Shown in pieces: positions 1 through 40,877 of a DNA stretch of 40,877 bases; the stretch's first letter is position 1; the number at the start of each line of letters is the position of its first letter. Source of the stretch: Candidatus Rokuibacteriota bacterium (GTDB lineage: Bacteria > Methylomirabilota > Methylomirabilia > Rokubacteriales > CSP1-6); contig JAUSJX010000078.1 of the NCBI GenBank assembly GCA_030647435.1, positions 1-40,877 of the forward strand. The letters run 5' to 3'. The notes beneath the pieces are model-generated. The model saw nothing but the letters and a program-made list of their open reading frames with translations. It was not told the origin of the DNA and did no database searches. The translations under genes were made by a program, and so were the position numbers.

Positions 1-151
1 CGGCGTTGAAGCGCACATCGTGGAAGAAGAACTGCTGGTAGCCGGCCTCCCGCGGCTTGCGCAGGAAGCGCGCCGGGATGACGCGGTCGGTGTCGATGTT
101 CGGCAGGTCCATCGGGACGGCGGCCGCCGTGAGCGTCGTGAAGGGGATCAT
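1..151 (-). CDS. leuD: 3-isopropylmalate dehydratase small subunit, N-terminal part
   Basis: This is the first 50 or so codons of the small (swivel-domain) subunit of an aconitase-family hydro-lyase; the rest lies beyond the window edge. The ATG at 151 opens a frame beginning MIPFTTLTAAAVPMDLPN, followed by NIDTDRVIPARFL. This is the hallmark LeuD start, with a conserved Asn-Ile-Asp-Thr-Asp segment near the substrate-binding loop. The large subunit (leuC) is directly upstream on the same strand, and the two would form the heterodimer that isomerises 2- and 3-isopropylmalate. The ribosome-binding stretch GAGGGGG before the ATG comes from the hairpin repeat between leuC and leuD. The substrate may differ from isopropylmalate, because an isocitrate-lyase-family gene heads the operon. 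Confidence 0.85.
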   Translation of the reverse strand, partial: MIPFTTLTAAAVPMDLPNIDTDRVIPARFLRKPREAGYQQFFFHDVRFNA

Positions 152-156
152 GGCCG

Positions 157-283
157 CCCCCTCACACCACCCCTCACCTACTCAGCCCTCGCCTCGCGGC
201 TGTGCCGCTCACCTCGAACTGCGGCCCTCTCCCCTGCGGGGGGAGGGAACTCTGATCCCCTCTCCCCCGATGGGGGAGTGGGA
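157..283. repeat. GC-rich double-hairpin repeat, copy 1
   Basis: This copy contains CCCCTCACACCACCCCTCACC, then CCCTCTCCCC/GGGGGGAGGG and CCCCTCTCCCCC/GGGGGAG hairpins joined by AACTCTGATC. The same linker and ends recur in the copy at 39821-39919. It lies between leuC and leuD, encodes the C-terminal tail of LeuC, and supplies the GAGGGGG ahead of the leuD start. A second repeat motif (180-219) is nested inside it. Confidence 0.85.
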
Positions 284-1668
284 TGTAATGTGCGGACGTC
301 GGTGAGCCGCCCGGTGACGGCGGCGGCCACCGCCATGGCCGGGCTCATGAGATGCGTGCGGGCGCCCTTGCCCTGGCGCCCCTCGAAATTGCGGTTGGAG
401 GTCGAGGCAACGCGCTCACCCTCGCGCGCCGTGTCGCCGTTCATCCCGAGGCACATCGAGCAGCCGGGCTCGCGCCACTCGAAGCCGGCCGCGGTGAAGA
501 TCTCGTGGAGACCCTCGGCCTCGGCGGCGCGCTTGATGAGCCCGGAGCCCGGGACCACCCAGGCCGTCACCACGGCGCGGCGCCCTTTGGCGACCGCCGC
601 CGCGGCGCGCAGGTCCTCGATGCGGCCGTTCGTGCAGGAGCCGATGAAGACGCGGTCCACGGCGATCTCGGTCAGCGGCAGCCCTGGCCGGAGGCCCATG
701 TAGTCGAGCGCGCGCCCCATGGCCTGGCGCCGGGCCGGATCGCCCTCCCGCGCGGGATCGGGCACGCTCCCCGTGATGGGCAGCGCGTCCTGCGGGCTCG
801 TGCCCCAGGTAACGGTGGGCGCGATGCCGCCGGCGTCCAGCTCGACCTCCCTGTCGAACACGGCGTCGGGATCCGACGGGAGGGTCTTCCAGTACGCGAG
901 CGCCTTCGTCCAATGCTCGCCCTTCGGCGCATAGGGCCGGCCCTCGACGTAGGCGAACGTCGTCGAATCGGGCGCGATCATGCCGGCGCGCGCGCCCGCC
1001 TCGATGGACATGTTGCAGACGGTCATCCGCTCCTCCATGGACATGGCGGCGATGGCCGGCCCGGCGTACTCGATGGCGTGCCCCACCCCGCCGGCGGCGC
1101 CGATCTTGGCGATGATGGCGAGGATCACGTCCTTGGCCGTGATGCCCGCGGGACGCGCGCCCGTCACCGTGATCCGCATGACCTTGGGCTTCTTCTGCCA
1201 TAGGCACTGCGTCGCGAGCACGTGCTCGACCTCGGTCGAGCCGATGCCGAAGGCGAGCGCCCCGAAGGCCCCGTGGGTCGCCGTGTGAGAGTCGCCGCAG
1301 ACGAGGACGATGCCCGGCTGCGTCAGCCCCTGCTCGGGGCCTATCACGTGGACAATCCCCTGGCGCGCATCGCCCGGCCCGAAGAGCGTGACGCCCTCTT
1401 CCCGCGTGGAGCGGGTCAGACCTTCTACCATGCCGCGGATCTCGTCGTTGGCCAGCGCCTCCGACCCCGGCCCCGTCGGGACATAGTGGTCCGCCGTGGC
1501 GACGAGGCCCCCGGGCCGCCGCACCGACCGCCCCGCCTTGCGGAGACGCGCGAACGCGTGGGTCGCGCCCTCGTGGAGCAGGTGCCGGTCGATGTACAGG
1601 AGCGACTGCCCGCCGGGCCCTTCGGCGACCACGTGGCGGTCCCAGATCTTCTCGAACATGGTGGGCAT
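178..1668 (-). CDS. leuC: 3-isopropylmalate dehydratase large subunit
   Basis: Large subunit of a [4Fe-4S] hydro-lyase of the LeuC type, which would convert 2-isopropylmalate to 3-isopropylmalate with LeuD. The predicted 496 residues carry [11 protein letters not shown] near residue 24, [13 protein letters not shown] near 124, cluster ligands C345 (GSCTNGR), C403 and C406 (CSMCLGM), and [17 protein letters not shown] near 424. These are strong LeuC signatures. The native domain ends near residue 460. The last 35 or so residues ([12 protein letters not shown] and onward) are translated from the intergenic hairpin repeat. AGGAGA precedes the ATG at 1668. The upstream isocitrate-lyase-family gene leaves open a role on a related acid such as methyl- or dimethylmalate. 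The family assignment is firm but the exact substrate is not. Confidence 0.9.
180..219. repeat. Two-copy hairpin repeat (copy A)
   Basis: This 40-base segment begins ACTCAGCCCTCGCCTCG and ends CTCGAAC. It matches 26144-26183 at about 35 of 40 positions. Its central stem GCGGC-TGT-GCCGC corresponds to GGGGC-TAC-GCCCC in the other copy, so one pair changes from C-G to G-C with pairing kept. Confidence 0.7.
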
Positions 1669-1705
1669 GGCAGCGTCTCCTGCTATCCCGCGTCCGCGCA
1701 GGGGG

Positions 1706-2572
1706 TCATGACCGCGGCGCGAATTTCTCTTCGATCTCGTGCCACCAGTCGAAGCCGACCTTGCGGAAGATGTCCATGGGCGAGAGCACGGGCCCGTCGT
1801 GCCAGTCCGTCCCCGTCTCCTTCAGCGACTGAAGCGCCCGCTCCATGGCCGGGACGGCCGCCGCCATGCACACCGCGGGGAAGATCACGATCTTGAAGCC
1901 GATCCGCTCGAGCTCCGCGACTTTGACCGCCGGCGTCTTCCCGCCCTGGACCATGTTGGCCAGGAGCGGCGCCTTGACCTCGCGGGCCACGCGGTGGATC
2001 TCGTCCTCGGTCTCCGGCGCCTCGACGAAGACGACGTCGGCGCCCGCCTCGGCGGCGCGGTTGCCTCGGTCGATGGCATCATCGAGCGACGTGACCGCGC
2101 GCGCGTCCGTCCGCGCGATGATGACGAAATCGGGATCGGTGCGGTGCTCGCTGGCGGCGCGGATCTTGTCGCAGAACTCCTGCGTCGGGATGACCTGCTT
2201 GCCGGCGATGTGGCCGCACTTCTTGGGCGCAACCTGGTCCTCCATGTGCAGCCCCGCGACGCCGGCGCGCTCGTACTCCCGCACGGTGCGCACGACGTTC
2301 AGGACGTTGCCGTAGCCCGTGTCCGCGTCGGCGATGACCGGCAGCGACACGCAGGAGGCCAAGTGCGACGCGTGGTTCGCCATCTCGGTGAGCGTGGCGA
2401 GCCCCAGGTCTGGCTGGCCCAGGTGCGAGGCCGCCGTGCCCGCGCCCGTCATGTAGACGCAGCGGAAGCCGGCGGCCTCGATGAGACGCGCGGAGAAGCC
2501 GTCGTAGGCGCCCGGGGCGACGATGATCCCGGGCTCCTTCATCATCTGGCGGAGACGCGTGGTGGTGCGCAT
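1706..2572 (-). CDS. Isocitrate lyase/PEP mutase family enzyme (probable C-C lyase)
   Basis: A 288-residue TIM-barrel enzyme of the isocitrate lyase/phosphoenolpyruvate mutase superfamily. Members cleave 2-hydroxy acids such as methylisocitrate or dimethylmalate, or decarboxylate oxaloacetate. Visible motifs are DADTGYG at residues 82-88 (Mg2+ site), E111-D112-Q113, and K117-K-C-G-H121, with C119 the expected general acid/base. KKCGH marks lyases, whereas true PEP mutase has a different loop here. I chose the ATG at 2572; a longer in-frame start at 2650 would add 26 Arg-rich, poorly conserved residues and would overlap the predicted promoter. It heads an apparent operon with leuC and leuD. 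That pairing resembles dimethylmaleate hydratase plus 2,3-dimethylmalate lyase, but methylisocitrate lyase or oxaloacetate decarboxylase remain possible. Confidence 0.85.
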
Positions 2573-2621
2573 GGGAGAGCCCTTTCCCGGGCCCTCGGGC
2601 CCGCGGCGGTGACAGGAGCGG

Positions 2622-2650
2622 ATTGTTCTACGATCCTCCCGGGCTGTCAA
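2622..2650 (-). promoter_or_regulatory. Sigma70-like promoter for the lyase-leuCD operon
   Basis: On the minus strand, TTGACA (2650-2645, perfect -35) is followed after 17 bases by AACAAT (2627-2622, 4 of 6 to TATAAT). The start would fall near 2615, giving a leader of about 43 bases to the ATG at 2572. The leader contains a GGGCCCGAGGGCCC hairpin (about 2589-2602). This is a motif match only. Confidence 0.5.
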
Positions 2651-2673
2651 TGTGGCACCATGGACGGCGACCT

Positions 2674-3699
2674 ATGACCGCCTCCAAGGCGAGCGCGGAG
2701 CAGACCGACATTGGCAGGCGCGCGCTACTCGCCGGCGCTGCGTCCGTCCTTGCGGCGCCCGCCCCAGGTTGGGCGCAGAAGCCCGACCGGGTCGTCTTCG
2801 GCACCAACTGGCGCGCACAGGCCGAGCACGGCGGCTTCTACCAGGCCGTCGCGATGGGCCTGTACCGCCGCCGCGGCCTCGACGTCACGATCCGCCAGGG
2901 CGGGCCGCAGATCAACAGCGCCCAGCTCCTGGCAGCCGGGCGTCTCGACTTCAACATGGGCGCGAGCCTCTTCGGCGCGCTCAACTATCTCCAGAGCGGC
3001 GTGCCCATCGTCACCCTCGCCGCCATCTTCCAGAAGGACCCGCAGATCCTGATGGCGCACCCGGGCCAGGGCCACGACTCTCTCCCCGCGCTCAAGGGCA
3101 AGCCGATCATGATCTCGGCGGGGGCGCAGTCGACGTACTGGCAGTTCCTCAAACACCGCTTCGGCTACACCGACACCCAGATCCGCCCCTACACCTTTCA
3201 GCTGGCGCCTTTCCTCGCGGACAAGAAGGCGATCCAGCAGGGGTATCTCACGAGCGAGCCCTTCAAGGCCGAGCAGGCGGGCGTGAAGCCGGTCGTCCTG
3301 CTGCTGGTCGACGGCGGCTACGCGAGCTACACGACCACCATCGAGACCCGCGCCGACGTCGTCCGGGACAAGCCCGACCTGGTCCAGCGCTTCGTGGACG
3401 CCTCGATCGAGGGCTGGTACGGCTACCTCGACGGCGATCCCGGGCCGGCCAATCGCCTCATCAAGCGCGACAACCCGGACATGACCGACCCGCTGATCGC
3501 CTACGCGATCGCCGCCATGAAGCGCCACGGCATCGTGGTCTCGGGGGATGCGCTCACGCTCGGCATCGGCGCCATGACCGACGCGCGCTGGAAGGACTTC
3601 TTCGATATCATGTCGTCCGCGGGCGTCTTCCCTCCCACCCTCGAGTACCGCCGCGCCTACACGCTCCAGTTCGTCAACAAGAAGGTCGGGATGAAGTGA
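2674..3699 (+). CDS. NMT1/THI5-like ABC transporter substrate-binding protein
   Basis: A 341-residue periplasmic binding protein for a small organic nutrient. The N-terminus has a twin arginine (GRRALLAGAASVLAAP) and an apparent cleavage region around GWAQ, so Tat export is possible. The mature part begins with FGTNWRAQAEHGGFYQA, then a GLDV segment and a GG-P-Q-x-N motif. This is the pattern of NMT1/THI5/SsuA-type proteins that bind pyrimidine precursors, sulfonates or similar molecules. I chose the ATG at 2674 because it gives a compact signal peptide; an upstream ATG at 2623 would add 17 residues. Its stop overlaps the GTG start of the ATPase gene, and a permease follows, so the importer is complete. 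The substrate cannot be read from the sequence. Confidence 0.88.
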   Translation: MTASKASAEQTDIGRRALLAGAASVLAAPAPGWAQKPDRVVFGTNWRAQAEHGGFYQAVAMGLYRRRGLDVTIRQGGPQINSAQLLAAGRLDFNMGASLFGALNYLQSGVPIVTLAAIFQKDPQILMAHPGQGHDSLPALKGKPIMISAGAQSTYWQFLKHRFGYTDTQIRPYTFQLAPFLADKKAIQQGYLTSEPFKAEQAGVKPVVLLLVDGGYASYTTTIETRADVVRDKPDLVQRFVDASIEGWYGYLDGDPGPANRLIKRDNPDMTDPLIAYAIAAMKRHGIVVSGDALTLGIGAMTDARWKDFFDIMSSAGVFPPTLEYRRAYTLQFVNKKVGMK

Positions 3700-4547
3700 C
3701 GGGCGCCGCGCCCCCCGTCACTCCCATAGTCACGCTCCGGGGGGTGAGCCGCCTCTATCCGAGCGGCACGCAGGCCCTCGACCGGCTGTCGTTGAGTGTC
3801 GCGGAGGGAGAATTCCTGACGCTCCTCGGCCCCTCGGGCTGCGGCAAGACCACGCTCCTCCGGCTGATCGCCGGACTGGCCGAGCCCTCGGACGGGCGCG
3901 TCGAGTGGTCGCCGGACGGCGGCGCGCGCCGGCTCGGCTTCGTCTTCCAGGAGCCGACGCTCATGCCGTGGGCGCGCGTGGAGGACAACATCCGGCTGCC
4001 GCTCATGCTGGCCGCCGTGAGCCCGGCCGAGTCGGCGGCCCGGGTCCGCGAGGCCACGGCGCACGTCGGCCTCGAGGGCTTCGAGCGCGCGTACCCGCGC
4101 GAGCTCTCCGGCGGGATGAAGATGCGCGTGTCCATCGCGCGGGCGCTGGTGACCCAGCCGCAAATCCTATTGATGGACGAGCCCTTCGCGGCTCTCGACG
4201 AGATCACGCGCTTCAAGCTCGAGAACGACCTCTCGTCCCTGGCGCACCGGCAACGGCTGACCGTGCTCTTCGTCACCCACAGCGTCTTCGAGTCCGTGTA
4301 TCTCGGCAGCCGCGTGGTCGTCCTGTCGCCCCGGCCGGGGCGCGTCGCGGCCGAGTTCCGGGTGGAAGCTCCCACGCCGCGCGGCGAGGCCTTCAGGACT
4401 TCCTCCGCCTACCTCGAGGCCTGCCGCCAAGTCTCGGCGCTCCTCGCTTCCGCCATGGAGAGCCCCCTCACCCTGACCCTCTCCCCCTCCGGGGGCGAGG
4501 GGATCAACCCGACTCCCTCTCCCTCTGGAGGGAGAGGGCAGGGGTGA
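3696..4547 (+). CDS. ABC transporter ATP-binding protein (SsuB/TauB-like)
   Basis: Cytoplasmic ATPase of the nitrate/sulfonate/taurine importer family, 283 residues. It has Walker A GPSGCGKTT, Q-loop FQEPTLMPW, signature LSGGMKMR, Walker B ILLMDEPFAALDE and the switch histidine in FVTHSVFE. The start is a GTG whose last two bases overlap the TGA of the binding-protein gene (GTGA), implying translational coupling. The family domain ends near SALLASAMES. The final 25 or so residues (TLTLSPSGGEG and similar) are encoded by the intergenic hairpin repeat, whose internal TGA ends the protein. The permease gene follows 9 bases later. Confidence 0.92.
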   Translation: MTGAAPPVTPIVTLRGVSRLYPSGTQALDRLSLSVAEGEFLTLLGPSGCGKTTLLRLIAGLAEPSDGRVEWSPDGGARRLGFVFQEPTLMPWARVEDNIRLPLMLAAVSPAESAARVREATAHVGLEGFERAYPRELSGGMKMRVSIARALVTQPQILLMDEPFAALDEITRFKLENDLSSLAHRQRLTVLFVTHSVFESVYLGSRVVVLSPRPGRVAAEFRVEAPTPRGEAFRTSSAYLEACRQVSALLASAMESPLTLTLSPSGGEGINPTPSPSGGRGQG

Positions 4548-4553
4548 GGGTGG
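4463..4553. repeat. GC-rich double-hairpin repeat, copy 2
   Basis: CCCCTCACCCTGACCCTCTCC starts the copy and GGGCAGGGGTGAGGGTGG ends it, with two internal hairpins (CTCCCCCTCCGGGGGCGAG and CCCTCTCCCTCTGGAGGGAG). It spans the ATPase 3' end and gives that gene's stop (TGA in GGGGTGAGGG). The same purine-rich run lies just ahead of the permease GTG start. Confidence 0.85.
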
Positions 4554-4556
4554 AGC

Positions 4557-5354
4557 GTGGTTTCGCGCACAATGCGACGTAGGGACCGCGTGCTCGCTCC
4601 GGCGCTCGTCGGGCTCGCAGCCCTGGCGGCCTGGGAAGCGGTGGTGCGCCTGGAAGGCATCCCGCCCTATATCCTGCCGGGGCCCATCCTGGTCGCGCGC
4701 ACCGTGGTCGCCGACTGGGGCACGCTCTTCCCCTCGCTGCTCGTCACGCTCGCCATCACGGGCGCGGCCTTCCTGGTCGCGGCCGTGCTCGGGCTCGCGC
4801 TGGCCGTCGTCTTCACCCAGTCTACGTTCATCGAGCGCGCCTTCTTCCCGTACGCCGTGATCCTCCAGGTGACGCCCATCGTCGCCATCGCCCCGCTCAT
4901 CATTCTGTGGGTCAAGTGGATCCCGCTGGCGCTCTTGATCTGCGCCTGGCTCGTCGCGTTCTTTCCCGTGCTGTCCAACACGGTCCTGGGTCTCACCAGC
5001 ACGGACAAGAACCTGGTGGATCTCTTCCGCCTGTACGGCGCCACGCGGTGGCAGGCCTTCCGCTACCTCCGCCTGCCGGCCGCTCTGCCCTACTTCTTCG
5101 GCGGCCTCAAGATCAGCGGTGGGCTCGCGCTGATCGGCGCCGTCGTGGCCGAGTTCGTTGCGGGGACGGGCGGGGCGCAGTCGGGGCTCGCCTTTCGCAT
5201 CCTCGAGGCGGGCTACACGCTCCAGATCCCGCGGATGTTCGCCGCGCTCTTCCTGATCTCCGCCGCCGGGGTGCTGATCTTCGCGCTCCTGACCGGGCTC
5301 AGCCGGCTGGCGCTCCGCCGCTGGCACGAGAGCGAGCTCGAACCCGGCGATTGA
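4557..5354 (+). CDS. ABC transporter permease (SsuC/TauC-like)
   Basis: Inner-membrane permease of the same importer as the two preceding genes, about 265 residues with roughly six hydrophobic segments. The cytoplasmic coupling (EAA) loop is visible as LFRLYGATRWQAFRYLRLP near residue 155, which contacts the ATPase. The GTG at 4557 sits just after the repeat-derived GAGGGTGGAG; an ATG at 4572 (MRRRDRVLAPALVG) would remove five residues and is equally plausible. A 107-base gap with no coding potential follows before the next transport cluster, so this is probably the last gene of its operon. Confidence 0.9.
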   Translation: MVSRTMRRRDRVLAPALVGLAALAAWEAVVRLEGIPPYILPGPILVARTVVADWGTLFPSLLVTLAITGAAFLVAAVLGLALAVVFTQSTFIERAFFPYAVILQVTPIVAIAPLIILWVKWIPLALLICAWLVAFFPVLSNTVLGLTSTDKNLVDLFRLYGATRWQAFRYLRLPAALPYFFGGLKISGGLALIGAVVAEFVAGTGGAQSGLAFRILEAGYTLQIPRMFAALFLISAAGVLIFALLTGLSRLALRRWHESELEPGD

Positions 5355-5448
5355 GCTATTGTGCGCCGCCGCCGCGGTGAGGTAGCATTCACCCACAAGC
5401 CGCCCTCGACCCCACAGGGGCACCTACGCCCCGATGCCATGCTCATCC

Positions 5449-5456
5449 AAAGGAGG
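5449..5456 (+). promoter_or_regulatory. Strong ribosome-binding site for the sugar-type binding protein
   Basis: AAAGGAGG lies five bases ahead of the ATG at 5462, the best Shine-Dalgarno match in the window. It fixes that start and suggests high expression of the binding protein. The rest of the 107-base gap (5355-5461) shows only a weak promoter-like pair (TTGTGC and TAGCAT), which I do not trust. Confidence 0.75.
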
Positions 5457-5461
5457 ACGAG

Positions 5462-6826
5462 ATGGACAGCCGACTGAAGGATCTGGCAGAGAAGCTGGAT
5501 GCGGGCCTCATCGCCCGGCGCGAATTCCTCCGCAGGGCCGCCGTCGTCACGGGCGGCACCGCGGTGGGGCTCAAGGCGCTGGAGGGCATGGCGGGAGCGC
5601 AGAGCCAGACCAAGCTCAGAGTGTGGCTCTTCAAGAGCTTTGTCACCGCCGGCAATGACATCCTGGCCAAGCAAGTCGAGGGCTGGGCGGCGGAGCGGAA
5701 GGTGCAGGTGGAGATGGACTGGGCCACCTTCGGCGACCGTGAGCAGAAGTTCGTGGCCGCCATCGAGGCCGGCAACCCGCCTGATATGGCCGAGATGAAC
5801 TACCAGGGGCCGACGCGCTACAAACCCGCGCTCCGGGACGTGACCAAGCTCGCCAAGGACATCGCGGGCGCCCGCGGCGGCCTGCTGCCCTACGCCGAGC
5901 GGATCCTCAATAACAACGGGCAATACTTCGGTGTCGGCCGGCTGGCCTTCGGCGGCGGCTTCTTCGTCCGGAAGGACCTCCTCGACGCCAAGGGCGTCAA
6001 GCTGCCCAAGGTGTACGATCCCGACGTGGTCGAGATGGCCAAGAAGACCCAGGACCCCTCCAAGGATCTCTGGGGCTTCGGCCAGACGCTGAACCGGTCC
6101 GACGATGGCAACGGATTCATGCAGAACATCCTCTGGGATTACGGCGGGAGCGCATGGGACAAGGACGGCAAGCCGGCGCTGAACACGACGTTCCAGAAGC
6201 AGAACCTCGAGGCGATCAAGTTCGCGGTGGACACGATCCAGAAGCACAAGATCCAGCCCCCGGGTGTCATGGGCTGGACCGACGTCCACAACAACGAAGC
6301 CTACATGGCCGGCAAGCTCGTCAGCACCAATAACGGCGCGAGCCTCTACTACGCCATGGTAGCCAAGAAGAACCCGCTGGCCGAGAAGACCCAGGTGATC
6401 TTGACCCCCGGCGGGCCCGCCGGTAGCTTCGTCGGCTCCACCCCCTACAACTGGGGCATCTTCCAGAAGACCAAGCACGTCGAGCTCTGCGAGGATCTGG
6501 TCCGCTGGGTGGAGGACGAGAAGCGCTTTGACGAGTACACGAAGGCGTCCATCGGCCAAGCAGGAGCCGTATACAAGTCGAGGGCCGACAATCCCTACTG
6601 GAAGACGGATCCCAACTTCGAGGGCATGTTGCAGAACCTTCTCCGAGGTGTGTGGGTCGGCTATCCGGGCCCGTTCAGCGCCGCCGCCGTCGAGGTGCAG
6701 GCGCAGTACATCCTCTGCGACATGGCGGGGCGCGTTGTGGTCGGTGGGCTCTCCCCCGAGGCCGCGCTCAAGGAAGCCCACGCCCGGGTGGAGGAGATCT
6801 ACAAGATCCGCGGCGGCAAGGCGTAA
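5462..6826 (+). CDS. Family 1 extracellular solute-binding protein (sugar type)
   Basis: A 454-residue exported binding protein of the carbohydrate uptake (CUT1) type. The N-terminal RREFLRRAAVVTGGTA looks like a Tat signal, with likely cleavage near GMAGAQ. The mature protein starts KLRVWLFKSF. It contains the extracellular-solute-binding pattern of an early beta strand, then WATFGDREQKFVAAIEAG and PDMAEMN. Two MalF/MalG-like permeases follow, so it should deliver a sugar, polyol or glycoside to them. No ATPase gene is in this cluster, so a shared MsmK/UgpC-type ATPase elsewhere is needed (inference). The substrate is unknown. Confidence 0.9.
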   Translation: MDSRLKDLAEKLDAGLIARREFLRRAAVVTGGTAVGLKALEGMAGAQSQTKLRVWLFKSFVTAGNDILAKQVEGWAAERKVQVEMDWATFGDREQKFVAAIEAGNPPDMAEMNYQGPTRYKPALRDVTKLAKDIAGARGGLLPYAERILNNNGQYFGVGRLAFGGGFFVRKDLLDAKGVKLPKVYDPDVVEMAKKTQDPSKDLWGFGQTLNRSDDGNGFMQNILWDYGGSAWDKDGKPALNTTFQKQNLEAIKFAVDTIQKHKIQPPGVMGWTDVHNNEAYMAGKLVSTNNGASLYYAMVAKKNPLAEKTQVILTPGGPAGSFVGSTPYNWGIFQKTKHVELCEDLVRWVEDEKRFDEYTKASIGQAGAVYKSRADNPYWKTDPNFEGMLQNLLRGVWVGYPGPFSAAAVEVQAQYILCDMAGRVVVGGLSPEAALKEAHARVEEIYKIRGGKA

Positions 6827-6850
6827 CCGGGAGCCTTCGAGGAGAGTCGC

Positions 6851-7810
6851 ATGCCAACGACGGCCGCGCAGCTCAGCACCAAGAGCGCCGCCCTCGAGCG
6901 GAAGGTCCGGACGGGACGGGTCGGGCTCAAGCGCTGGCTTGGGCCCGATTACCGCCTCGGTTTCCTCTTCGTGCTGCCCATCGTCGTGCTCGTCCTCGCT
7001 CTGGTCGCCTATCCCTTCGGCTATGCCGTGTACCTGAGCATGACGCGGAAGTACGTCGGGCTGCCACCCGTCTTCGTGGGGTTCGAGAACTACGTCAAGC
7101 TCACCTTCGACGGCTTCTTCCAGCGGGCCGTCGTCAACAGCTTCGTGTTCACCTTCGGCTCCGTCGGCGTCAAGCTCCTGCTCGGCATGGGCATGGCGCT
7201 CGTCTTGACGTCGCAGATCCGCTTCAGGAGCTTCTGGACCGGCGTGCTGCTGATCCCGTGGGTGGCGCCCACCGTCGTCAGCGCCCTCAACTTCCTGTGG
7301 ATCTACGACGCCAGCTTCGGTGTGCTGAACTACCTGCTGGTGAAGGTGTTCCGCATCCTGCCCCAGGGCGTGGGCTGGCTCAGCGAGGCGGGCACCGCAA
7401 TGGCGTCGGTGATCGCCGTGAACGTCTGGCGCGGCTTCCCGTTCTTCGGCATCAGCTTCCTGGCCGGCATGAAGGGCATCCCCGGCGAGCTGTACGAAGC
7501 GGCCGCCGTGGACGGCGCGAGCCCGCTTAAGCGCTTCCGGCACGTCACCCTGCCGGGCATCCGGAACATCTTGATCATCGTGATGCTGCTATCGACCATC
7601 TGGACATTCAACGACTTTGCGATCGTGTACATCCTGACCAAGGGCGGGCCGGGCGGGACCACCATGGTGCTGCCCGTCTTCACCTACGAGATGGCCTTCG
7701 GCGCGCAGCGGCTGGGCGAGGCCATCGCCGCCGCACTCTACATGCTGCCCCCGCTCGCCTTCGTGATCATCGTGCTGGCGCGGCACATGAGACGTGGCCG
7801 TGCAAAGTAG
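6851..7810 (+). CDS. Sugar ABC transporter permease (MalF/UgpA-like)
   Basis: Inner-membrane permease of 319 residues. After a charged cytoplasmic start it has a first membrane helix near residues 38-57 (LGFLFVLPIVVLVLAL region). The CUT1 coupling loop ELYEAAAVDGASPLKRFRHV is near residue 217, followed by the conserved TLPGIRN. GAGGAGAG upstream serves as ribosome-binding site. Its 3' end overlaps the next permease by 17 bases, the two forming a heterodimeric channel for the preceding binding protein. The specificity is unknown. Confidence 0.92.
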   Translation: MPTTAAQLSTKSAALERKVRTGRVGLKRWLGPDYRLGFLFVLPIVVLVLALVAYPFGYAVYLSMTRKYVGLPPVFVGFENYVKLTFDGFFQRAVVNSFVFTFGSVGVKLLLGMGMALVLTSQIRFRSFWTGVLLIPWVAPTVVSALNFLWIYDASFGVLNYLLVKVFRILPQGVGWLSEAGTAMASVIAVNVWRGFPFFGISFLAGMKGIPGELYEAAAVDGASPLKRFRHVTLPGIRNILIIVMLLSTIWTFNDFAIVYILTKGGPGGTTMVLPVFTYEMAFGAQRLGEAIAAALYMLPPLAFVIIVLARHMRRGRAK

Positions 7811-8675
7811 CGGGATGGTGCGGGGCGGGGGACGGCGGAGACAGGCTGCCACTGGCCGGCTGCAGTCGGCAGTGTCCTACGCCGTGCTGCTGACGCTGCT
7901 CCTGATCGTCATCTTCCCCTTCTACTGGATGACGATCACGTCCTTCAAGAACGAGGATCAGATGCGGAGCCTGGTCTCCATGTTCTGGCCCTCGCCGGTC
8001 GTTGACGAGAACTACCGGCAGCTCCTGGGCAAGACCGACTTCGTCGCCTGGTACAAGAACAGCATCATCGTCGCCTTCACCAGCACCTTCCTAGCCACCG
8101 CCATCGGCACCATCGGGGCCTATGCGCTGGCGCGCCTGCGCTTTCTCGGGCGGGCGTTCATGGCCAGCGCGGTGCTCATCACGTACCTGGTGCCGCCCTC
8201 CATCCTGTTCATCCCGCTCTACGCCCAGATCAGGAACCTCGGCCTCGCCGATAGCCTCACCGGCCTCATCGTCGCCTACCCGAGCTTCACCGTGCCCTTC
8301 GTGACCTGGCTCCTGATGGGCTACTTCGAGTCCATCCCGGAGGAGCTGGAAGAGTCGGCGATGATCGACGGCGCCACCCGCTTCGGCGCGTTCTACCGGA
8401 TCGTGCTGCCGCTTGCCGCCCCGGGCCTGCTCGCCGCCGGGCTCTACGCGTTCACCCAGTCGTGGAACGAGTTCCTCTACGCGCTCGTCTTCATCACCAA
8501 CGTGAAGCTGCGGACCCTTCCCGTGGGACTCTCCAGCTTCATCACGGGCGACGTCTACGGCTGGGGCTATCTCATGGCGGGAGCGGTGCTGACGACGCTG
8601 CCGGTGATCGTGGCCTACATCTATCTCCAGAAGTACATGGTCGAGGGGCTGACCGCCGGGAGCGTCAAGGGCTAG
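7794..8675 (+). CDS. Sugar ABC transporter permease (MalG/UgpE-like)
   Basis: Second channel subunit, 293 residues from the GTG at 7794. An ATG at 7815 would give a slightly shorter protein without the first seven residues. The sequence shows the first helix near YAVLLTLLLIVIFPFYWM, the typical MTITSFK, and the coupling loop EELEESAMIDGATRFGAFY near residue 182, ending with ITGDVYGWGYLMAGAVL. The stop codon lies 11 bases inside the tail-to-tail FAD-subunit gene on the opposite strand, so the two operons end face to face with no room for a separate terminator. Confidence 0.92.
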   Translation: MAVQSSGMVRGGGRRRQAATGRLQSAVSYAVLLTLLLIVIFPFYWMTITSFKNEDQMRSLVSMFWPSPVVDENYRQLLGKTDFVAWYKNSIIVAFTSTFLATAIGTIGAYALARLRFLGRAFMASAVLITYLVPPSILFIPLYAQIRNLGLADSLTGLIVAYPSFTVPFVTWLLMGYFESIPEELEESAMIDGATRFGAFYRIVLPLAAPGLLAAGLYAFTQSWNEFLYALVFITNVKLRTLPVGLSSFITGDVYGWGYLMAGAVLTTLPVIVAYIYLQKYMVEGLTAGSVKG

Positions 8676-9540
8676 TCTGGCCGTCCCGCAGCGCCGTGAG
8701 CAGCCGGCGCACCCAGACGCGAATCATCTCCCTCCGGTAGTCGGCTGAGCCCATCAGGTCCGACAGCGGCTCGGCTTCTCCAGCCGCGGCATCGGCCGCT
8801 CCGCGTATCGCACGATCGGTGAGCTCCTGCCCCTTCACCATAGTTTCAGCCCGGCGCGCGCGCATGGGCGTGGGCGCCGCGCCCGCGAGAGCGACCCTGA
8901 TCTCGTCAACCCGCTTCGCAGCATCGAGGACGAGCAGCGCCGCCACCCCGATCAGCGGCTTGTCCTCGGCGGAGCGCGGGCAAAACTTCAGATAGCCGCT
9001 GCGGGCGCCGGTCGGCCCCGCGGGCACGCGCACCCCCGTCAGGATCTCGCCCGGCGCGACCGCCGTCTCGTAGAAGCCGGTGAAGAACTCGCCGATGGGC
9101 ACCACGCGCTCGCCGACCGAGTCGGCCACGCGCACCTGGGCATCGAGGCAGAGAAGCGCGGGCGCAGGGTCCGAGGCCGCCTCGGCATAGCAGAGATTGC
9201 CGCCCAGCGTGGCCGTGCTGCGGATGGCAGGCGTGGCCACGCGCCCCGCGGCCTGGGCCAGCAATGGCCAGCCCGAGCGCAGGGCGCCATGGCGGGCGAG
9301 CGCCGCGAGGCTCGTCATGGCGCCGATCTCGAGCATGCCCTTGTCCACACGGATCCCGGAGAGCCCGGGTATGCGGTGCAGCGACACCAGCCGGTCCGGC
9401 GTGACGAGACCCAGTCGCATGGTCGGCACGAGCGCCGTGCCGCCCGCGATGAGGCGCGCTTCGCCGTCGAGCCGCGCCAGGATCTCGACGGCCTCGGGCA
9501 CGCTTTCCGGCTCGGCCAAGGCGAATGGGCGGAGGCGCAT
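8665..9540 (-). CDS. Molybdenum hydroxylase FAD-binding subunit (CoxM-like), cluster 1
   Basis: Medium subunit (291 residues) of a xanthine dehydrogenase/CO dehydrogenase-family enzyme. It passes electrons between the 2Fe-2S subunit and an external acceptor through FAD. Two FAD-binding loops are visible: IAGGTALVPTMRLG near residue 34 and TATLGGNLCYAEAASDPAP near 105. The ATG at 9540 overlaps the TGA of the 2Fe-2S gene, and MRLRPFALAEPESVPEAVE is the expected start. A longer open frame continues upstream but reads the 2Fe-2S gene in the wrong frame. This is the last gene of a long minus-strand operon. Confidence 0.92.
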   Translation of the reverse strand: MRLRPFALAEPESVPEAVEILARLDGEARLIAGGTALVPTMRLGLVTPDRLVSLHRIPGLSGIRVDKGMLEIGAMTSLAALARHGALRSGWPLLAQAAGRVATPAIRSTATLGGNLCYAEAASDPAPALLCLDAQVRVADSVGERVVPIGEFFTGFYETAVAPGEILTGVRVPAGPTGARSGYLKFCPRSAEDKPLIGVAALLVLDAAKRVDEIRVALAGAAPTPMRARRAETMVKGQELTDRAIRGAADAAAGEAEPLSDLMGSADYRREMIRVWVRRLLTALRDGQTSP

Positions 9541-10001
9541 CAGCGGCCCGCCGATGCGGCCAGCACGGCCTCGATGATCTTCGTGTAGCCGGTGCAGCGG
9601 CAGAGATTCCCGGCGAGCGCCTCGCGCACGTCGTGCTCGGTGGGCGACGGGTTCGACGCAAGGAGCGCGCGCGCCGAGAGCAGCATGCCGGGTGTGCAGA
9701 AGCCGCACTGGACGGCCCCCGCGCGGGCAAATGCCGTCTGGAGATGATCGGGCTCGCCATCGCGATCGAGCCCTTCCACCGTGAGGACGGCCCTGCCGCG
9801 GAGGCGAGAGGCGAGGACCAGGCAGGAGCGAACCGGCTCCCCGTCGAGCAGCACGGTGCAGGTACCGCATACGCCCTCGCCGCAGCCGTACTTGGTTCCG
9901 TTGAGCGCGAGCCCGTCGCGCAGCAGATCGAGCGTGGTCCAGTGGGCGGGCACGTCGATCCGGCAGGGCCGGCCATTGAGCGTGAAGTCGATGGAGATCA
10001 T
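9540..10001 (-). CDS. Molybdenum hydroxylase 2Fe-2S subunit (CoxS-like), cluster 1
   Basis: Small subunit of 153 residues with two [2Fe-2S] clusters. Ferredoxin-like ligands are C40, C45, C48 and C60 (GCGEGVCGTC). The alpha-helical cluster uses C99, C102, C134 and C136 (CGFC and CRC). The set of eight is complete and typical. It sits between the CoxG-like gene and the FAD-subunit gene, both on the same strand. Its ATG follows immediately after repeat-derived GTGAGGGGGCG, so the hairpin repeat provides the Shine-Dalgarno-like stretch at an unusually short distance. Confidence 0.94.
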   Translation of the reverse strand: MISIDFTLNGRPCRIDVPAHWTTLDLLRDGLALNGTKYGCGEGVCGTCTVLLDGEPVRSCLVLASRLRGRAVLTVEGLDRDGEPDHLQTAFARAGAVQCGFCTPGMLLSARALLASNPSPTEHDVREALAGNLCRCTGYTKIIEAVLAASAGR

Positions 10002-10002
10002 C

Positions 10003-10071
10003 GCCCCCTCACCCTCCGCCCCCTCACCCTGCCCTCTCCCCCGGTGGGGGAGAGGGGTTGGAGGGAGAGGG
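10003..10071. repeat. GC-rich hairpin repeat, copy 3
   Basis: The copy has CCCCCTCACCCTCCGCCCCCT, then CCCTCACCCTGCCCTCTCC and the perfect hairpin CTCTCCCCC-GGT-GGGGGAGAG. It encodes the last 15 or so residues and the TGA stop of the CoxG-like gene on the minus strand, and ends against the start codon of the 2Fe-2S gene. Confidence 0.85.
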
Positions 10072-10521
10072 ATTCTGTTCGAGGGCGGTCTTCACGTTCT
10101 GGGCGAAGACTCCCGCGAGCTCCTTGGCCTTGACCTTCATGACGGCATCGCCGATGGAGCCCAGCCGGCCCAGGACCGTGACGTCGCTCGCATAGGCGAC
10201 TGCCGTGGCGCCGTCACCAGCGGGCGACAACTCCAGCGACGTGCGGACTTCGACCCGGCTGCCCAGGCGGCTGTCTTCACCTCGCCCTTCGGAGACGAGG
10301 CGGCGCGGCGGCTCCGCCTCGACGATTTCCATGCGCACGTCTTGACGCGTCGAGAGGAAGCCGACCTTGACGGTGAACCGCAGGCGATAGGTACGCTCGT
10401 CCACGACCTCGAGATCGTCACAGCCCGGGATGCAGGGCGCGAGGCGCTTCGGGTCGAGGAGGAAGGCCCAGACGGCCTCGGGCGGGGCATTGACCGTAAA
10501 GCGCTCTTCGAAGCGGGGCAA
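10024..10521 (-). CDS. CoxG-like SRPBCC protein of the molybdenum hydroxylase cluster
   Basis: A 165-residue member of the carbon monoxide dehydrogenase subunit G family (START/SRPBCC fold). Such proteins are linked to membrane recruitment or maturation of Cox-type enzymes. The start FEERFTVNAPPEAVWAFLLDP, the CIPGC motif near residue 33 and KVKAKELAGVFAQNV near residue 127 fit the family. The start is TTG at 10521, preceded by GAGGGGGCAGCC from the neighbouring repeat; no better start exists. The tail NPSPSNPSPPPGERAG is encoded by the next hairpin repeat, which also supplies the TGA stop. It lies between the large-subunit and 2Fe-2S genes, as in many Cox-like operons. Confidence 0.88.
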   Translation of the reverse strand: MPRFEERFTVNAPPEAVWAFLLDPKRLAPCIPGCDDLEVVDERTYRLRFTVKVGFLSTRQDVRMEIVEAEPPRRLVSEGRGEDSRLGSRVEVRTSLELSPAGDGATAVAYASDVTVLGRLGSIGDAVMKVKAKELAGVFAQNVKTALEQNPSPSNPSPPPGERAG

Positions 10522-10526
10522 GGCTG

Positions 10527-10564
10527 CCCCCTCACCCTGCCCTCTCCCCCGATGGGGGAGAGGG
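10527..10564. repeat. GC-rich hairpin repeat, copy 4
   Basis: CCCCTCACCCTG is followed by a perfect 11-base stem CCCTCTCCCCC (10540-10550) and GGGGGAGAGGG (10554-10564) with loop GAT. On the minus strand it encodes the SPPSGERAG end and TGA stop of the molybdenum-hydroxylase large subunit, and its TGAGGGGG gives the ribosome-binding stretch of the CoxG-like gene. Confidence 0.88.
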
Positions 10565-12886
10565 ATTCTTGACGCCCCCCACCAGGAGAAAGGGATTCGC
10601 GCGAAAGGAATTCTTCACGGCGGCGAGGACTCGTTCGGCGGTGATCGGGAACTGAGTGAGCGGCGCGCCGGCGGCGCGGGAGACCGCGTTCATCACGGCG
10701 GCAGGCGTCGGCGTCATCGCGGGCTCGCCGATGCCCTTGGCGCCGAAGGGGCCGAGCCCCTGCCCGGATTCGAGCAGGATGGTCACGATGGGCGGCGCGT
10801 CGAGCGTAGTCGGGATCTTGTAGTCGAGGAGATGCGGGTTCTTGGAGATGCCCTCCTCCAGGACCACCTCCTCGAGAAGCGCGTGCCCAAGCCCCTGGAT
10901 GGCCCCGCCCTCGATCTGGCCCTCGACGCTCTGGCGATTGATGGCCTGGCCGATGTCATAGCAGGCGGCGAGCTTCGTCACGCGGGTCTGTCCCGTCTCC
11001 TCGTCCACCTCGACCTCGACCGCCTGCGTGCCGAAGGTGTAGTCGTTGAACGGCTTGCCCTGCCCCGTCGCGGGGTCGATGGTGGGCGCCGACGGCGCAT
11101 CGTATTTGTCGAGGACCTGGACGGGGCGTCCCGCCGCTGTCGCAGCCTTGACGAGCGCGGGAAAGGCCACCGCTCGGTCCGGCGATCCGCGGACCATGGC
11201 CCGTCCGTCGGCCAGCTCGATATCGTCCGGGGCGGCTTCGAGCATCTCGGCCGCCTGGTCCGCCAGATGGCGCCGAACTTCGCGCGCGGCCTTGAGCACG
11301 GCATTGCCCGACATGAGGAGCTGGCGCGTGGCCGTGGTGGTGCCGGCGCGCGGAGTGAAGTGGCTGTCGCGCCCGACGGCGGTGACTTGCTCGACGGCAA
11401 GCCCCAGCACCTCCGCGGTGATGGAGCACAATGAAGCCGTCTGCCCGCCGCCCACGTCGGGCGCCGCGCAGCGGACCACCGCGGTGCCGTCGAGCTCCAT
11501 GCCGACCCAGGCCGAGGCCGAGTCCCGCGTCCAGCACATGCGCCCATACGGCGTGAAGGAGGCGGCGAGCCCGCGCGCTCTCCTTATCGGCCCCTCACCC
11601 GCCCGCACCGGTCCCAGGGCCTCCCACGCTCGCCTCATGGTCTCGCCGAGCATCGGCTCGCTCTCGAGCACCTGCCCCGTGGCGATGCTGTCGCCCTTGC
11701 GAAGGAAGTTCTTCTCGCGGAGCTCGAGTGGGTCCATGCCGAGCGCGTGTGCCAGCGCGTCCATCTGCCCCTCGTACGCGACGCAGCTCTGGATGGAGCC
11801 GAAGGTGCGGTAGGCGCTCGCGATCGGGTTATTGGTGTAGACGGTGAAGGCGTCCACCTTGACGTGGGGCACGCGGTAGGGCCCGGTCGCCGTCACGAGG
11901 CTGTAGAGCAGCACCCACGGGGACAGGGCGGCATAGGCGCCGGAGTCCGAGATGAGCTCGGCCTCCATGGCCATTAGCTCCCCGCTCTTCGTGGCGCCGG
12001 TCTTGTACCGCAGCACATACGGATGGCGCTTGCCGTGGCCGATGAAGCTTTCTTCCCGGGAGAAGATCAGCTGGACGGGCCGGCGCGTCTTCCAGACCAG
12101 GAGGCCCAGCAGGCACTCGACGGTGACGTCCTCCTTGCCGCCGAAGCCGCCGCCAAGATACGCGCCCTCGATGCGCACGCGGCCGTGGGGCAATCGCAGC
12201 ACCTCGGCGACGTCGCGAAAGTGCTCGAGCACCTGCGTGCTGACGCGCAGGACCAGCACGCCTTCAGCGTCTATCCATCCGATGCCGGACTCGGTCTCCA
12301 GGTACAGATGGTCCACGAATGGTGTCCGGTAGGTCCCCTCGACAACGACCTCGGCCCGCTTGAAACCGCCGGCGATATCGCCCTTCCGGATATGCCAGGC
12401 GCGCAGGAGATTGCCACTCTCGTGGACATGGGGCGCGCCGGGCTTGATCGCCTCGAGCGGATCGTAGACACCGGGCAGCGGCTCGTACTCGACGCGCACG
12501 CGCTCGGCCGCCTCGGCGGCGATCTCGGGCGTCTCGGCGGCGATGGCCACGACGGGCTCGCCCTGGAAGCGCACGCGCCCCTCCGCCAGCACAGGCTGCG
12601 TCGCGAGCACCGCGCCCGCCGTCGCCTCGGCCATGCGGCCGGGCAATTCCATGCGGAGAGCGTTTTGCGGCACGTCTTGGTGCGTCAGCACCGCGATGAC
12701 GCCGGGCAGCGCGCGCGCCGCGCTCGTGTCGATGCGGACGATGCGCGCGGCGGCGTAGGGGCTCCGGACGATGCGGCCGTGGAGCATGCCGACCACCGCG
12801 AGATCGCCCGCGTAGATGGGACGGCCTCGCACCTTCTCCCAGGCGTCCGCCCGGGCCTGCGACCCGCCGACGACCCGATAGCTCAT
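10532..12886 (-). CDS. Molybdenum hydroxylase large subunit (xanthine dehydrogenase family), cluster 1
   Basis: Catalytic subunit of 784 residues carrying the molybdopterin-cytosine-dinucleotide cofactor. It shows an N-terminal RPIYAGD segment, the cofactor loop AYLGGGFGGKEDVT, and the C-terminal KGIGEPAM motif containing the catalytic Glu. The substrate-loop position reads AYRTFGS, not the AYxCSFR of form I CO dehydrogenase, so it is not a canonical CO oxidiser. A purine- or aromatic-heterocycle hydroxylase, aldehyde oxidase or similar is more likely. I chose the ATG at 12886 (MSYRVVGGSQAR); the frame remains open 12 codons further up. The last residues, NPSPPSGERAG, come from the hairpin repeat. 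It follows hyuA-hyuB-dehydrogenase on the same strand. Confidence 0.9.
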   Translation of the reverse strand: MSYRVVGGSQARADAWEKVRGRPIYAGDLAVVGMLHGRIVRSPYAAARIVRIDTSAARALPGVIAVLTHQDVPQNALRMELPGRMAEATAGAVLATQPVLAEGRVRFQGEPVVAIAAETPEIAAEAAERVRVEYEPLPGVYDPLEAIKPGAPHVHESGNLLRAWHIRKGDIAGGFKRAEVVVEGTYRTPFVDHLYLETESGIGWIDAEGVLVLRVSTQVLEHFRDVAEVLRLPHGRVRIEGAYLGGGFGGKEDVTVECLLGLLVWKTRRPVQLIFSREESFIGHGKRHPYVLRYKTGATKSGELMAMEAELISDSGAYAALSPWVLLYSLVTATGPYRVPHVKVDAFTVYTNNPIASAYRTFGSIQSCVAYEGQMDALAHALGMDPLELREKNFLRKGDSIATGQVLESEPMLGETMRRAWEALGPVRAGEGPIRRARGLAASFTPYGRMCWTRDSASAWVGMELDGTAVVRCAAPDVGGGQTASLCSITAEVLGLAVEQVTAVGRDSHFTPRAGTTTATRQLLMSGNAVLKAAREVRRHLADQAAEMLEAAPDDIELADGRAMVRGSPDRAVAFPALVKAATAAGRPVQVLDKYDAPSAPTIDPATGQGKPFNDYTFGTQAVEVEVDEETGQTRVTKLAACYDIGQAINRQSVEGQIEGGAIQGLGHALLEEVVLEEGISKNPHLLDYKIPTTLDAPPIVTILLESGQGLGPFGAKGIGEPAMTPTPAAVMNAVSRAAGAPLTQFPITAERVLAAVKNSFRANPFLLVGGVKNPSPPSGERAG

Positions 12887-12913
12887 GAGATCTCGCTCAG
12901 GCCAGCCAATGGT

Positions 12914-12997
12914 CCCCCTCACCCCTACCCTCTCCCCCTCCGGGGGCGAGGGAGCCAGATCCCCTCTCCCCTTGAGGGGAGAGGGGAGGGTGAGGGG
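12914..12997. repeat. GC-rich double-hairpin repeat, copy 5
   Basis: CCCCCTCACCCCTACCCTC leads into two hairpins, CTCCCCCTCCGGGGGCGAG and CCCCTCTCCCCTTGAGGGGAG, and ends GAGGGTGAGGGG. It lies in the 135-base gap between the short-chain dehydrogenase and the large-subunit gene, both on the minus strand. The rest of the gap shows nothing recognisable. Confidence 0.85.
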
Positions 12998-13021
12998 TAT
13001 CAGCGTTGAGGGGTGTCTGCA

Positions 13022-13801
13022 TCAGACGTCCCAGCCGCCGTCCACCGTCATCGATTGGCCGGTCATGTTCTTCGACTCGTCCGACACCAGGAAGAGCACG
13101 GCATTCGCGATGTCCTGCGAAACGGTGACGCGGCGGAGCGCCATCTCGTTGACATACTCCTGGTGGACCTGCTCGGGCGTCCAGCCGCGCTTCTTCGCCT
13201 TCTCGCGGCAGAGCTTGTCCATGCGGTCGCCCGCGACGATGCCCGGGTGCAGCGCGTTGACGTTCACGTTGTGGGGCCCGGCCTCGAGCGCCACCGTGCG
13301 GGTGAAGCCGCGCAGCGCCCACTTCGACGACGAGTAGGCCGCGCGGTACTTGTAGCCGCGCAGCCCCGAGGTCCCGCTGATATTGACCACCTTGCCGTAC
13401 TTCTGCGCGATCATACCCGGCAGCACGTGCTTGGTGGGCAGGAAGGTGCCTACGATATTGGCCTCGAGAACGAAGCGGAAGTCCTCCACCCGGATCTCCT
13501 GCACGGGCGTCTCGATGGGCCCCGTCACCCCCGCGGCATTCACCAGGATATCGATGCGGCCGAAGGTCTCCGTCGTCTTGGCCACCATCCGCTGGACGGC
13601 GGCCTCGTCGGTGACGTCGCAGGGAACCACCAAGGCCCGGCGCCCGAGCTTCTCGATCTCGCCCTTGAGCGCCTCGAGCGGCGGGATATCACGCGCGGCC
13701 AGCGCGAGGTCCGCGCCTTCACGCGCGAGAGTGAGGCAGATGTCATGGCCCATGCCCTTGGCGGCGCCGGTGACGAGCGCGACGCGATTGTCGAGCTTCA
13801 T
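13022..13801 (-). CDS. Short-chain dehydrogenase/reductase (SDR)
   Basis: A 259-residue classical SDR oxidoreductase. The nucleotide-binding loop TGAAKGMG is at residues 11-18, CDVTD near 61, NAAGV near 88, and the catalytic Ser-Tyr-Lys is S142/S145, Y156 and K160 (YSSSK). Acidic or basic residues that would decide NAD versus NADP are not clear-cut. The ATG overlaps the TGA of the hydantoinase B gene (ATGA), so it is coupled to the hyuA-hyuB pair and may reduce or oxidise a product of that enzyme. A longer open frame upstream reads hyuB out of frame and was discarded. The substrate is unknown. Confidence 0.92.
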   Translation of the reverse strand: MKLDNRVALVTGAAKGMGHDICLTLAREGADLALAARDIPPLEALKGEIEKLGRRALVVPCDVTDEAAVQRMVAKTTETFGRIDILVNAAGVTGPIETPVQEIRVEDFRFVLEANIVGTFLPTKHVLPGMIAQKYGKVVNISGTSGLRGYKYRAAYSSSKWALRGFTRTVALEAGPHNVNVNALHPGIVAGDRMDKLCREKAKKRGWTPEQVHQEYVNEMALRRVTVSQDIANAVLFLVSDESKNMTGQSMTVDGGWDV

Positions 13802-15432
13802 GTGACGTATCCCTCCCTGCGGTCGGCCTCGCGCGATGCCGCGGGGCGCTCGGACGGATCGCCGTACCCGCCGCCGCCACAGGTCTCGAGCAGAACCAGA
13901 TCGCCCTGGGCGAGCTTCATCGTCTCCTTGCCGCGAATGTCCCGCTCGCGCGGCGTGCCCGGGTTGAGCGTGATCCTGAAGGGCGCCGCCGCCTTGCCCC
14001 CGAAGAGCCCGTAGGGCGGCACGATGCGCCGCTCGATCATGGTCGTGAGCGTCACGTCCTGGCCCAGCACGCGATAGGCGCGGCGGAAGCCGAGGCCTCC
14101 GCGGTGCCGGCCGTCGCCGCCCGAGTTGGGTCGCAGCGCCAGCTCCTCGACCATGAGGGGATACTCGCTCTCGACGACCTCCACGGGCGTGTTCATCACG
14201 TTGGACATGTGCACGCGAATGGCCGAGGCGCCGTCCTTGCCGGTCGTGGCGCCTTCGCCGCCGCCATGCACCTCGTAGTAGACCGCCCAGCGCCCGTCCG
14301 CCATGCGCGCGCCCAGGATCAGGAGCCCCGCGGTGGTCGGGCCGCCGGCCTGCACGCGCTCGGGAATCACCTTTGCCAACGCCTTCACGATGGCGTCCAC
14401 CACACGCTGGGAGGTCTCGTGATTGCCCCCGACCACGGGGCGATCGGGATCGGCGCTCAGCACGGTGCCCGGCGGCACGACCACGCGAAGGGGCCGGTAA
14501 CAGCCTTCGTTGGGCGGCGCCTCCGGCGCGACCAGCGCCTTCATGGCGTAATACACGCCCGAGCAGGCGATGTAGTACGTGGTATTGACCGGGCCGAGCG
14601 CCTGGGGATCGGTACCCGTGAAGTCGAAGGTCGCCTCGTCGCCCAGCTTCTCGACGCGGACCTTGATGCGGATGCGCCGGTCCTCGATGCCGTCGTCGTC
14701 CAGGAAGTCCTCGCCTTCCCAGGCGCCGTCCGGCAGCGCGCGGAGAGCCGCCCGCATCTGCTCTTCGGACTCGTCGTGCAGCCGCTCGAAGCAGGCCGCA
14801 ACCGTCAGGGCGCCATAGTGCGCGAAGAGCTCGTGGAGGCGTCGGCCGGCGACGTCGTTGGCGGCGAACTGGGCGAAGATGTCGCCCTCCCGCTCGCCGC
14901 GCCCGCGCAGGTTCGACAGCACGAAGTCGAGCACATGCTTCTCGGGGCCGTCCTTCGAAAAGAGCCGTATGGGCGCGATCCTGAGCCCCTCCTGGTAGCA
15001 CTCGGTAGCCCACGGCACATAGCTGCCGGGCACGGCCCCGCCGATATCGGCCCAGTGAGCGAGGTTGATCGCGAAGGCGACCAGCCGCCCTTCGAAGAAG
15101 ACCGGCCGCACGGCCTTGACGTCCGGCAGGTGATTGCCGCCCACCTCGGGCAGGTTGAGGAACCAGACATCCCCGTCGCGCAGCGTCTCCGCCGGCACGC
15201 GCTTGAGGAATTCCTTGACGGTAAAGCCCATGACCCCCATGTGGATCGGGATGTCGCGCCCCTGGGCGATGAGCCGCCCCTGCGCATCGGTGAGCGCGGA
15301 CGAGAGGTCGCCCGCCTCCTTGAGCAGAGGCGAGCGGGCCGAGCGCATGACGATCACGCTCATCTCCTCGGCGATGGCATAGAGCCCGTTCCGAACGACC
15401 TCGAGCGTGACGGGGCTGAGCGCGGCGCTCAT
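13798..15432 (-). CDS. hyuB: Hydantoinase/oxoprolinase family subunit B
   Basis: A 544-residue protein of the HyuB/5-oxoprolinase C-terminal family (also the alpha subunit of acetone-carboxylase-like enzymes). It begins LSPVTLEVVRNGLYAIAEEM and includes AGDLSSALTDAQGR, NLPEVGGNHLPDVKAV, FDFTGTDPQALGPVN and GGNHETSQR, all conserved in the family. It works with HyuA to hydrolyse cyclic amides with ATP or, in some members, to carboxylate ketones. ATGA overlaps link it to hyuA upstream and to the dehydrogenase downstream. The substrate cannot be assigned. Confidence 0.92.
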   Translation of the reverse strand: MSAALSPVTLEVVRNGLYAIAEEMSVIVMRSARSPLLKEAGDLSSALTDAQGRLIAQGRDIPIHMGVMGFTVKEFLKRVPAETLRDGDVWFLNLPEVGGNHLPDVKAVRPVFFEGRLVAFAINLAHWADIGGAVPGSYVPWATECYQEGLRIAPIRLFSKDGPEKHVLDFVLSNLRGRGEREGDIFAQFAANDVAGRRLHELFAHYGALTVAACFERLHDESEEQMRAALRALPDGAWEGEDFLDDDGIEDRRIRIKVRVEKLGDEATFDFTGTDPQALGPVNTTYYIACSGVYYAMKALVAPEAPPNEGCYRPLRVVVPPGTVLSADPDRPVVGGNHETSQRVVDAIVKALAKVIPERVQAGGPTTAGLLILGARMADGRWAVYYEVHGGGEGATTGKDGASAIRVHMSNVMNTPVEVVESEYPLMVEELALRPNSGGDGRHRGGLGFRRAYRVLGQDVTLTTMIERRIVPPYGLFGGKAAAPFRITLNPGTPRERDIRGKETMKLAQGDLVLLETCGGGGYGDPSERPAASREADRREGYVT

Positions 15433-17435
15433 GCGCGGCCTCCTACCTCGATGACGAGGTTGCCGAGCCGGTCGGCGACACAGCGCTGACCCGGGTAGAC
15501 CACGGTGGTGGACCACTCGTCCTCGACCATGGCGGGCCCCGCCACCGCCGGGCCCGGCGGCAGGCTCGTCCGGTCATAGCGCGCCATATCCACCGCTCCC
15601 GTCTCCTTGAAATAGGCGCGGTGCGAGCCCGTCGAGACGGCGGATGTCCCTGCGGGCGGCGGCGGCAGCGGCAGCGGCTCTTCGACGGCGCGGGCCGTGA
15701 CGCGAAGGTTGACGCACTCGACGTTCTCCCCCGTCGCGTAGCCGTAGAGCCGGCGGTGGCACGCCTCGAAGGCGGCCTTGAGCGCGGCGGGCCCGCCGGG
15801 CACCCACCCGACCTCGAGCTCGTAGTTCTGCCCGACGTAGCGGAAGTCCAGGCTCCGCAGCACCAGCATCCGGGCTGGATCGTGGCCTTCGTCGAGGAGT
15901 GGACGCAGGCACTGCGCCTCGAGGGCCCGGAAGCGCTCCTCGACCACCTTGGCGTCCCAGGCATCGAGTCGCCCGCGGTGGGTCTGGACGGTGTCGTAGC
16001 GCAGCGGCGAGACGAGACAGCCGAGCGCCGAGAAGGCGCCCGAGTGAGCGGGCACGATGACGCTCGAGATCCCGGCCTGGAGCGCGAGGGCGCCCGCGTG
16101 GAGCGGGCCGGCGCCACCATAGGCGATCAGCGAGAACTCTCGGAGGTCGTAGCCGCGCTGGACGGACACGAGGCGCAGCGCGCGCAGCATGTTCGCATTG
16201 GCCACCTCGACCACGCCGTGAGCGGCCTCGATCAGCGTGAGCCCGAAGCGCCGGGCGAGCGGCGCGATGACCGATTCGGCACGCGCCGTGTCGAGGCGGA
16301 TGGACCCGCCGTAGACCCGCTCGGGATTGAGGTAGCCCAGGAGGAGATTGGCATCGCTCACCGTGGGCTCCGTCCCGCCCTGCCCATAGCAGGCGGGCCC
16401 AGGCACCGCGCCCGCGCTCCGCGGCCCGACCTTGAGCGCGCCCGTCGCCTCGACTCTGGCGATGGAGCCCCCGCCCGCGCCGATGGACTCGACCGCGATC
16501 ATGGGCAGCCGCGCCGGATAGTCGCCGAGCTTGCGCTGCCCCGCCGTCTCGGGGACTCCATCGGCGATCAGGCAGACATCCGTCGTCGTCCCGCCCATGT
16601 CGAAGGCGAGGGCGCGCGCGAGCCCGAGCGACCGCGCCGTGTGGGCCGCGGCGGCAACGCCACCCGCGGGGCCCGACATCGCCATGCTGAGCGGCCGGGC
16701 CTTGGCCGCCTCGACGGACATCATGCCGCCGGCCGAGTGGAGAAGGTGTAGCGGCTTGCCGCCCGTGCGGCGGGAGAGGTCGTCGAGGTAGCGCGCCGCG
16801 AGCGGCATGACCGAGGCATTGAGCACGGTGGTGCAGCTCCGCTCGTACTCGCGGAACTCGGCATTGATCTCGCTCGAGACGGAGACGTGCGGGAAGTGCG
16901 CCTCGAGAGCCAGCTGGAGCGCCTGCTCGTGGGCCGGCGCGGCGTAGGCGTGGAGCAGGCACACGGCGACGCTCTCGATGCCCTCGCGCTTGAAGTCCTC
17001 CACGATGGAGCCGATCTCTTCGAGGTGGAGCCGCGTCAGCACCGTGCCGTCGGGCGCCACGCGCTCCGTCACCTCGCGGCGCAAGCGGCGCGGCACGAGT
17101 GGCTCCGCCTTAGCGGGCAGGTCCAGGCGGTAGAGGTGGAGCCGGCTCATGCGCCCGATCTCCAGCACGTCGCGGAATCCGCGTGTGGTGATGAAGCCGA
17201 CCGGGGCGCCGCGATGCTCGACGATGGCGTTGGTGACCATGGTGGTGCCGTGCGCCAGCGTGGCCCAGGGCCCCGTCCTGGGCGCGAGCGCCGCGATGCC
17301 ATTGAGCACGCCCTCGGCCGGGCTGGCGGGCGTCGTCGGCACCTTGCACGACTCCATCCGCCCGGCCGGATCCCACGCGACCACATCCGTGAACGTCCCG
17401 CCGACGTCCACGCCTATCCGCACGCCCTCAGCCAT
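15429..17435 (-). CDS. hyuA: Hydantoinase/oxoprolinase family subunit A
   Basis: A 668-residue ATP-dependent subunit of the hydantoinase A/5-oxoprolinase family. The start RIGVDVGGTFTDVVAWD is the acetate-kinase/Hsp70-type phosphate loop, and LAFDMGGTTTDVCLI near residue 278 is the second. PGPACYGQGGTEPTVSDANL follows near 346. With HyuB it would open a hydantoin- or oxoproline-like ring. AAAGG lies about ten bases before the ATG at 17435, and an inverted-repeat element begins 18 bases upstream of the start. Five further genes downstream on the same strand appear to share its transcript. Confidence 0.92.
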   Translation of the reverse strand: MAEGVRIGVDVGGTFTDVVAWDPAGRMESCKVPTTPASPAEGVLNGIAALAPRTGPWATLAHGTTMVTNAIVEHRGAPVGFITTRGFRDVLEIGRMSRLHLYRLDLPAKAEPLVPRRLRREVTERVAPDGTVLTRLHLEEIGSIVEDFKREGIESVAVCLLHAYAAPAHEQALQLALEAHFPHVSVSSEINAEFREYERSCTTVLNASVMPLAARYLDDLSRRTGGKPLHLLHSAGGMMSVEAAKARPLSMAMSGPAGGVAAAAHTARSLGLARALAFDMGGTTTDVCLIADGVPETAGQRKLGDYPARLPMIAVESIGAGGGSIARVEATGALKVGPRSAGAVPGPACYGQGGTEPTVSDANLLLGYLNPERVYGGSIRLDTARAESVIAPLARRFGLTLIEAAHGVVEVANANMLRALRLVSVQRGYDLREFSLIAYGGAGPLHAGALALQAGISSVIVPAHSGAFSALGCLVSPLRYDTVQTHRGRLDAWDAKVVEERFRALEAQCLRPLLDEGHDPARMLVLRSLDFRYVGQNYELEVGWVPGGPAALKAAFEACHRRLYGYATGENVECVNLRVTARAVEEPLPLPPPPAGTSAVSTGSHRAYFKETGAVDMARYDRTSLPPGPAVAGPAMVEDEWSTTVVYPGQRCVADRLGNLVIEVGGRA

Positions 17436-17452
17436 GCTCAGTACCTTTCAGC

Positions 17453-17538
17453 GGGGTCAGGTCTTGAATTGACGCATTACCCGGCTACAGGAGCCGCGGA
17501 CCCCCACGTCCTGATGTCGTATTTCAAGACCTGACCCC
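17453..17538. repeat. Inverted-repeat element with GGGGTCAGGTCTTG ends, copy 1
   Basis: The element is 86 bases long. The left arm GGGGTCAGGTCTTGAATT (17453-17470) and right arm ATTTCAAGACCTGACCCC (17521-17538) pair at 17 of 18 positions. The last 28 bases match the second copy (36785-36879) at all but one position while the centres differ. It fills most of the gap between hyuA and the decarboxylase gene. It resembles a REP- or MITE-type non-autonomous element; no transposase is in the window. Confidence 0.85.
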
Positions 17539-17541
17539 GAT

Positions 17542-18096
17542 TTAGAGAGTGAACCGCGCCCGGATCTCTTCCGGGCGTTCCGAGTAGGGCGGGATCCGCT
17601 CCGCCGGATCGAACGCGATGGGCAGCACCAGCACTGCGGGACCGGCTGACCGGCGGGCGCGGTCGAGGGCCGGCGCGAGCCCGGCGGGCTCGCCCACTGT
17701 CTCCGCGCTCGCGATGCCCGAGGCGCGCGCCAGCGCAGCCCAGTCCACCGGTGCCGCGGGCAGGGCCTGCCCGCCCGACGACTCGTAGTGGCCGTTGACC
17801 CAGAGCACGATGGTCAGGTTGGCGGGCCGCGCGGCCGCCGCGGTTGCGAGCACGTTAGGGCTCATCAGGAGCGAGCCGTCGCCCTCGAGCGCGATCACGT
17901 GGCGCTCGGGACGCGAGAGCGCGATGCCGAGCGCGAGCGGCACGGCCGCGCCCATGGAGTCGCAGAGCGCGAAGACGGGCACCGTCACGTTCATGTGCGG
18001 CAGCCACCGCGCGTTCGCGCCCAGGCAGGACACCACCACGTCCTCCCGGGCGAGGGCGGCCACGAGCGCGTCGAGATAGGGTTTCCGGCCGGTCAT
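17542..18096 (-). CDS. ThDP-dependent decarboxylase, beta subunit (sulfopyruvate/phosphonopyruvate decarboxylase type)
   Basis: The C-terminal, thiamine-diphosphate-binding half of a split 2-oxoacid decarboxylase, 184 residues. The cofactor and Mg2+ motif starts at GDG (residues 72-74) and ends at N101-G-H (WVNGHYE), preceded by CDSMGAAVPLALGIAL. The length and the split form match ComE of sulfopyruvate decarboxylase. Larger enzymes such as acetolactate synthase are excluded by size. The ATG overlaps the TGA of the alpha-subunit gene (ATGA). It is the last gene of the PotABCD-like transporter operon, so the imported compound, or a 2-oxoacid made from it, is the likely substrate. Whether that is sulfo-, phosphono- or plain pyruvate cannot be read. 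Confidence 0.88.
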   Translation of the reverse strand: MTGRKPYLDALVAALAREDVVVSCLGANARWLPHMNVTVPVFALCDSMGAAVPLALGIALSRPERHVIALEGDGSLLMSPNVLATAAAARPANLTIVLWVNGHYESSGGQALPAAPVDWAALARASGIASAETVGEPAGLAPALDRARRSAGPAVLVLPIAFDPAERIPPYSERPEEIRARFTL

Positions 18097-18587
18097 GCCA
18101 GGTCCTCGCCGCTGATGAGCAACACGAAGGGCCCGCGAGACTCCGCAGCGAACTCGACCCCGCGCCTCACCTGTTCCGCGAGGTCTCCGGCGCGATCCGC
18201 CATGGTGTGCGGCAGCCGCCACGCCCCGAGCGTCGCCGCGGTCACCCGCCCCTTCGGGGCGTGGTAGTAGACGGGATCGCGGACATCGCCGCGGAGGGAC
18301 ACGATGAAGAAACACGGGATCCGGTAGAGCTCCACGAGGCCGGCCAGGACACCGCCGCAGTTGAGAAGCCCGGCGTTCTGGATGAGCACGGCGCCGCGGC
18401 CACCTACGAGGTTAGCCCCGCACGCCACGGCCACCGCCTCTTCCTCCCGCGCCACGTCCACCGCACGGATCGTCTTCGACACCCGCACGGCGGTCATGAG
18501 CCTGCCGATCCACGTGTCCGGCACCGATGCGGCCAGCGTCACGCCGGCGGCCTCGAGCCCGGCGCGGATGCGGTCCGCCCCGCTCAC
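18093..18587 (-). CDS. ThDP-dependent decarboxylase, alpha subunit (sulfopyruvate/phosphonopyruvate decarboxylase type)
   Basis: The N-terminal (pyrimidine-binding) half of the split decarboxylase, 164 residues. AREEEAVAVACGANLVG (residues 47-63) holds the conserved Glu that activates thiamine diphosphate, and IQNAGLLNCGG (from residue 69) corresponds to the QNSGLGN motif of ComD and phosphonopyruvate decarboxylase. It pairs with the beta subunit encoded next. The start is a GTG inside GTGA, overlapping the stop of the transporter ATPase gene. That coupling ties the enzyme to transport. Confidence 0.87.
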   Translation of the reverse strand: MSGADRIRAGLEAAGVTLAASVPDTWIGRLMTAVRVSKTIRAVDVAREEEAVAVACGANLVGGRGAVLIQNAGLLNCGGVLAGLVELYRIPCFFIVSLRGDVRDPVYYHAPKGRVTAATLGAWRLPHTMADRAGDLAEQVRRGVEFAAESRGPFVLLISGEDLA

Positions 18588-19639
18588 GCGAGCACCATGA
18601 ACGCATCGGGCGGCAGCTGCAGATGCACGATCTGCCCTGGAGCGAGCCGCATCGGGGCGGGCTCGGTCACGAACACGAGAACGCGCTGGCCGTCGCCGAG
18701 CCGCGCCGTCACCTCGGTCAGGGAGCCCTGATAGACGAGCCCCTCGATCCGCGCCTCGGCCGTGCCCTCCCCGGGCCCGCCCGCCAGCCGCACGCGCTCG
18801 GGCCGGATGGCAAGCTCGACCTCTTCGCCCGCCCGGAGCGCCTCGCCGGCCGCCACGCGGATGGTCAGGCCGGGAGCGAGCGCCACCAGGTCCCGCGCGA
18901 CGGCGCGGCCGCGCAGGACCGTGGAGGCGCCGATGAAGTCGGCGACGAAGCGGTTCGCCGGCCGCTCGTAGATCTCGCGCGGCGCGCCGAGCTGCTCGAT
19001 CCGCCCGCGGCTCATGACGGCGATGCGGTCCGAGAGCCCGAGGGCCTCGGCCTGGTCGTGGGTGACGAAGACCGTGGTGATCCCGACCGAGCGCTGGATG
19101 GCCCTGAGCTCGTCGCGCATCCCCTCGCGCAGCTTCTTGTCCAGCGCCGCGAGCGGCTCGTCGAGGAGCACCACCCGCGGGCGGTACACGAGGGCCCGGG
19201 CGAGAGCCACGCGCTGCTGCATCCCGCCCGAGAGCTCGGCGGGCCGCTGCCGCCCGAGCCTGTCCAGGCGGACCAGCTCGAGGGCATCGTTCACACGGCG
19301 CCCGATCTCGGCCGCGGGCACGCGCCGCTCGCGGAGGCCGAACGCCACGTTCTCGAACACGGACAGGTGCGGGAAGAGAGCGTAGGACTGGAAGACGACG
19401 CCGAGGCCACGGAGGTGAGCCGGCCGGCCCGTCACGTCCTCGCCATCGATGAGGATCCGCCCCGCGGTCGGCTCGACGAAACCCGCGATCAGGCTGAGCG
19501 TCGTGGTCTTGCCGCAGCCCGAAGGCCCGAGCAAGGCGAGGAACTCGCCCTCGAAGATCGCGAGGTCCAGCGCGTCCACGGCGCGGACGCCGCCGTAATC
19601 CTTGGTGCAGCCCTGGAGCTCGACGACGGGCCGGGCCAT
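18584..19639 (-). CDS. ABC transporter ATP-binding protein (PotA/PhnT/FbpC-like)
   Basis: ATPase of 351 residues for the importer encoded upstream. It has Walker A GPSGCGKTTT near residue 36, Q-loop FQSYALFPH, signature LSGGMQQRVALARAL, Walker B VVLLDEPLAALD and FVTHDQAEALGLSDR. The last third is a TOBE-type regulatory region (ELAIRPERVRLAGG onward). The start ATG at 19639 follows the second permease by five bases. The family takes up polyamines, ferric iron, or 2-aminoethylphosphonate; a decarboxylase in the same operon favours an organic acid or organophosphonate-like substrate (inference). Confidence 0.93.
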   Translation of the reverse strand: MARPVVELQGCTKDYGGVRAVDALDLAIFEGEFLALLGPSGCGKTTTLSLIAGFVEPTAGRILIDGEDVTGRPAHLRGLGVVFQSYALFPHLSVFENVAFGLRERRVPAAEIGRRVNDALELVRLDRLGRQRPAELSGGMQQRVALARALVYRPRVVLLDEPLAALDKKLREGMRDELRAIQRSVGITTVFVTHDQAEALGLSDRIAVMSRGRIEQLGAPREIYERPANRFVADFIGASTVLRGRAVARDLVALAPGLTIRVAAGEALRAGEEVELAIRPERVRLAGGPGEGTAEARIEGLVYQGSLTEVTARLGDGQRVLVFVTEPAPMRLAPGQIVHLQLPPDAFMVLA

Positions 19640-19644
19640 GCCCG

Positions 19645-20421
19645 TCAGTGCTGGAGGAACACTCGCCCGAGCCCCAGGTAGCGATCGGCAACCCAGACCG
19701 CGAGGAAGGTGGCGAGGATGAAGAGGGACGAGAGGGCCGCGATCGTCGGATCGGTGTAGTTGACGACGTAGGTGAACATCGCGACGGGCAGGATCTCCGT
19801 GACCCGGTTCGAGATGAACAGCGACACGACGAATTCGTTCACCGAGACGACGACGGCGAAGAGCGCACCGGCGAAGAGGCCGGGGCGGAGCAGCGGCAGG
19901 GTGACGCGGCGGAAGACCCGCCAGGGCGTCGCGCCCAGGCTCGCCGCCGCGCGCTCGAGGGCGGGGTCGAGGTTGCGTACGCTGACCCACACCGAGCGCA
20001 CCACGAAGGGCAGCACGAGGGCGACATGGGCGGCGATCAGGACGCTCCGGCTCCGGAGCAGCCCGAGCGAGGCGGCGAGGATGAGGAAGCCGAGCCCCGC
20101 CGCCACCCCGGGCACGACCAGTGGCGAGAGCAGCGCCGCCGCCCAGAGGTTCCGCCCGCGCAGCCGCGCCCGCTCAAGCGCCAGCGCCGCCAGCGTTCCG
20201 ATCGGCAGCGCGAGCGCCACCGCCCAGGCTGTGACGAGCACGGTGTTGAGCGCGGCACGCTGAAACTGCGGGTACGTCAGGACGTTCACGTACCACCGGA
20301 GCGAGAAGCCGGCGGGCGGGAAGGACAGGATGGCGGTCGGGTTGAACGACACCGCAATCACGACCGCCGTGGGCAGGGTCAGGAAGGCGGCGAGAGCCAG
20401 GACGACCAGGCGCAGGCTCAC
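19645..20421 (-). CDS. ABC transporter permease (PotC/PhnV-like)
   Basis: A 258-residue membrane permease from a GTG that overlaps the stop of the previous permease gene (GTGA). It has about six hydrophobic helices beginning LVVLALAAFLTLPTAVVIAV. The coupling loop ERAAASLGATPWRVFRRVTLP is near residue 165, and NEFVVSLFISNRVTEILP follows as in PotC-type proteins. It forms the channel with the PotB-like protein. Confidence 0.92.
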   Translation of the reverse strand: MSLRLVVLALAAFLTLPTAVVIAVSFNPTAILSFPPAGFSLRWYVNVLTYPQFQRAALNTVLVTAWAVALALPIGTLAALALERARLRGRNLWAAALLSPLVVPGVAAGLGFLILAASLGLLRSRSVLIAAHVALVLPFVVRSVWVSVRNLDPALERAAASLGATPWRVFRRVTLPLLRPGLFAGALFAVVVSVNEFVVSLFISNRVTEILPVAMFTYVVNYTDPTIAALSSLFILATFLAVWVADRYLGLGRVFLQH

Positions 20422-21206
20422 GCCGCGCGCCCCGCCGTCAGCCGGCCCAGCCCGACCAGCAGCGCCAGCGTCAGCGCCAGCGAGAGCATGGCGAACGCCG
20501 CGGCGCCGGGCCAGTTGAAGGAGTCGAGCCCGAGGTCTTTCACGACGTTGGCGATCATCTTGACCTTGCCGCCGCCCAAGAGCTCGGGCGTGGCGAAAGC
20601 GCTGAGCGTCCACGCGAAAACGATGAGCCCGCCGGAGACGATGCCGGGCATGGACAGCGGCAGCGTCACCCGCCAGAAGACGCGCGCGGGGCCCGCCCCC
20701 AGGCTTGCCGCCGCGCGCTCGTACGCCGGGTCGATGTGGCTCAACGCGGCGGCCAGGACGAGGATCATGGACGGCATGGAGAAGTGGACGAGGCCGACGA
20801 GGACACCGCGCTCGGTGAAGAGCATCGGCACCGGCCAGGTGACGACGGCATTGCCGAGCACGAGCACCCAGGCGTACGTCCGCACGATGGCGCCCGTGAA
20901 GAATGGGGCGAGCGTGAGGATGAGCAGCGCCGAGCGAGCCCGGCGCGACGGCGTCCGCGCCAGCGCGTAAGCGACCGGGTAGGACAGCACGAGGGTCAGG
21001 AGCGTCGTCGCCGCGCTCAGGAGCACCGTGTCCCACACGGTGTCCAGGTACTGCGGGGCCAGCACGCTCCGGAAGTTGGCGAGCGTGAGCCCGCCGGGCC
21101 GGAGCGACCCCGGGATGAACTCGAGGAAGCTCCACCGGAACAGCGCCCCGAGCGCCGCCGCGAACACGGCGAGCACGACGACGGCCGGCGCGAGCAGGAG
21201 CTTCAC
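20418..21206 (-). CDS. ABC transporter permease (PotB/PhnU-like)
   Basis: A 262-residue membrane permease. The first helix, LLLAPAVVVLAVFAAALGAL, starts almost at residue 3, so the cytoplasmic N-terminus is very short. The coupling loop AYERAAASLGAGPARVFWRV and TLPLSMPGIVSGGLIVFAWT are typical of the PotB group. The GTG start overlaps the TGA of the binding-protein gene (GTGA). It works with the PotC-like partner and the TOBE-containing ATPase of this operon. Confidence 0.92.
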   Translation of the reverse strand: MKLLLAPAVVVLAVFAAALGALFRWSFLEFIPGSLRPGGLTLANFRSVLAPQYLDTVWDTVLLSAATTLLTLVLSYPVAYALARTPSRRARSALLILTLAPFFTGAIVRTYAWVLVLGNAVVTWPVPMLFTERGVLVGLVHFSMPSMILVLAAALSHIDPAYERAAASLGAGPARVFWRVTLPLSMPGIVSGGLIVFAWTLSAFATPELLGGGKVKMIANVVKDLGLDSFNWPGAAAFAMLSLALTLALLVGLGRLTAGRAA

Positions 21207-22240
21207 TTCTTGACGATGTTCGCCGTGAACCACTCGCGCCAGGCCGGCAGGTTCTTGGCCCGCACCTCGTCGTTCATGATGTAGCCGCGCTCCTTCCACT
21301 GGGCCGGCGTGACGAAGATGCCGGGCTGCCCGGCGAGGCTCGGGGACACGGAGGCGCCCGTGTTGACGGGACCGGCCCTGAGCGCCTTGACGAGTTCCGA
21401 CTGGATCTCCTTGGAGAGGGTGAAGTTGATGAACTGGAGCGCGGCATCCGCCTTCTTCGTGCCGGCCATCACGGCCATGGTGTCGATGCCGACGATGCCG
21501 GGGTAGTCCCTCGGCTGGACGATCTTGACGGCGATGCCCTGCTCCTGGAGGTGGTAAGCGTTGACCGAGAGCATGACCTGCACGGGCGCCTGGCCGGTCT
21601 TCATCAGGTCCTGGCTCTGGGCGTCCGTCGAGTAGAAGGCGGCGATGCTCGGCTTGAGCTGCTTGAGCTTCTCCTCGCCCTTCTGCCAGGTCACCTCGTT
21701 GCCGCCTTCCATCAGCGCGGCGATCGTGATGATGTGCGAGGGGTCGAAGTCCGGCATCGCGATCTTGCCCTTGAGCGCCGGGTTCCAGAGATCCGACCAC
21801 TTCGTGATCTCTTCCTTCACGAGGTCGGGGCGGTAGACGACGGTGTAGACGTACGCCCAGGAACCCAGGTGGTACTCGCTCCGGAAGGCCTCGCGGGCGA
21901 TCTCCTTCGAGTTGGGGATCTTCGCCATGTCGAGCTTCTCGTAGAGCCCGTCGGAGATGTAGAGCCGCGCGACATGGGTGGTGGTGAAGTTCAGGTCCAC
22001 CAGCGGGCTGCCCTTGGCGACGCGGGCCTTGGCCAGGCGGTCGATGGTCCCGCCGACTTCGAACTCGACGGGGATGCCGGTCTTGGCGGTGAAGGGCTTG
22101 GCCACGACCTTCTCGACGGTGTCCTTCCAGTTGCCGCCCCAGATGCTCACCACGAGCGCATTCTGCGCCGAGGCCGCGGAGACCAGCAGCGGGACGGTGA
22201 GGAGCGCTACGAGGGTGCCGGTGAGGACGCGTGCGCGCAT
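21203..22240 (-). CDS. PotD/PhnS-like ABC transporter substrate-binding protein
   Basis: A 345-residue periplasmic binding protein with a Sec-type signal peptide ending around ASAQ (residue 25). The mature protein begins NALVVSIWGGNWKDTVEKVV and has AKPFTAKTGIPVEFE and SWAYVYTVVYRPDLV, as in spermidine/putrescine- and iron-type binding proteins. The polyamine-binding acidic residues of PotD are not obvious, so the substrate is open. CCAGGAGG lies about seven bases before the ATG. The 73-base gap upstream contains TTGACG but no convincing -10, so the operon may be read through from the second molybdenum-hydroxylase cluster. Confidence 0.92.
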   Translation of the reverse strand: MRARVLTGTLVALLTVPLLVSAASAQNALVVSIWGGNWKDTVEKVVAKPFTAKTGIPVEFEVGGTIDRLAKARVAKGSPLVDLNFTTTHVARLYISDGLYEKLDMAKIPNSKEIAREAFRSEYHLGSWAYVYTVVYRPDLVKEEITKWSDLWNPALKGKIAMPDFDPSHIITIAALMEGGNEVTWQKGEEKLKQLKPSIAAFYSTDAQSQDLMKTGQAPVQVMLSVNAYHLQEQGIAVKIVQPRDYPGIVGIDTMAVMAGTKKADAALQFINFTLSKEIQSELVKALRAGPVNTGASVSPSLAGQPGIFVTPAQWKERGYIMNDEVRAKNLPAWREWFTANIVKK

Positions 22241-22313
22241 GTCATTGCCTCCTGGTGAGAGCTCTGGGCCCGGGGCCCGGGAACCGCAGTCTGCCCGACC
22301 TCATCCCTGTCCG

Positions 22314-22802
22314 TCAAGGCCGCGGCCCGGCGCCGGCGAGGGCGCGCGCGGCTTCGGCGATGGCCTCGACGATGAAGTGATACCCGGTGCAGCGGCAGAG
22401 GTGGCCCGCCAGCATCTCCCTGATCTCACCGTCCGTCGGCGCGGGATGCTCCTTCAGGAACGCGCAGGCGCTCATGATGATGCCCGGCGTGCAGTAGCCG
22501 CACTGGAGCCCGTGCTTGGCCGCGAAGGCCTCCTGGATGGGATGAAGCGCTTCGCCGGGCGGCGCGACTCCCTCGATGGTCGTCACCTCGTGGCCGTCGG
22601 CCTGCGCCGCCAGCATGAGGCAGGCGCGCACGGGTAGGCCGTCAAAGAGCACGGTGCAGGCGCCGCAGACGCCGGGCTCACAGCCGACGTGAGTGCCAGT
22701 CAGGTCGAGATTTTCACGTAAGAGGTCGGCAAGGGTCGAGCGCACGTCCACGGCTTGCTCGCAGTCCGTGCCGTTCACCTTCACGCGGACGGCCCGCTTC
22801 AT
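22314..22802 (-). CDS. Molybdenum hydroxylase 2Fe-2S subunit (CoxS-like), cluster 2
   Basis: A 162-residue electron-transfer subunit with both [2Fe-2S] sites complete: C41, C46, C49 and C61 ([10 protein letters not shown]), then C101, C104, C136 and C138 (CGYC and CRC). It is only moderately similar to the cluster 1 protein, so the two sets are separate enzymes and not a recent duplication. The ATG overlaps the TGA of the FAD-subunit gene. The gene order large-FAD-2Fe-2S differs from cluster 1. Confidence 0.94.
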
Positions 22803-23668
22803 CGCGACTTCCCACAGCGCGAAAGCGCCGCCACGAGCACGCGCTCGGCGAGAGTGGCGGCGACCTTCTTCCGGTAGTCCGCTGAGGCATGCAGGTCGCC
22901 GTCAGGCGAGAGCGCCGCCGCGGCGGCTTTCGCGGCCTCGACGACGCGGGCGGGCGTCGGCTCCCGGCCCATGAGGGCGGCCTCTCCCGGCGCGCCCCTG
23001 ACCGGTGTCCCGCCCACGCCGAAGAATCCCAGCCGCGCGTGCGACACGGCCCCGGCGCTATCCAGGGCCAGCACCGCCGCGCAGCCGACCAGCGCGAAGT
23101 CGCCGTGCCGCCGCGCCACCTCGGCAAAGCCCCAGCCGGCGCCCTCGGGAGGCAGCTGGAAGCGCGCGGAAGTCGCCAGCTCGTCGGATTCGAGCGAGGT
23201 GGTCAGCGGGGCCAAGTAGAGCTTGTCGGCCGGGATCACGCGCTCGCCGCCCTTGCGGCGCACGAGGACGGAGCCGTCGAGGCAGAGGAGCAACGCGGGG
23301 AGTTCGGAAGCGGGGTCAGCGTGGACGAGGCTCCCCACGACGGTGCCGCGGTTCCTGATGGGCGCGTGAGCGACCCAGCCGAGCGCCTCCGAGAGGAGCG
23401 GCGAGCCCGTCCGCGCCCAGCGCTCGAGATCGCGCTGGCGGGCAAGCGCGCCGACGGTCAGGACTCCTCCAGACTCGGCGAGGCCTTCGAGGTCGTCGCA
23501 GCGGTTGATGTCCACGAGCGCCGACGGGCGGGCCAGGCGCAGGGCAAGCATGGGCATGAGGCTCTGGCCGCCGGCCAGGATCTTGGCTTCGTCACCGTAG
23601 CGCCTGAGCGCCTCGACGGCGTCGGCCGCGCTCGACGCGGCAACGTACTCGAAGGCCGGGGGCTTCAT
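22799..23668 (-). CDS. Molybdenum hydroxylase FAD-binding subunit (CoxM-like), cluster 2
   Basis: A 289-residue FAD subunit. The first FAD loop is ILAGGQSLMPMLALRLARP near residue 30, and the second is NRGTVVGSLVHADPASELP near residue 106. The start KPPAFEYVAASSAADAVEAL is typical. The ATG overlaps the TGA of the large-subunit gene and its own stop overlaps the 2Fe-2S start, so the three subunits are translationally coupled. Confidence 0.93.
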   Translation of the reverse strand: MKPPAFEYVAASSAADAVEALRRYGDEAKILAGGQSLMPMLALRLARPSALVDINRCDDLEGLAESGGVLTVGALARQRDLERWARTGSPLLSEALGWVAHAPIRNRGTVVGSLVHADPASELPALLLCLDGSVLVRRKGGERVIPADKLYLAPLTTSLESDELATSARFQLPPEGAGWGFAEVARRHGDFALVGCAAVLALDSAGAVSHARLGFFGVGGTPVRGAPGEAALMGREPTPARVVEAAKAAAAALSPDGDLHASADYRKKVAATLAERVLVAALSRCGKSR

Positions 23669-26010
23669 TTCCCCGCCGCCGACCCGAGGAGGTCCAAGAC
23701 CACGGAAGGCCCGAGGGGAGTCCGCGTAACGCGCACGCCGAAGGGGGCGAGTGCGTCCTCGACGGCGTTGGCGATGGCGGCGGGCGGCGAGATCGCGCCG
23801 CCCTCGCCGACCCCTTTCATACCAAGGGTGTTTCTCGGCGACGGGTACTCGAGGTGGACGGTCTCGATCGGCGGCACTTCCATGGCCGTGGGCACGAGAT
23901 AGTCCATGAAGGTGCCGGTCAGGAGCTGCGCCTGCTCGTCGTAGACCATCTCCTCGAGGAGCGCGCCGCCGACTCCCTGGGCGACTCCGCCGTGAACCTG
24001 CCCTTCCACGATCACGGGATTGATGACCTTGCCGCAGTCGTGGGCGACGAGATAGCGCAAGAGCCTCACGGCGCCTGTGCCGACATCCACTTCCACGTAC
24101 GCGACGTGGACGGCGCTCGCGTAGGTCACGGTCGGCTGGTGCTGGTACACCGTCGCCTCGAAATCAGGCGAGACGATGCCCGGCTTGGCGAAGGTCGGGA
24201 TCGCCGCCTGGATCACGCGGCTCACGGGCAGCGAGGAGGTAGGCGCTCCGCGCACCGAGACCACGCCGTCGGCGATCTCGATGTCGGCCGGCGCGGCCTC
24301 GAGCAGCGCGGCGGCGGCCTCGACGATCTTGTCGCGCACCTTGCCGGCGGCGACGTGGATGGAGCTGCCGGCGTTCACCGCGCTCCGCGAGGCGAAGGTG
24401 CCGACGCCGAAGGGGATGGCCGCGGTGTCCCCGCCGACGATCGTCACCCAGTCGAACGGGATGCCGAGCGCGTCGGCGGCGATCTGGGCGAACGATGTCT
24501 CGTGCCCCTGCCCCTGGCTGCACGCGCCGGTGGAGACGACGGCGTGCCCCGAGGCGTCGAGCCTCACCGTCGCGCCCTCGTACGGCCCGATCGCCGTCCC
24601 CTCGACGTAGCCCGAGATGCCGATGCCGCGGTGGACACCTTGGGCGCGGAGTGAAGCCTGCTCCTGCCTCAGCGCGTCGTAGCCGACGGCGGAGAGCGCG
24701 GCCTCGAGCCCCGCCTTGAAGTCGCCGCTGTCATAGACCAGCGGGTTGCCGTCGCGGTACGGGATGCCAAGCTCGTAGGGCATGTCGGCCTGGGTAAGGT
24801 AGTTCTTCCGGCGCAGGTCGGCGGGATCCATGCGCAGCTCGCGAGCCAGGCAGTCCACGACCCTGTCCATGGCGAAGACGGTCTCCGGGCGCCCCGCGCC
24901 GCGGTACGGCGCGTTCGGCGTCTTGTTGGTCACGACGCCACGGCACTCGACGTGGAGACTCGGAACGCGATGCGGTCCGAGCAGATGCGCCACGGTGTTG
25001 TAGGGCAGCACGATGCCCCAGGAGTTGTAGGCGCCGAGGTCGAGCCAGATCCTGTCGCGCACGCCGAGCATGGTGCCGTCACGCCGCGCGGCGATCTCAA
25101 TGTCGTGCATCTGGTGGCGCGCGTGCCCGGCCGCCATCATGTGCTCGCGGCGGTCCTCGGTCCACTTGACCGGCCGGCGCGCGGCGATGGCGGCGGCGGG
25201 GATCAGCAGGTCTTCGGGGTAGCCGGTCGCCTTGGTGCCGAAGCCGCCCCCGACGTCGGGGGCGATGACGCGGATCTTGTGGGGCGGCAGACCGAGCGCC
25301 GCGACGAGCCCCTGCTGGACGAAGTGGACGACCTGGGTCGAGTTCCACGTCGTGAGTGAGCCGTCGCGGGCGTCCCACTGGGCGACCACGCCTCGCGTCT
25401 CGATGGGCATGCCCACGTAGCGCTGGATCTCGAAGCGCTCGCGGACTGTGACATCAGCCTGGGCGAACGCCGCGGCCGGATCACCGAAACCGGTCTCGAA
25501 GAAGACGGCGACGTTGTCGCCCCACTCCGGATGGAGGACCTGCGCGCCCGGCTCGGCGCCAGCGATCATGTCGGCGACGACGGGCAGCGGCTCGTACTCG
25601 ACCTCGACCAGCTCGCAGCCGTCCTCGGCAAGCGCGCGACTGCCGGCCAAGACCATCGCCACGATCTCACCGACGAAGCGGACGCGGTCCCGCACCATGG
25701 CGAGCTGGCCCACCTGCTTCATCGTGACGTCCACCCGCGCGCCGAGCCCCGGCGGGATGGCGCCGAAGAGCGGCAGGGGCTTCATCCAGCGCTCGAGGTC
25801 GGCGAAGGCGAAGACGTGGGTGACGCCTGCCAGTCGGCGGGCGGCCTCCGTCTTCACCGAGAGGACCTTGGCGTGGCCGTGGGGGCTCCGGACGAAGGCC
25901 GCGTGGAGCAGCCCCGGCAGCTTGATGTCGTCCACGTAGCGGCCTTCGCCGCGGAGATAGCGCTGGTCTTCTTTCCTGCGGACGGAGGCTCCGAAGTATT
26001 TGGCGCCCAT
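23665..26010 (-). CDS. Molybdenum hydroxylase large subunit (form II CoxL-like), cluster 2
   Basis: Catalytic molybdenum-cofactor subunit, 781 residues from the ATG at 26010 (MGAKYFGASVRRKEDQRYLR). A start eight codons further up lies inside the predicted promoter. The cofactor loop is DVGGGFGTK, and the C-terminal motif GMKGVGEGGA carries the catalytic Glu. The active-site loop reads PYRGAGR, matching the AYRGAGR of so-called form II CO dehydrogenases, whose real substrates are mostly unknown. The form I signature AYxCSFR is absent. Together with the FAD and iron-sulfur subunits it makes a complete three-subunit oxidase. Confidence 0.93.
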   Translation of the reverse strand: MGAKYFGASVRRKEDQRYLRGEGRYVDDIKLPGLLHAAFVRSPHGHAKVLSVKTEAARRLAGVTHVFAFADLERWMKPLPLFGAIPPGLGARVDVTMKQVGQLAMVRDRVRFVGEIVAMVLAGSRALAEDGCELVEVEYEPLPVVADMIAGAEPGAQVLHPEWGDNVAVFFETGFGDPAAAFAQADVTVRERFEIQRYVGMPIETRGVVAQWDARDGSLTTWNSTQVVHFVQQGLVAALGLPPHKIRVIAPDVGGGFGTKATGYPEDLLIPAAAIAARRPVKWTEDRREHMMAAGHARHQMHDIEIAARRDGTMLGVRDRIWLDLGAYNSWGIVLPYNTVAHLLGPHRVPSLHVECRGVVTNKTPNAPYRGAGRPETVFAMDRVVDCLARELRMDPADLRRKNYLTQADMPYELGIPYRDGNPLVYDSGDFKAGLEAALSAVGYDALRQEQASLRAQGVHRGIGISGYVEGTAIGPYEGATVRLDASGHAVVSTGACSQGQGHETSFAQIAADALGIPFDWVTIVGGDTAAIPFGVGTFASRSAVNAGSSIHVAAGKVRDKIVEAAAALLEAAPADIEIADGVVSVRGAPTSSLPVSRVIQAAIPTFAKPGIVSPDFEATVYQHQPTVTYASAVHVAYVEVDVGTGAVRLLRYLVAHDCGKVINPVIVEGQVHGGVAQGVGGALLEEMVYDEQAQLLTGTFMDYLVPTAMEVPPIETVHLEYPSPRNTLGMKGVGEGGAISPPAAIANAVEDALAPFGVRVTRTPLGPSVVLDLLGSAAGK

Positions 26011-26021
26011 GGAACCGCTCG

Positions 26022-26050
26022 ACAATACCAACACCCTGCGCTACTGTCCA
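26022..26050 (-). promoter_or_regulatory. Sigma70-like promoter for molybdenum hydroxylase cluster 2
   Basis: On the minus strand, TGGACA (26050-26045, 5 of 6) and TATTGT (26027-26022, 4 of 6) are spaced by exactly 17 bases. The start site would fall near 26015, only about five bases from the ATG at 26010. The mRNA would then be almost leaderless, consistent with no visible ribosome-binding site. The rest of the 239-base gap (26011-26249) holds only the repeat at 26144. Confidence 0.5.
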
Positions 26051-26143
26051 GCGACCGCGGCAGTCGGCTGAATTCCCGCAGGCCGTCGAGAAGGGTCCAG
26101 ATGCGAGGCGGCGAGCGCCGCGGCACCCCGAGGCGTAGTCATC

Positions 26144-26183
26144 ACTCAGCCCTCGCCTCGGGGCTACGCCCCTCAGCTCGAAC
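26144..26183. repeat. Two-copy hairpin repeat (copy B)
   Basis: A 40-base partner of the segment at 180-219. The first 17 bases are identical (ACTCAGCCCTCGCCTCG), and the hairpin is GGGGC-TAC-GCCCC. It lies in the gap between the Met/His-rich gene and the large-subunit gene. A pairing-preserving change between copies suggests the fold matters. Confidence 0.7.
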
Positions 26184-26249
26184 GGCCACGTACGTTGAGG
26201 GGTGCCGCGAGCTCGCCAACGAAGCAGATGGGCTCTTATCGGCGGCCTG

Positions 26250-26924
26250 CTAGTGCTTGTGCGACGCCGGCATCTCTCCCTTGGCCATGGCGAGGTGGTG
26301 CGGGCCGTGGTGCCCGCCCTGGACGAGCAGGCCCGCGAAGCCGAGGCCGCGGATCCGGGCCACCGTCTTGGCGTCGCTTGGATCACGGACGACCACGATC
26401 AGCCGGACGCCGTCGGGGATGGGCTCGGCCTTGGCCGACCACGCGGGCATGAGGTCGAGCTCAGCCGAATGCGGGATGACCATGTCGCGAATCGAGCGCG
26501 CCGTCCTCCCCTCGCCCGTGACATTCATCGCGAGCCCGCCCGGCACCTGGGTCGCCTTGACCGATGCGCGCAGCACCACCTCGTTCATGTCGATCAGGTG
26601 CTGGCGCAGGCGCTCCATGTCCACCTTGGACCAGTCGGTGGCGGGATCGGCCTCGAGGATCCGCACGACCTCGGCCATCGCGCCGAAAGCGTCCTGCCCC
26701 GGCATGCTCTGCCCGCCGCCTGCCGGGTGATGCTGCTGGTGCATGCCATGCGGCATGGCGCCGTGTGGCATGGCGCCCTGTGGCATTTGGCCGTGGGGCA
26801 TCTGGCCGGACGGCATCTGGCCACCGGGGGGGGTCGCCGGCGGCCCCTGGGCCAAGACGCTGCCGACGACGAGGGCGGCCCCGAGCGCCGCAGATCCGAG
26901 AGCGATCACGAGGGATCTTTCCAT
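26250..26924 (-). CDS. Secreted Met/His-rich protein, possible copper or metal binder
   Basis: A 224-residue protein of no family I recognise. Residues 1-26 form a signal peptide (LVIALGSAALGAALVVGS, then VLAQ). Residues 35-59 are five tandem pentapeptides of the form G-[QA]-M-P-[SHQ], followed by GMHQQHH. A globular part (residues 80-200) contains LEADPATDWSKVDMERLRQH and RLIVVVRDPSDAKTVARIRG. The C-terminus is again metal-ligand-rich (GGHHGPHHLAMAKGEMP, then SHKH). Clustered Met and His in an exported protein suggests binding of Cu(I)/Ag(I) or another soft metal (inference). A Crp-type regulator gene lies immediately upstream, with a Crp-like site between them. GGAGGAAGCC precedes the ATG. 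Confidence 0.85.
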   Translation of the reverse strand: MERSLVIALGSAALGAALVVGSVLAQGPPATPPGGQMPSGQMPHGQMPQGAMPHGAMPHGMHQQHHPAGGGQSMPGQDAFGAMAEVVRILEADPATDWSKVDMERLRQHLIDMNEVVLRASVKATQVPGGLAMNVTGEGRTARSIRDMVIPHSAELDLMPAWSAKAEPIPDGVRLIVVVRDPSDAKTVARIRGLGFAGLLVQGGHHGPHHLAMAKGEMPASHKH

Positions 26925-26957
26925 GGCTTCCTCCTGTCGGGTCGAGTCATCAAAGCC

Positions 26958-26963
26958 AGTATG
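26958..26963 (-). promoter_or_regulatory. Candidate -10 element of the Met/His-rich protein gene
   Basis: CATACT (4 of 6 to TATAAT) on the minus strand. The predicted transcription start is 26951, about 27 bases before the ATG at 26924. The matching -35 position (CAGACT) is poor, as expected for a promoter that needs an activator. The nearby palindrome is centred at -41.5. Confidence 0.4.
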
Positions 26964-26984
26964 CCGGCAGGGGCGCGCGAAGTC

Positions 26985-27000
26985 TGTGACCTAGGTCACG
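26985..27000. promoter_or_regulatory. Crp-family operator, TGTGA-N6-TCACG
   Basis: TGTGACCTAGGTCACG matches the Crp consensus TGTGA-N6-TCACA at 9 of 10 defined bases, and its inner 14 bases are a perfect palindrome. It overlaps the last codons and stop of the Crp/Fnr-type gene and is centred at 26992.5. That is 41.5 bases before the predicted start of the Met/His-rich gene, the classic class II activator position. Confidence 0.65.
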
Positions 27001-27685
27001 CGGGAGCGCCGCCCCGCGCCGCCTCGGCGAGGCGCCCGGGGTCGCGGATCACTATCCCTGAGCGGCTGCGCTTGATCGCGCCGGCGCGCTCGAGCTGGGC
27101 GAGGGCACGTGAGACGAGCTCTCGCACAGTGCCGAGCCGCGCGGACAGCTGTTCCTGCGTGAGTCTGAGATCGACGATGGTCCCCGGCGACACCGGCACG
27201 CCCGACGCGGCGGCGCTCGCCTCGAGGTGGCGCGCCAGGCGCTCGGTGACCTGGCGGAAGGACAGGTCCTCGACGAGCTCGGCAAAACGCCGCACCCGTC
27301 TCGCCATGGCTTCGAGCATGGACAGCGCGACGGCCGGATGGCGCCGGCAGAGGTCGAGCACGGCCTGCCGGGGAACGAGCACGAGCCGCGTGGGCTCGAC
27401 GGCAACGGCCGAGGCGATATAGCCCTGGCCGTCGAAGAGGGGCGCCTCACCGAGCGTGGCGCCCGCGCCCTCGGCGTGGAGCACCTGCTCCCGGCCGCGC
27501 GGCGAGACCTGGCGCATCTCCACCGCGCCCTCGGCGACGACAAGGAGCCCGCGGCACGCATCCCCCGCTTCGAAAGCCCGCTCGCCCTGCCTGAGAGCGC
27601 GCTGGCGGCAGCGCTGAGCGAGCCGCGCGAGCTCAGCCGCCGGGACGGAGCGAAAGTAAGCAACCCGGCGCAGCGCCGCCAGCAC
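26996..27685 (-). CDS. Crp/Fnr family transcriptional regulator
   Basis: A 229-residue regulator. A cyclic-nucleotide-binding-like sensor domain (residues 10-125) is followed by the dimer helix (ARRVRRFAELVED) and a winged helix-turn-helix. The recognition helix reads R188-E-L-V-S-R193, the same Arg-Glu-x3-Arg arrangement that in E. coli Crp reads TGTGA. The cAMP pocket (GE then Arg-Ser) is not kept: LGEAPLFDGQGYIAS lacks the Arg-Ser pair, so the effector is probably not cAMP. No Fnr-like N-terminal Cys cluster is seen. I chose the GTG at 27685 because GGGAGGGG sits five bases before it; the frame is open further upstream. It lies 26 bases after the peptide-type permease gene. Confidence 0.9.
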   Translation of the reverse strand: MLAALRRVAYFRSVPAAELARLAQRCRQRALRQGERAFEAGDACRGLLVVAEGAVEMRQVSPRGREQVLHAEGAGATLGEAPLFDGQGYIASAVAVEPTRLVLVPRQAVLDLCRRHPAVALSMLEAMARRVRRFAELVEDLSFRQVTERLARHLEASAAASGVPVSPGTIVDLRLTQEQLSARLGTVRELVSRALAQLERAGAIKRSRSGIVIRDPGRLAEAARGGAPA

Positions 27686-27711
27686 CGAGTCCCCTCCCGG
27701 CCTTCCCAAGC

Positions 27712-28563
27712 TCAAACCCCCGCCGTGCGGGCGCGCGGATCGAGCATCTCGTTGAGCGCCTCGCCCGCAAGGTTGAACGACAGCACCGTGAAGAAGATCG
27801 CCGCGCCCGGAAACAACGGCATCCACCAGGCCTGCTGGAGGAAATTCTGCGCCTGGTTGAGCATGCCGCCCCAGGAGAGCACGTGCGGGTCACTGAGCCC
27901 GAGAAAGCGCAGCGAGGCCTCGGCCAGGATGGCGGCCGGGATCTGGAGCGACCCCGCTACCACGATGGGCGGCAGCGCGTTTGGGAGGATCTGGCGGCCG
28001 ATGATACGCGCGTCCGAGGCCCCGAGGCCGCGCGCCGCCACGACGAACTCGCGGTCCCCCAGCGTCAGGAACTGCGCGCGCGTGAGCCTCGCGGCCGTCG
28101 GCCAGCCGACCAGCGCCAGCACGATGACGACTAGGCGCAGGTCGGCGCCGAAGATCGCCGCCACGACCAGCACGATGAGGAACTGCGGCACCACGAGCAC
28201 CCACTCTGTCACGCGCATCAGCACCTCGTCGAGACGTCCGCGCCAGTAGCCCGCCGCGGCGCCCACGGTGACGCCGATCAGCACGGCGCCTCCCGCGGCG
28301 GCGAGCCCGACGAGAAGCGAGACGCGCGCGCCATAGAGCACGCCCGAGAGGAGGTCGCGGCCGAGGTCGTCGGTGCCGAGCCAGTGCCCCCGCCCCGGCG
28401 GCATCAGGGCGCCGGCGCTCAGCGCGAAGGGATCGGCGGGAGCGACCCACGGCCCGATGACCGCGATGCACATGAAGAGCCCGGCGCCGACGAGCCCCGC
28501 GAGGCCGAGGGGGCGGCCGCGCAACGTCCGGAGAAGGTCGCCGAGCGTGCCCCGCGCCGCCAC
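27712..28563 (-). CDS. Peptide-type ABC transporter permease (DppC/OppC-like)
   Basis: A 283-residue inner-membrane permease. It has an N-terminal helix LGLAGLVGAGLFMCIAVIG, the DppC landmark HWLGTDDLGRDLLSGVLYGA near residue 65, and a coupling loop REFVVAARGLGASDARIIGR, then LPNALPPIVV. The start is a GTG two bases after the DppB-like stop. The cluster has no DppD/DppF ATPase genes, so ATPases must be supplied from elsewhere. The associated enzymes point to an anionic amino-acid conjugate and not a peptide (inference). Confidence 0.92.
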   Translation of the reverse strand: MAARGTLGDLLRTLRGRPLGLAGLVGAGLFMCIAVIGPWVAPADPFALSAGALMPPGRGHWLGTDDLGRDLLSGVLYGARVSLLVGLAAAGGAVLIGVTVGAAAGYWRGRLDEVLMRVTEWVLVVPQFLIVLVVAAIFGADLRLVVIVLALVGWPTAARLTRAQFLTLGDREFVVAARGLGASDARIIGRQILPNALPPIVVAGSLQIPAAILAEASLRFLGLSDPHVLSWGGMLNQAQNFLQQAWWMPLFPGAAIFFTVLSFNLAGEALNEMLDPRARTAGV

Positions 28564-28565
28564 GG

Positions 28566-29537
28566 TTAGATTCGCTCCAGCCTGATGCGCGGATCGATCA
28601 CGGCATAGGCCAGGTCCGCGAGCAGGTTGCCCACGACCACGCAGACCGACACGACGAGGAGCCCGCCCAGCATCACCGGGTAGTCTCGGTGAAGGATCGA
28701 GTCGAAGATGAGGCGCCCGAGCCCCGGCCAGGCGAAGACCGTCTCCGTGAGCACCGCGCCCGCCATGAGGTGCCCCACGTTGAGCCCGATCATCGTGACG
28801 ACCGGCACCAGCGCGTTCCGGAGCGCGTGTTTGTAGATGACCACGCGCTCGGAAAGCCCCTTGGCCCGAGCGGTGCGGAGATAGTCCTGGGCCCCGACCT
28901 CGACCAGGCTCGCGCGCATGAGCCGGACGTTGAGCGCGAGATAGCGTGTCGCCAGCGTGAGCGCCGGCAGCGCCAGGTGGTGGAGCACGTCGAGGGCGCG
29001 GCCGGCGGGGCCCACTCCGAAGAGCACCCCGCGCATGCCCTGGGTCGGGAAGAGATCGAGCTTGAGCGCGAGCCCCATGAGGAGGAGCTGACCGAGCCAG
29101 AAGACCGGCAGCGAGTAGCCCACGAGGCCGACGACCATGAGCGCGTGGTCGGCCGTGCTGCCCGGCCGCCGGCCGCACGCGACGCCGAGGCCGATGCCGG
29201 CCACGGTCGAGATCAGGAGTGCTGCGGTCATGAGGAGGAGCGTGGCCCCGAGCCGGCCCGCGATCAGGTCGAGCACAGGCTCGTTGTAGAAGAAGGAGTA
29301 GCCGAGGTTGCCGCGCAGCACCTGCCCGGCATAGCGGGCGAATTGGACCCAGCGCGGCTGGTCGAGACCGAAGCGCTCGCGGACCTGCTTGACGTACTCG
29401 GGAGGTGCGGGGTAGTCGCCGACGAGGACCTGCACAGGATCGCCCGGCGCGAGCTGGATGATGGCGAAGCCCAGCACCAGCATGCCGAGGAGGAGCGGGC
29501 CGAGGCTCACGAGCCGCCGGCCGATGAACGGGAGCAC
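28566..29537 (-). CDS. Peptide-type ABC transporter permease (DppB/OppB-like)
   Basis: A 323-residue inner-membrane permease. It starts at a GTG (VLPFIGRRLVSLGPLLLGM) right after the MmgE/PrpD gene stop. The DppB family marks are IIQLAPGDPVQVLVGD near residue 31, RFGLDQP near 60, NLGYSFFYNEPVLDLI near 85, and the coupling loop DYLRTARAKGLSERVVIYKH near 212. It forms the channel with the DppC-like partner, and the binding protein is encoded two genes upstream. Confidence 0.92.
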   Translation of the reverse strand: MLPFIGRRLVSLGPLLLGMLVLGFAIIQLAPGDPVQVLVGDYPAPPEYVKQVRERFGLDQPRWVQFARYAGQVLRGNLGYSFFYNEPVLDLIAGRLGATLLLMTAALLISTVAGIGLGVACGRRPGSTADHALMVVGLVGYSLPVFWLGQLLLMGLALKLDLFPTQGMRGVLFGVGPAGRALDVLHHLALPALTLATRYLALNVRLMRASLVEVGAQDYLRTARAKGLSERVVIYKHALRNALVPVVTMIGLNVGHLMAGAVLTETVFAWPGLGRLIFDSILHRDYPVMLGGLLVVSVCVVVGNLLADLAYAVIDPRIRLERI

Positions 29538-29539
29538 GG

Positions 29540-30904
29540 CTAGCCGCGGAGCAGCGCCACGAGCTCCGAGAGGGCTCCCGGCGACTCGATCCTGTCCACG
29601 AGGTCCGCGGCCGCCTGGGTACGAGAGCCCAAGACGGCGCCGGCGAGCGCGAGGAATTTCTCGCGGAGTTCGGCGTCGGTGAGCGGAGCGTCCCAGTGGC
29701 CGCGCGGGATCTCGACTCGGGAAGACAAGCGGCGGCCGTCCAGGGTCTCGACCTCGACTGTTTGACGCTCGCCGTGCGCAGCCGGGTCCACCTCGAGGTC
29801 GATGCGGGTCATCAGCGAGCGGGCGGCGTGGTCCCGGAGGGCCTCGGGCGTGAACTCGTCGAGGGTGAGACGGCCGCGGAGGATGATCCAGGCGAGCGCG
29901 TAGGCCACGCTCATCTGGGCGTCGAGCACGGTGTCCACGCGCTTCGTGCCGATCATCCGACGGCTCATCTCGGAGAGGACGACCCGCACGCGGCGAATGT
30001 TCCCGGCGGTGAGCGCATGATCGGCCCGGAGCTTGAGCATGGAATCGGCGGCGCTGTTGATGCCCCAGCAGACCGGATAGGGCTTGATCCCTTTCTTCAG
30101 AATGCGGAAGCCTTCCCCCAGGTCCTTGAGCGCCGCCTGCGCATCGGCCTGTCCCGGCACATACGTCTCGAAGAGCCCACCCCAGGCGGCGTCGAGAACC
30201 TCGCGCGGGCCCGTGACACCGCGGCGCGCGAGCACCGCCGCCGTCAGTCCCGTCTCGGCTGATCTGCCGGGATGCACGCGCTTGCTCATGGCGCCGTCCG
30301 CCATGAAGGCCCACGTGCCGCCGACATAGGAGCCCGCGAGGCCGAGGGCATGCGCCGTGCCTGCGGCATCGAGTCCCATCACGCGCGCGGCAGCGGCGGC
30401 GGCGCCGAGCGCGCCGTAGACTCCGGTGGTATGCCAGCCATGGAGCGTCATGGTGTCGTAGCTCGCGGCATCCGTAAGGCGCGACGCGATCTCGTGGCCG
30501 GCGACCAAGCCGAGCAGCACGGCTTTCCCGTCGGCGCCCGTCAGCTCAGCGGCGCCCATGGCCGCCGACACCTGGCAGGCGCCCGCGTGTCCGCCGCCGC
30601 CGATATCGTCGAGCTCGCGGAGGTGGGCGTGGGTGCCGTTCAGAAGCGCCGCGGCCTGCGGCGCCGCGCAGCCCGGCATACCCCACACCGTGCAGGGACC
30701 AGTGCCGCCGAGGTCGTCACGGACCTGGCGGAGCAACACCGCTTCGGGAGTGGTCGACCCCTGGAGCGCGCAGCCGAGCGTATCGAGCAGGCAGCGGCGC
30801 GCCATCCTGACCACGTCCGCCGGCAGGCGCTCGAATGCGAGCGCGGCGACCCAGCGAGCCAGCGATTCCGAGACCGTGGGCAACGTCGGGCTACTTCCCG
30901 TCAC
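29540..30904 (-). CDS. MmgE/PrpD family enzyme (iminodisuccinate epimerase/2-methylcitrate dehydratase family)
   Basis: A 454-residue member of a family that includes 2-methylcitrate dehydratase, cis-aconitate decarboxylase and iminodisuccinate epimerase. It has RCLLDTLGCALQGS near residue 37, HLRELDD (94-100), H106, WHTTG (157-161), the basic motif K208-R-V-H-P-G-R, and KKGIKPYPVC (270-279). These are the family's active-site segments. Its 3' end is three bases from the DppB-like gene, and its start lies inside the end of the binding-protein gene, so it is embedded in the transporter operon. With the divergent lyase upstream, an epimerase or dehydratase acting on an imported amino- or hydroxy-polycarboxylate is most likely. 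Confidence 0.9.
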   Translation of the reverse strand: MTGSSPTLPTVSESLARWVAALAFERLPADVVRMARRCLLDTLGCALQGSTTPEAVLLRQVRDDLGGTGPCTVWGMPGCAAPQAAALLNGTHAHLRELDDIGGGGHAGACQVSAAMGAAELTGADGKAVLLGLVAGHEIASRLTDAASYDTMTLHGWHTTGVYGALGAAAAAARVMGLDAAGTAHALGLAGSYVGGTWAFMADGAMSKRVHPGRSAETGLTAAVLARRGVTGPREVLDAAWGGLFETYVPGQADAQAALKDLGEGFRILKKGIKPYPVCWGINSAADSMLKLRADHALTAGNIRRVRVVLSEMSRRMIGTKRVDTVLDAQMSVAYALAWIILRGRLTLDEFTPEALRDHAARSLMTRIDLEVDPAAHGERQTVEVETLDGRRLSSRVEIPRGHWDAPLTDAELREKFLALAGAVLGSRTQAAADLVDRIESPGALSELVALLRG

Positions 30905-32459
30905 TCACCCACACCTGGTCCCAGCGCTCGTGGGCCGAATGGCTCTTGAAGATGCTCTGGACCCGCCCCCGCGCGACGTTCGTATCGCCGTACTCGAAGA
31001 GCGGAATGACGGGCAGGTCGCGCATGAGAATCTCCTGCGCCGCAAAGTAGTATTTCGCGCGCTCCGCCTGGGTCGTCGCGGAGGCTGCCTGGCGGAAGAT
31101 CTCGTCCAGCTTAGGATTGCAGTACCGCGAGACATTGGCGAACGGGGCCGGCCTGATATTGTCGCAGACATACATGCGCGCGACGCCGATCCCCGGGTCG
31201 CCGTACGTCGTGTAGTTGTGGATGTGGATGTCGAAGTCGTAGTTCTTATAAACCCTGTCGAGCATCAGGGAGCGCTCCATGGGCATTTGCTTAACGTTGA
31301 TGCCGACGGAGCGGAGCTGCTGGGCAACCACCTCGGAGGCCTTGTTCGCGGCCGAGTTGGCGGGGTCGTAGACGAAGCGGAGCGTCAAGCGCTCACCGTT
31401 CGCCCCCTTGGGATAGCCCGCCTCGTCGAGGATCGCGGCGGCCTTGGCCGGGTCATAGGCGTAGATCGGCACCTTGGGGTTGTGCGCCCAGGCGAGGGTT
31501 GACGGGATCGGGCTGATCGCCGGGCGGCCCTGGCCGAAGTAGCCCTTCTCCACGAGAAACTTCTTGTCGATCGCATGCGCGATGGCCTGGCGCACGCGGA
31601 GGTCCTCGAGCGGCTTCGACTCCTTTTGGTTGAAGAAGAGTGTGACCACTTCGGGGAAGAGCATGTACTCCTTCACGACCACGCCAGGCATCGCTTTCAA
31701 CCGCCCCGCCTGCTCCACCGGAAGCCAGAAGGAGTAGAGCACGTCCACCTCGCCCTTCTCGAAGGCGAGCACACGGGAGGCCGGGTTCGGCATCACGCGC
31801 AGCACGACGCGATCGAGATAGGGCTGGCCCTTCTTGAAGTAGTCGGGGTTGCGCTCGAGGACGTAGTGGCTGCCCTTGACCGCCTCCGCGATCTTGAACG
31901 GCCCGGTGCCGACGGGCTTGCGGTTGAATTCCGCCGTCGTGAAGTCCTGGCCCGCGAGGAGATGCTTGGGCACGATGGCCCCGGTATTCAGCGCGGTCAT
32001 GAAGACGAAGGGGCCGAAGGGCGCCTTGAGCTTGACCACCGCCGTGTACGGGTCGGGGGTCTCGACTGCCGCGACCAGCGAATAGGACAGGCGGCCGACC
32101 GGATGGTATTTCGGCAGCACCTCGGTATAGGTGAACTTGACGTCCTCCGACGTAAAAGGCTTGCCGTCGTGCCACTTGACGTCGCGACGGAGCTTGAAGG
32201 TATACGTGAGCCCGTCGACGCTGACCGTCCACGACTCGGCGAGGTCCGGATGGTTCCGGTACTCGTTGTCGAGATGCGTCAGCCCATTGAAGAGCTTGCC
32301 CATGAGCGCCCACGCCTGGGTGTCCGTCGTGGTGCCCGGGTTCATCGTCGGCGGGTCCGCGCCGATAGCCTGCACGACCGTGCCGCCGCGGACCGGCGTC
32401 TGCGCCTGCGCGGCGCCAGGCAGCGCTGCCAGCAGCAACGACAAGACGAGCTTGAGCAT
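30891..32459 (-). CDS. Family 5 extracellular solute-binding protein (DppA/OppA-like)
   Basis: A 522-residue periplasmic binding protein. The signal peptide is LKLVLSLLLAALPGAAQAQ, and the mature start TPVRGGTVVQAIGADPPTMN is classic for the family. LAESWTVSVDGLTYTFKLR and VKWHDGKPFTSEDVKFTY follow, and then GTGPFKIAEAVKG. I chose the ATG at 32459, which gives the clean signal peptide and sits five bases from the lyase gene stop. It would deliver substrate to the DppB/DppC-like channel encoded downstream. The MmgE/PrpD start overlaps its 3' end by 14 bases. Confidence 0.92.
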   Translation of the reverse strand: MLKLVLSLLLAALPGAAQAQTPVRGGTVVQAIGADPPTMNPGTTTDTQAWALMGKLFNGLTHLDNEYRNHPDLAESWTVSVDGLTYTFKLRRDVKWHDGKPFTSEDVKFTYTEVLPKYHPVGRLSYSLVAAVETPDPYTAVVKLKAPFGPFVFMTALNTGAIVPKHLLAGQDFTTAEFNRKPVGTGPFKIAEAVKGSHYVLERNPDYFKKGQPYLDRVVLRVMPNPASRVLAFEKGEVDVLYSFWLPVEQAGRLKAMPGVVVKEYMLFPEVVTLFFNQKESKPLEDLRVRQAIAHAIDKKFLVEKGYFGQGRPAISPIPSTLAWAHNPKVPIYAYDPAKAAAILDEAGYPKGANGERLTLRFVYDPANSAANKASEVVAQQLRSVGINVKQMPMERSLMLDRVYKNYDFDIHIHNYTTYGDPGIGVARMYVCDNIRPAPFANVSRYCNPKLDEIFRQAASATTQAERAKYYFAAQEILMRDLPVIPLFEYGDTNVARGRVQSIFKSHSAHERWDQVWVSDGK

Positions 32460-32463
32460 GGAC

Positions 32464-33978
32464 TTAGCCTCCGATGATCGCGTCAATGGCGGCCTCGAGC
32501 GTGCGCGCGGCCGCGGCCAGCCGCGCATTGATAGAGGCCACGGTCGCCTCGTCGGCCTTGAGGCCGTCCTCGAAGAAGGCCGCCTGGCGCAGCGATTCGG
32601 CGGGCGCGGGCCCGCCCCGCATCGTGCGCGCGGCGACGAAGCGGCCCGGGTCGAGGGCCGTCTTGATCTGCGCGGCGTCGAGGCCTGCCGGCTTGCCGTG
32701 GTAGGCGACGGCCGCCTCGTCCAGGAGGGCGGGCGTCACGCCGTCGGGCCCGACTCCCCTGTCTTCGCAGAGACGGACGAGGATGCCGACGATCTGGTGC
32801 GCCGTGCGCCAGGGCAGGTCCCGCTCGCGGCAGAGCGCGCCGGCGAGATCGGTCGCCGTCGCCCAGTGGCGCCATGCCTGCTCGCGCATGTGCTCAGTAC
32901 GGATCCCGAGCGCCGGCAGCAGCTCGCAGAACCAGTCGAGGTCCCTCGCGCAATTGTCGGAGACGCGCCAGAGCGCCTCGAGGGCGTAGTAGCGCTCCGT
33001 GATGGGCAGGCCGGTCGGCCCCTTGAGCGCGTGATAGGCGGTGACGACGCAGCCTATCGCCTCGGCAGAGGCGCCCTTGACCTCGGCGGGGCCGATGACG
33101 TTTTTCTTCTGCGTCATGATGCTGGACGTGTTGCAGAAGCGGTCGGGAATGTCCACGAAGCCGAACTCGCTCGTGCTCCAGAGAATCAGGTCGTCGGCCC
33201 ACTTCGCCAGTGTGTGATAGAGGAGGGCCACGGCCATCGGCACGTCCAGGCTGTCGTCCGCGTTCAGCTCCAGGATCGCGTCGGCCATGTTCTCGTGGAT
33301 CGAGTCGAAGCCCAGAAGCTCGGCCGTCCGCTCGCGATTGAGCGGGAAGTCCGAGCCGACCATGATGGCGGCGCCGGCCGGGCTCGTGTTGACGCGCCCG
33401 TACACGCCGTGGAGGCGCTCGAAGTCGCGCCCGAGGTTGGCCGCCCAGGACAAGAGGAGATGCGCGAGCGTCATGGGCTGGGCGTGCTGGCCGAAGCTGT
33501 ACCCGGGGAGGATCGTGTCCGTGTGCTGCCGAGCGAGCCCGATCAGCACGCGGCGCAGCGTGTTGACGCCTTCGAGGATCCGCAGCACCTTCTCCCGCTG
33601 GAGGGTGTTGATGCCGACCGAGGAGAGATCGCCCGAGCTGCGCCCGAGGTGGAGCCGTCCGCCGATCTCCTCGCCGAGCGCGCGGATCAGGTACTGCTCG
33701 CCCGAGTGAAGCCCGCCGCCCGACTTCGTCCGCGCCTCCTCGACACCGTCCTTTTCCATGCGGCGGAGCGCTTCGAGGATGGCCTTGCCGTGCTCGCGCC
33801 GGAGCAGGCCCTCCTCGGTCAGCATGACGGCCTGCGCCTTGTCAAAGGCGTGGAGCGCGTGGAACATGAGGCGCGAGCGGCCGGCGGCCAGCTTGCCGAG
33901 CTGCGGGAGCATCTCTTCGCGGAGCCTGATGCCGCCGGCGCGGAACCCGCGGTACTCGGGTGAGGGCTGCTTGAGCAT
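32464..33978 (-). CDS. Divergent argininosuccinate-lyase-like C-N lyase
   Basis: A 504-residue member of the fumarase/aspartase superfamily, closest in pattern to argininosuccinate lyase. The catalytic loop reads S285-S-I-M-T-Q-K-K-N293-V, keeping the Ser, Lys and Asn but losing both Pro residues of MPxKKNP. The substrate loop GRSRNDQ becomes G112-R-S-S-G-D117, so the Arg and Asn that hold argininosuccinate are gone. The TH pair of the catalytic PGYTHLQ becomes P158-G-Y-S-F-G-Q, so its His is missing. It is thus probably not ArgH. A beta-elimination releasing fumarate from another N-substituted aspartate is a fair guess. It heads an operon with a peptide-type importer and an MmgE/PrpD enzyme. 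AAGGAGGG lies ten bases before the ATG. Confidence 0.85.
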   Translation of the reverse strand: MLKQPSPEYRGFRAGGIRLREEMLPQLGKLAAGRSRLMFHALHAFDKAQAVMLTEEGLLRREHGKAILEALRRMEKDGVEEARTKSGGGLHSGEQYLIRALGEEIGGRLHLGRSSGDLSSVGINTLQREKVLRILEGVNTLRRVLIGLARQHTDTILPGYSFGQHAQPMTLAHLLLSWAANLGRDFERLHGVYGRVNTSPAGAAIMVGSDFPLNRERTAELLGFDSIHENMADAILELNADDSLDVPMAVALLYHTLAKWADDLILWSTSEFGFVDIPDRFCNTSSIMTQKKNVIGPAEVKGASAEAIGCVVTAYHALKGPTGLPITERYYALEALWRVSDNCARDLDWFCELLPALGIRTEHMREQAWRHWATATDLAGALCRERDLPWRTAHQIVGILVRLCEDRGVGPDGVTPALLDEAAVAYHGKPAGLDAAQIKTALDPGRFVAARTMRGGPAPAESLRQAAFFEDGLKADEATVASINARLAAAARTLEAAIDAIIGG

Positions 33979-34009
33979 GAGCGCGACTCCCTCCTTGGTG
34001 AGCCGCCGT

Positions 34010-34039
34010 ATGATAGCAGTCGCCGGGGGACAGGTTCAA
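34010..34039 (-). promoter_or_regulatory. Sigma70-like promoter for the lyase/importer operon
   Basis: On the minus strand, TTGAAC (34039-34034, 4 of 6) and TATCAT (34015-34010, 5 of 6) are 18 bases apart. Predicted start near 34003 gives a 25-base leader containing AAGGAGGG (33996-33989). The site lies in the 78-base divergent gap. The plus-strand side has a good ribosome-binding site for the SCP2-like gene but no clear promoter. Confidence 0.5.
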
Positions 34040-34056
34040 CGAGAGAGGAGCCTACG

Positions 34057-34425
34057 ATGATCGAGCGGCTATTCGAGCTGGTGAACGCCGACGCGGCGCT
34101 CGTGCGCCGCGGCCGGTTCCTCACGACGGACTTCCTGGTCGAGGTAGGGGACGAGCCCTTCCACATCTCCGTGCAGGACGGCCGCATCGCCTCGGTGACG
34201 CGCGGCCCGGCGGCCGCGCGCCCGTGGCGCTTCGCCATACGCGCGAGCGCGGAGGCGTGGCGAGAGTTCTGGCAGCCCGTGCCTCGTCCGGGGTACCACG
34301 ACCTCTTCGCCCTGACGCGCTTCGGCCACGCGCGCATCGAGGGCGACCTCCTGCCCCTCATGGCCAACCTCCGCTACGTGAAGGAAGTCCTCGAGACGCC
34401 GCGACGCCTCGCGAGGAGCGCCTGA
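34057..34425 (+). CDS. Small SCP2-like sterol-carrier-domain protein (tentative)
   Basis: A 122-residue cytoplasmic protein with no signal peptide. The middle, FLVEVGDEPFHISVQDGRI, followed by FAIRASAEAWREFWQPVP and LRYVKEVLET, resembles the SCP2/lipid-binding fold in its strand and helix pattern. I cannot name a close family with certainty. GAGAGGAG precedes the ATG by about seven bases. The stop is separated by one base from the start of an alpha/beta hydrolase, so the two are translated together, and the protein may bind or present a hydrophobic substrate to that hydrolase (inference). Confidence 0.75.
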   Translation: MIERLFELVNADAALVRRGRFLTTDFLVEVGDEPFHISVQDGRIASVTRGPAAARPWRFAIRASAEAWREFWQPVPRPGYHDLFALTRFGHARIEGDLLPLMANLRYVKEVLETPRRLARSA

Positions 34426-34426
34426 G

Positions 34427-35287
34427 ATGGCCGCGCGGATCGAACCGATAGCCGGACGGTACGTGCACTTGACGCTCGGCGGCCGCCACTGCCGCGTCTA
34501 TTTCGAGGAGGCCGGCGGCGGCATTCCCCTGCTCTGTCTCCACACCGCCGGCTCGGACGGCAGGCAATTCCGCCACCTGATGAACGATGCGGCGGTGACG
34601 GATCACTTCCGCGTCATCGCGTTCGACCTGCCGTGGCACGGCAAGTCCACGCCGCCCGTCGGCTGGGAAAACGAAGAGTACAGGCTGACGACGGCGGCCT
34701 ACGTCGAGGCCGTCATGGCGTTCAGCCGCGCGCTCGACCTCGACCGGCCCGTGGTCATGGGCTGCTCGATGGGCGGCCGCATCGTCCTCCAGCTGGCCCT
34801 GGACCACGCGGCCGACCTGGGCGCGGTCATCGGTCTCGAGGCGGCCGACCACCAGACGCCCTGGTACGACACGGAGTGGCTCCACCGCCCCGATGTCCAC
34901 GGGGGCGAGGTCTGCGCCGCGCTGGTCTCAGGCCTCGTCGGCGCGCCGGCTCCCCACGAGCACCGCTGGGAGACGCTCTGGGGCTACATGCAGAGCGGCC
35001 CCGGCGTCTTCAAGGGCGACCTCTACTTCTACCGCGTGGACTCGGACTTCCGCGATCGGGTCGCCGGAATCGACACCCGCGCCTGCCCCGTCCATCTCCT
35101 CACGGGCAGCTACGATTTCTCCTGCACGCCAGAAGACACGCTGCGCACGGCCGCCAAGATCAAGGGCACCGAGGCGGCGATCATGGAAGGACTCGGGCAT
35201 TTCCCGATGAGCGAAGATCCGGCGCGTTTCCGCGAATACATCCTGCCCGTCCTCGACAAGATCCGCGCCGCCCGTTCCACCGCGTGA
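34427..35287 (+). CDS. Alpha/beta hydrolase, coupled to the SCP2-like protein
   Basis: A 286-residue alpha/beta-hydrolase-fold enzyme. The nucleophile elbow is G112-C-S114-M-G-G, with acid D230 (TGSYDFSC) and H258 (GLGHFP) completing the triad. The oxyanion region is LLCLHTAGSDGRQF near residue 35. No signal peptide is seen, so it acts in the cytoplasm, on an ester, lactone or C-C substrate that cannot be inferred. The upstream gene ends one base before its ATG. A 96-base gap with no clear signal other than a TTGACC follows. Confidence 0.9.
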   Translation: MAARIEPIAGRYVHLTLGGRHCRVYFEEAGGGIPLLCLHTAGSDGRQFRHLMNDAAVTDHFRVIAFDLPWHGKSTPPVGWENEEYRLTTAAYVEAVMAFSRALDLDRPVVMGCSMGGRIVLQLALDHAADLGAVIGLEAADHQTPWYDTEWLHRPDVHGGEVCAALVSGLVGAPAPHEHRWETLWGYMQSGPGVFKGDLYFYRVDSDFRDRVAGIDTRACPVHLLTGSYDFSCTPEDTLRTAAKIKGTEAAIMEGLGHFPMSEDPARFREYILPVLDKIRAARSTA

Positions 35288-35383
35288 AGACGAGAGCGCC
35301 ACATTGACCGCGGTGGTACGCTCTGCCCCACTCGGCGATCCCGCCGTGAGGCAGTAGAACCCGATCAGGAGGGACTGACCAGA

Positions 35384-35989
35384 ATGGATGCGCGCGATCT
35401 TCTCCTCGAAGAGCACAGCGGAGTGCATTCGGCCGCCGTCGGGGGCAACAAGACGTCGATGGCCGAGCGGACCTTCAGCGGCCTGACCGACGACCAGATG
35501 CGGGTGCGCCCGCGCGAGGACCTGAACTCGCTGGCATGGCTCATGTGGCATATCAGCCGTGCCGAGGACATCATGGCCAACATCGTGATCAATGGCCGCA
35601 GCCAGGTGCTCGACGAGGGGTGGCTGCCGCGCCTGAAGATCCCGAACCGCGATTTCGGCATCGGCATGACCAAGCCGCAGGTGTCGGAGCTGACCGCGAA
35701 GGTAGACATCGCCGCGCTGCGGGACTACCGCGACGCCGTGGGGCGGCGCACCCGCGAGATCGTGAGCGCCTACGGTCCGAAGGATTGGGAGGGCAATATC
35801 GAGGCCGCCGCGGTCGAGCGGGCCGGAACGCTTGGGTGCTTCGGTGATCGCACCGAGGCGCTCGTCAAGGCCTTCACCGGCCGCCCGCGCCGCGCCGTAC
35901 TGAGCGGCATCATCGTCATGCACTCCGCCATGCACATGGGCGAAGGCGCCACCGTGCGGACGGCGGGAGGCTTCGGAACGGGCGTCTGA
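35384..35989 (+). CDS. DinB family protein
   Basis: A 201-residue four-helix-bundle protein of the DinB/YfiT-like superfamily. These are metal-binding proteins, some of them mycothiol- or bacillithiol-dependent transferases. The metal-ligand pattern is present: H56 in LAWLMWHISRAED, then HSAMHMGE near the C-terminus (H-x3-H). AGGAGGG lies about 11 bases ahead of the ATG, slightly long. It is tail-to-tail with the next hydrolase gene, with one base between the stops. Its function cannot be predicted beyond the fold. Confidence 0.87.
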   Translation: MDARDLLLEEHSGVHSAAVGGNKTSMAERTFSGLTDDQMRVRPREDLNSLAWLMWHISRAEDIMANIVINGRSQVLDEGWLPRLKIPNRDFGIGMTKPQVSELTAKVDIAALRDYRDAVGRRTREIVSAYGPKDWEGNIEAAAVERAGTLGCFGDRTEALVKAFTGRPRRAVLSGIIVMHSAMHMGEGATVRTAGGFGTGV

Positions 35990-35990
35990 C

Positions 35991-36764
35991 CTACGCGGCC
36001 GGGAGATTGTCGAGGAAGTCGCGCAGCACCCGGTTGAACGCTTCCGGCTGATCGAGATTCGACGAGTGTCCCGCGCCGGCGATCACCTCGAGCCTCGCGC
36101 CGGGGATCTTCTTCGCCATGTACTCGCAGGGGGTGAGGAAGGGCTGGTCCTGGTCGCCCACGATGATCAGCGTCGGCACCCGGATGGCCGCGAGCGCGTC
36201 GATCACGTGTGAGCCCTCCTGGGCCAGCATGCCGCGGGCCGCGTGGGCCAGGCCTTGCGCCGAGCGGTGCTCGCCCATCGCTTCGCGCATCTCCCGACTG
36301 CACCCGCTGAGAGCGTCCAGCCCGCGCGCCTCGAGCTCGGCCGCGCGCTCATGGGCCCGCTGGTTCCAGGCGGCGCGCGCCTCCGCGTTCCGGTAGCCGG
36401 GGCCTGAATCGCAGATGGCGAGCGCGCGGACCATCTCCGGATGGGCGAGGTAGAAGCCGAGCGAGGCGTAGCCGCCCAGCGAGAGACCGCCGATCACCGC
36501 TCGTTGGACGTTCAGGTGCCGGAGGAGCGCCTCCATGTCGGCAATAGTCAGGTCAGCCGAATACCTCGAAGGATCGGCAGGGCTCTCGGTCTGCCCGTGC
36601 CCGCGCATGCTCCAGCTGATGACCTGGTAGCCATCCTCGAGAGCGCGGTGCTGGCCGTCCCACATGCGGCGCGTGGCGGAGTAGCCGTGGCTCAGCAGCA
36701 CGGCCGGCCCGCTCCCGGATACCGCAAAGTCGATCTCGATCCCGTTCAGCCGCCCTCTACTCAT
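35991..36764 (-). CDS. Alpha/beta hydrolase (enol-lactonase-like)
   Basis: A 257-residue alpha/beta hydrolase of the 3-oxoadipate enol-lactonase/haloperoxidase-like group. HGYS (residues 26-29) forms the oxyanion region, SMRGHGQTESP follows near residue 52, and the nucleophile is S95 in GGLSLGGYAS. The acid is D204 or D206 in VGDQDQPF and the base is H233 in GAGHSSN. AAGGAGGG lies about six bases before the ATG. Its start also overlaps the TGA of a short upstream frame (ATGA), and an inverted-repeat element begins 21 bases upstream. The substrate is unknown. Confidence 0.9.
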   Translation of the reverse strand: MSRGRLNGIEIDFAVSGSGPAVLLSHGYSATRRMWDGQHRALEDGYQVISWSMRGHGQTESPADPSRYSADLTIADMEALLRHLNVQRAVIGGLSLGGYASLGFYLAHPEMVRALAICDSGPGYRNAEARAAWNQRAHERAAELEARGLDALSGCSREMREAMGEHRSAQGLAHAARGMLAQEGSHVIDALAAIRVPTLIIVGDQDQPFLTPCEYMAKKIPGARLEVIAGAGHSSNLDQPEAFNRVLRDFLDNLPAA

Positions 36765-36967
36765 CGCCGCCCTCCTTCTCTCCTGGGGTCAGGTCTTGCA
36801 TTCATGCATTCCCGCACCGATTCCACCCGGCGGGCCGGCGATGGCCGGGGCCCGATGTCGTAATTCAAGACCTGACCCCGAGGGACGAAGGACTTCGCGT
36901 CGTAGCTGAGGACGCGGGGATCGAGCCTGGGCGAGTGACGCAGGTCGGCGAACTTGCGGTTCAGCAT
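36761..36967 (-). CDS. Short hybrid frame running into the inverted-repeat element
   Basis: A 68-codon frame. Its first 28 residues (MLNRKFADLRHSPRLDPR, then VLSYDAKSFV) look like real coding sequence. The remainder (GQVLNYDIG, then an Arg/Pro-rich tail) is read out of the GGGGTCAGGTCTTG element. The TGA overlaps the ATG of the downstream hydrolase. It may be the stump of a gene broken by the element, a small coupled leader peptide, or chance. I recognise no family. Confidence 0.35.
   Translation of the reverse strand: MLNRKFADLRHSPRLDPRVLSYDAKSFVPRGQVLNYDIGPRPSPARRVESVRECMNARPDPRREGGRR
36785..36879. repeat. Inverted-repeat element with GGGGTCAGGTCTTG ends, copy 2
   Basis: The element is 95 bases long. 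The left arm GGGGTCAGGTCTTGCATT (36785-36802) and right arm AATTCAAGACCTGACCCC (36862-36879) pair at 17 of 18 positions. The last 28 bases differ from copy 1 (17453-17538) at a single site, while the centres are unrelated. As in copy 1, the left arm starts about 20 bases upstream of a minus-strand start codon. Confidence 0.85.
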
Positions 36968-36993
36968 GTGATTACGATACCGCGCCTTCCGGG

Positions 36994-37010
36994 AGAAGTG
37001 CTAGACTTCT
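36994..37010. promoter_or_regulatory. Inverted repeat just ahead of the PLP-enzyme start
   Basis: AGAAGT-GCTAG-ACTTCT is a perfect 6-base inverted repeat ending six bases before the ATG at 37017, with GGG and CCC flanks that can extend the stem. It covers the place where a ribosome-binding site should be, and none is otherwise obvious. It could be an operator or an RNA hairpin limiting translation. Confidence 0.4.
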
Positions 37011-37012
37011 GC

Positions 37013-37048
37013 CCCTATGACGTCGCCCGACCCTATGACGTCGCCAGA
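37013..37048. repeat. Tandem 18-base duplication of the start-codon region
   Basis: CCCTATGACGTCGCCCGA (37013-37030) is followed directly by CCCTATGACGTCGCCAGA (37031-37048), 17 of 18 identical. It gives the PLP enzyme two possible ATG starts (37017 and 37035) in the same frame, with the peptide MTSP repeated. Confidence 0.85.
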
Positions 37049-38084
37049 GTGGTCCCGCTACGCGCGCGCCTTGCCCTCGATCGCGCACGCCGTGGGGCGC
37101 ACGCCTCTCGTCCGGCTGAACCGCATCACCCTGGACGTCAAGCCCGCGATCTACGTCAAGGTCGAGTGGTACGGCGCGACGGGCAGCCTCAAGGACCGGA
37201 TCTATCTCCACATGTTCGAGCGGGCCGAGGCGCGAGGAGATCTCCGATCCGGCATGAGCGTGCTCGAGTGCTCGACGGGGAACGCGGGCATCGCCTGCTC
37301 CTGGGTCGCCGCCGTCAAGGGCTACGCCTGCACCATCGTGATGCCCGAGGGCATGAGCGAAGAGCGCAAGAAGATCATGCGCGCCTACGGCGCCGAGCTG
37401 ATCTTCACCAAGGGCGGCGAGAGCGACGTGGACCTCTCCCTCCGGCGCCTCCAGGAGATCCGCGCCGCAGACCCCGCGCGCTACTGGGTGCCGGGCCAGT
37501 TCGACAACGCCGACAACGTCGAAGCGCACATCCTCACGACAGGGCCGGAGATCCGCGAGCAGATGGACGGCCGGATCGGCGCCTTCGTGGATTCGCAGGG
37601 CTCCGGCGGGCTCCTCACGGGCGTCGGCCGATATCTGCGCCGGCATGACCCGGCGGTGCGTCTGTACGCAGTCGAGCCGGCCGAGTGCGCGCTGCTCTCG
37701 ACGCGCGCGTGGGGGCACCACGGCATCGAAGGAATCGGCGACGGCTTCGTGCCGAAGAACCTCGACGTCTCGCTCCTGACCGGCGTCATCACCACCACGA
37801 CCGACGAGAGCGTCGCCATCGCCCGCCGCCTCGCCAGGGAAGAAGGCATCTTCTGCGGCATCTCGAGCGGCTGCAACGTGGCCGCAGCGCTTAAGCTCGC
37901 GCGCAAGCACTCAGAGCTTCCGTCCATCGTGACCATCATCAACGACACCGGCCAACGCTACTTCACGACGCCGCTCTGCGGCGAGGACAAACACGTGGAC
38001 ATCCCCGAGCGGGAGCACCCGCTCGACCCGTACACGGTGGAGCAGCTCGACCGCTACCAGAAGACCTGGGAGATCATCGGGTGA
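37017..38084 (+). CDS. PLP-dependent cysteine synthase/cystathionine beta-synthase-like enzyme
   Basis: A 355-residue fold-type II PLP enzyme. The cofactor Lys is K59 in GATGSLKDR, the substrate loop is S86-T-G-N-A-G91, and the PLP-phosphate loop is GSGGLLTG near residue 193. CGISSGCNVAAAL follows in the C-terminal part. It is longer than CysK, lacks the CBS-domain tail, and replaces the usual NPGGSxKDR start of the Lys loop with WYGATG. It may act on a substrate other than O-acetylserine. The first six codons are a tandem duplication, so the true start could be ATG 37035. Its TGA overlaps the GTG start of the CoA-transferase A gene, coupling it to that pathway. Confidence 0.9.
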   Translation: MTSPDPMTSPEWSRYARALPSIAHAVGRTPLVRLNRITLDVKPAIYVKVEWYGATGSLKDRIYLHMFERAEARGDLRSGMSVLECSTGNAGIACSWVAAVKGYACTIVMPEGMSEERKKIMRAYGAELIFTKGGESDVDLSLRRLQEIRAADPARYWVPGQFDNADNVEAHILTTGPEIREQMDGRIGAFVDSQGSGGLLTGVGRYLRRHDPAVRLYAVEPAECALLSTRAWGHHGIEGIGDGFVPKNLDVSLLTGVITTTTDESVAIARRLAREEGIFCGISSGCNVAAALKLARKHSELPSIVTIINDTGQRYFTTPLCGEDKHVDIPEREHPLDPYTVEQLDRYQKTWEIIG

Positions 38085-39043
38085 CGATCTCCCGGCGCGA
38101 GTACGACTTCCAGGCGGCCCGCCTGCGCCTTGAAGCGAAGCCCAAGTCCGCCGGGGAGAAGCTGACCACCCTCGACGAGGCCGTCGCGCGGGTGAAGGAC
38201 GGCGACTCCCTGGCGTTCGGCGGCTGTCTCTTCTCCCGCACGCCGCTCGCGCTCATCCGTGCGCTCCTTCGCCGGCGCCCCACGGGGCTCACCATCTCGC
38301 GCAACCTCATGTGCTACGAGGGCGAGTGGTGCATTGTCGCGGGCGCCGTGGACAAGGTCGTGACGTCGTGGATGGGCATCGGGCTGCCGTGGGGGCTCTC
38401 GAAGATCGTCCGCGAGTACGTCGAGTCGGGGCGCGTGCCGATGGAAGAGTGGAGCCACCTGGCGCTGGGGCTCCGCTTCCGCGCGGCGGCGATGGGGGTG
38501 CCCTTCCTCCCCTCGCTCACGATGCTCGGCTCCGGGCTCGTGGACGTAGGCGGCTCCAAGACCATCGACTGCCCGTACACAGGGCAGAAGCTCCTCGCGG
38601 TCCCGGCCCTGTTCCCGGATGTCGCGATGCTCCACGTGCACCGGGCCGACCGCTTCGGCAACTGCCAGATCGACGGCTATCCGCACATGGACGCCGACAT
38701 CGCGAAAGCCGCGGCAACAGTGCTCGTCACGGCCGAGGAGATCGTGCCCGAGGAAGAGATCCGCCTTCACCCGGACCGGACCGTCATCCCCGGCTTCATC
38801 GTGGACGCGCTCGTCCACGTGCCGTACGGGTCCTACCCGCATGAGTGCTACGGCCTCTACGACGCCGAGCCCGAGCACTTCAGCGTTTACGTGGACGGCA
38901 TCAACCAGCGCGGCGCGGCGGGGGTCCAGGACTACCTCGAGCGCTACGTCTACCGGCCCCGGACCCACGCCGACTACCTCGCGCTCTTCGCCGAGGCCGC
39001 GCTGGCGGACGCGAGCCGGCGCGGCAGGGAGCTGGTGACGTGA
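38081..39043 (+). CDS. CoA-transferase subunit A (GctA/IpdA-like)
   Basis: A 320-residue family I CoA-transferase alpha subunit resembling glutaconate CoA-transferase A. It has VKDGDSLAFGGCLFSRTP near residue 38, where the GG motif binds CoA, then MLGSGLVDVGGSKTIDCPYT near 148 and LHVHRADRFGNCQIDG near 190. It acts with subunit B to move CoA between carboxylic acids. The GTG start overlaps the stop of the PLP enzyme, and its own TGA overlaps the GTG of subunit B. IpdA-type steroid-ring hydrolases are homologous and cannot be excluded, though subunit B keeps a likely catalytic Glu. Confidence 0.9.
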   Translation: MTISRREYDFQAARLRLEAKPKSAGEKLTTLDEAVARVKDGDSLAFGGCLFSRTPLALIRALLRRRPTGLTISRNLMCYEGEWCIVAGAVDKVVTSWMGIGLPWGLSKIVREYVESGRVPMEEWSHLALGLRFRAAAMGVPFLPSLTMLGSGLVDVGGSKTIDCPYTGQKLLAVPALFPDVAMLHVHRADRFGNCQIDGYPHMDADIAKAAATVLVTAEEIVPEEEIRLHPDRTVIPGFIVDALVHVPYGSYPHECYGLYDAEPEHFSVYVDGINQRGAAGVQDYLERYVYRPRTHADYLALFAEAALADASRRGRELVT

Positions 39044-39816
39044 GCAGCGCCCTGAACGGCGTCACGGCCAACGAGCTGCTCGCGGTGATGGGCGCCCGCG
39101 AGCTCAAGGACAACACCACGGTCTTCGCCGGGGTCGGCGCGCCCATGATGGCCTCGGGGCTCGCCCAGCGCATGCATGCTCCTGGGCTGACCATGGTCAT
39201 CGAGGGCGGCATCGTCGGGCCCAAGTGGAAGCCGGGCTCTCTGCCCATCTCGACCAACGAGATGCGCGCGGCCTACCGCGCCCAGATGCTGCCGGGCATC
39301 ACCGATGCTTTCCTGCTGGCCCAGCGCGGCTTCCTCGACGTGGGCTTCATCGGCGGCGCCCAGATCGACCGCTACGGCAACTTGAACACCAGCGCCATCG
39401 GCGGAAGCTACGACCGCCCGAAGGTGCGCCTCCCCGGCACCGGCGGCGCCAACGACATCATCTCGCTCTGCCGCGCGGTCATCATCCTGACCGTCCACGA
39501 GAAGCGCCGCTTCTCGGAAACCGTGGACTTCATCACGAGCCCGGGCTGGCTCACCGGCGGCGACAGCCGTCGGGCGAGCGGGCTCCTCTTCGGCGGCGTC
39601 TCGCGCGTGGTGACAACGCTCGGCCTCTTCGGCTTCGAGCCGGAGAGCCGCCGGATGAGGCTCGAGGCGCTGCACCCCGGCGTCAGCGTGGACGACGTCA
39701 AGGCCGCCACCGGCTTCGAGGTGCTGGTCGCCGATCAGCTCACCACGACCAAGCCGCCGAGCGACGAAGAGTTCGGCATCCTCCGCATGCTCGACCCCGC
39801 GCGGCAGTTTCTGTGA
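39040..39816 (+). CDS. CoA-transferase subunit B (GctB-like)
   Basis: A 258-residue family I CoA-transferase beta subunit. The likely catalytic residue is E55 in MVIEGGIVGPKW, the position that forms the CoA thioester in glutaconate CoA-transferase. GFIGGAQIDRYGNLNTSAIG and LPGTGGANDIISLC are the other conserved blocks, and LHPGVSVDDVKAATGFEV lies near the end. The start is a GTG overlapping the subunit A stop. Keeping E55 favours true CoA transfer over the IpdAB-type hydrolase reaction. A hairpin repeat follows five bases after the stop. Confidence 0.9.
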   Translation: MSSALNGVTANELLAVMGARELKDNTTVFAGVGAPMMASGLAQRMHAPGLTMVIEGGIVGPKWKPGSLPISTNEMRAAYRAQMLPGITDAFLLAQRGFLDVGFIGGAQIDRYGNLNTSAIGGSYDRPKVRLPGTGGANDIISLCRAVIILTVHEKRRFSETVDFITSPGWLTGGDSRRASGLLFGGVSRVVTTLGLFGFEPESRRMRLEALHPGVSVDDVKAATGFEVLVADQLTTTKPPSDEEFGILRMLDPARQFL

Positions 39817-39820
39817 GCCC

Positions 39821-39919
39821 ACCCCTCACACCACCCCTCACCCTGCCCTCTCCCCTGAGGGGAGAGGGAACTCTGATCCCCTCTCCCTCCTGGGAGGGAG
39901 AGGGCTAGGGTGAGGGTGG
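39821..39919. repeat. GC-rich double-hairpin repeat, copy 6
   Basis: It starts ACCCCTCACACCACCCCTCA, then has hairpins CCCTCTCCCCTGAGGGGAG and CCCCTCTCCCTCCTGGGAG joined by AACTCTGATC, and ends GGGTGAGGGTGG. Ends and linker match copy 1. It lies between CoA-transferase B and the oxidoreductase gene on the same strand. Confidence 0.85.
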
Positions 39920-39936
39920 GAAAAGACAGGAGCGAC

Positions 39937-40872
39937 GTGACCCAATTCGGTCTTGCCATCAGGAACTTCGTCGGCCCCGGTGAAGTGCCGGACGTCAAGG
40001 CGCTCTACGCCTACGCCGAGCGCGCCGAGGCGCTCGGCTTCGAGTCGCTCTGGGCGTGGGACCACGTCCTCCTCGGCGTCGAGCCTTCATTCCCCATCAT
40101 CGACGCCATCACCACGCTCGGCGCCATCGCCGCGCGCACCAGCACGATCAAGCTCGGCACGGGCGTGCTGGTCCTGCCGCTCCGCAACCCCGTGGTCGCC
40201 GCGAAGGCGCTCGGCAGCCTCGACGTCATCTCAGGGGGCAGGCTGATCCTGGGCGTGGCCGCGGGCTGGTACGCGCGCGAGTTCGACGCGGTCGGCGTGC
40301 CCTTCAAGCAGCGCGGCAGAATCTTCGAGCGCAACCTGGACATCCTCCTCCGTCTCTGGACCGACGAACGCGTCACGCTCAAGGTCGACGAGTTCAACCT
40401 GCGCGAGGTGGTCCTGGTGCCCCGCACCGCCCAGCGCCCGCGGCCGCCCGTCCTCATCGGCGGCTACGTGGACGCCGTGCTCAAGCGCGCGGGCACGGTG
40501 GGCGACGGCTGGCTGACCTATTTCTACACGCCCGAGAGCTTCACCAAGTCCTGGCAGAAGGTCCAGGCCTTCGCGAGAGAAGCCGGCCGCGATCCGTCGA
40601 AGCTCACGGCGACCAACCAGCTCGCGATCTACATCGGCAAGAATCGCGCCGAGACCGAGAAGGACATGCGCCACTGGCTCTCGACAGAGTGGGACACGGC
40701 GGCCTGGAGCGAGTCCACCATCGAACACGCCATCCACGGCTCGCCGGAGGAGTGCGTCGCGCAGCTGCGCGCCCACGTGCAAACCGGCGTGAACCGGATT
40801 ATCCTCATCCCGTACCGATACGAACCCGAGCAGGTGGAGCGAATCGCCAAGGAGGTCTTGCCAAAGCTATGA
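39937..40872 (+). CDS. Luciferase-like monooxygenase family oxidoreductase (probably F420-dependent)
   Basis: A 311-residue TIM-barrel flavin- or F420-dependent oxidoreductase of the luciferase-like class. It shows ERAEALGFESLWAWDHVLL near residue 29, KLGTGVLVLPLRNPVVAAKA near 75, and LDVISGGRLILGVAAGW near 96, all family hallmarks. I chose the GTG at 39937, which has AGGAG four bases upstream. A GTG at 39910 lies inside the hairpin repeat and would add nine unlikely residues. It follows the CoA-transferase pair and its TGA overlaps the ATG of the next gene. Whether it uses F420 or FMN is not decided by the sequence. Confidence 0.9.
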   Translation: MTQFGLAIRNFVGPGEVPDVKALYAYAERAEALGFESLWAWDHVLLGVEPSFPIIDAITTLGAIAARTSTIKLGTGVLVLPLRNPVVAAKALGSLDVISGGRLILGVAAGWYAREFDAVGVPFKQRGRIFERNLDILLRLWTDERVTLKVDEFNLREVVLVPRTAQRPRPPVLIGGYVDAVLKRAGTVGDGWLTYFYTPESFTKSWQKVQAFAREAGRDPSKLTATNQLAIYIGKNRAETEKDMRHWLSTEWDTAAWSESTIEHAIHGSPEECVAQLRAHVQTGVNRIILIPYRYEPEQVERIAKEVLPKL

Positions 40873-40877
40873 CCACG
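40869..40877 (+). CDS. Start of next gene, cut by the window edge
   Basis: An ATG (40869) overlaps the TGA of the oxidoreductase gene as ATGA, followed by ACC ACG. The same overlap recurs through this window, so a further operon gene probably starts here. Only three codons are visible and nothing can be said about its product. Confidence 0.4.

Follow-up and report, generated by a model that had tools for sequence, protein, structure and literature searches.

The question raised by this locus is which reaction is served by a protein that resembles argininosuccinate lyase (ASL, ArgH), carries altered active-site motifs and has no arginine-pathway gene among the genes examined around it, as a sequence-only reading of the same DNA had correctly stated. 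The window (the whole stretch of DNA analysed, 40,877 nucleotides from a Candidatus Rokuibacteriota genome of 5.79 Mb that is 98% complete) contains the following genes.

32464..33978 (-): lyase of 504 aa resembling ArgH, from the inner clade of the GRSSGD family (Pfam Lyase_1 4.5e-34, ASL_C2 4.6e-13)
30891..32462 (-): family-5 (Dpp/Nik/Opp-type) solute-binding protein, directly downstream of the lyase, start inferred at the MLKL codon (SBP_bac_5 1.5e-95)
29540..30904 (-): MmgE/PrpD-family protein, 454 aa, conserved partner (partner clade 99/97)
28566..29540 (-): Dpp-type permease with approximate start, encoded in the C-terminal part of ORF 28566-30314 (BPD_transp_1 8.1e-40, residues 373-578)
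27712..28566 (-): another Dpp-type permease with approximate start, encoded in the C-terminal part of ORF 27712-29178 (BPD_transp_1 2.1e-27, OppC_N)
26996..27826 (-): Crp/Fnr-type regulator closing the same gene run, start uncertain (cNMP_binding, HTH_Crp_2)
37017..39816 (+): cysteine-synthase-like PLP enzyme of fold type II, followed by two subunits of a CoA-transferase
to 40872: LLM oxidoreductase, after the CoA-transferase pair

The lyase gene and arginine synthesis

The reading frame at 32464-33978 (504 aa) had been recognised earlier without its strand, which is the minus strand; the same interval read on the plus strand does not give the protein. A long antisense reading frame (32131-33963, plus strand) is read as an artefact of GC-rich coding sequence. 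Both Pfam domains score above their cut-offs, placing the protein in the ASL branch of the aspartase/fumarase superfamily. Its AlphaFold model (pLDDT 88.6) retrieved EDDS lyase as the top Foldseek match (TM 0.85), followed by ASL structures (TM normalised by target 0.85-0.92), and phmmer against the PDB returned matches in the same order, with EDDS lyase first (1.6e-57) and trans-aconitate decarboxylase as a distant match. The gene is under strong purifying selection, with a dN/dS of about 0.1 (0.026/0.251) relative to a 96%-identical ortholog (L033).

Against TIGR00838, the ArgH equivalog model, the lyase scores 280.5 bits for a curated cut-off of 279.5, so an automatic pipeline would probably label it argH. 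The inner-clade homolog of L043, 66% identical to it, stays under this cut-off with 265.6 bits. Four Lyase_1 proteins are encoded in the genome, namely the window lyase, one each on contigs C65 and C98, and a canonical ArgH on contig C39 with the motifs GRSRNDQ, PGYTHLQ and SSIMPQKKNP. The presence of this separate ArgH, for which the sequence-only reading had recommended a search, together with argG on contig C22, indicates that the window lyase is not the arginine-pathway enzyme. Judging from its sequence, it is most likely a paralog of ASL that departed from arginine synthesis. It represents an uncharacterised variant inside a known superfamily, and its relatives appear to be misnamed in public records. 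Because pipelines would file such genes under argH, as the records of relatives already do, arginine pathways could be mis-scored in genomes where the real ArgH has been lost.

The family and its active site

A scan of about 85,000 genomes returned 35 loci, 30 of which hold members of one family (45-96% identity) from Rokubacteria, Beta-, Alpha- and Deltaproteobacteria, Tectomicrobia, Chloroflexi and Actinobacteria. In a maximum-likelihood tree this family forms a 100/100 clade apart from the ArgH clade (100/100), with EDDS lyase outside it on a long branch. The inner clade comprises 18 sequences, the window lyase included, and the outer clade consists of Bradyrhizobium, Bosea and relatives; when 249 genomes from the Bradyrhizobium order were searched with a mixed alignment, most of the matches were ArgH. 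The window lyase and five Rokubacteria orthologs align without internal gaps. Residue positions were mapped on the numbering of duck delta-2 crystallin and EDDS lyase, and the alignment gives the following features.

33628..33645 (-): codons 112-117, GRSSGD for GRSRND (R115 to S, N116 to G)
33487..33507 (-): codons 158-164, PGYSFGQ for PGYTHLQ (catalytic His to Phe162)
33097..33126 (-): codons 285-294, flexible loop SSIMTQKKNV; base Ser285, Lys291 and Asn293 kept, Pro294 to Val
33085..33087 (-): codon 298, Ala for the Glu that pairs with the catalytic His
32992..33006 (-): codons 325-329, P-I-T-E-R; Tyr323 of the ASL arginine pocket to Pro, and the family-wide E/D328-R329

The three motif changes noted from the sequence alone (GRSSGD at 112-117, PGYSFGQ at 158-164 and SSIMTQKKNV at 285-294) are real and their positions exact. 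The accompanying residue list also holds, with Arg, Asn and the catalytic His gone and Ser285, Lys291 and Asn293 of the flexible loop kept in every family member of the alignment, but it missed that the Glu partner is changed and the Tyr/Gln/Lys pocket lost. The motif changes are common to orthologs in Rokubacteria, Betaproteobacteria, Alphaproteobacteria and others, and are not sequencing noise.

The pair Arg115-Asn116, present in 7/7 ArgH sequences and in EDDS lyase, is Ser/Thr-Gly across all clades of the family (R115 to S/T with N116 to G in 18/18 inner-clade sequences), with a single exception in L053 (Ser-Pro); at the Thr161 position the family has Ser or Thr. Position 162 is Phe in all 18 inner sequences, His in the seven outer ones and His or Gln in between, and the position of ASL Glu296 (window Ala298) is Ala in 18/18 inner, Glu in 7/7 outer and Glu or Gln in between. 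The combination at 162/296 over all 46 sequences is His-Glu in 22, Phe-Ala in 18, Gln-Gln and His-Gln in two each, Gln-Glu in EDDS lyase only and Leu-Thr in L009 only. From these pair counts, the His and Glu positions appear to tend to change together; the 18 Phe-Ala sequences probably represent one event. The remodelling of the active site thus looks stepwise in the sequences, the outer members keeping the His-Glu pair that the inner members lost, and the family allows the loss of a textbook catalytic pair to be traced step by step (His/Glu kept, partly changed, fully lost). At window position 289, Pro is changed to Met in the middle and inner clades (Met in 17 of the 18 inner sequences, the Thr of the window being a private variant), and at position 294 Val replaces Pro throughout the inner clade (18/18) and in L053. 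Tyr323, Gln328 and Lys331 of ASL correspond to Pro, Tyr and Leu in the window and are replaced in nearly all family members. A Glu/Asp-Arg pair at window 328-329 is nearly invariant across the family, and the proton-abstracting Ser (285 in the window), Lys291 and Asn293 show no variation across phyla.

Two inner-clade copies, belonging to different sub-branches, are found in each of four betaproteobacterial MAGs (L037 and L050, L039 and L044, L040 and L041, L042 and L046), which suggests duplication and specialisation, and also more than one substrate. Another paralog from the Rokubacteria class (L009:1501-2763) has GRSRGD and PGYTLLQ, apparently through a separate loss of Asn, His (to Leu) and Glu (to Thr).

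Gene neighbourhood and the MmgE/PrpD partner

Importers recur near the lyase and are of Dpp type (the window, L034, L036, L043, L054 and L065), of TctC type (binding proteins in betaproteobacteria) or of amino-acid or polyamine type. The best NCBIfam match of the solute-binding protein of the window is nikA (202 bits, under the cut-off), and the protein resembles NikA and, more weakly, the staphylopine-binding CntA.

An MmgE/PrpD homolog lies near the lyase in 14 of the 30 fetched loci and in the window. Based on the density in the window genome (nine MmgE copies in 5.79 Mb), the 350 kb of flanks would be expected to contain about 0.5 copies, and still only about 2 if the density were four times as high. 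The partner clade (99/97) comprises nine loci (the window, L034, L036, L043, L054, L056, L058, L060 and the Chelatococcus locus L072), which usually also have an ABC importer. The eight other MmgE copies of the window genome fall outside this clade, and this is also the case for the betaproteobacterial MmgE neighbours, which may be incidental. Iminodisuccinate (IDS) epimerase uses His99 and Tyr145 as bases (PMC7347537); the partner MmgE keeps this His, which is an active-site residue of CadA as well, Tyr145 is not conserved, and the protein lies apart from IDS epimerase (2HP0) in the tree. An assignment as IDS epimerase is thus not supported, the Tyr145 base being missing and the clade another one.

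The partner is not obligatory, since L033 retains the lyase without the block that contains it. There, window positions 26055-32464 (6.4 kb, with the solute-binding protein, MmgE/PrpD, permeases and regulator) are replaced by about 1.3 kb (L033:4270-5535) between colinear flanks, and the L033 genome, which is 78% complete, gave no MmgE match of 1e-60 or better and no close solute-binding protein. Orthologs in three other genomes (G063, G065 and G077) have no MmgE partner beside the lyase in the sequence examined. A 122-aa protein with no Pfam match (window 34057-34425), divergent from the lyase, is kept beside it in L033.

On the other side of the lyase, the PLP enzyme, CoA-transferase pair and LLM oxidoreductase accompany it in the window, L034 and the betaproteobacterial L050, and it is uncertain whether the module at 37017..39816 belongs to the same pathway. 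A diaminopropionate route (toxin A or aspergillomarasmine breakdown) was rejected, the PLP gene (37017-38084) being cysteine-synthase-like and not a diaminopropionate ammonia-lyase. In addition, the window contains a complete three-gene Mo-hydroxylase of the CoxL/quinoline-oxidoreductase type (22314-26034), with homologs near the lyase in L033, L040, L044, L045 and L051. In L044 and L045 the Mo-hydroxylase genes lie upstream of the lyase, and genes for an enoyl-CoA hydratase and an acyl-CoA synthetase lie downstream.

The outer loci contain, in varying combinations, an isoaspartyl-dipeptidase-like protein (273 bits for a cut-off of 331), a polyamine-type ABC transporter, an amino-acid binding protein and a formimidoylglutamase/agmatinase-like protein. 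The isoaspartyl-dipeptidase-like and ureohydrolase-like genes gave a lead towards breakdown of cyanophycin dipeptides; it stays a lead because neither gene turned up among the inner loci and that route offers no role for the lyase step. The family may not be uniform: outer members (His-Glu pair, hydrolase neighbours) and inner members (no pair, often CoA-linked neighbours) may act on different compounds. The member from Variovorax SRS16, annotated argH, lies with genes for an agmatinase, an amino-acid ABC transporter, an Asp/Glu racemase and an MmgE/PrpD protein. Cultured bacteria that carry the lyase include Bradyrhizobium, Variovorax SRS16 and Ancylobacter mangrovi.

Two plasmids carry related arrangements. 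In L070:2403-12483 (plasmid NZ_CP036360.1 of Agrobacterium sp. 33MFTa1.1), the gene of another ArgH-like protein, with GRSRND kept and a loop ending SSIMPQKKNM, shares its locus with genes for MmgE/PrpD, an asparaginase, an amino-acid ABC transporter, a SIS-domain protein and a PfkB kinase. This set resembles one for the use of fructosyl-asparagine; fructosyl-aspartate would be an N-substituted aspartate. In L072:7986-13533 (Chelatococcus sp. CO-6 plasmid), the gene of an ArgH-clade protein without the final loop Pro (SSIMPQKKNA) adjoins an amino-acid ABC transporter and an MmgE/PrpD of the partner clade.

Possible reactions and known systems

Since the altered residues hold across phyla and the gene lies among genes for transport and catabolism, it is natural to suppose a different substrate, and the new substrate suggested by the sequence-only reading is supported to the extent that sequences and neighbours allow. 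With middling confidence, we propose that the window lyase is a catabolic, cytoplasmic EDDS-type lyase that would release fumarate and an amine from an imported N-substituted aspartate. This fits best because the branch and fold are the same, the catalytic core is kept, the specificity residues are changed, importers and MmgE/PrpD lie beside the gene, and an arginine context is lacking. Family membership, the altered residues, the presence of a separate ArgH and the linkage of the genes were established computationally; which bond is broken, in which direction and in what substrate, and what MmgE and the transporter do, we infer from them. The succinyl-bearing compound (an N-substituted aspartate) would enter through the Dpp-type ABC transporter, and the lyase, probably a tetramer as in the superfamily, would use Ser285 of the flexible loop to take the C-beta proton, with Lys291 and Asn293 stabilising the aci-carboxylate. 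The bond between substituent and succinyl carbon would then break as in EDDS lyase, giving fumarate and the amine, and the MmgE/PrpD partner, if it resembles IDS epimerase in function, would act as an epimerase or isomerase on the substrate or product.

A shifted acid/base scheme had also been suggested. Loss of the His alone has a precedent, as EDDS lyase lacks a catalytic His and has Gln159 instead (PMC12363623), but the joint loss of the His at position 162 and its Glu partner strengthens the suggestion. As the inner clade lacks the pair, its leaving group would exit without that acid, either already protonated or aided by water or by the new Glu328-Arg329 pair. Several observations speak against an EDDS-type reaction: five of the six residues that lie near the substrate in EDDS lyase differ, the equivalent of Asn116, usually a carboxylate ligand, is Gly, and the context in L044 and L045 (Mo-hydroxylase, enoyl-CoA hydratase, acyl-CoA synthetase) has no obvious call for fumarate release. 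Also against the proposal are the missing Tyr145 base and separate grouping of the partner MmgE, the absence of its gene block in L033 and the position of the betaproteobacterial MmgE neighbours outside the partner clade.

Somewhat unlikely, in our view, is another chemistry within the superfamily, in which the enzyme would eliminate a group linked through O or S, add to an unsaturated acid (like the coenzyme M enzymes XcbC/XcbD) or decarboxylate its substrate (like trans-aconitate decarboxylase, the distant PDB match). A changed leaving group would fit the loss of both the His-Glu pair and Asn116, the CoA-transferase, CoA-ligase and enoyl-CoA hydratase neighbours of inner loci suggest a product other than fumarate, and the second-best NCBIfam match of the lyase, over its whole length, is to XcbC (NF052535), from the bacterial route to coenzyme M. 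The score of that match, however, is 207 bits (251 for L058, the Bradyrhizobium homolog) and falls far short of the cut-off, 575, the neighbours examined did not include a recognisable coenzyme M gene set, and the ancestral chemistry was probably C-N elimination because the outer members keep the full ASL catalytic set. A broader reading of the inner clade, which we consider speculative and unlikely, is that it performs an undescribed reaction of the superfamily, with no His-Glu pair or Arg-Asn clamp and a new Glu/Asp328-Arg329 pair, in a cross-phylum catabolic route of lyase and MmgE/PrpD for a compound that has yet to be recognised as a nutrient of bacteria, the outer members being intermediate evolutionary states.

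It is improbable that the enzyme works in biosynthesis, joining an amine and fumarate into an N-substituted aspartate such as a metal chelator whose metal complex the transporter would import. Such reactions are reversible, that of EDDS lyase being used synthetically (PMC12363623, PMC10792612), and the likeness of the solute-binding protein to NikA and CntA would suit a metal complex, but the gene run examined contains no recognisable exporter, siderophore-type synthetase or outer-membrane receptor, and the hydrolases of the outer loci (isoaspartyl-dipeptidase-like, ureohydrolase-like) are typical of breakdown. A second or alternative argininosuccinate lyase for arginine synthesis, suggested by the one-bit excess over the TIGR00838 cut-off and the argH names of public records, is very improbable given the canonical ArgH, the different argininosuccinate-binding motif and pocket, and the lower score of L043. 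Equally remote is a non-catalytic relative like delta-1 crystallin, which the lost His-Glu pair might suggest, as Ser285, Lys291, Asn293 and the flexible loop do not vary between phyla and the gene is placed with catabolic ones.

C-N lyases of the ASL branch are useful for making chiral N-substituted aspartates, and the GRSSGD family offers a different pocket. A literature search on the gene pair (lyase and MmgE/PrpD) or the family returned nothing relevant. Four known systems serve for comparison. The window lyase shares with ArgH the fold, the flexible loop SSxMxQKKN, the catalytic Ser and the overall alignment, whereas GRSRND, PGYTH, the His-Glu pair and the Tyr/Gln/Lys pocket (323/328/331) are all replaced and the clade is another one. 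XcbC is likewise an ASL-branch enzyme with a new reaction. According to PMC7347537, which cites the work on the lyase, iminodisuccinate is processed jointly by a C-N lyase and IDS epimerase, the latter an MmgE/PrpD protein. This route of Agrobacterium BY6 (epimerase PDB 2HP0) places an MmgE/PrpD protein beside a C-N lyase-like protein, the same pairing in kind despite the differences of the window MmgE (Tyr145 base, clade), and by analogy supports the idea of a catabolic lyase without identifying the substrate. Finally, EDDS lyase of Chelativorans sp. BNC1 (PDB 6G3D-6G3I, 6RX8) is the top match in sequence and fold, at 29-30% identity. Six of its residues lie near the substrate (R112, N113, Q159, N288, D290 and Y320; PMC12363623), of which only N288 is kept, the others being S, G, F, I and P in the window lyase, and it retains the Glu partner that is Ala here. 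The two proteins are nevertheless of similar length with an aligned C-terminal region, both lack the ASL His (Gln159 and Phe162, respectively), both start the loop with Thr-Ser-Ser, and the equivalents of Ser280, Lys286 and Asn288 are kept in the window lyase.
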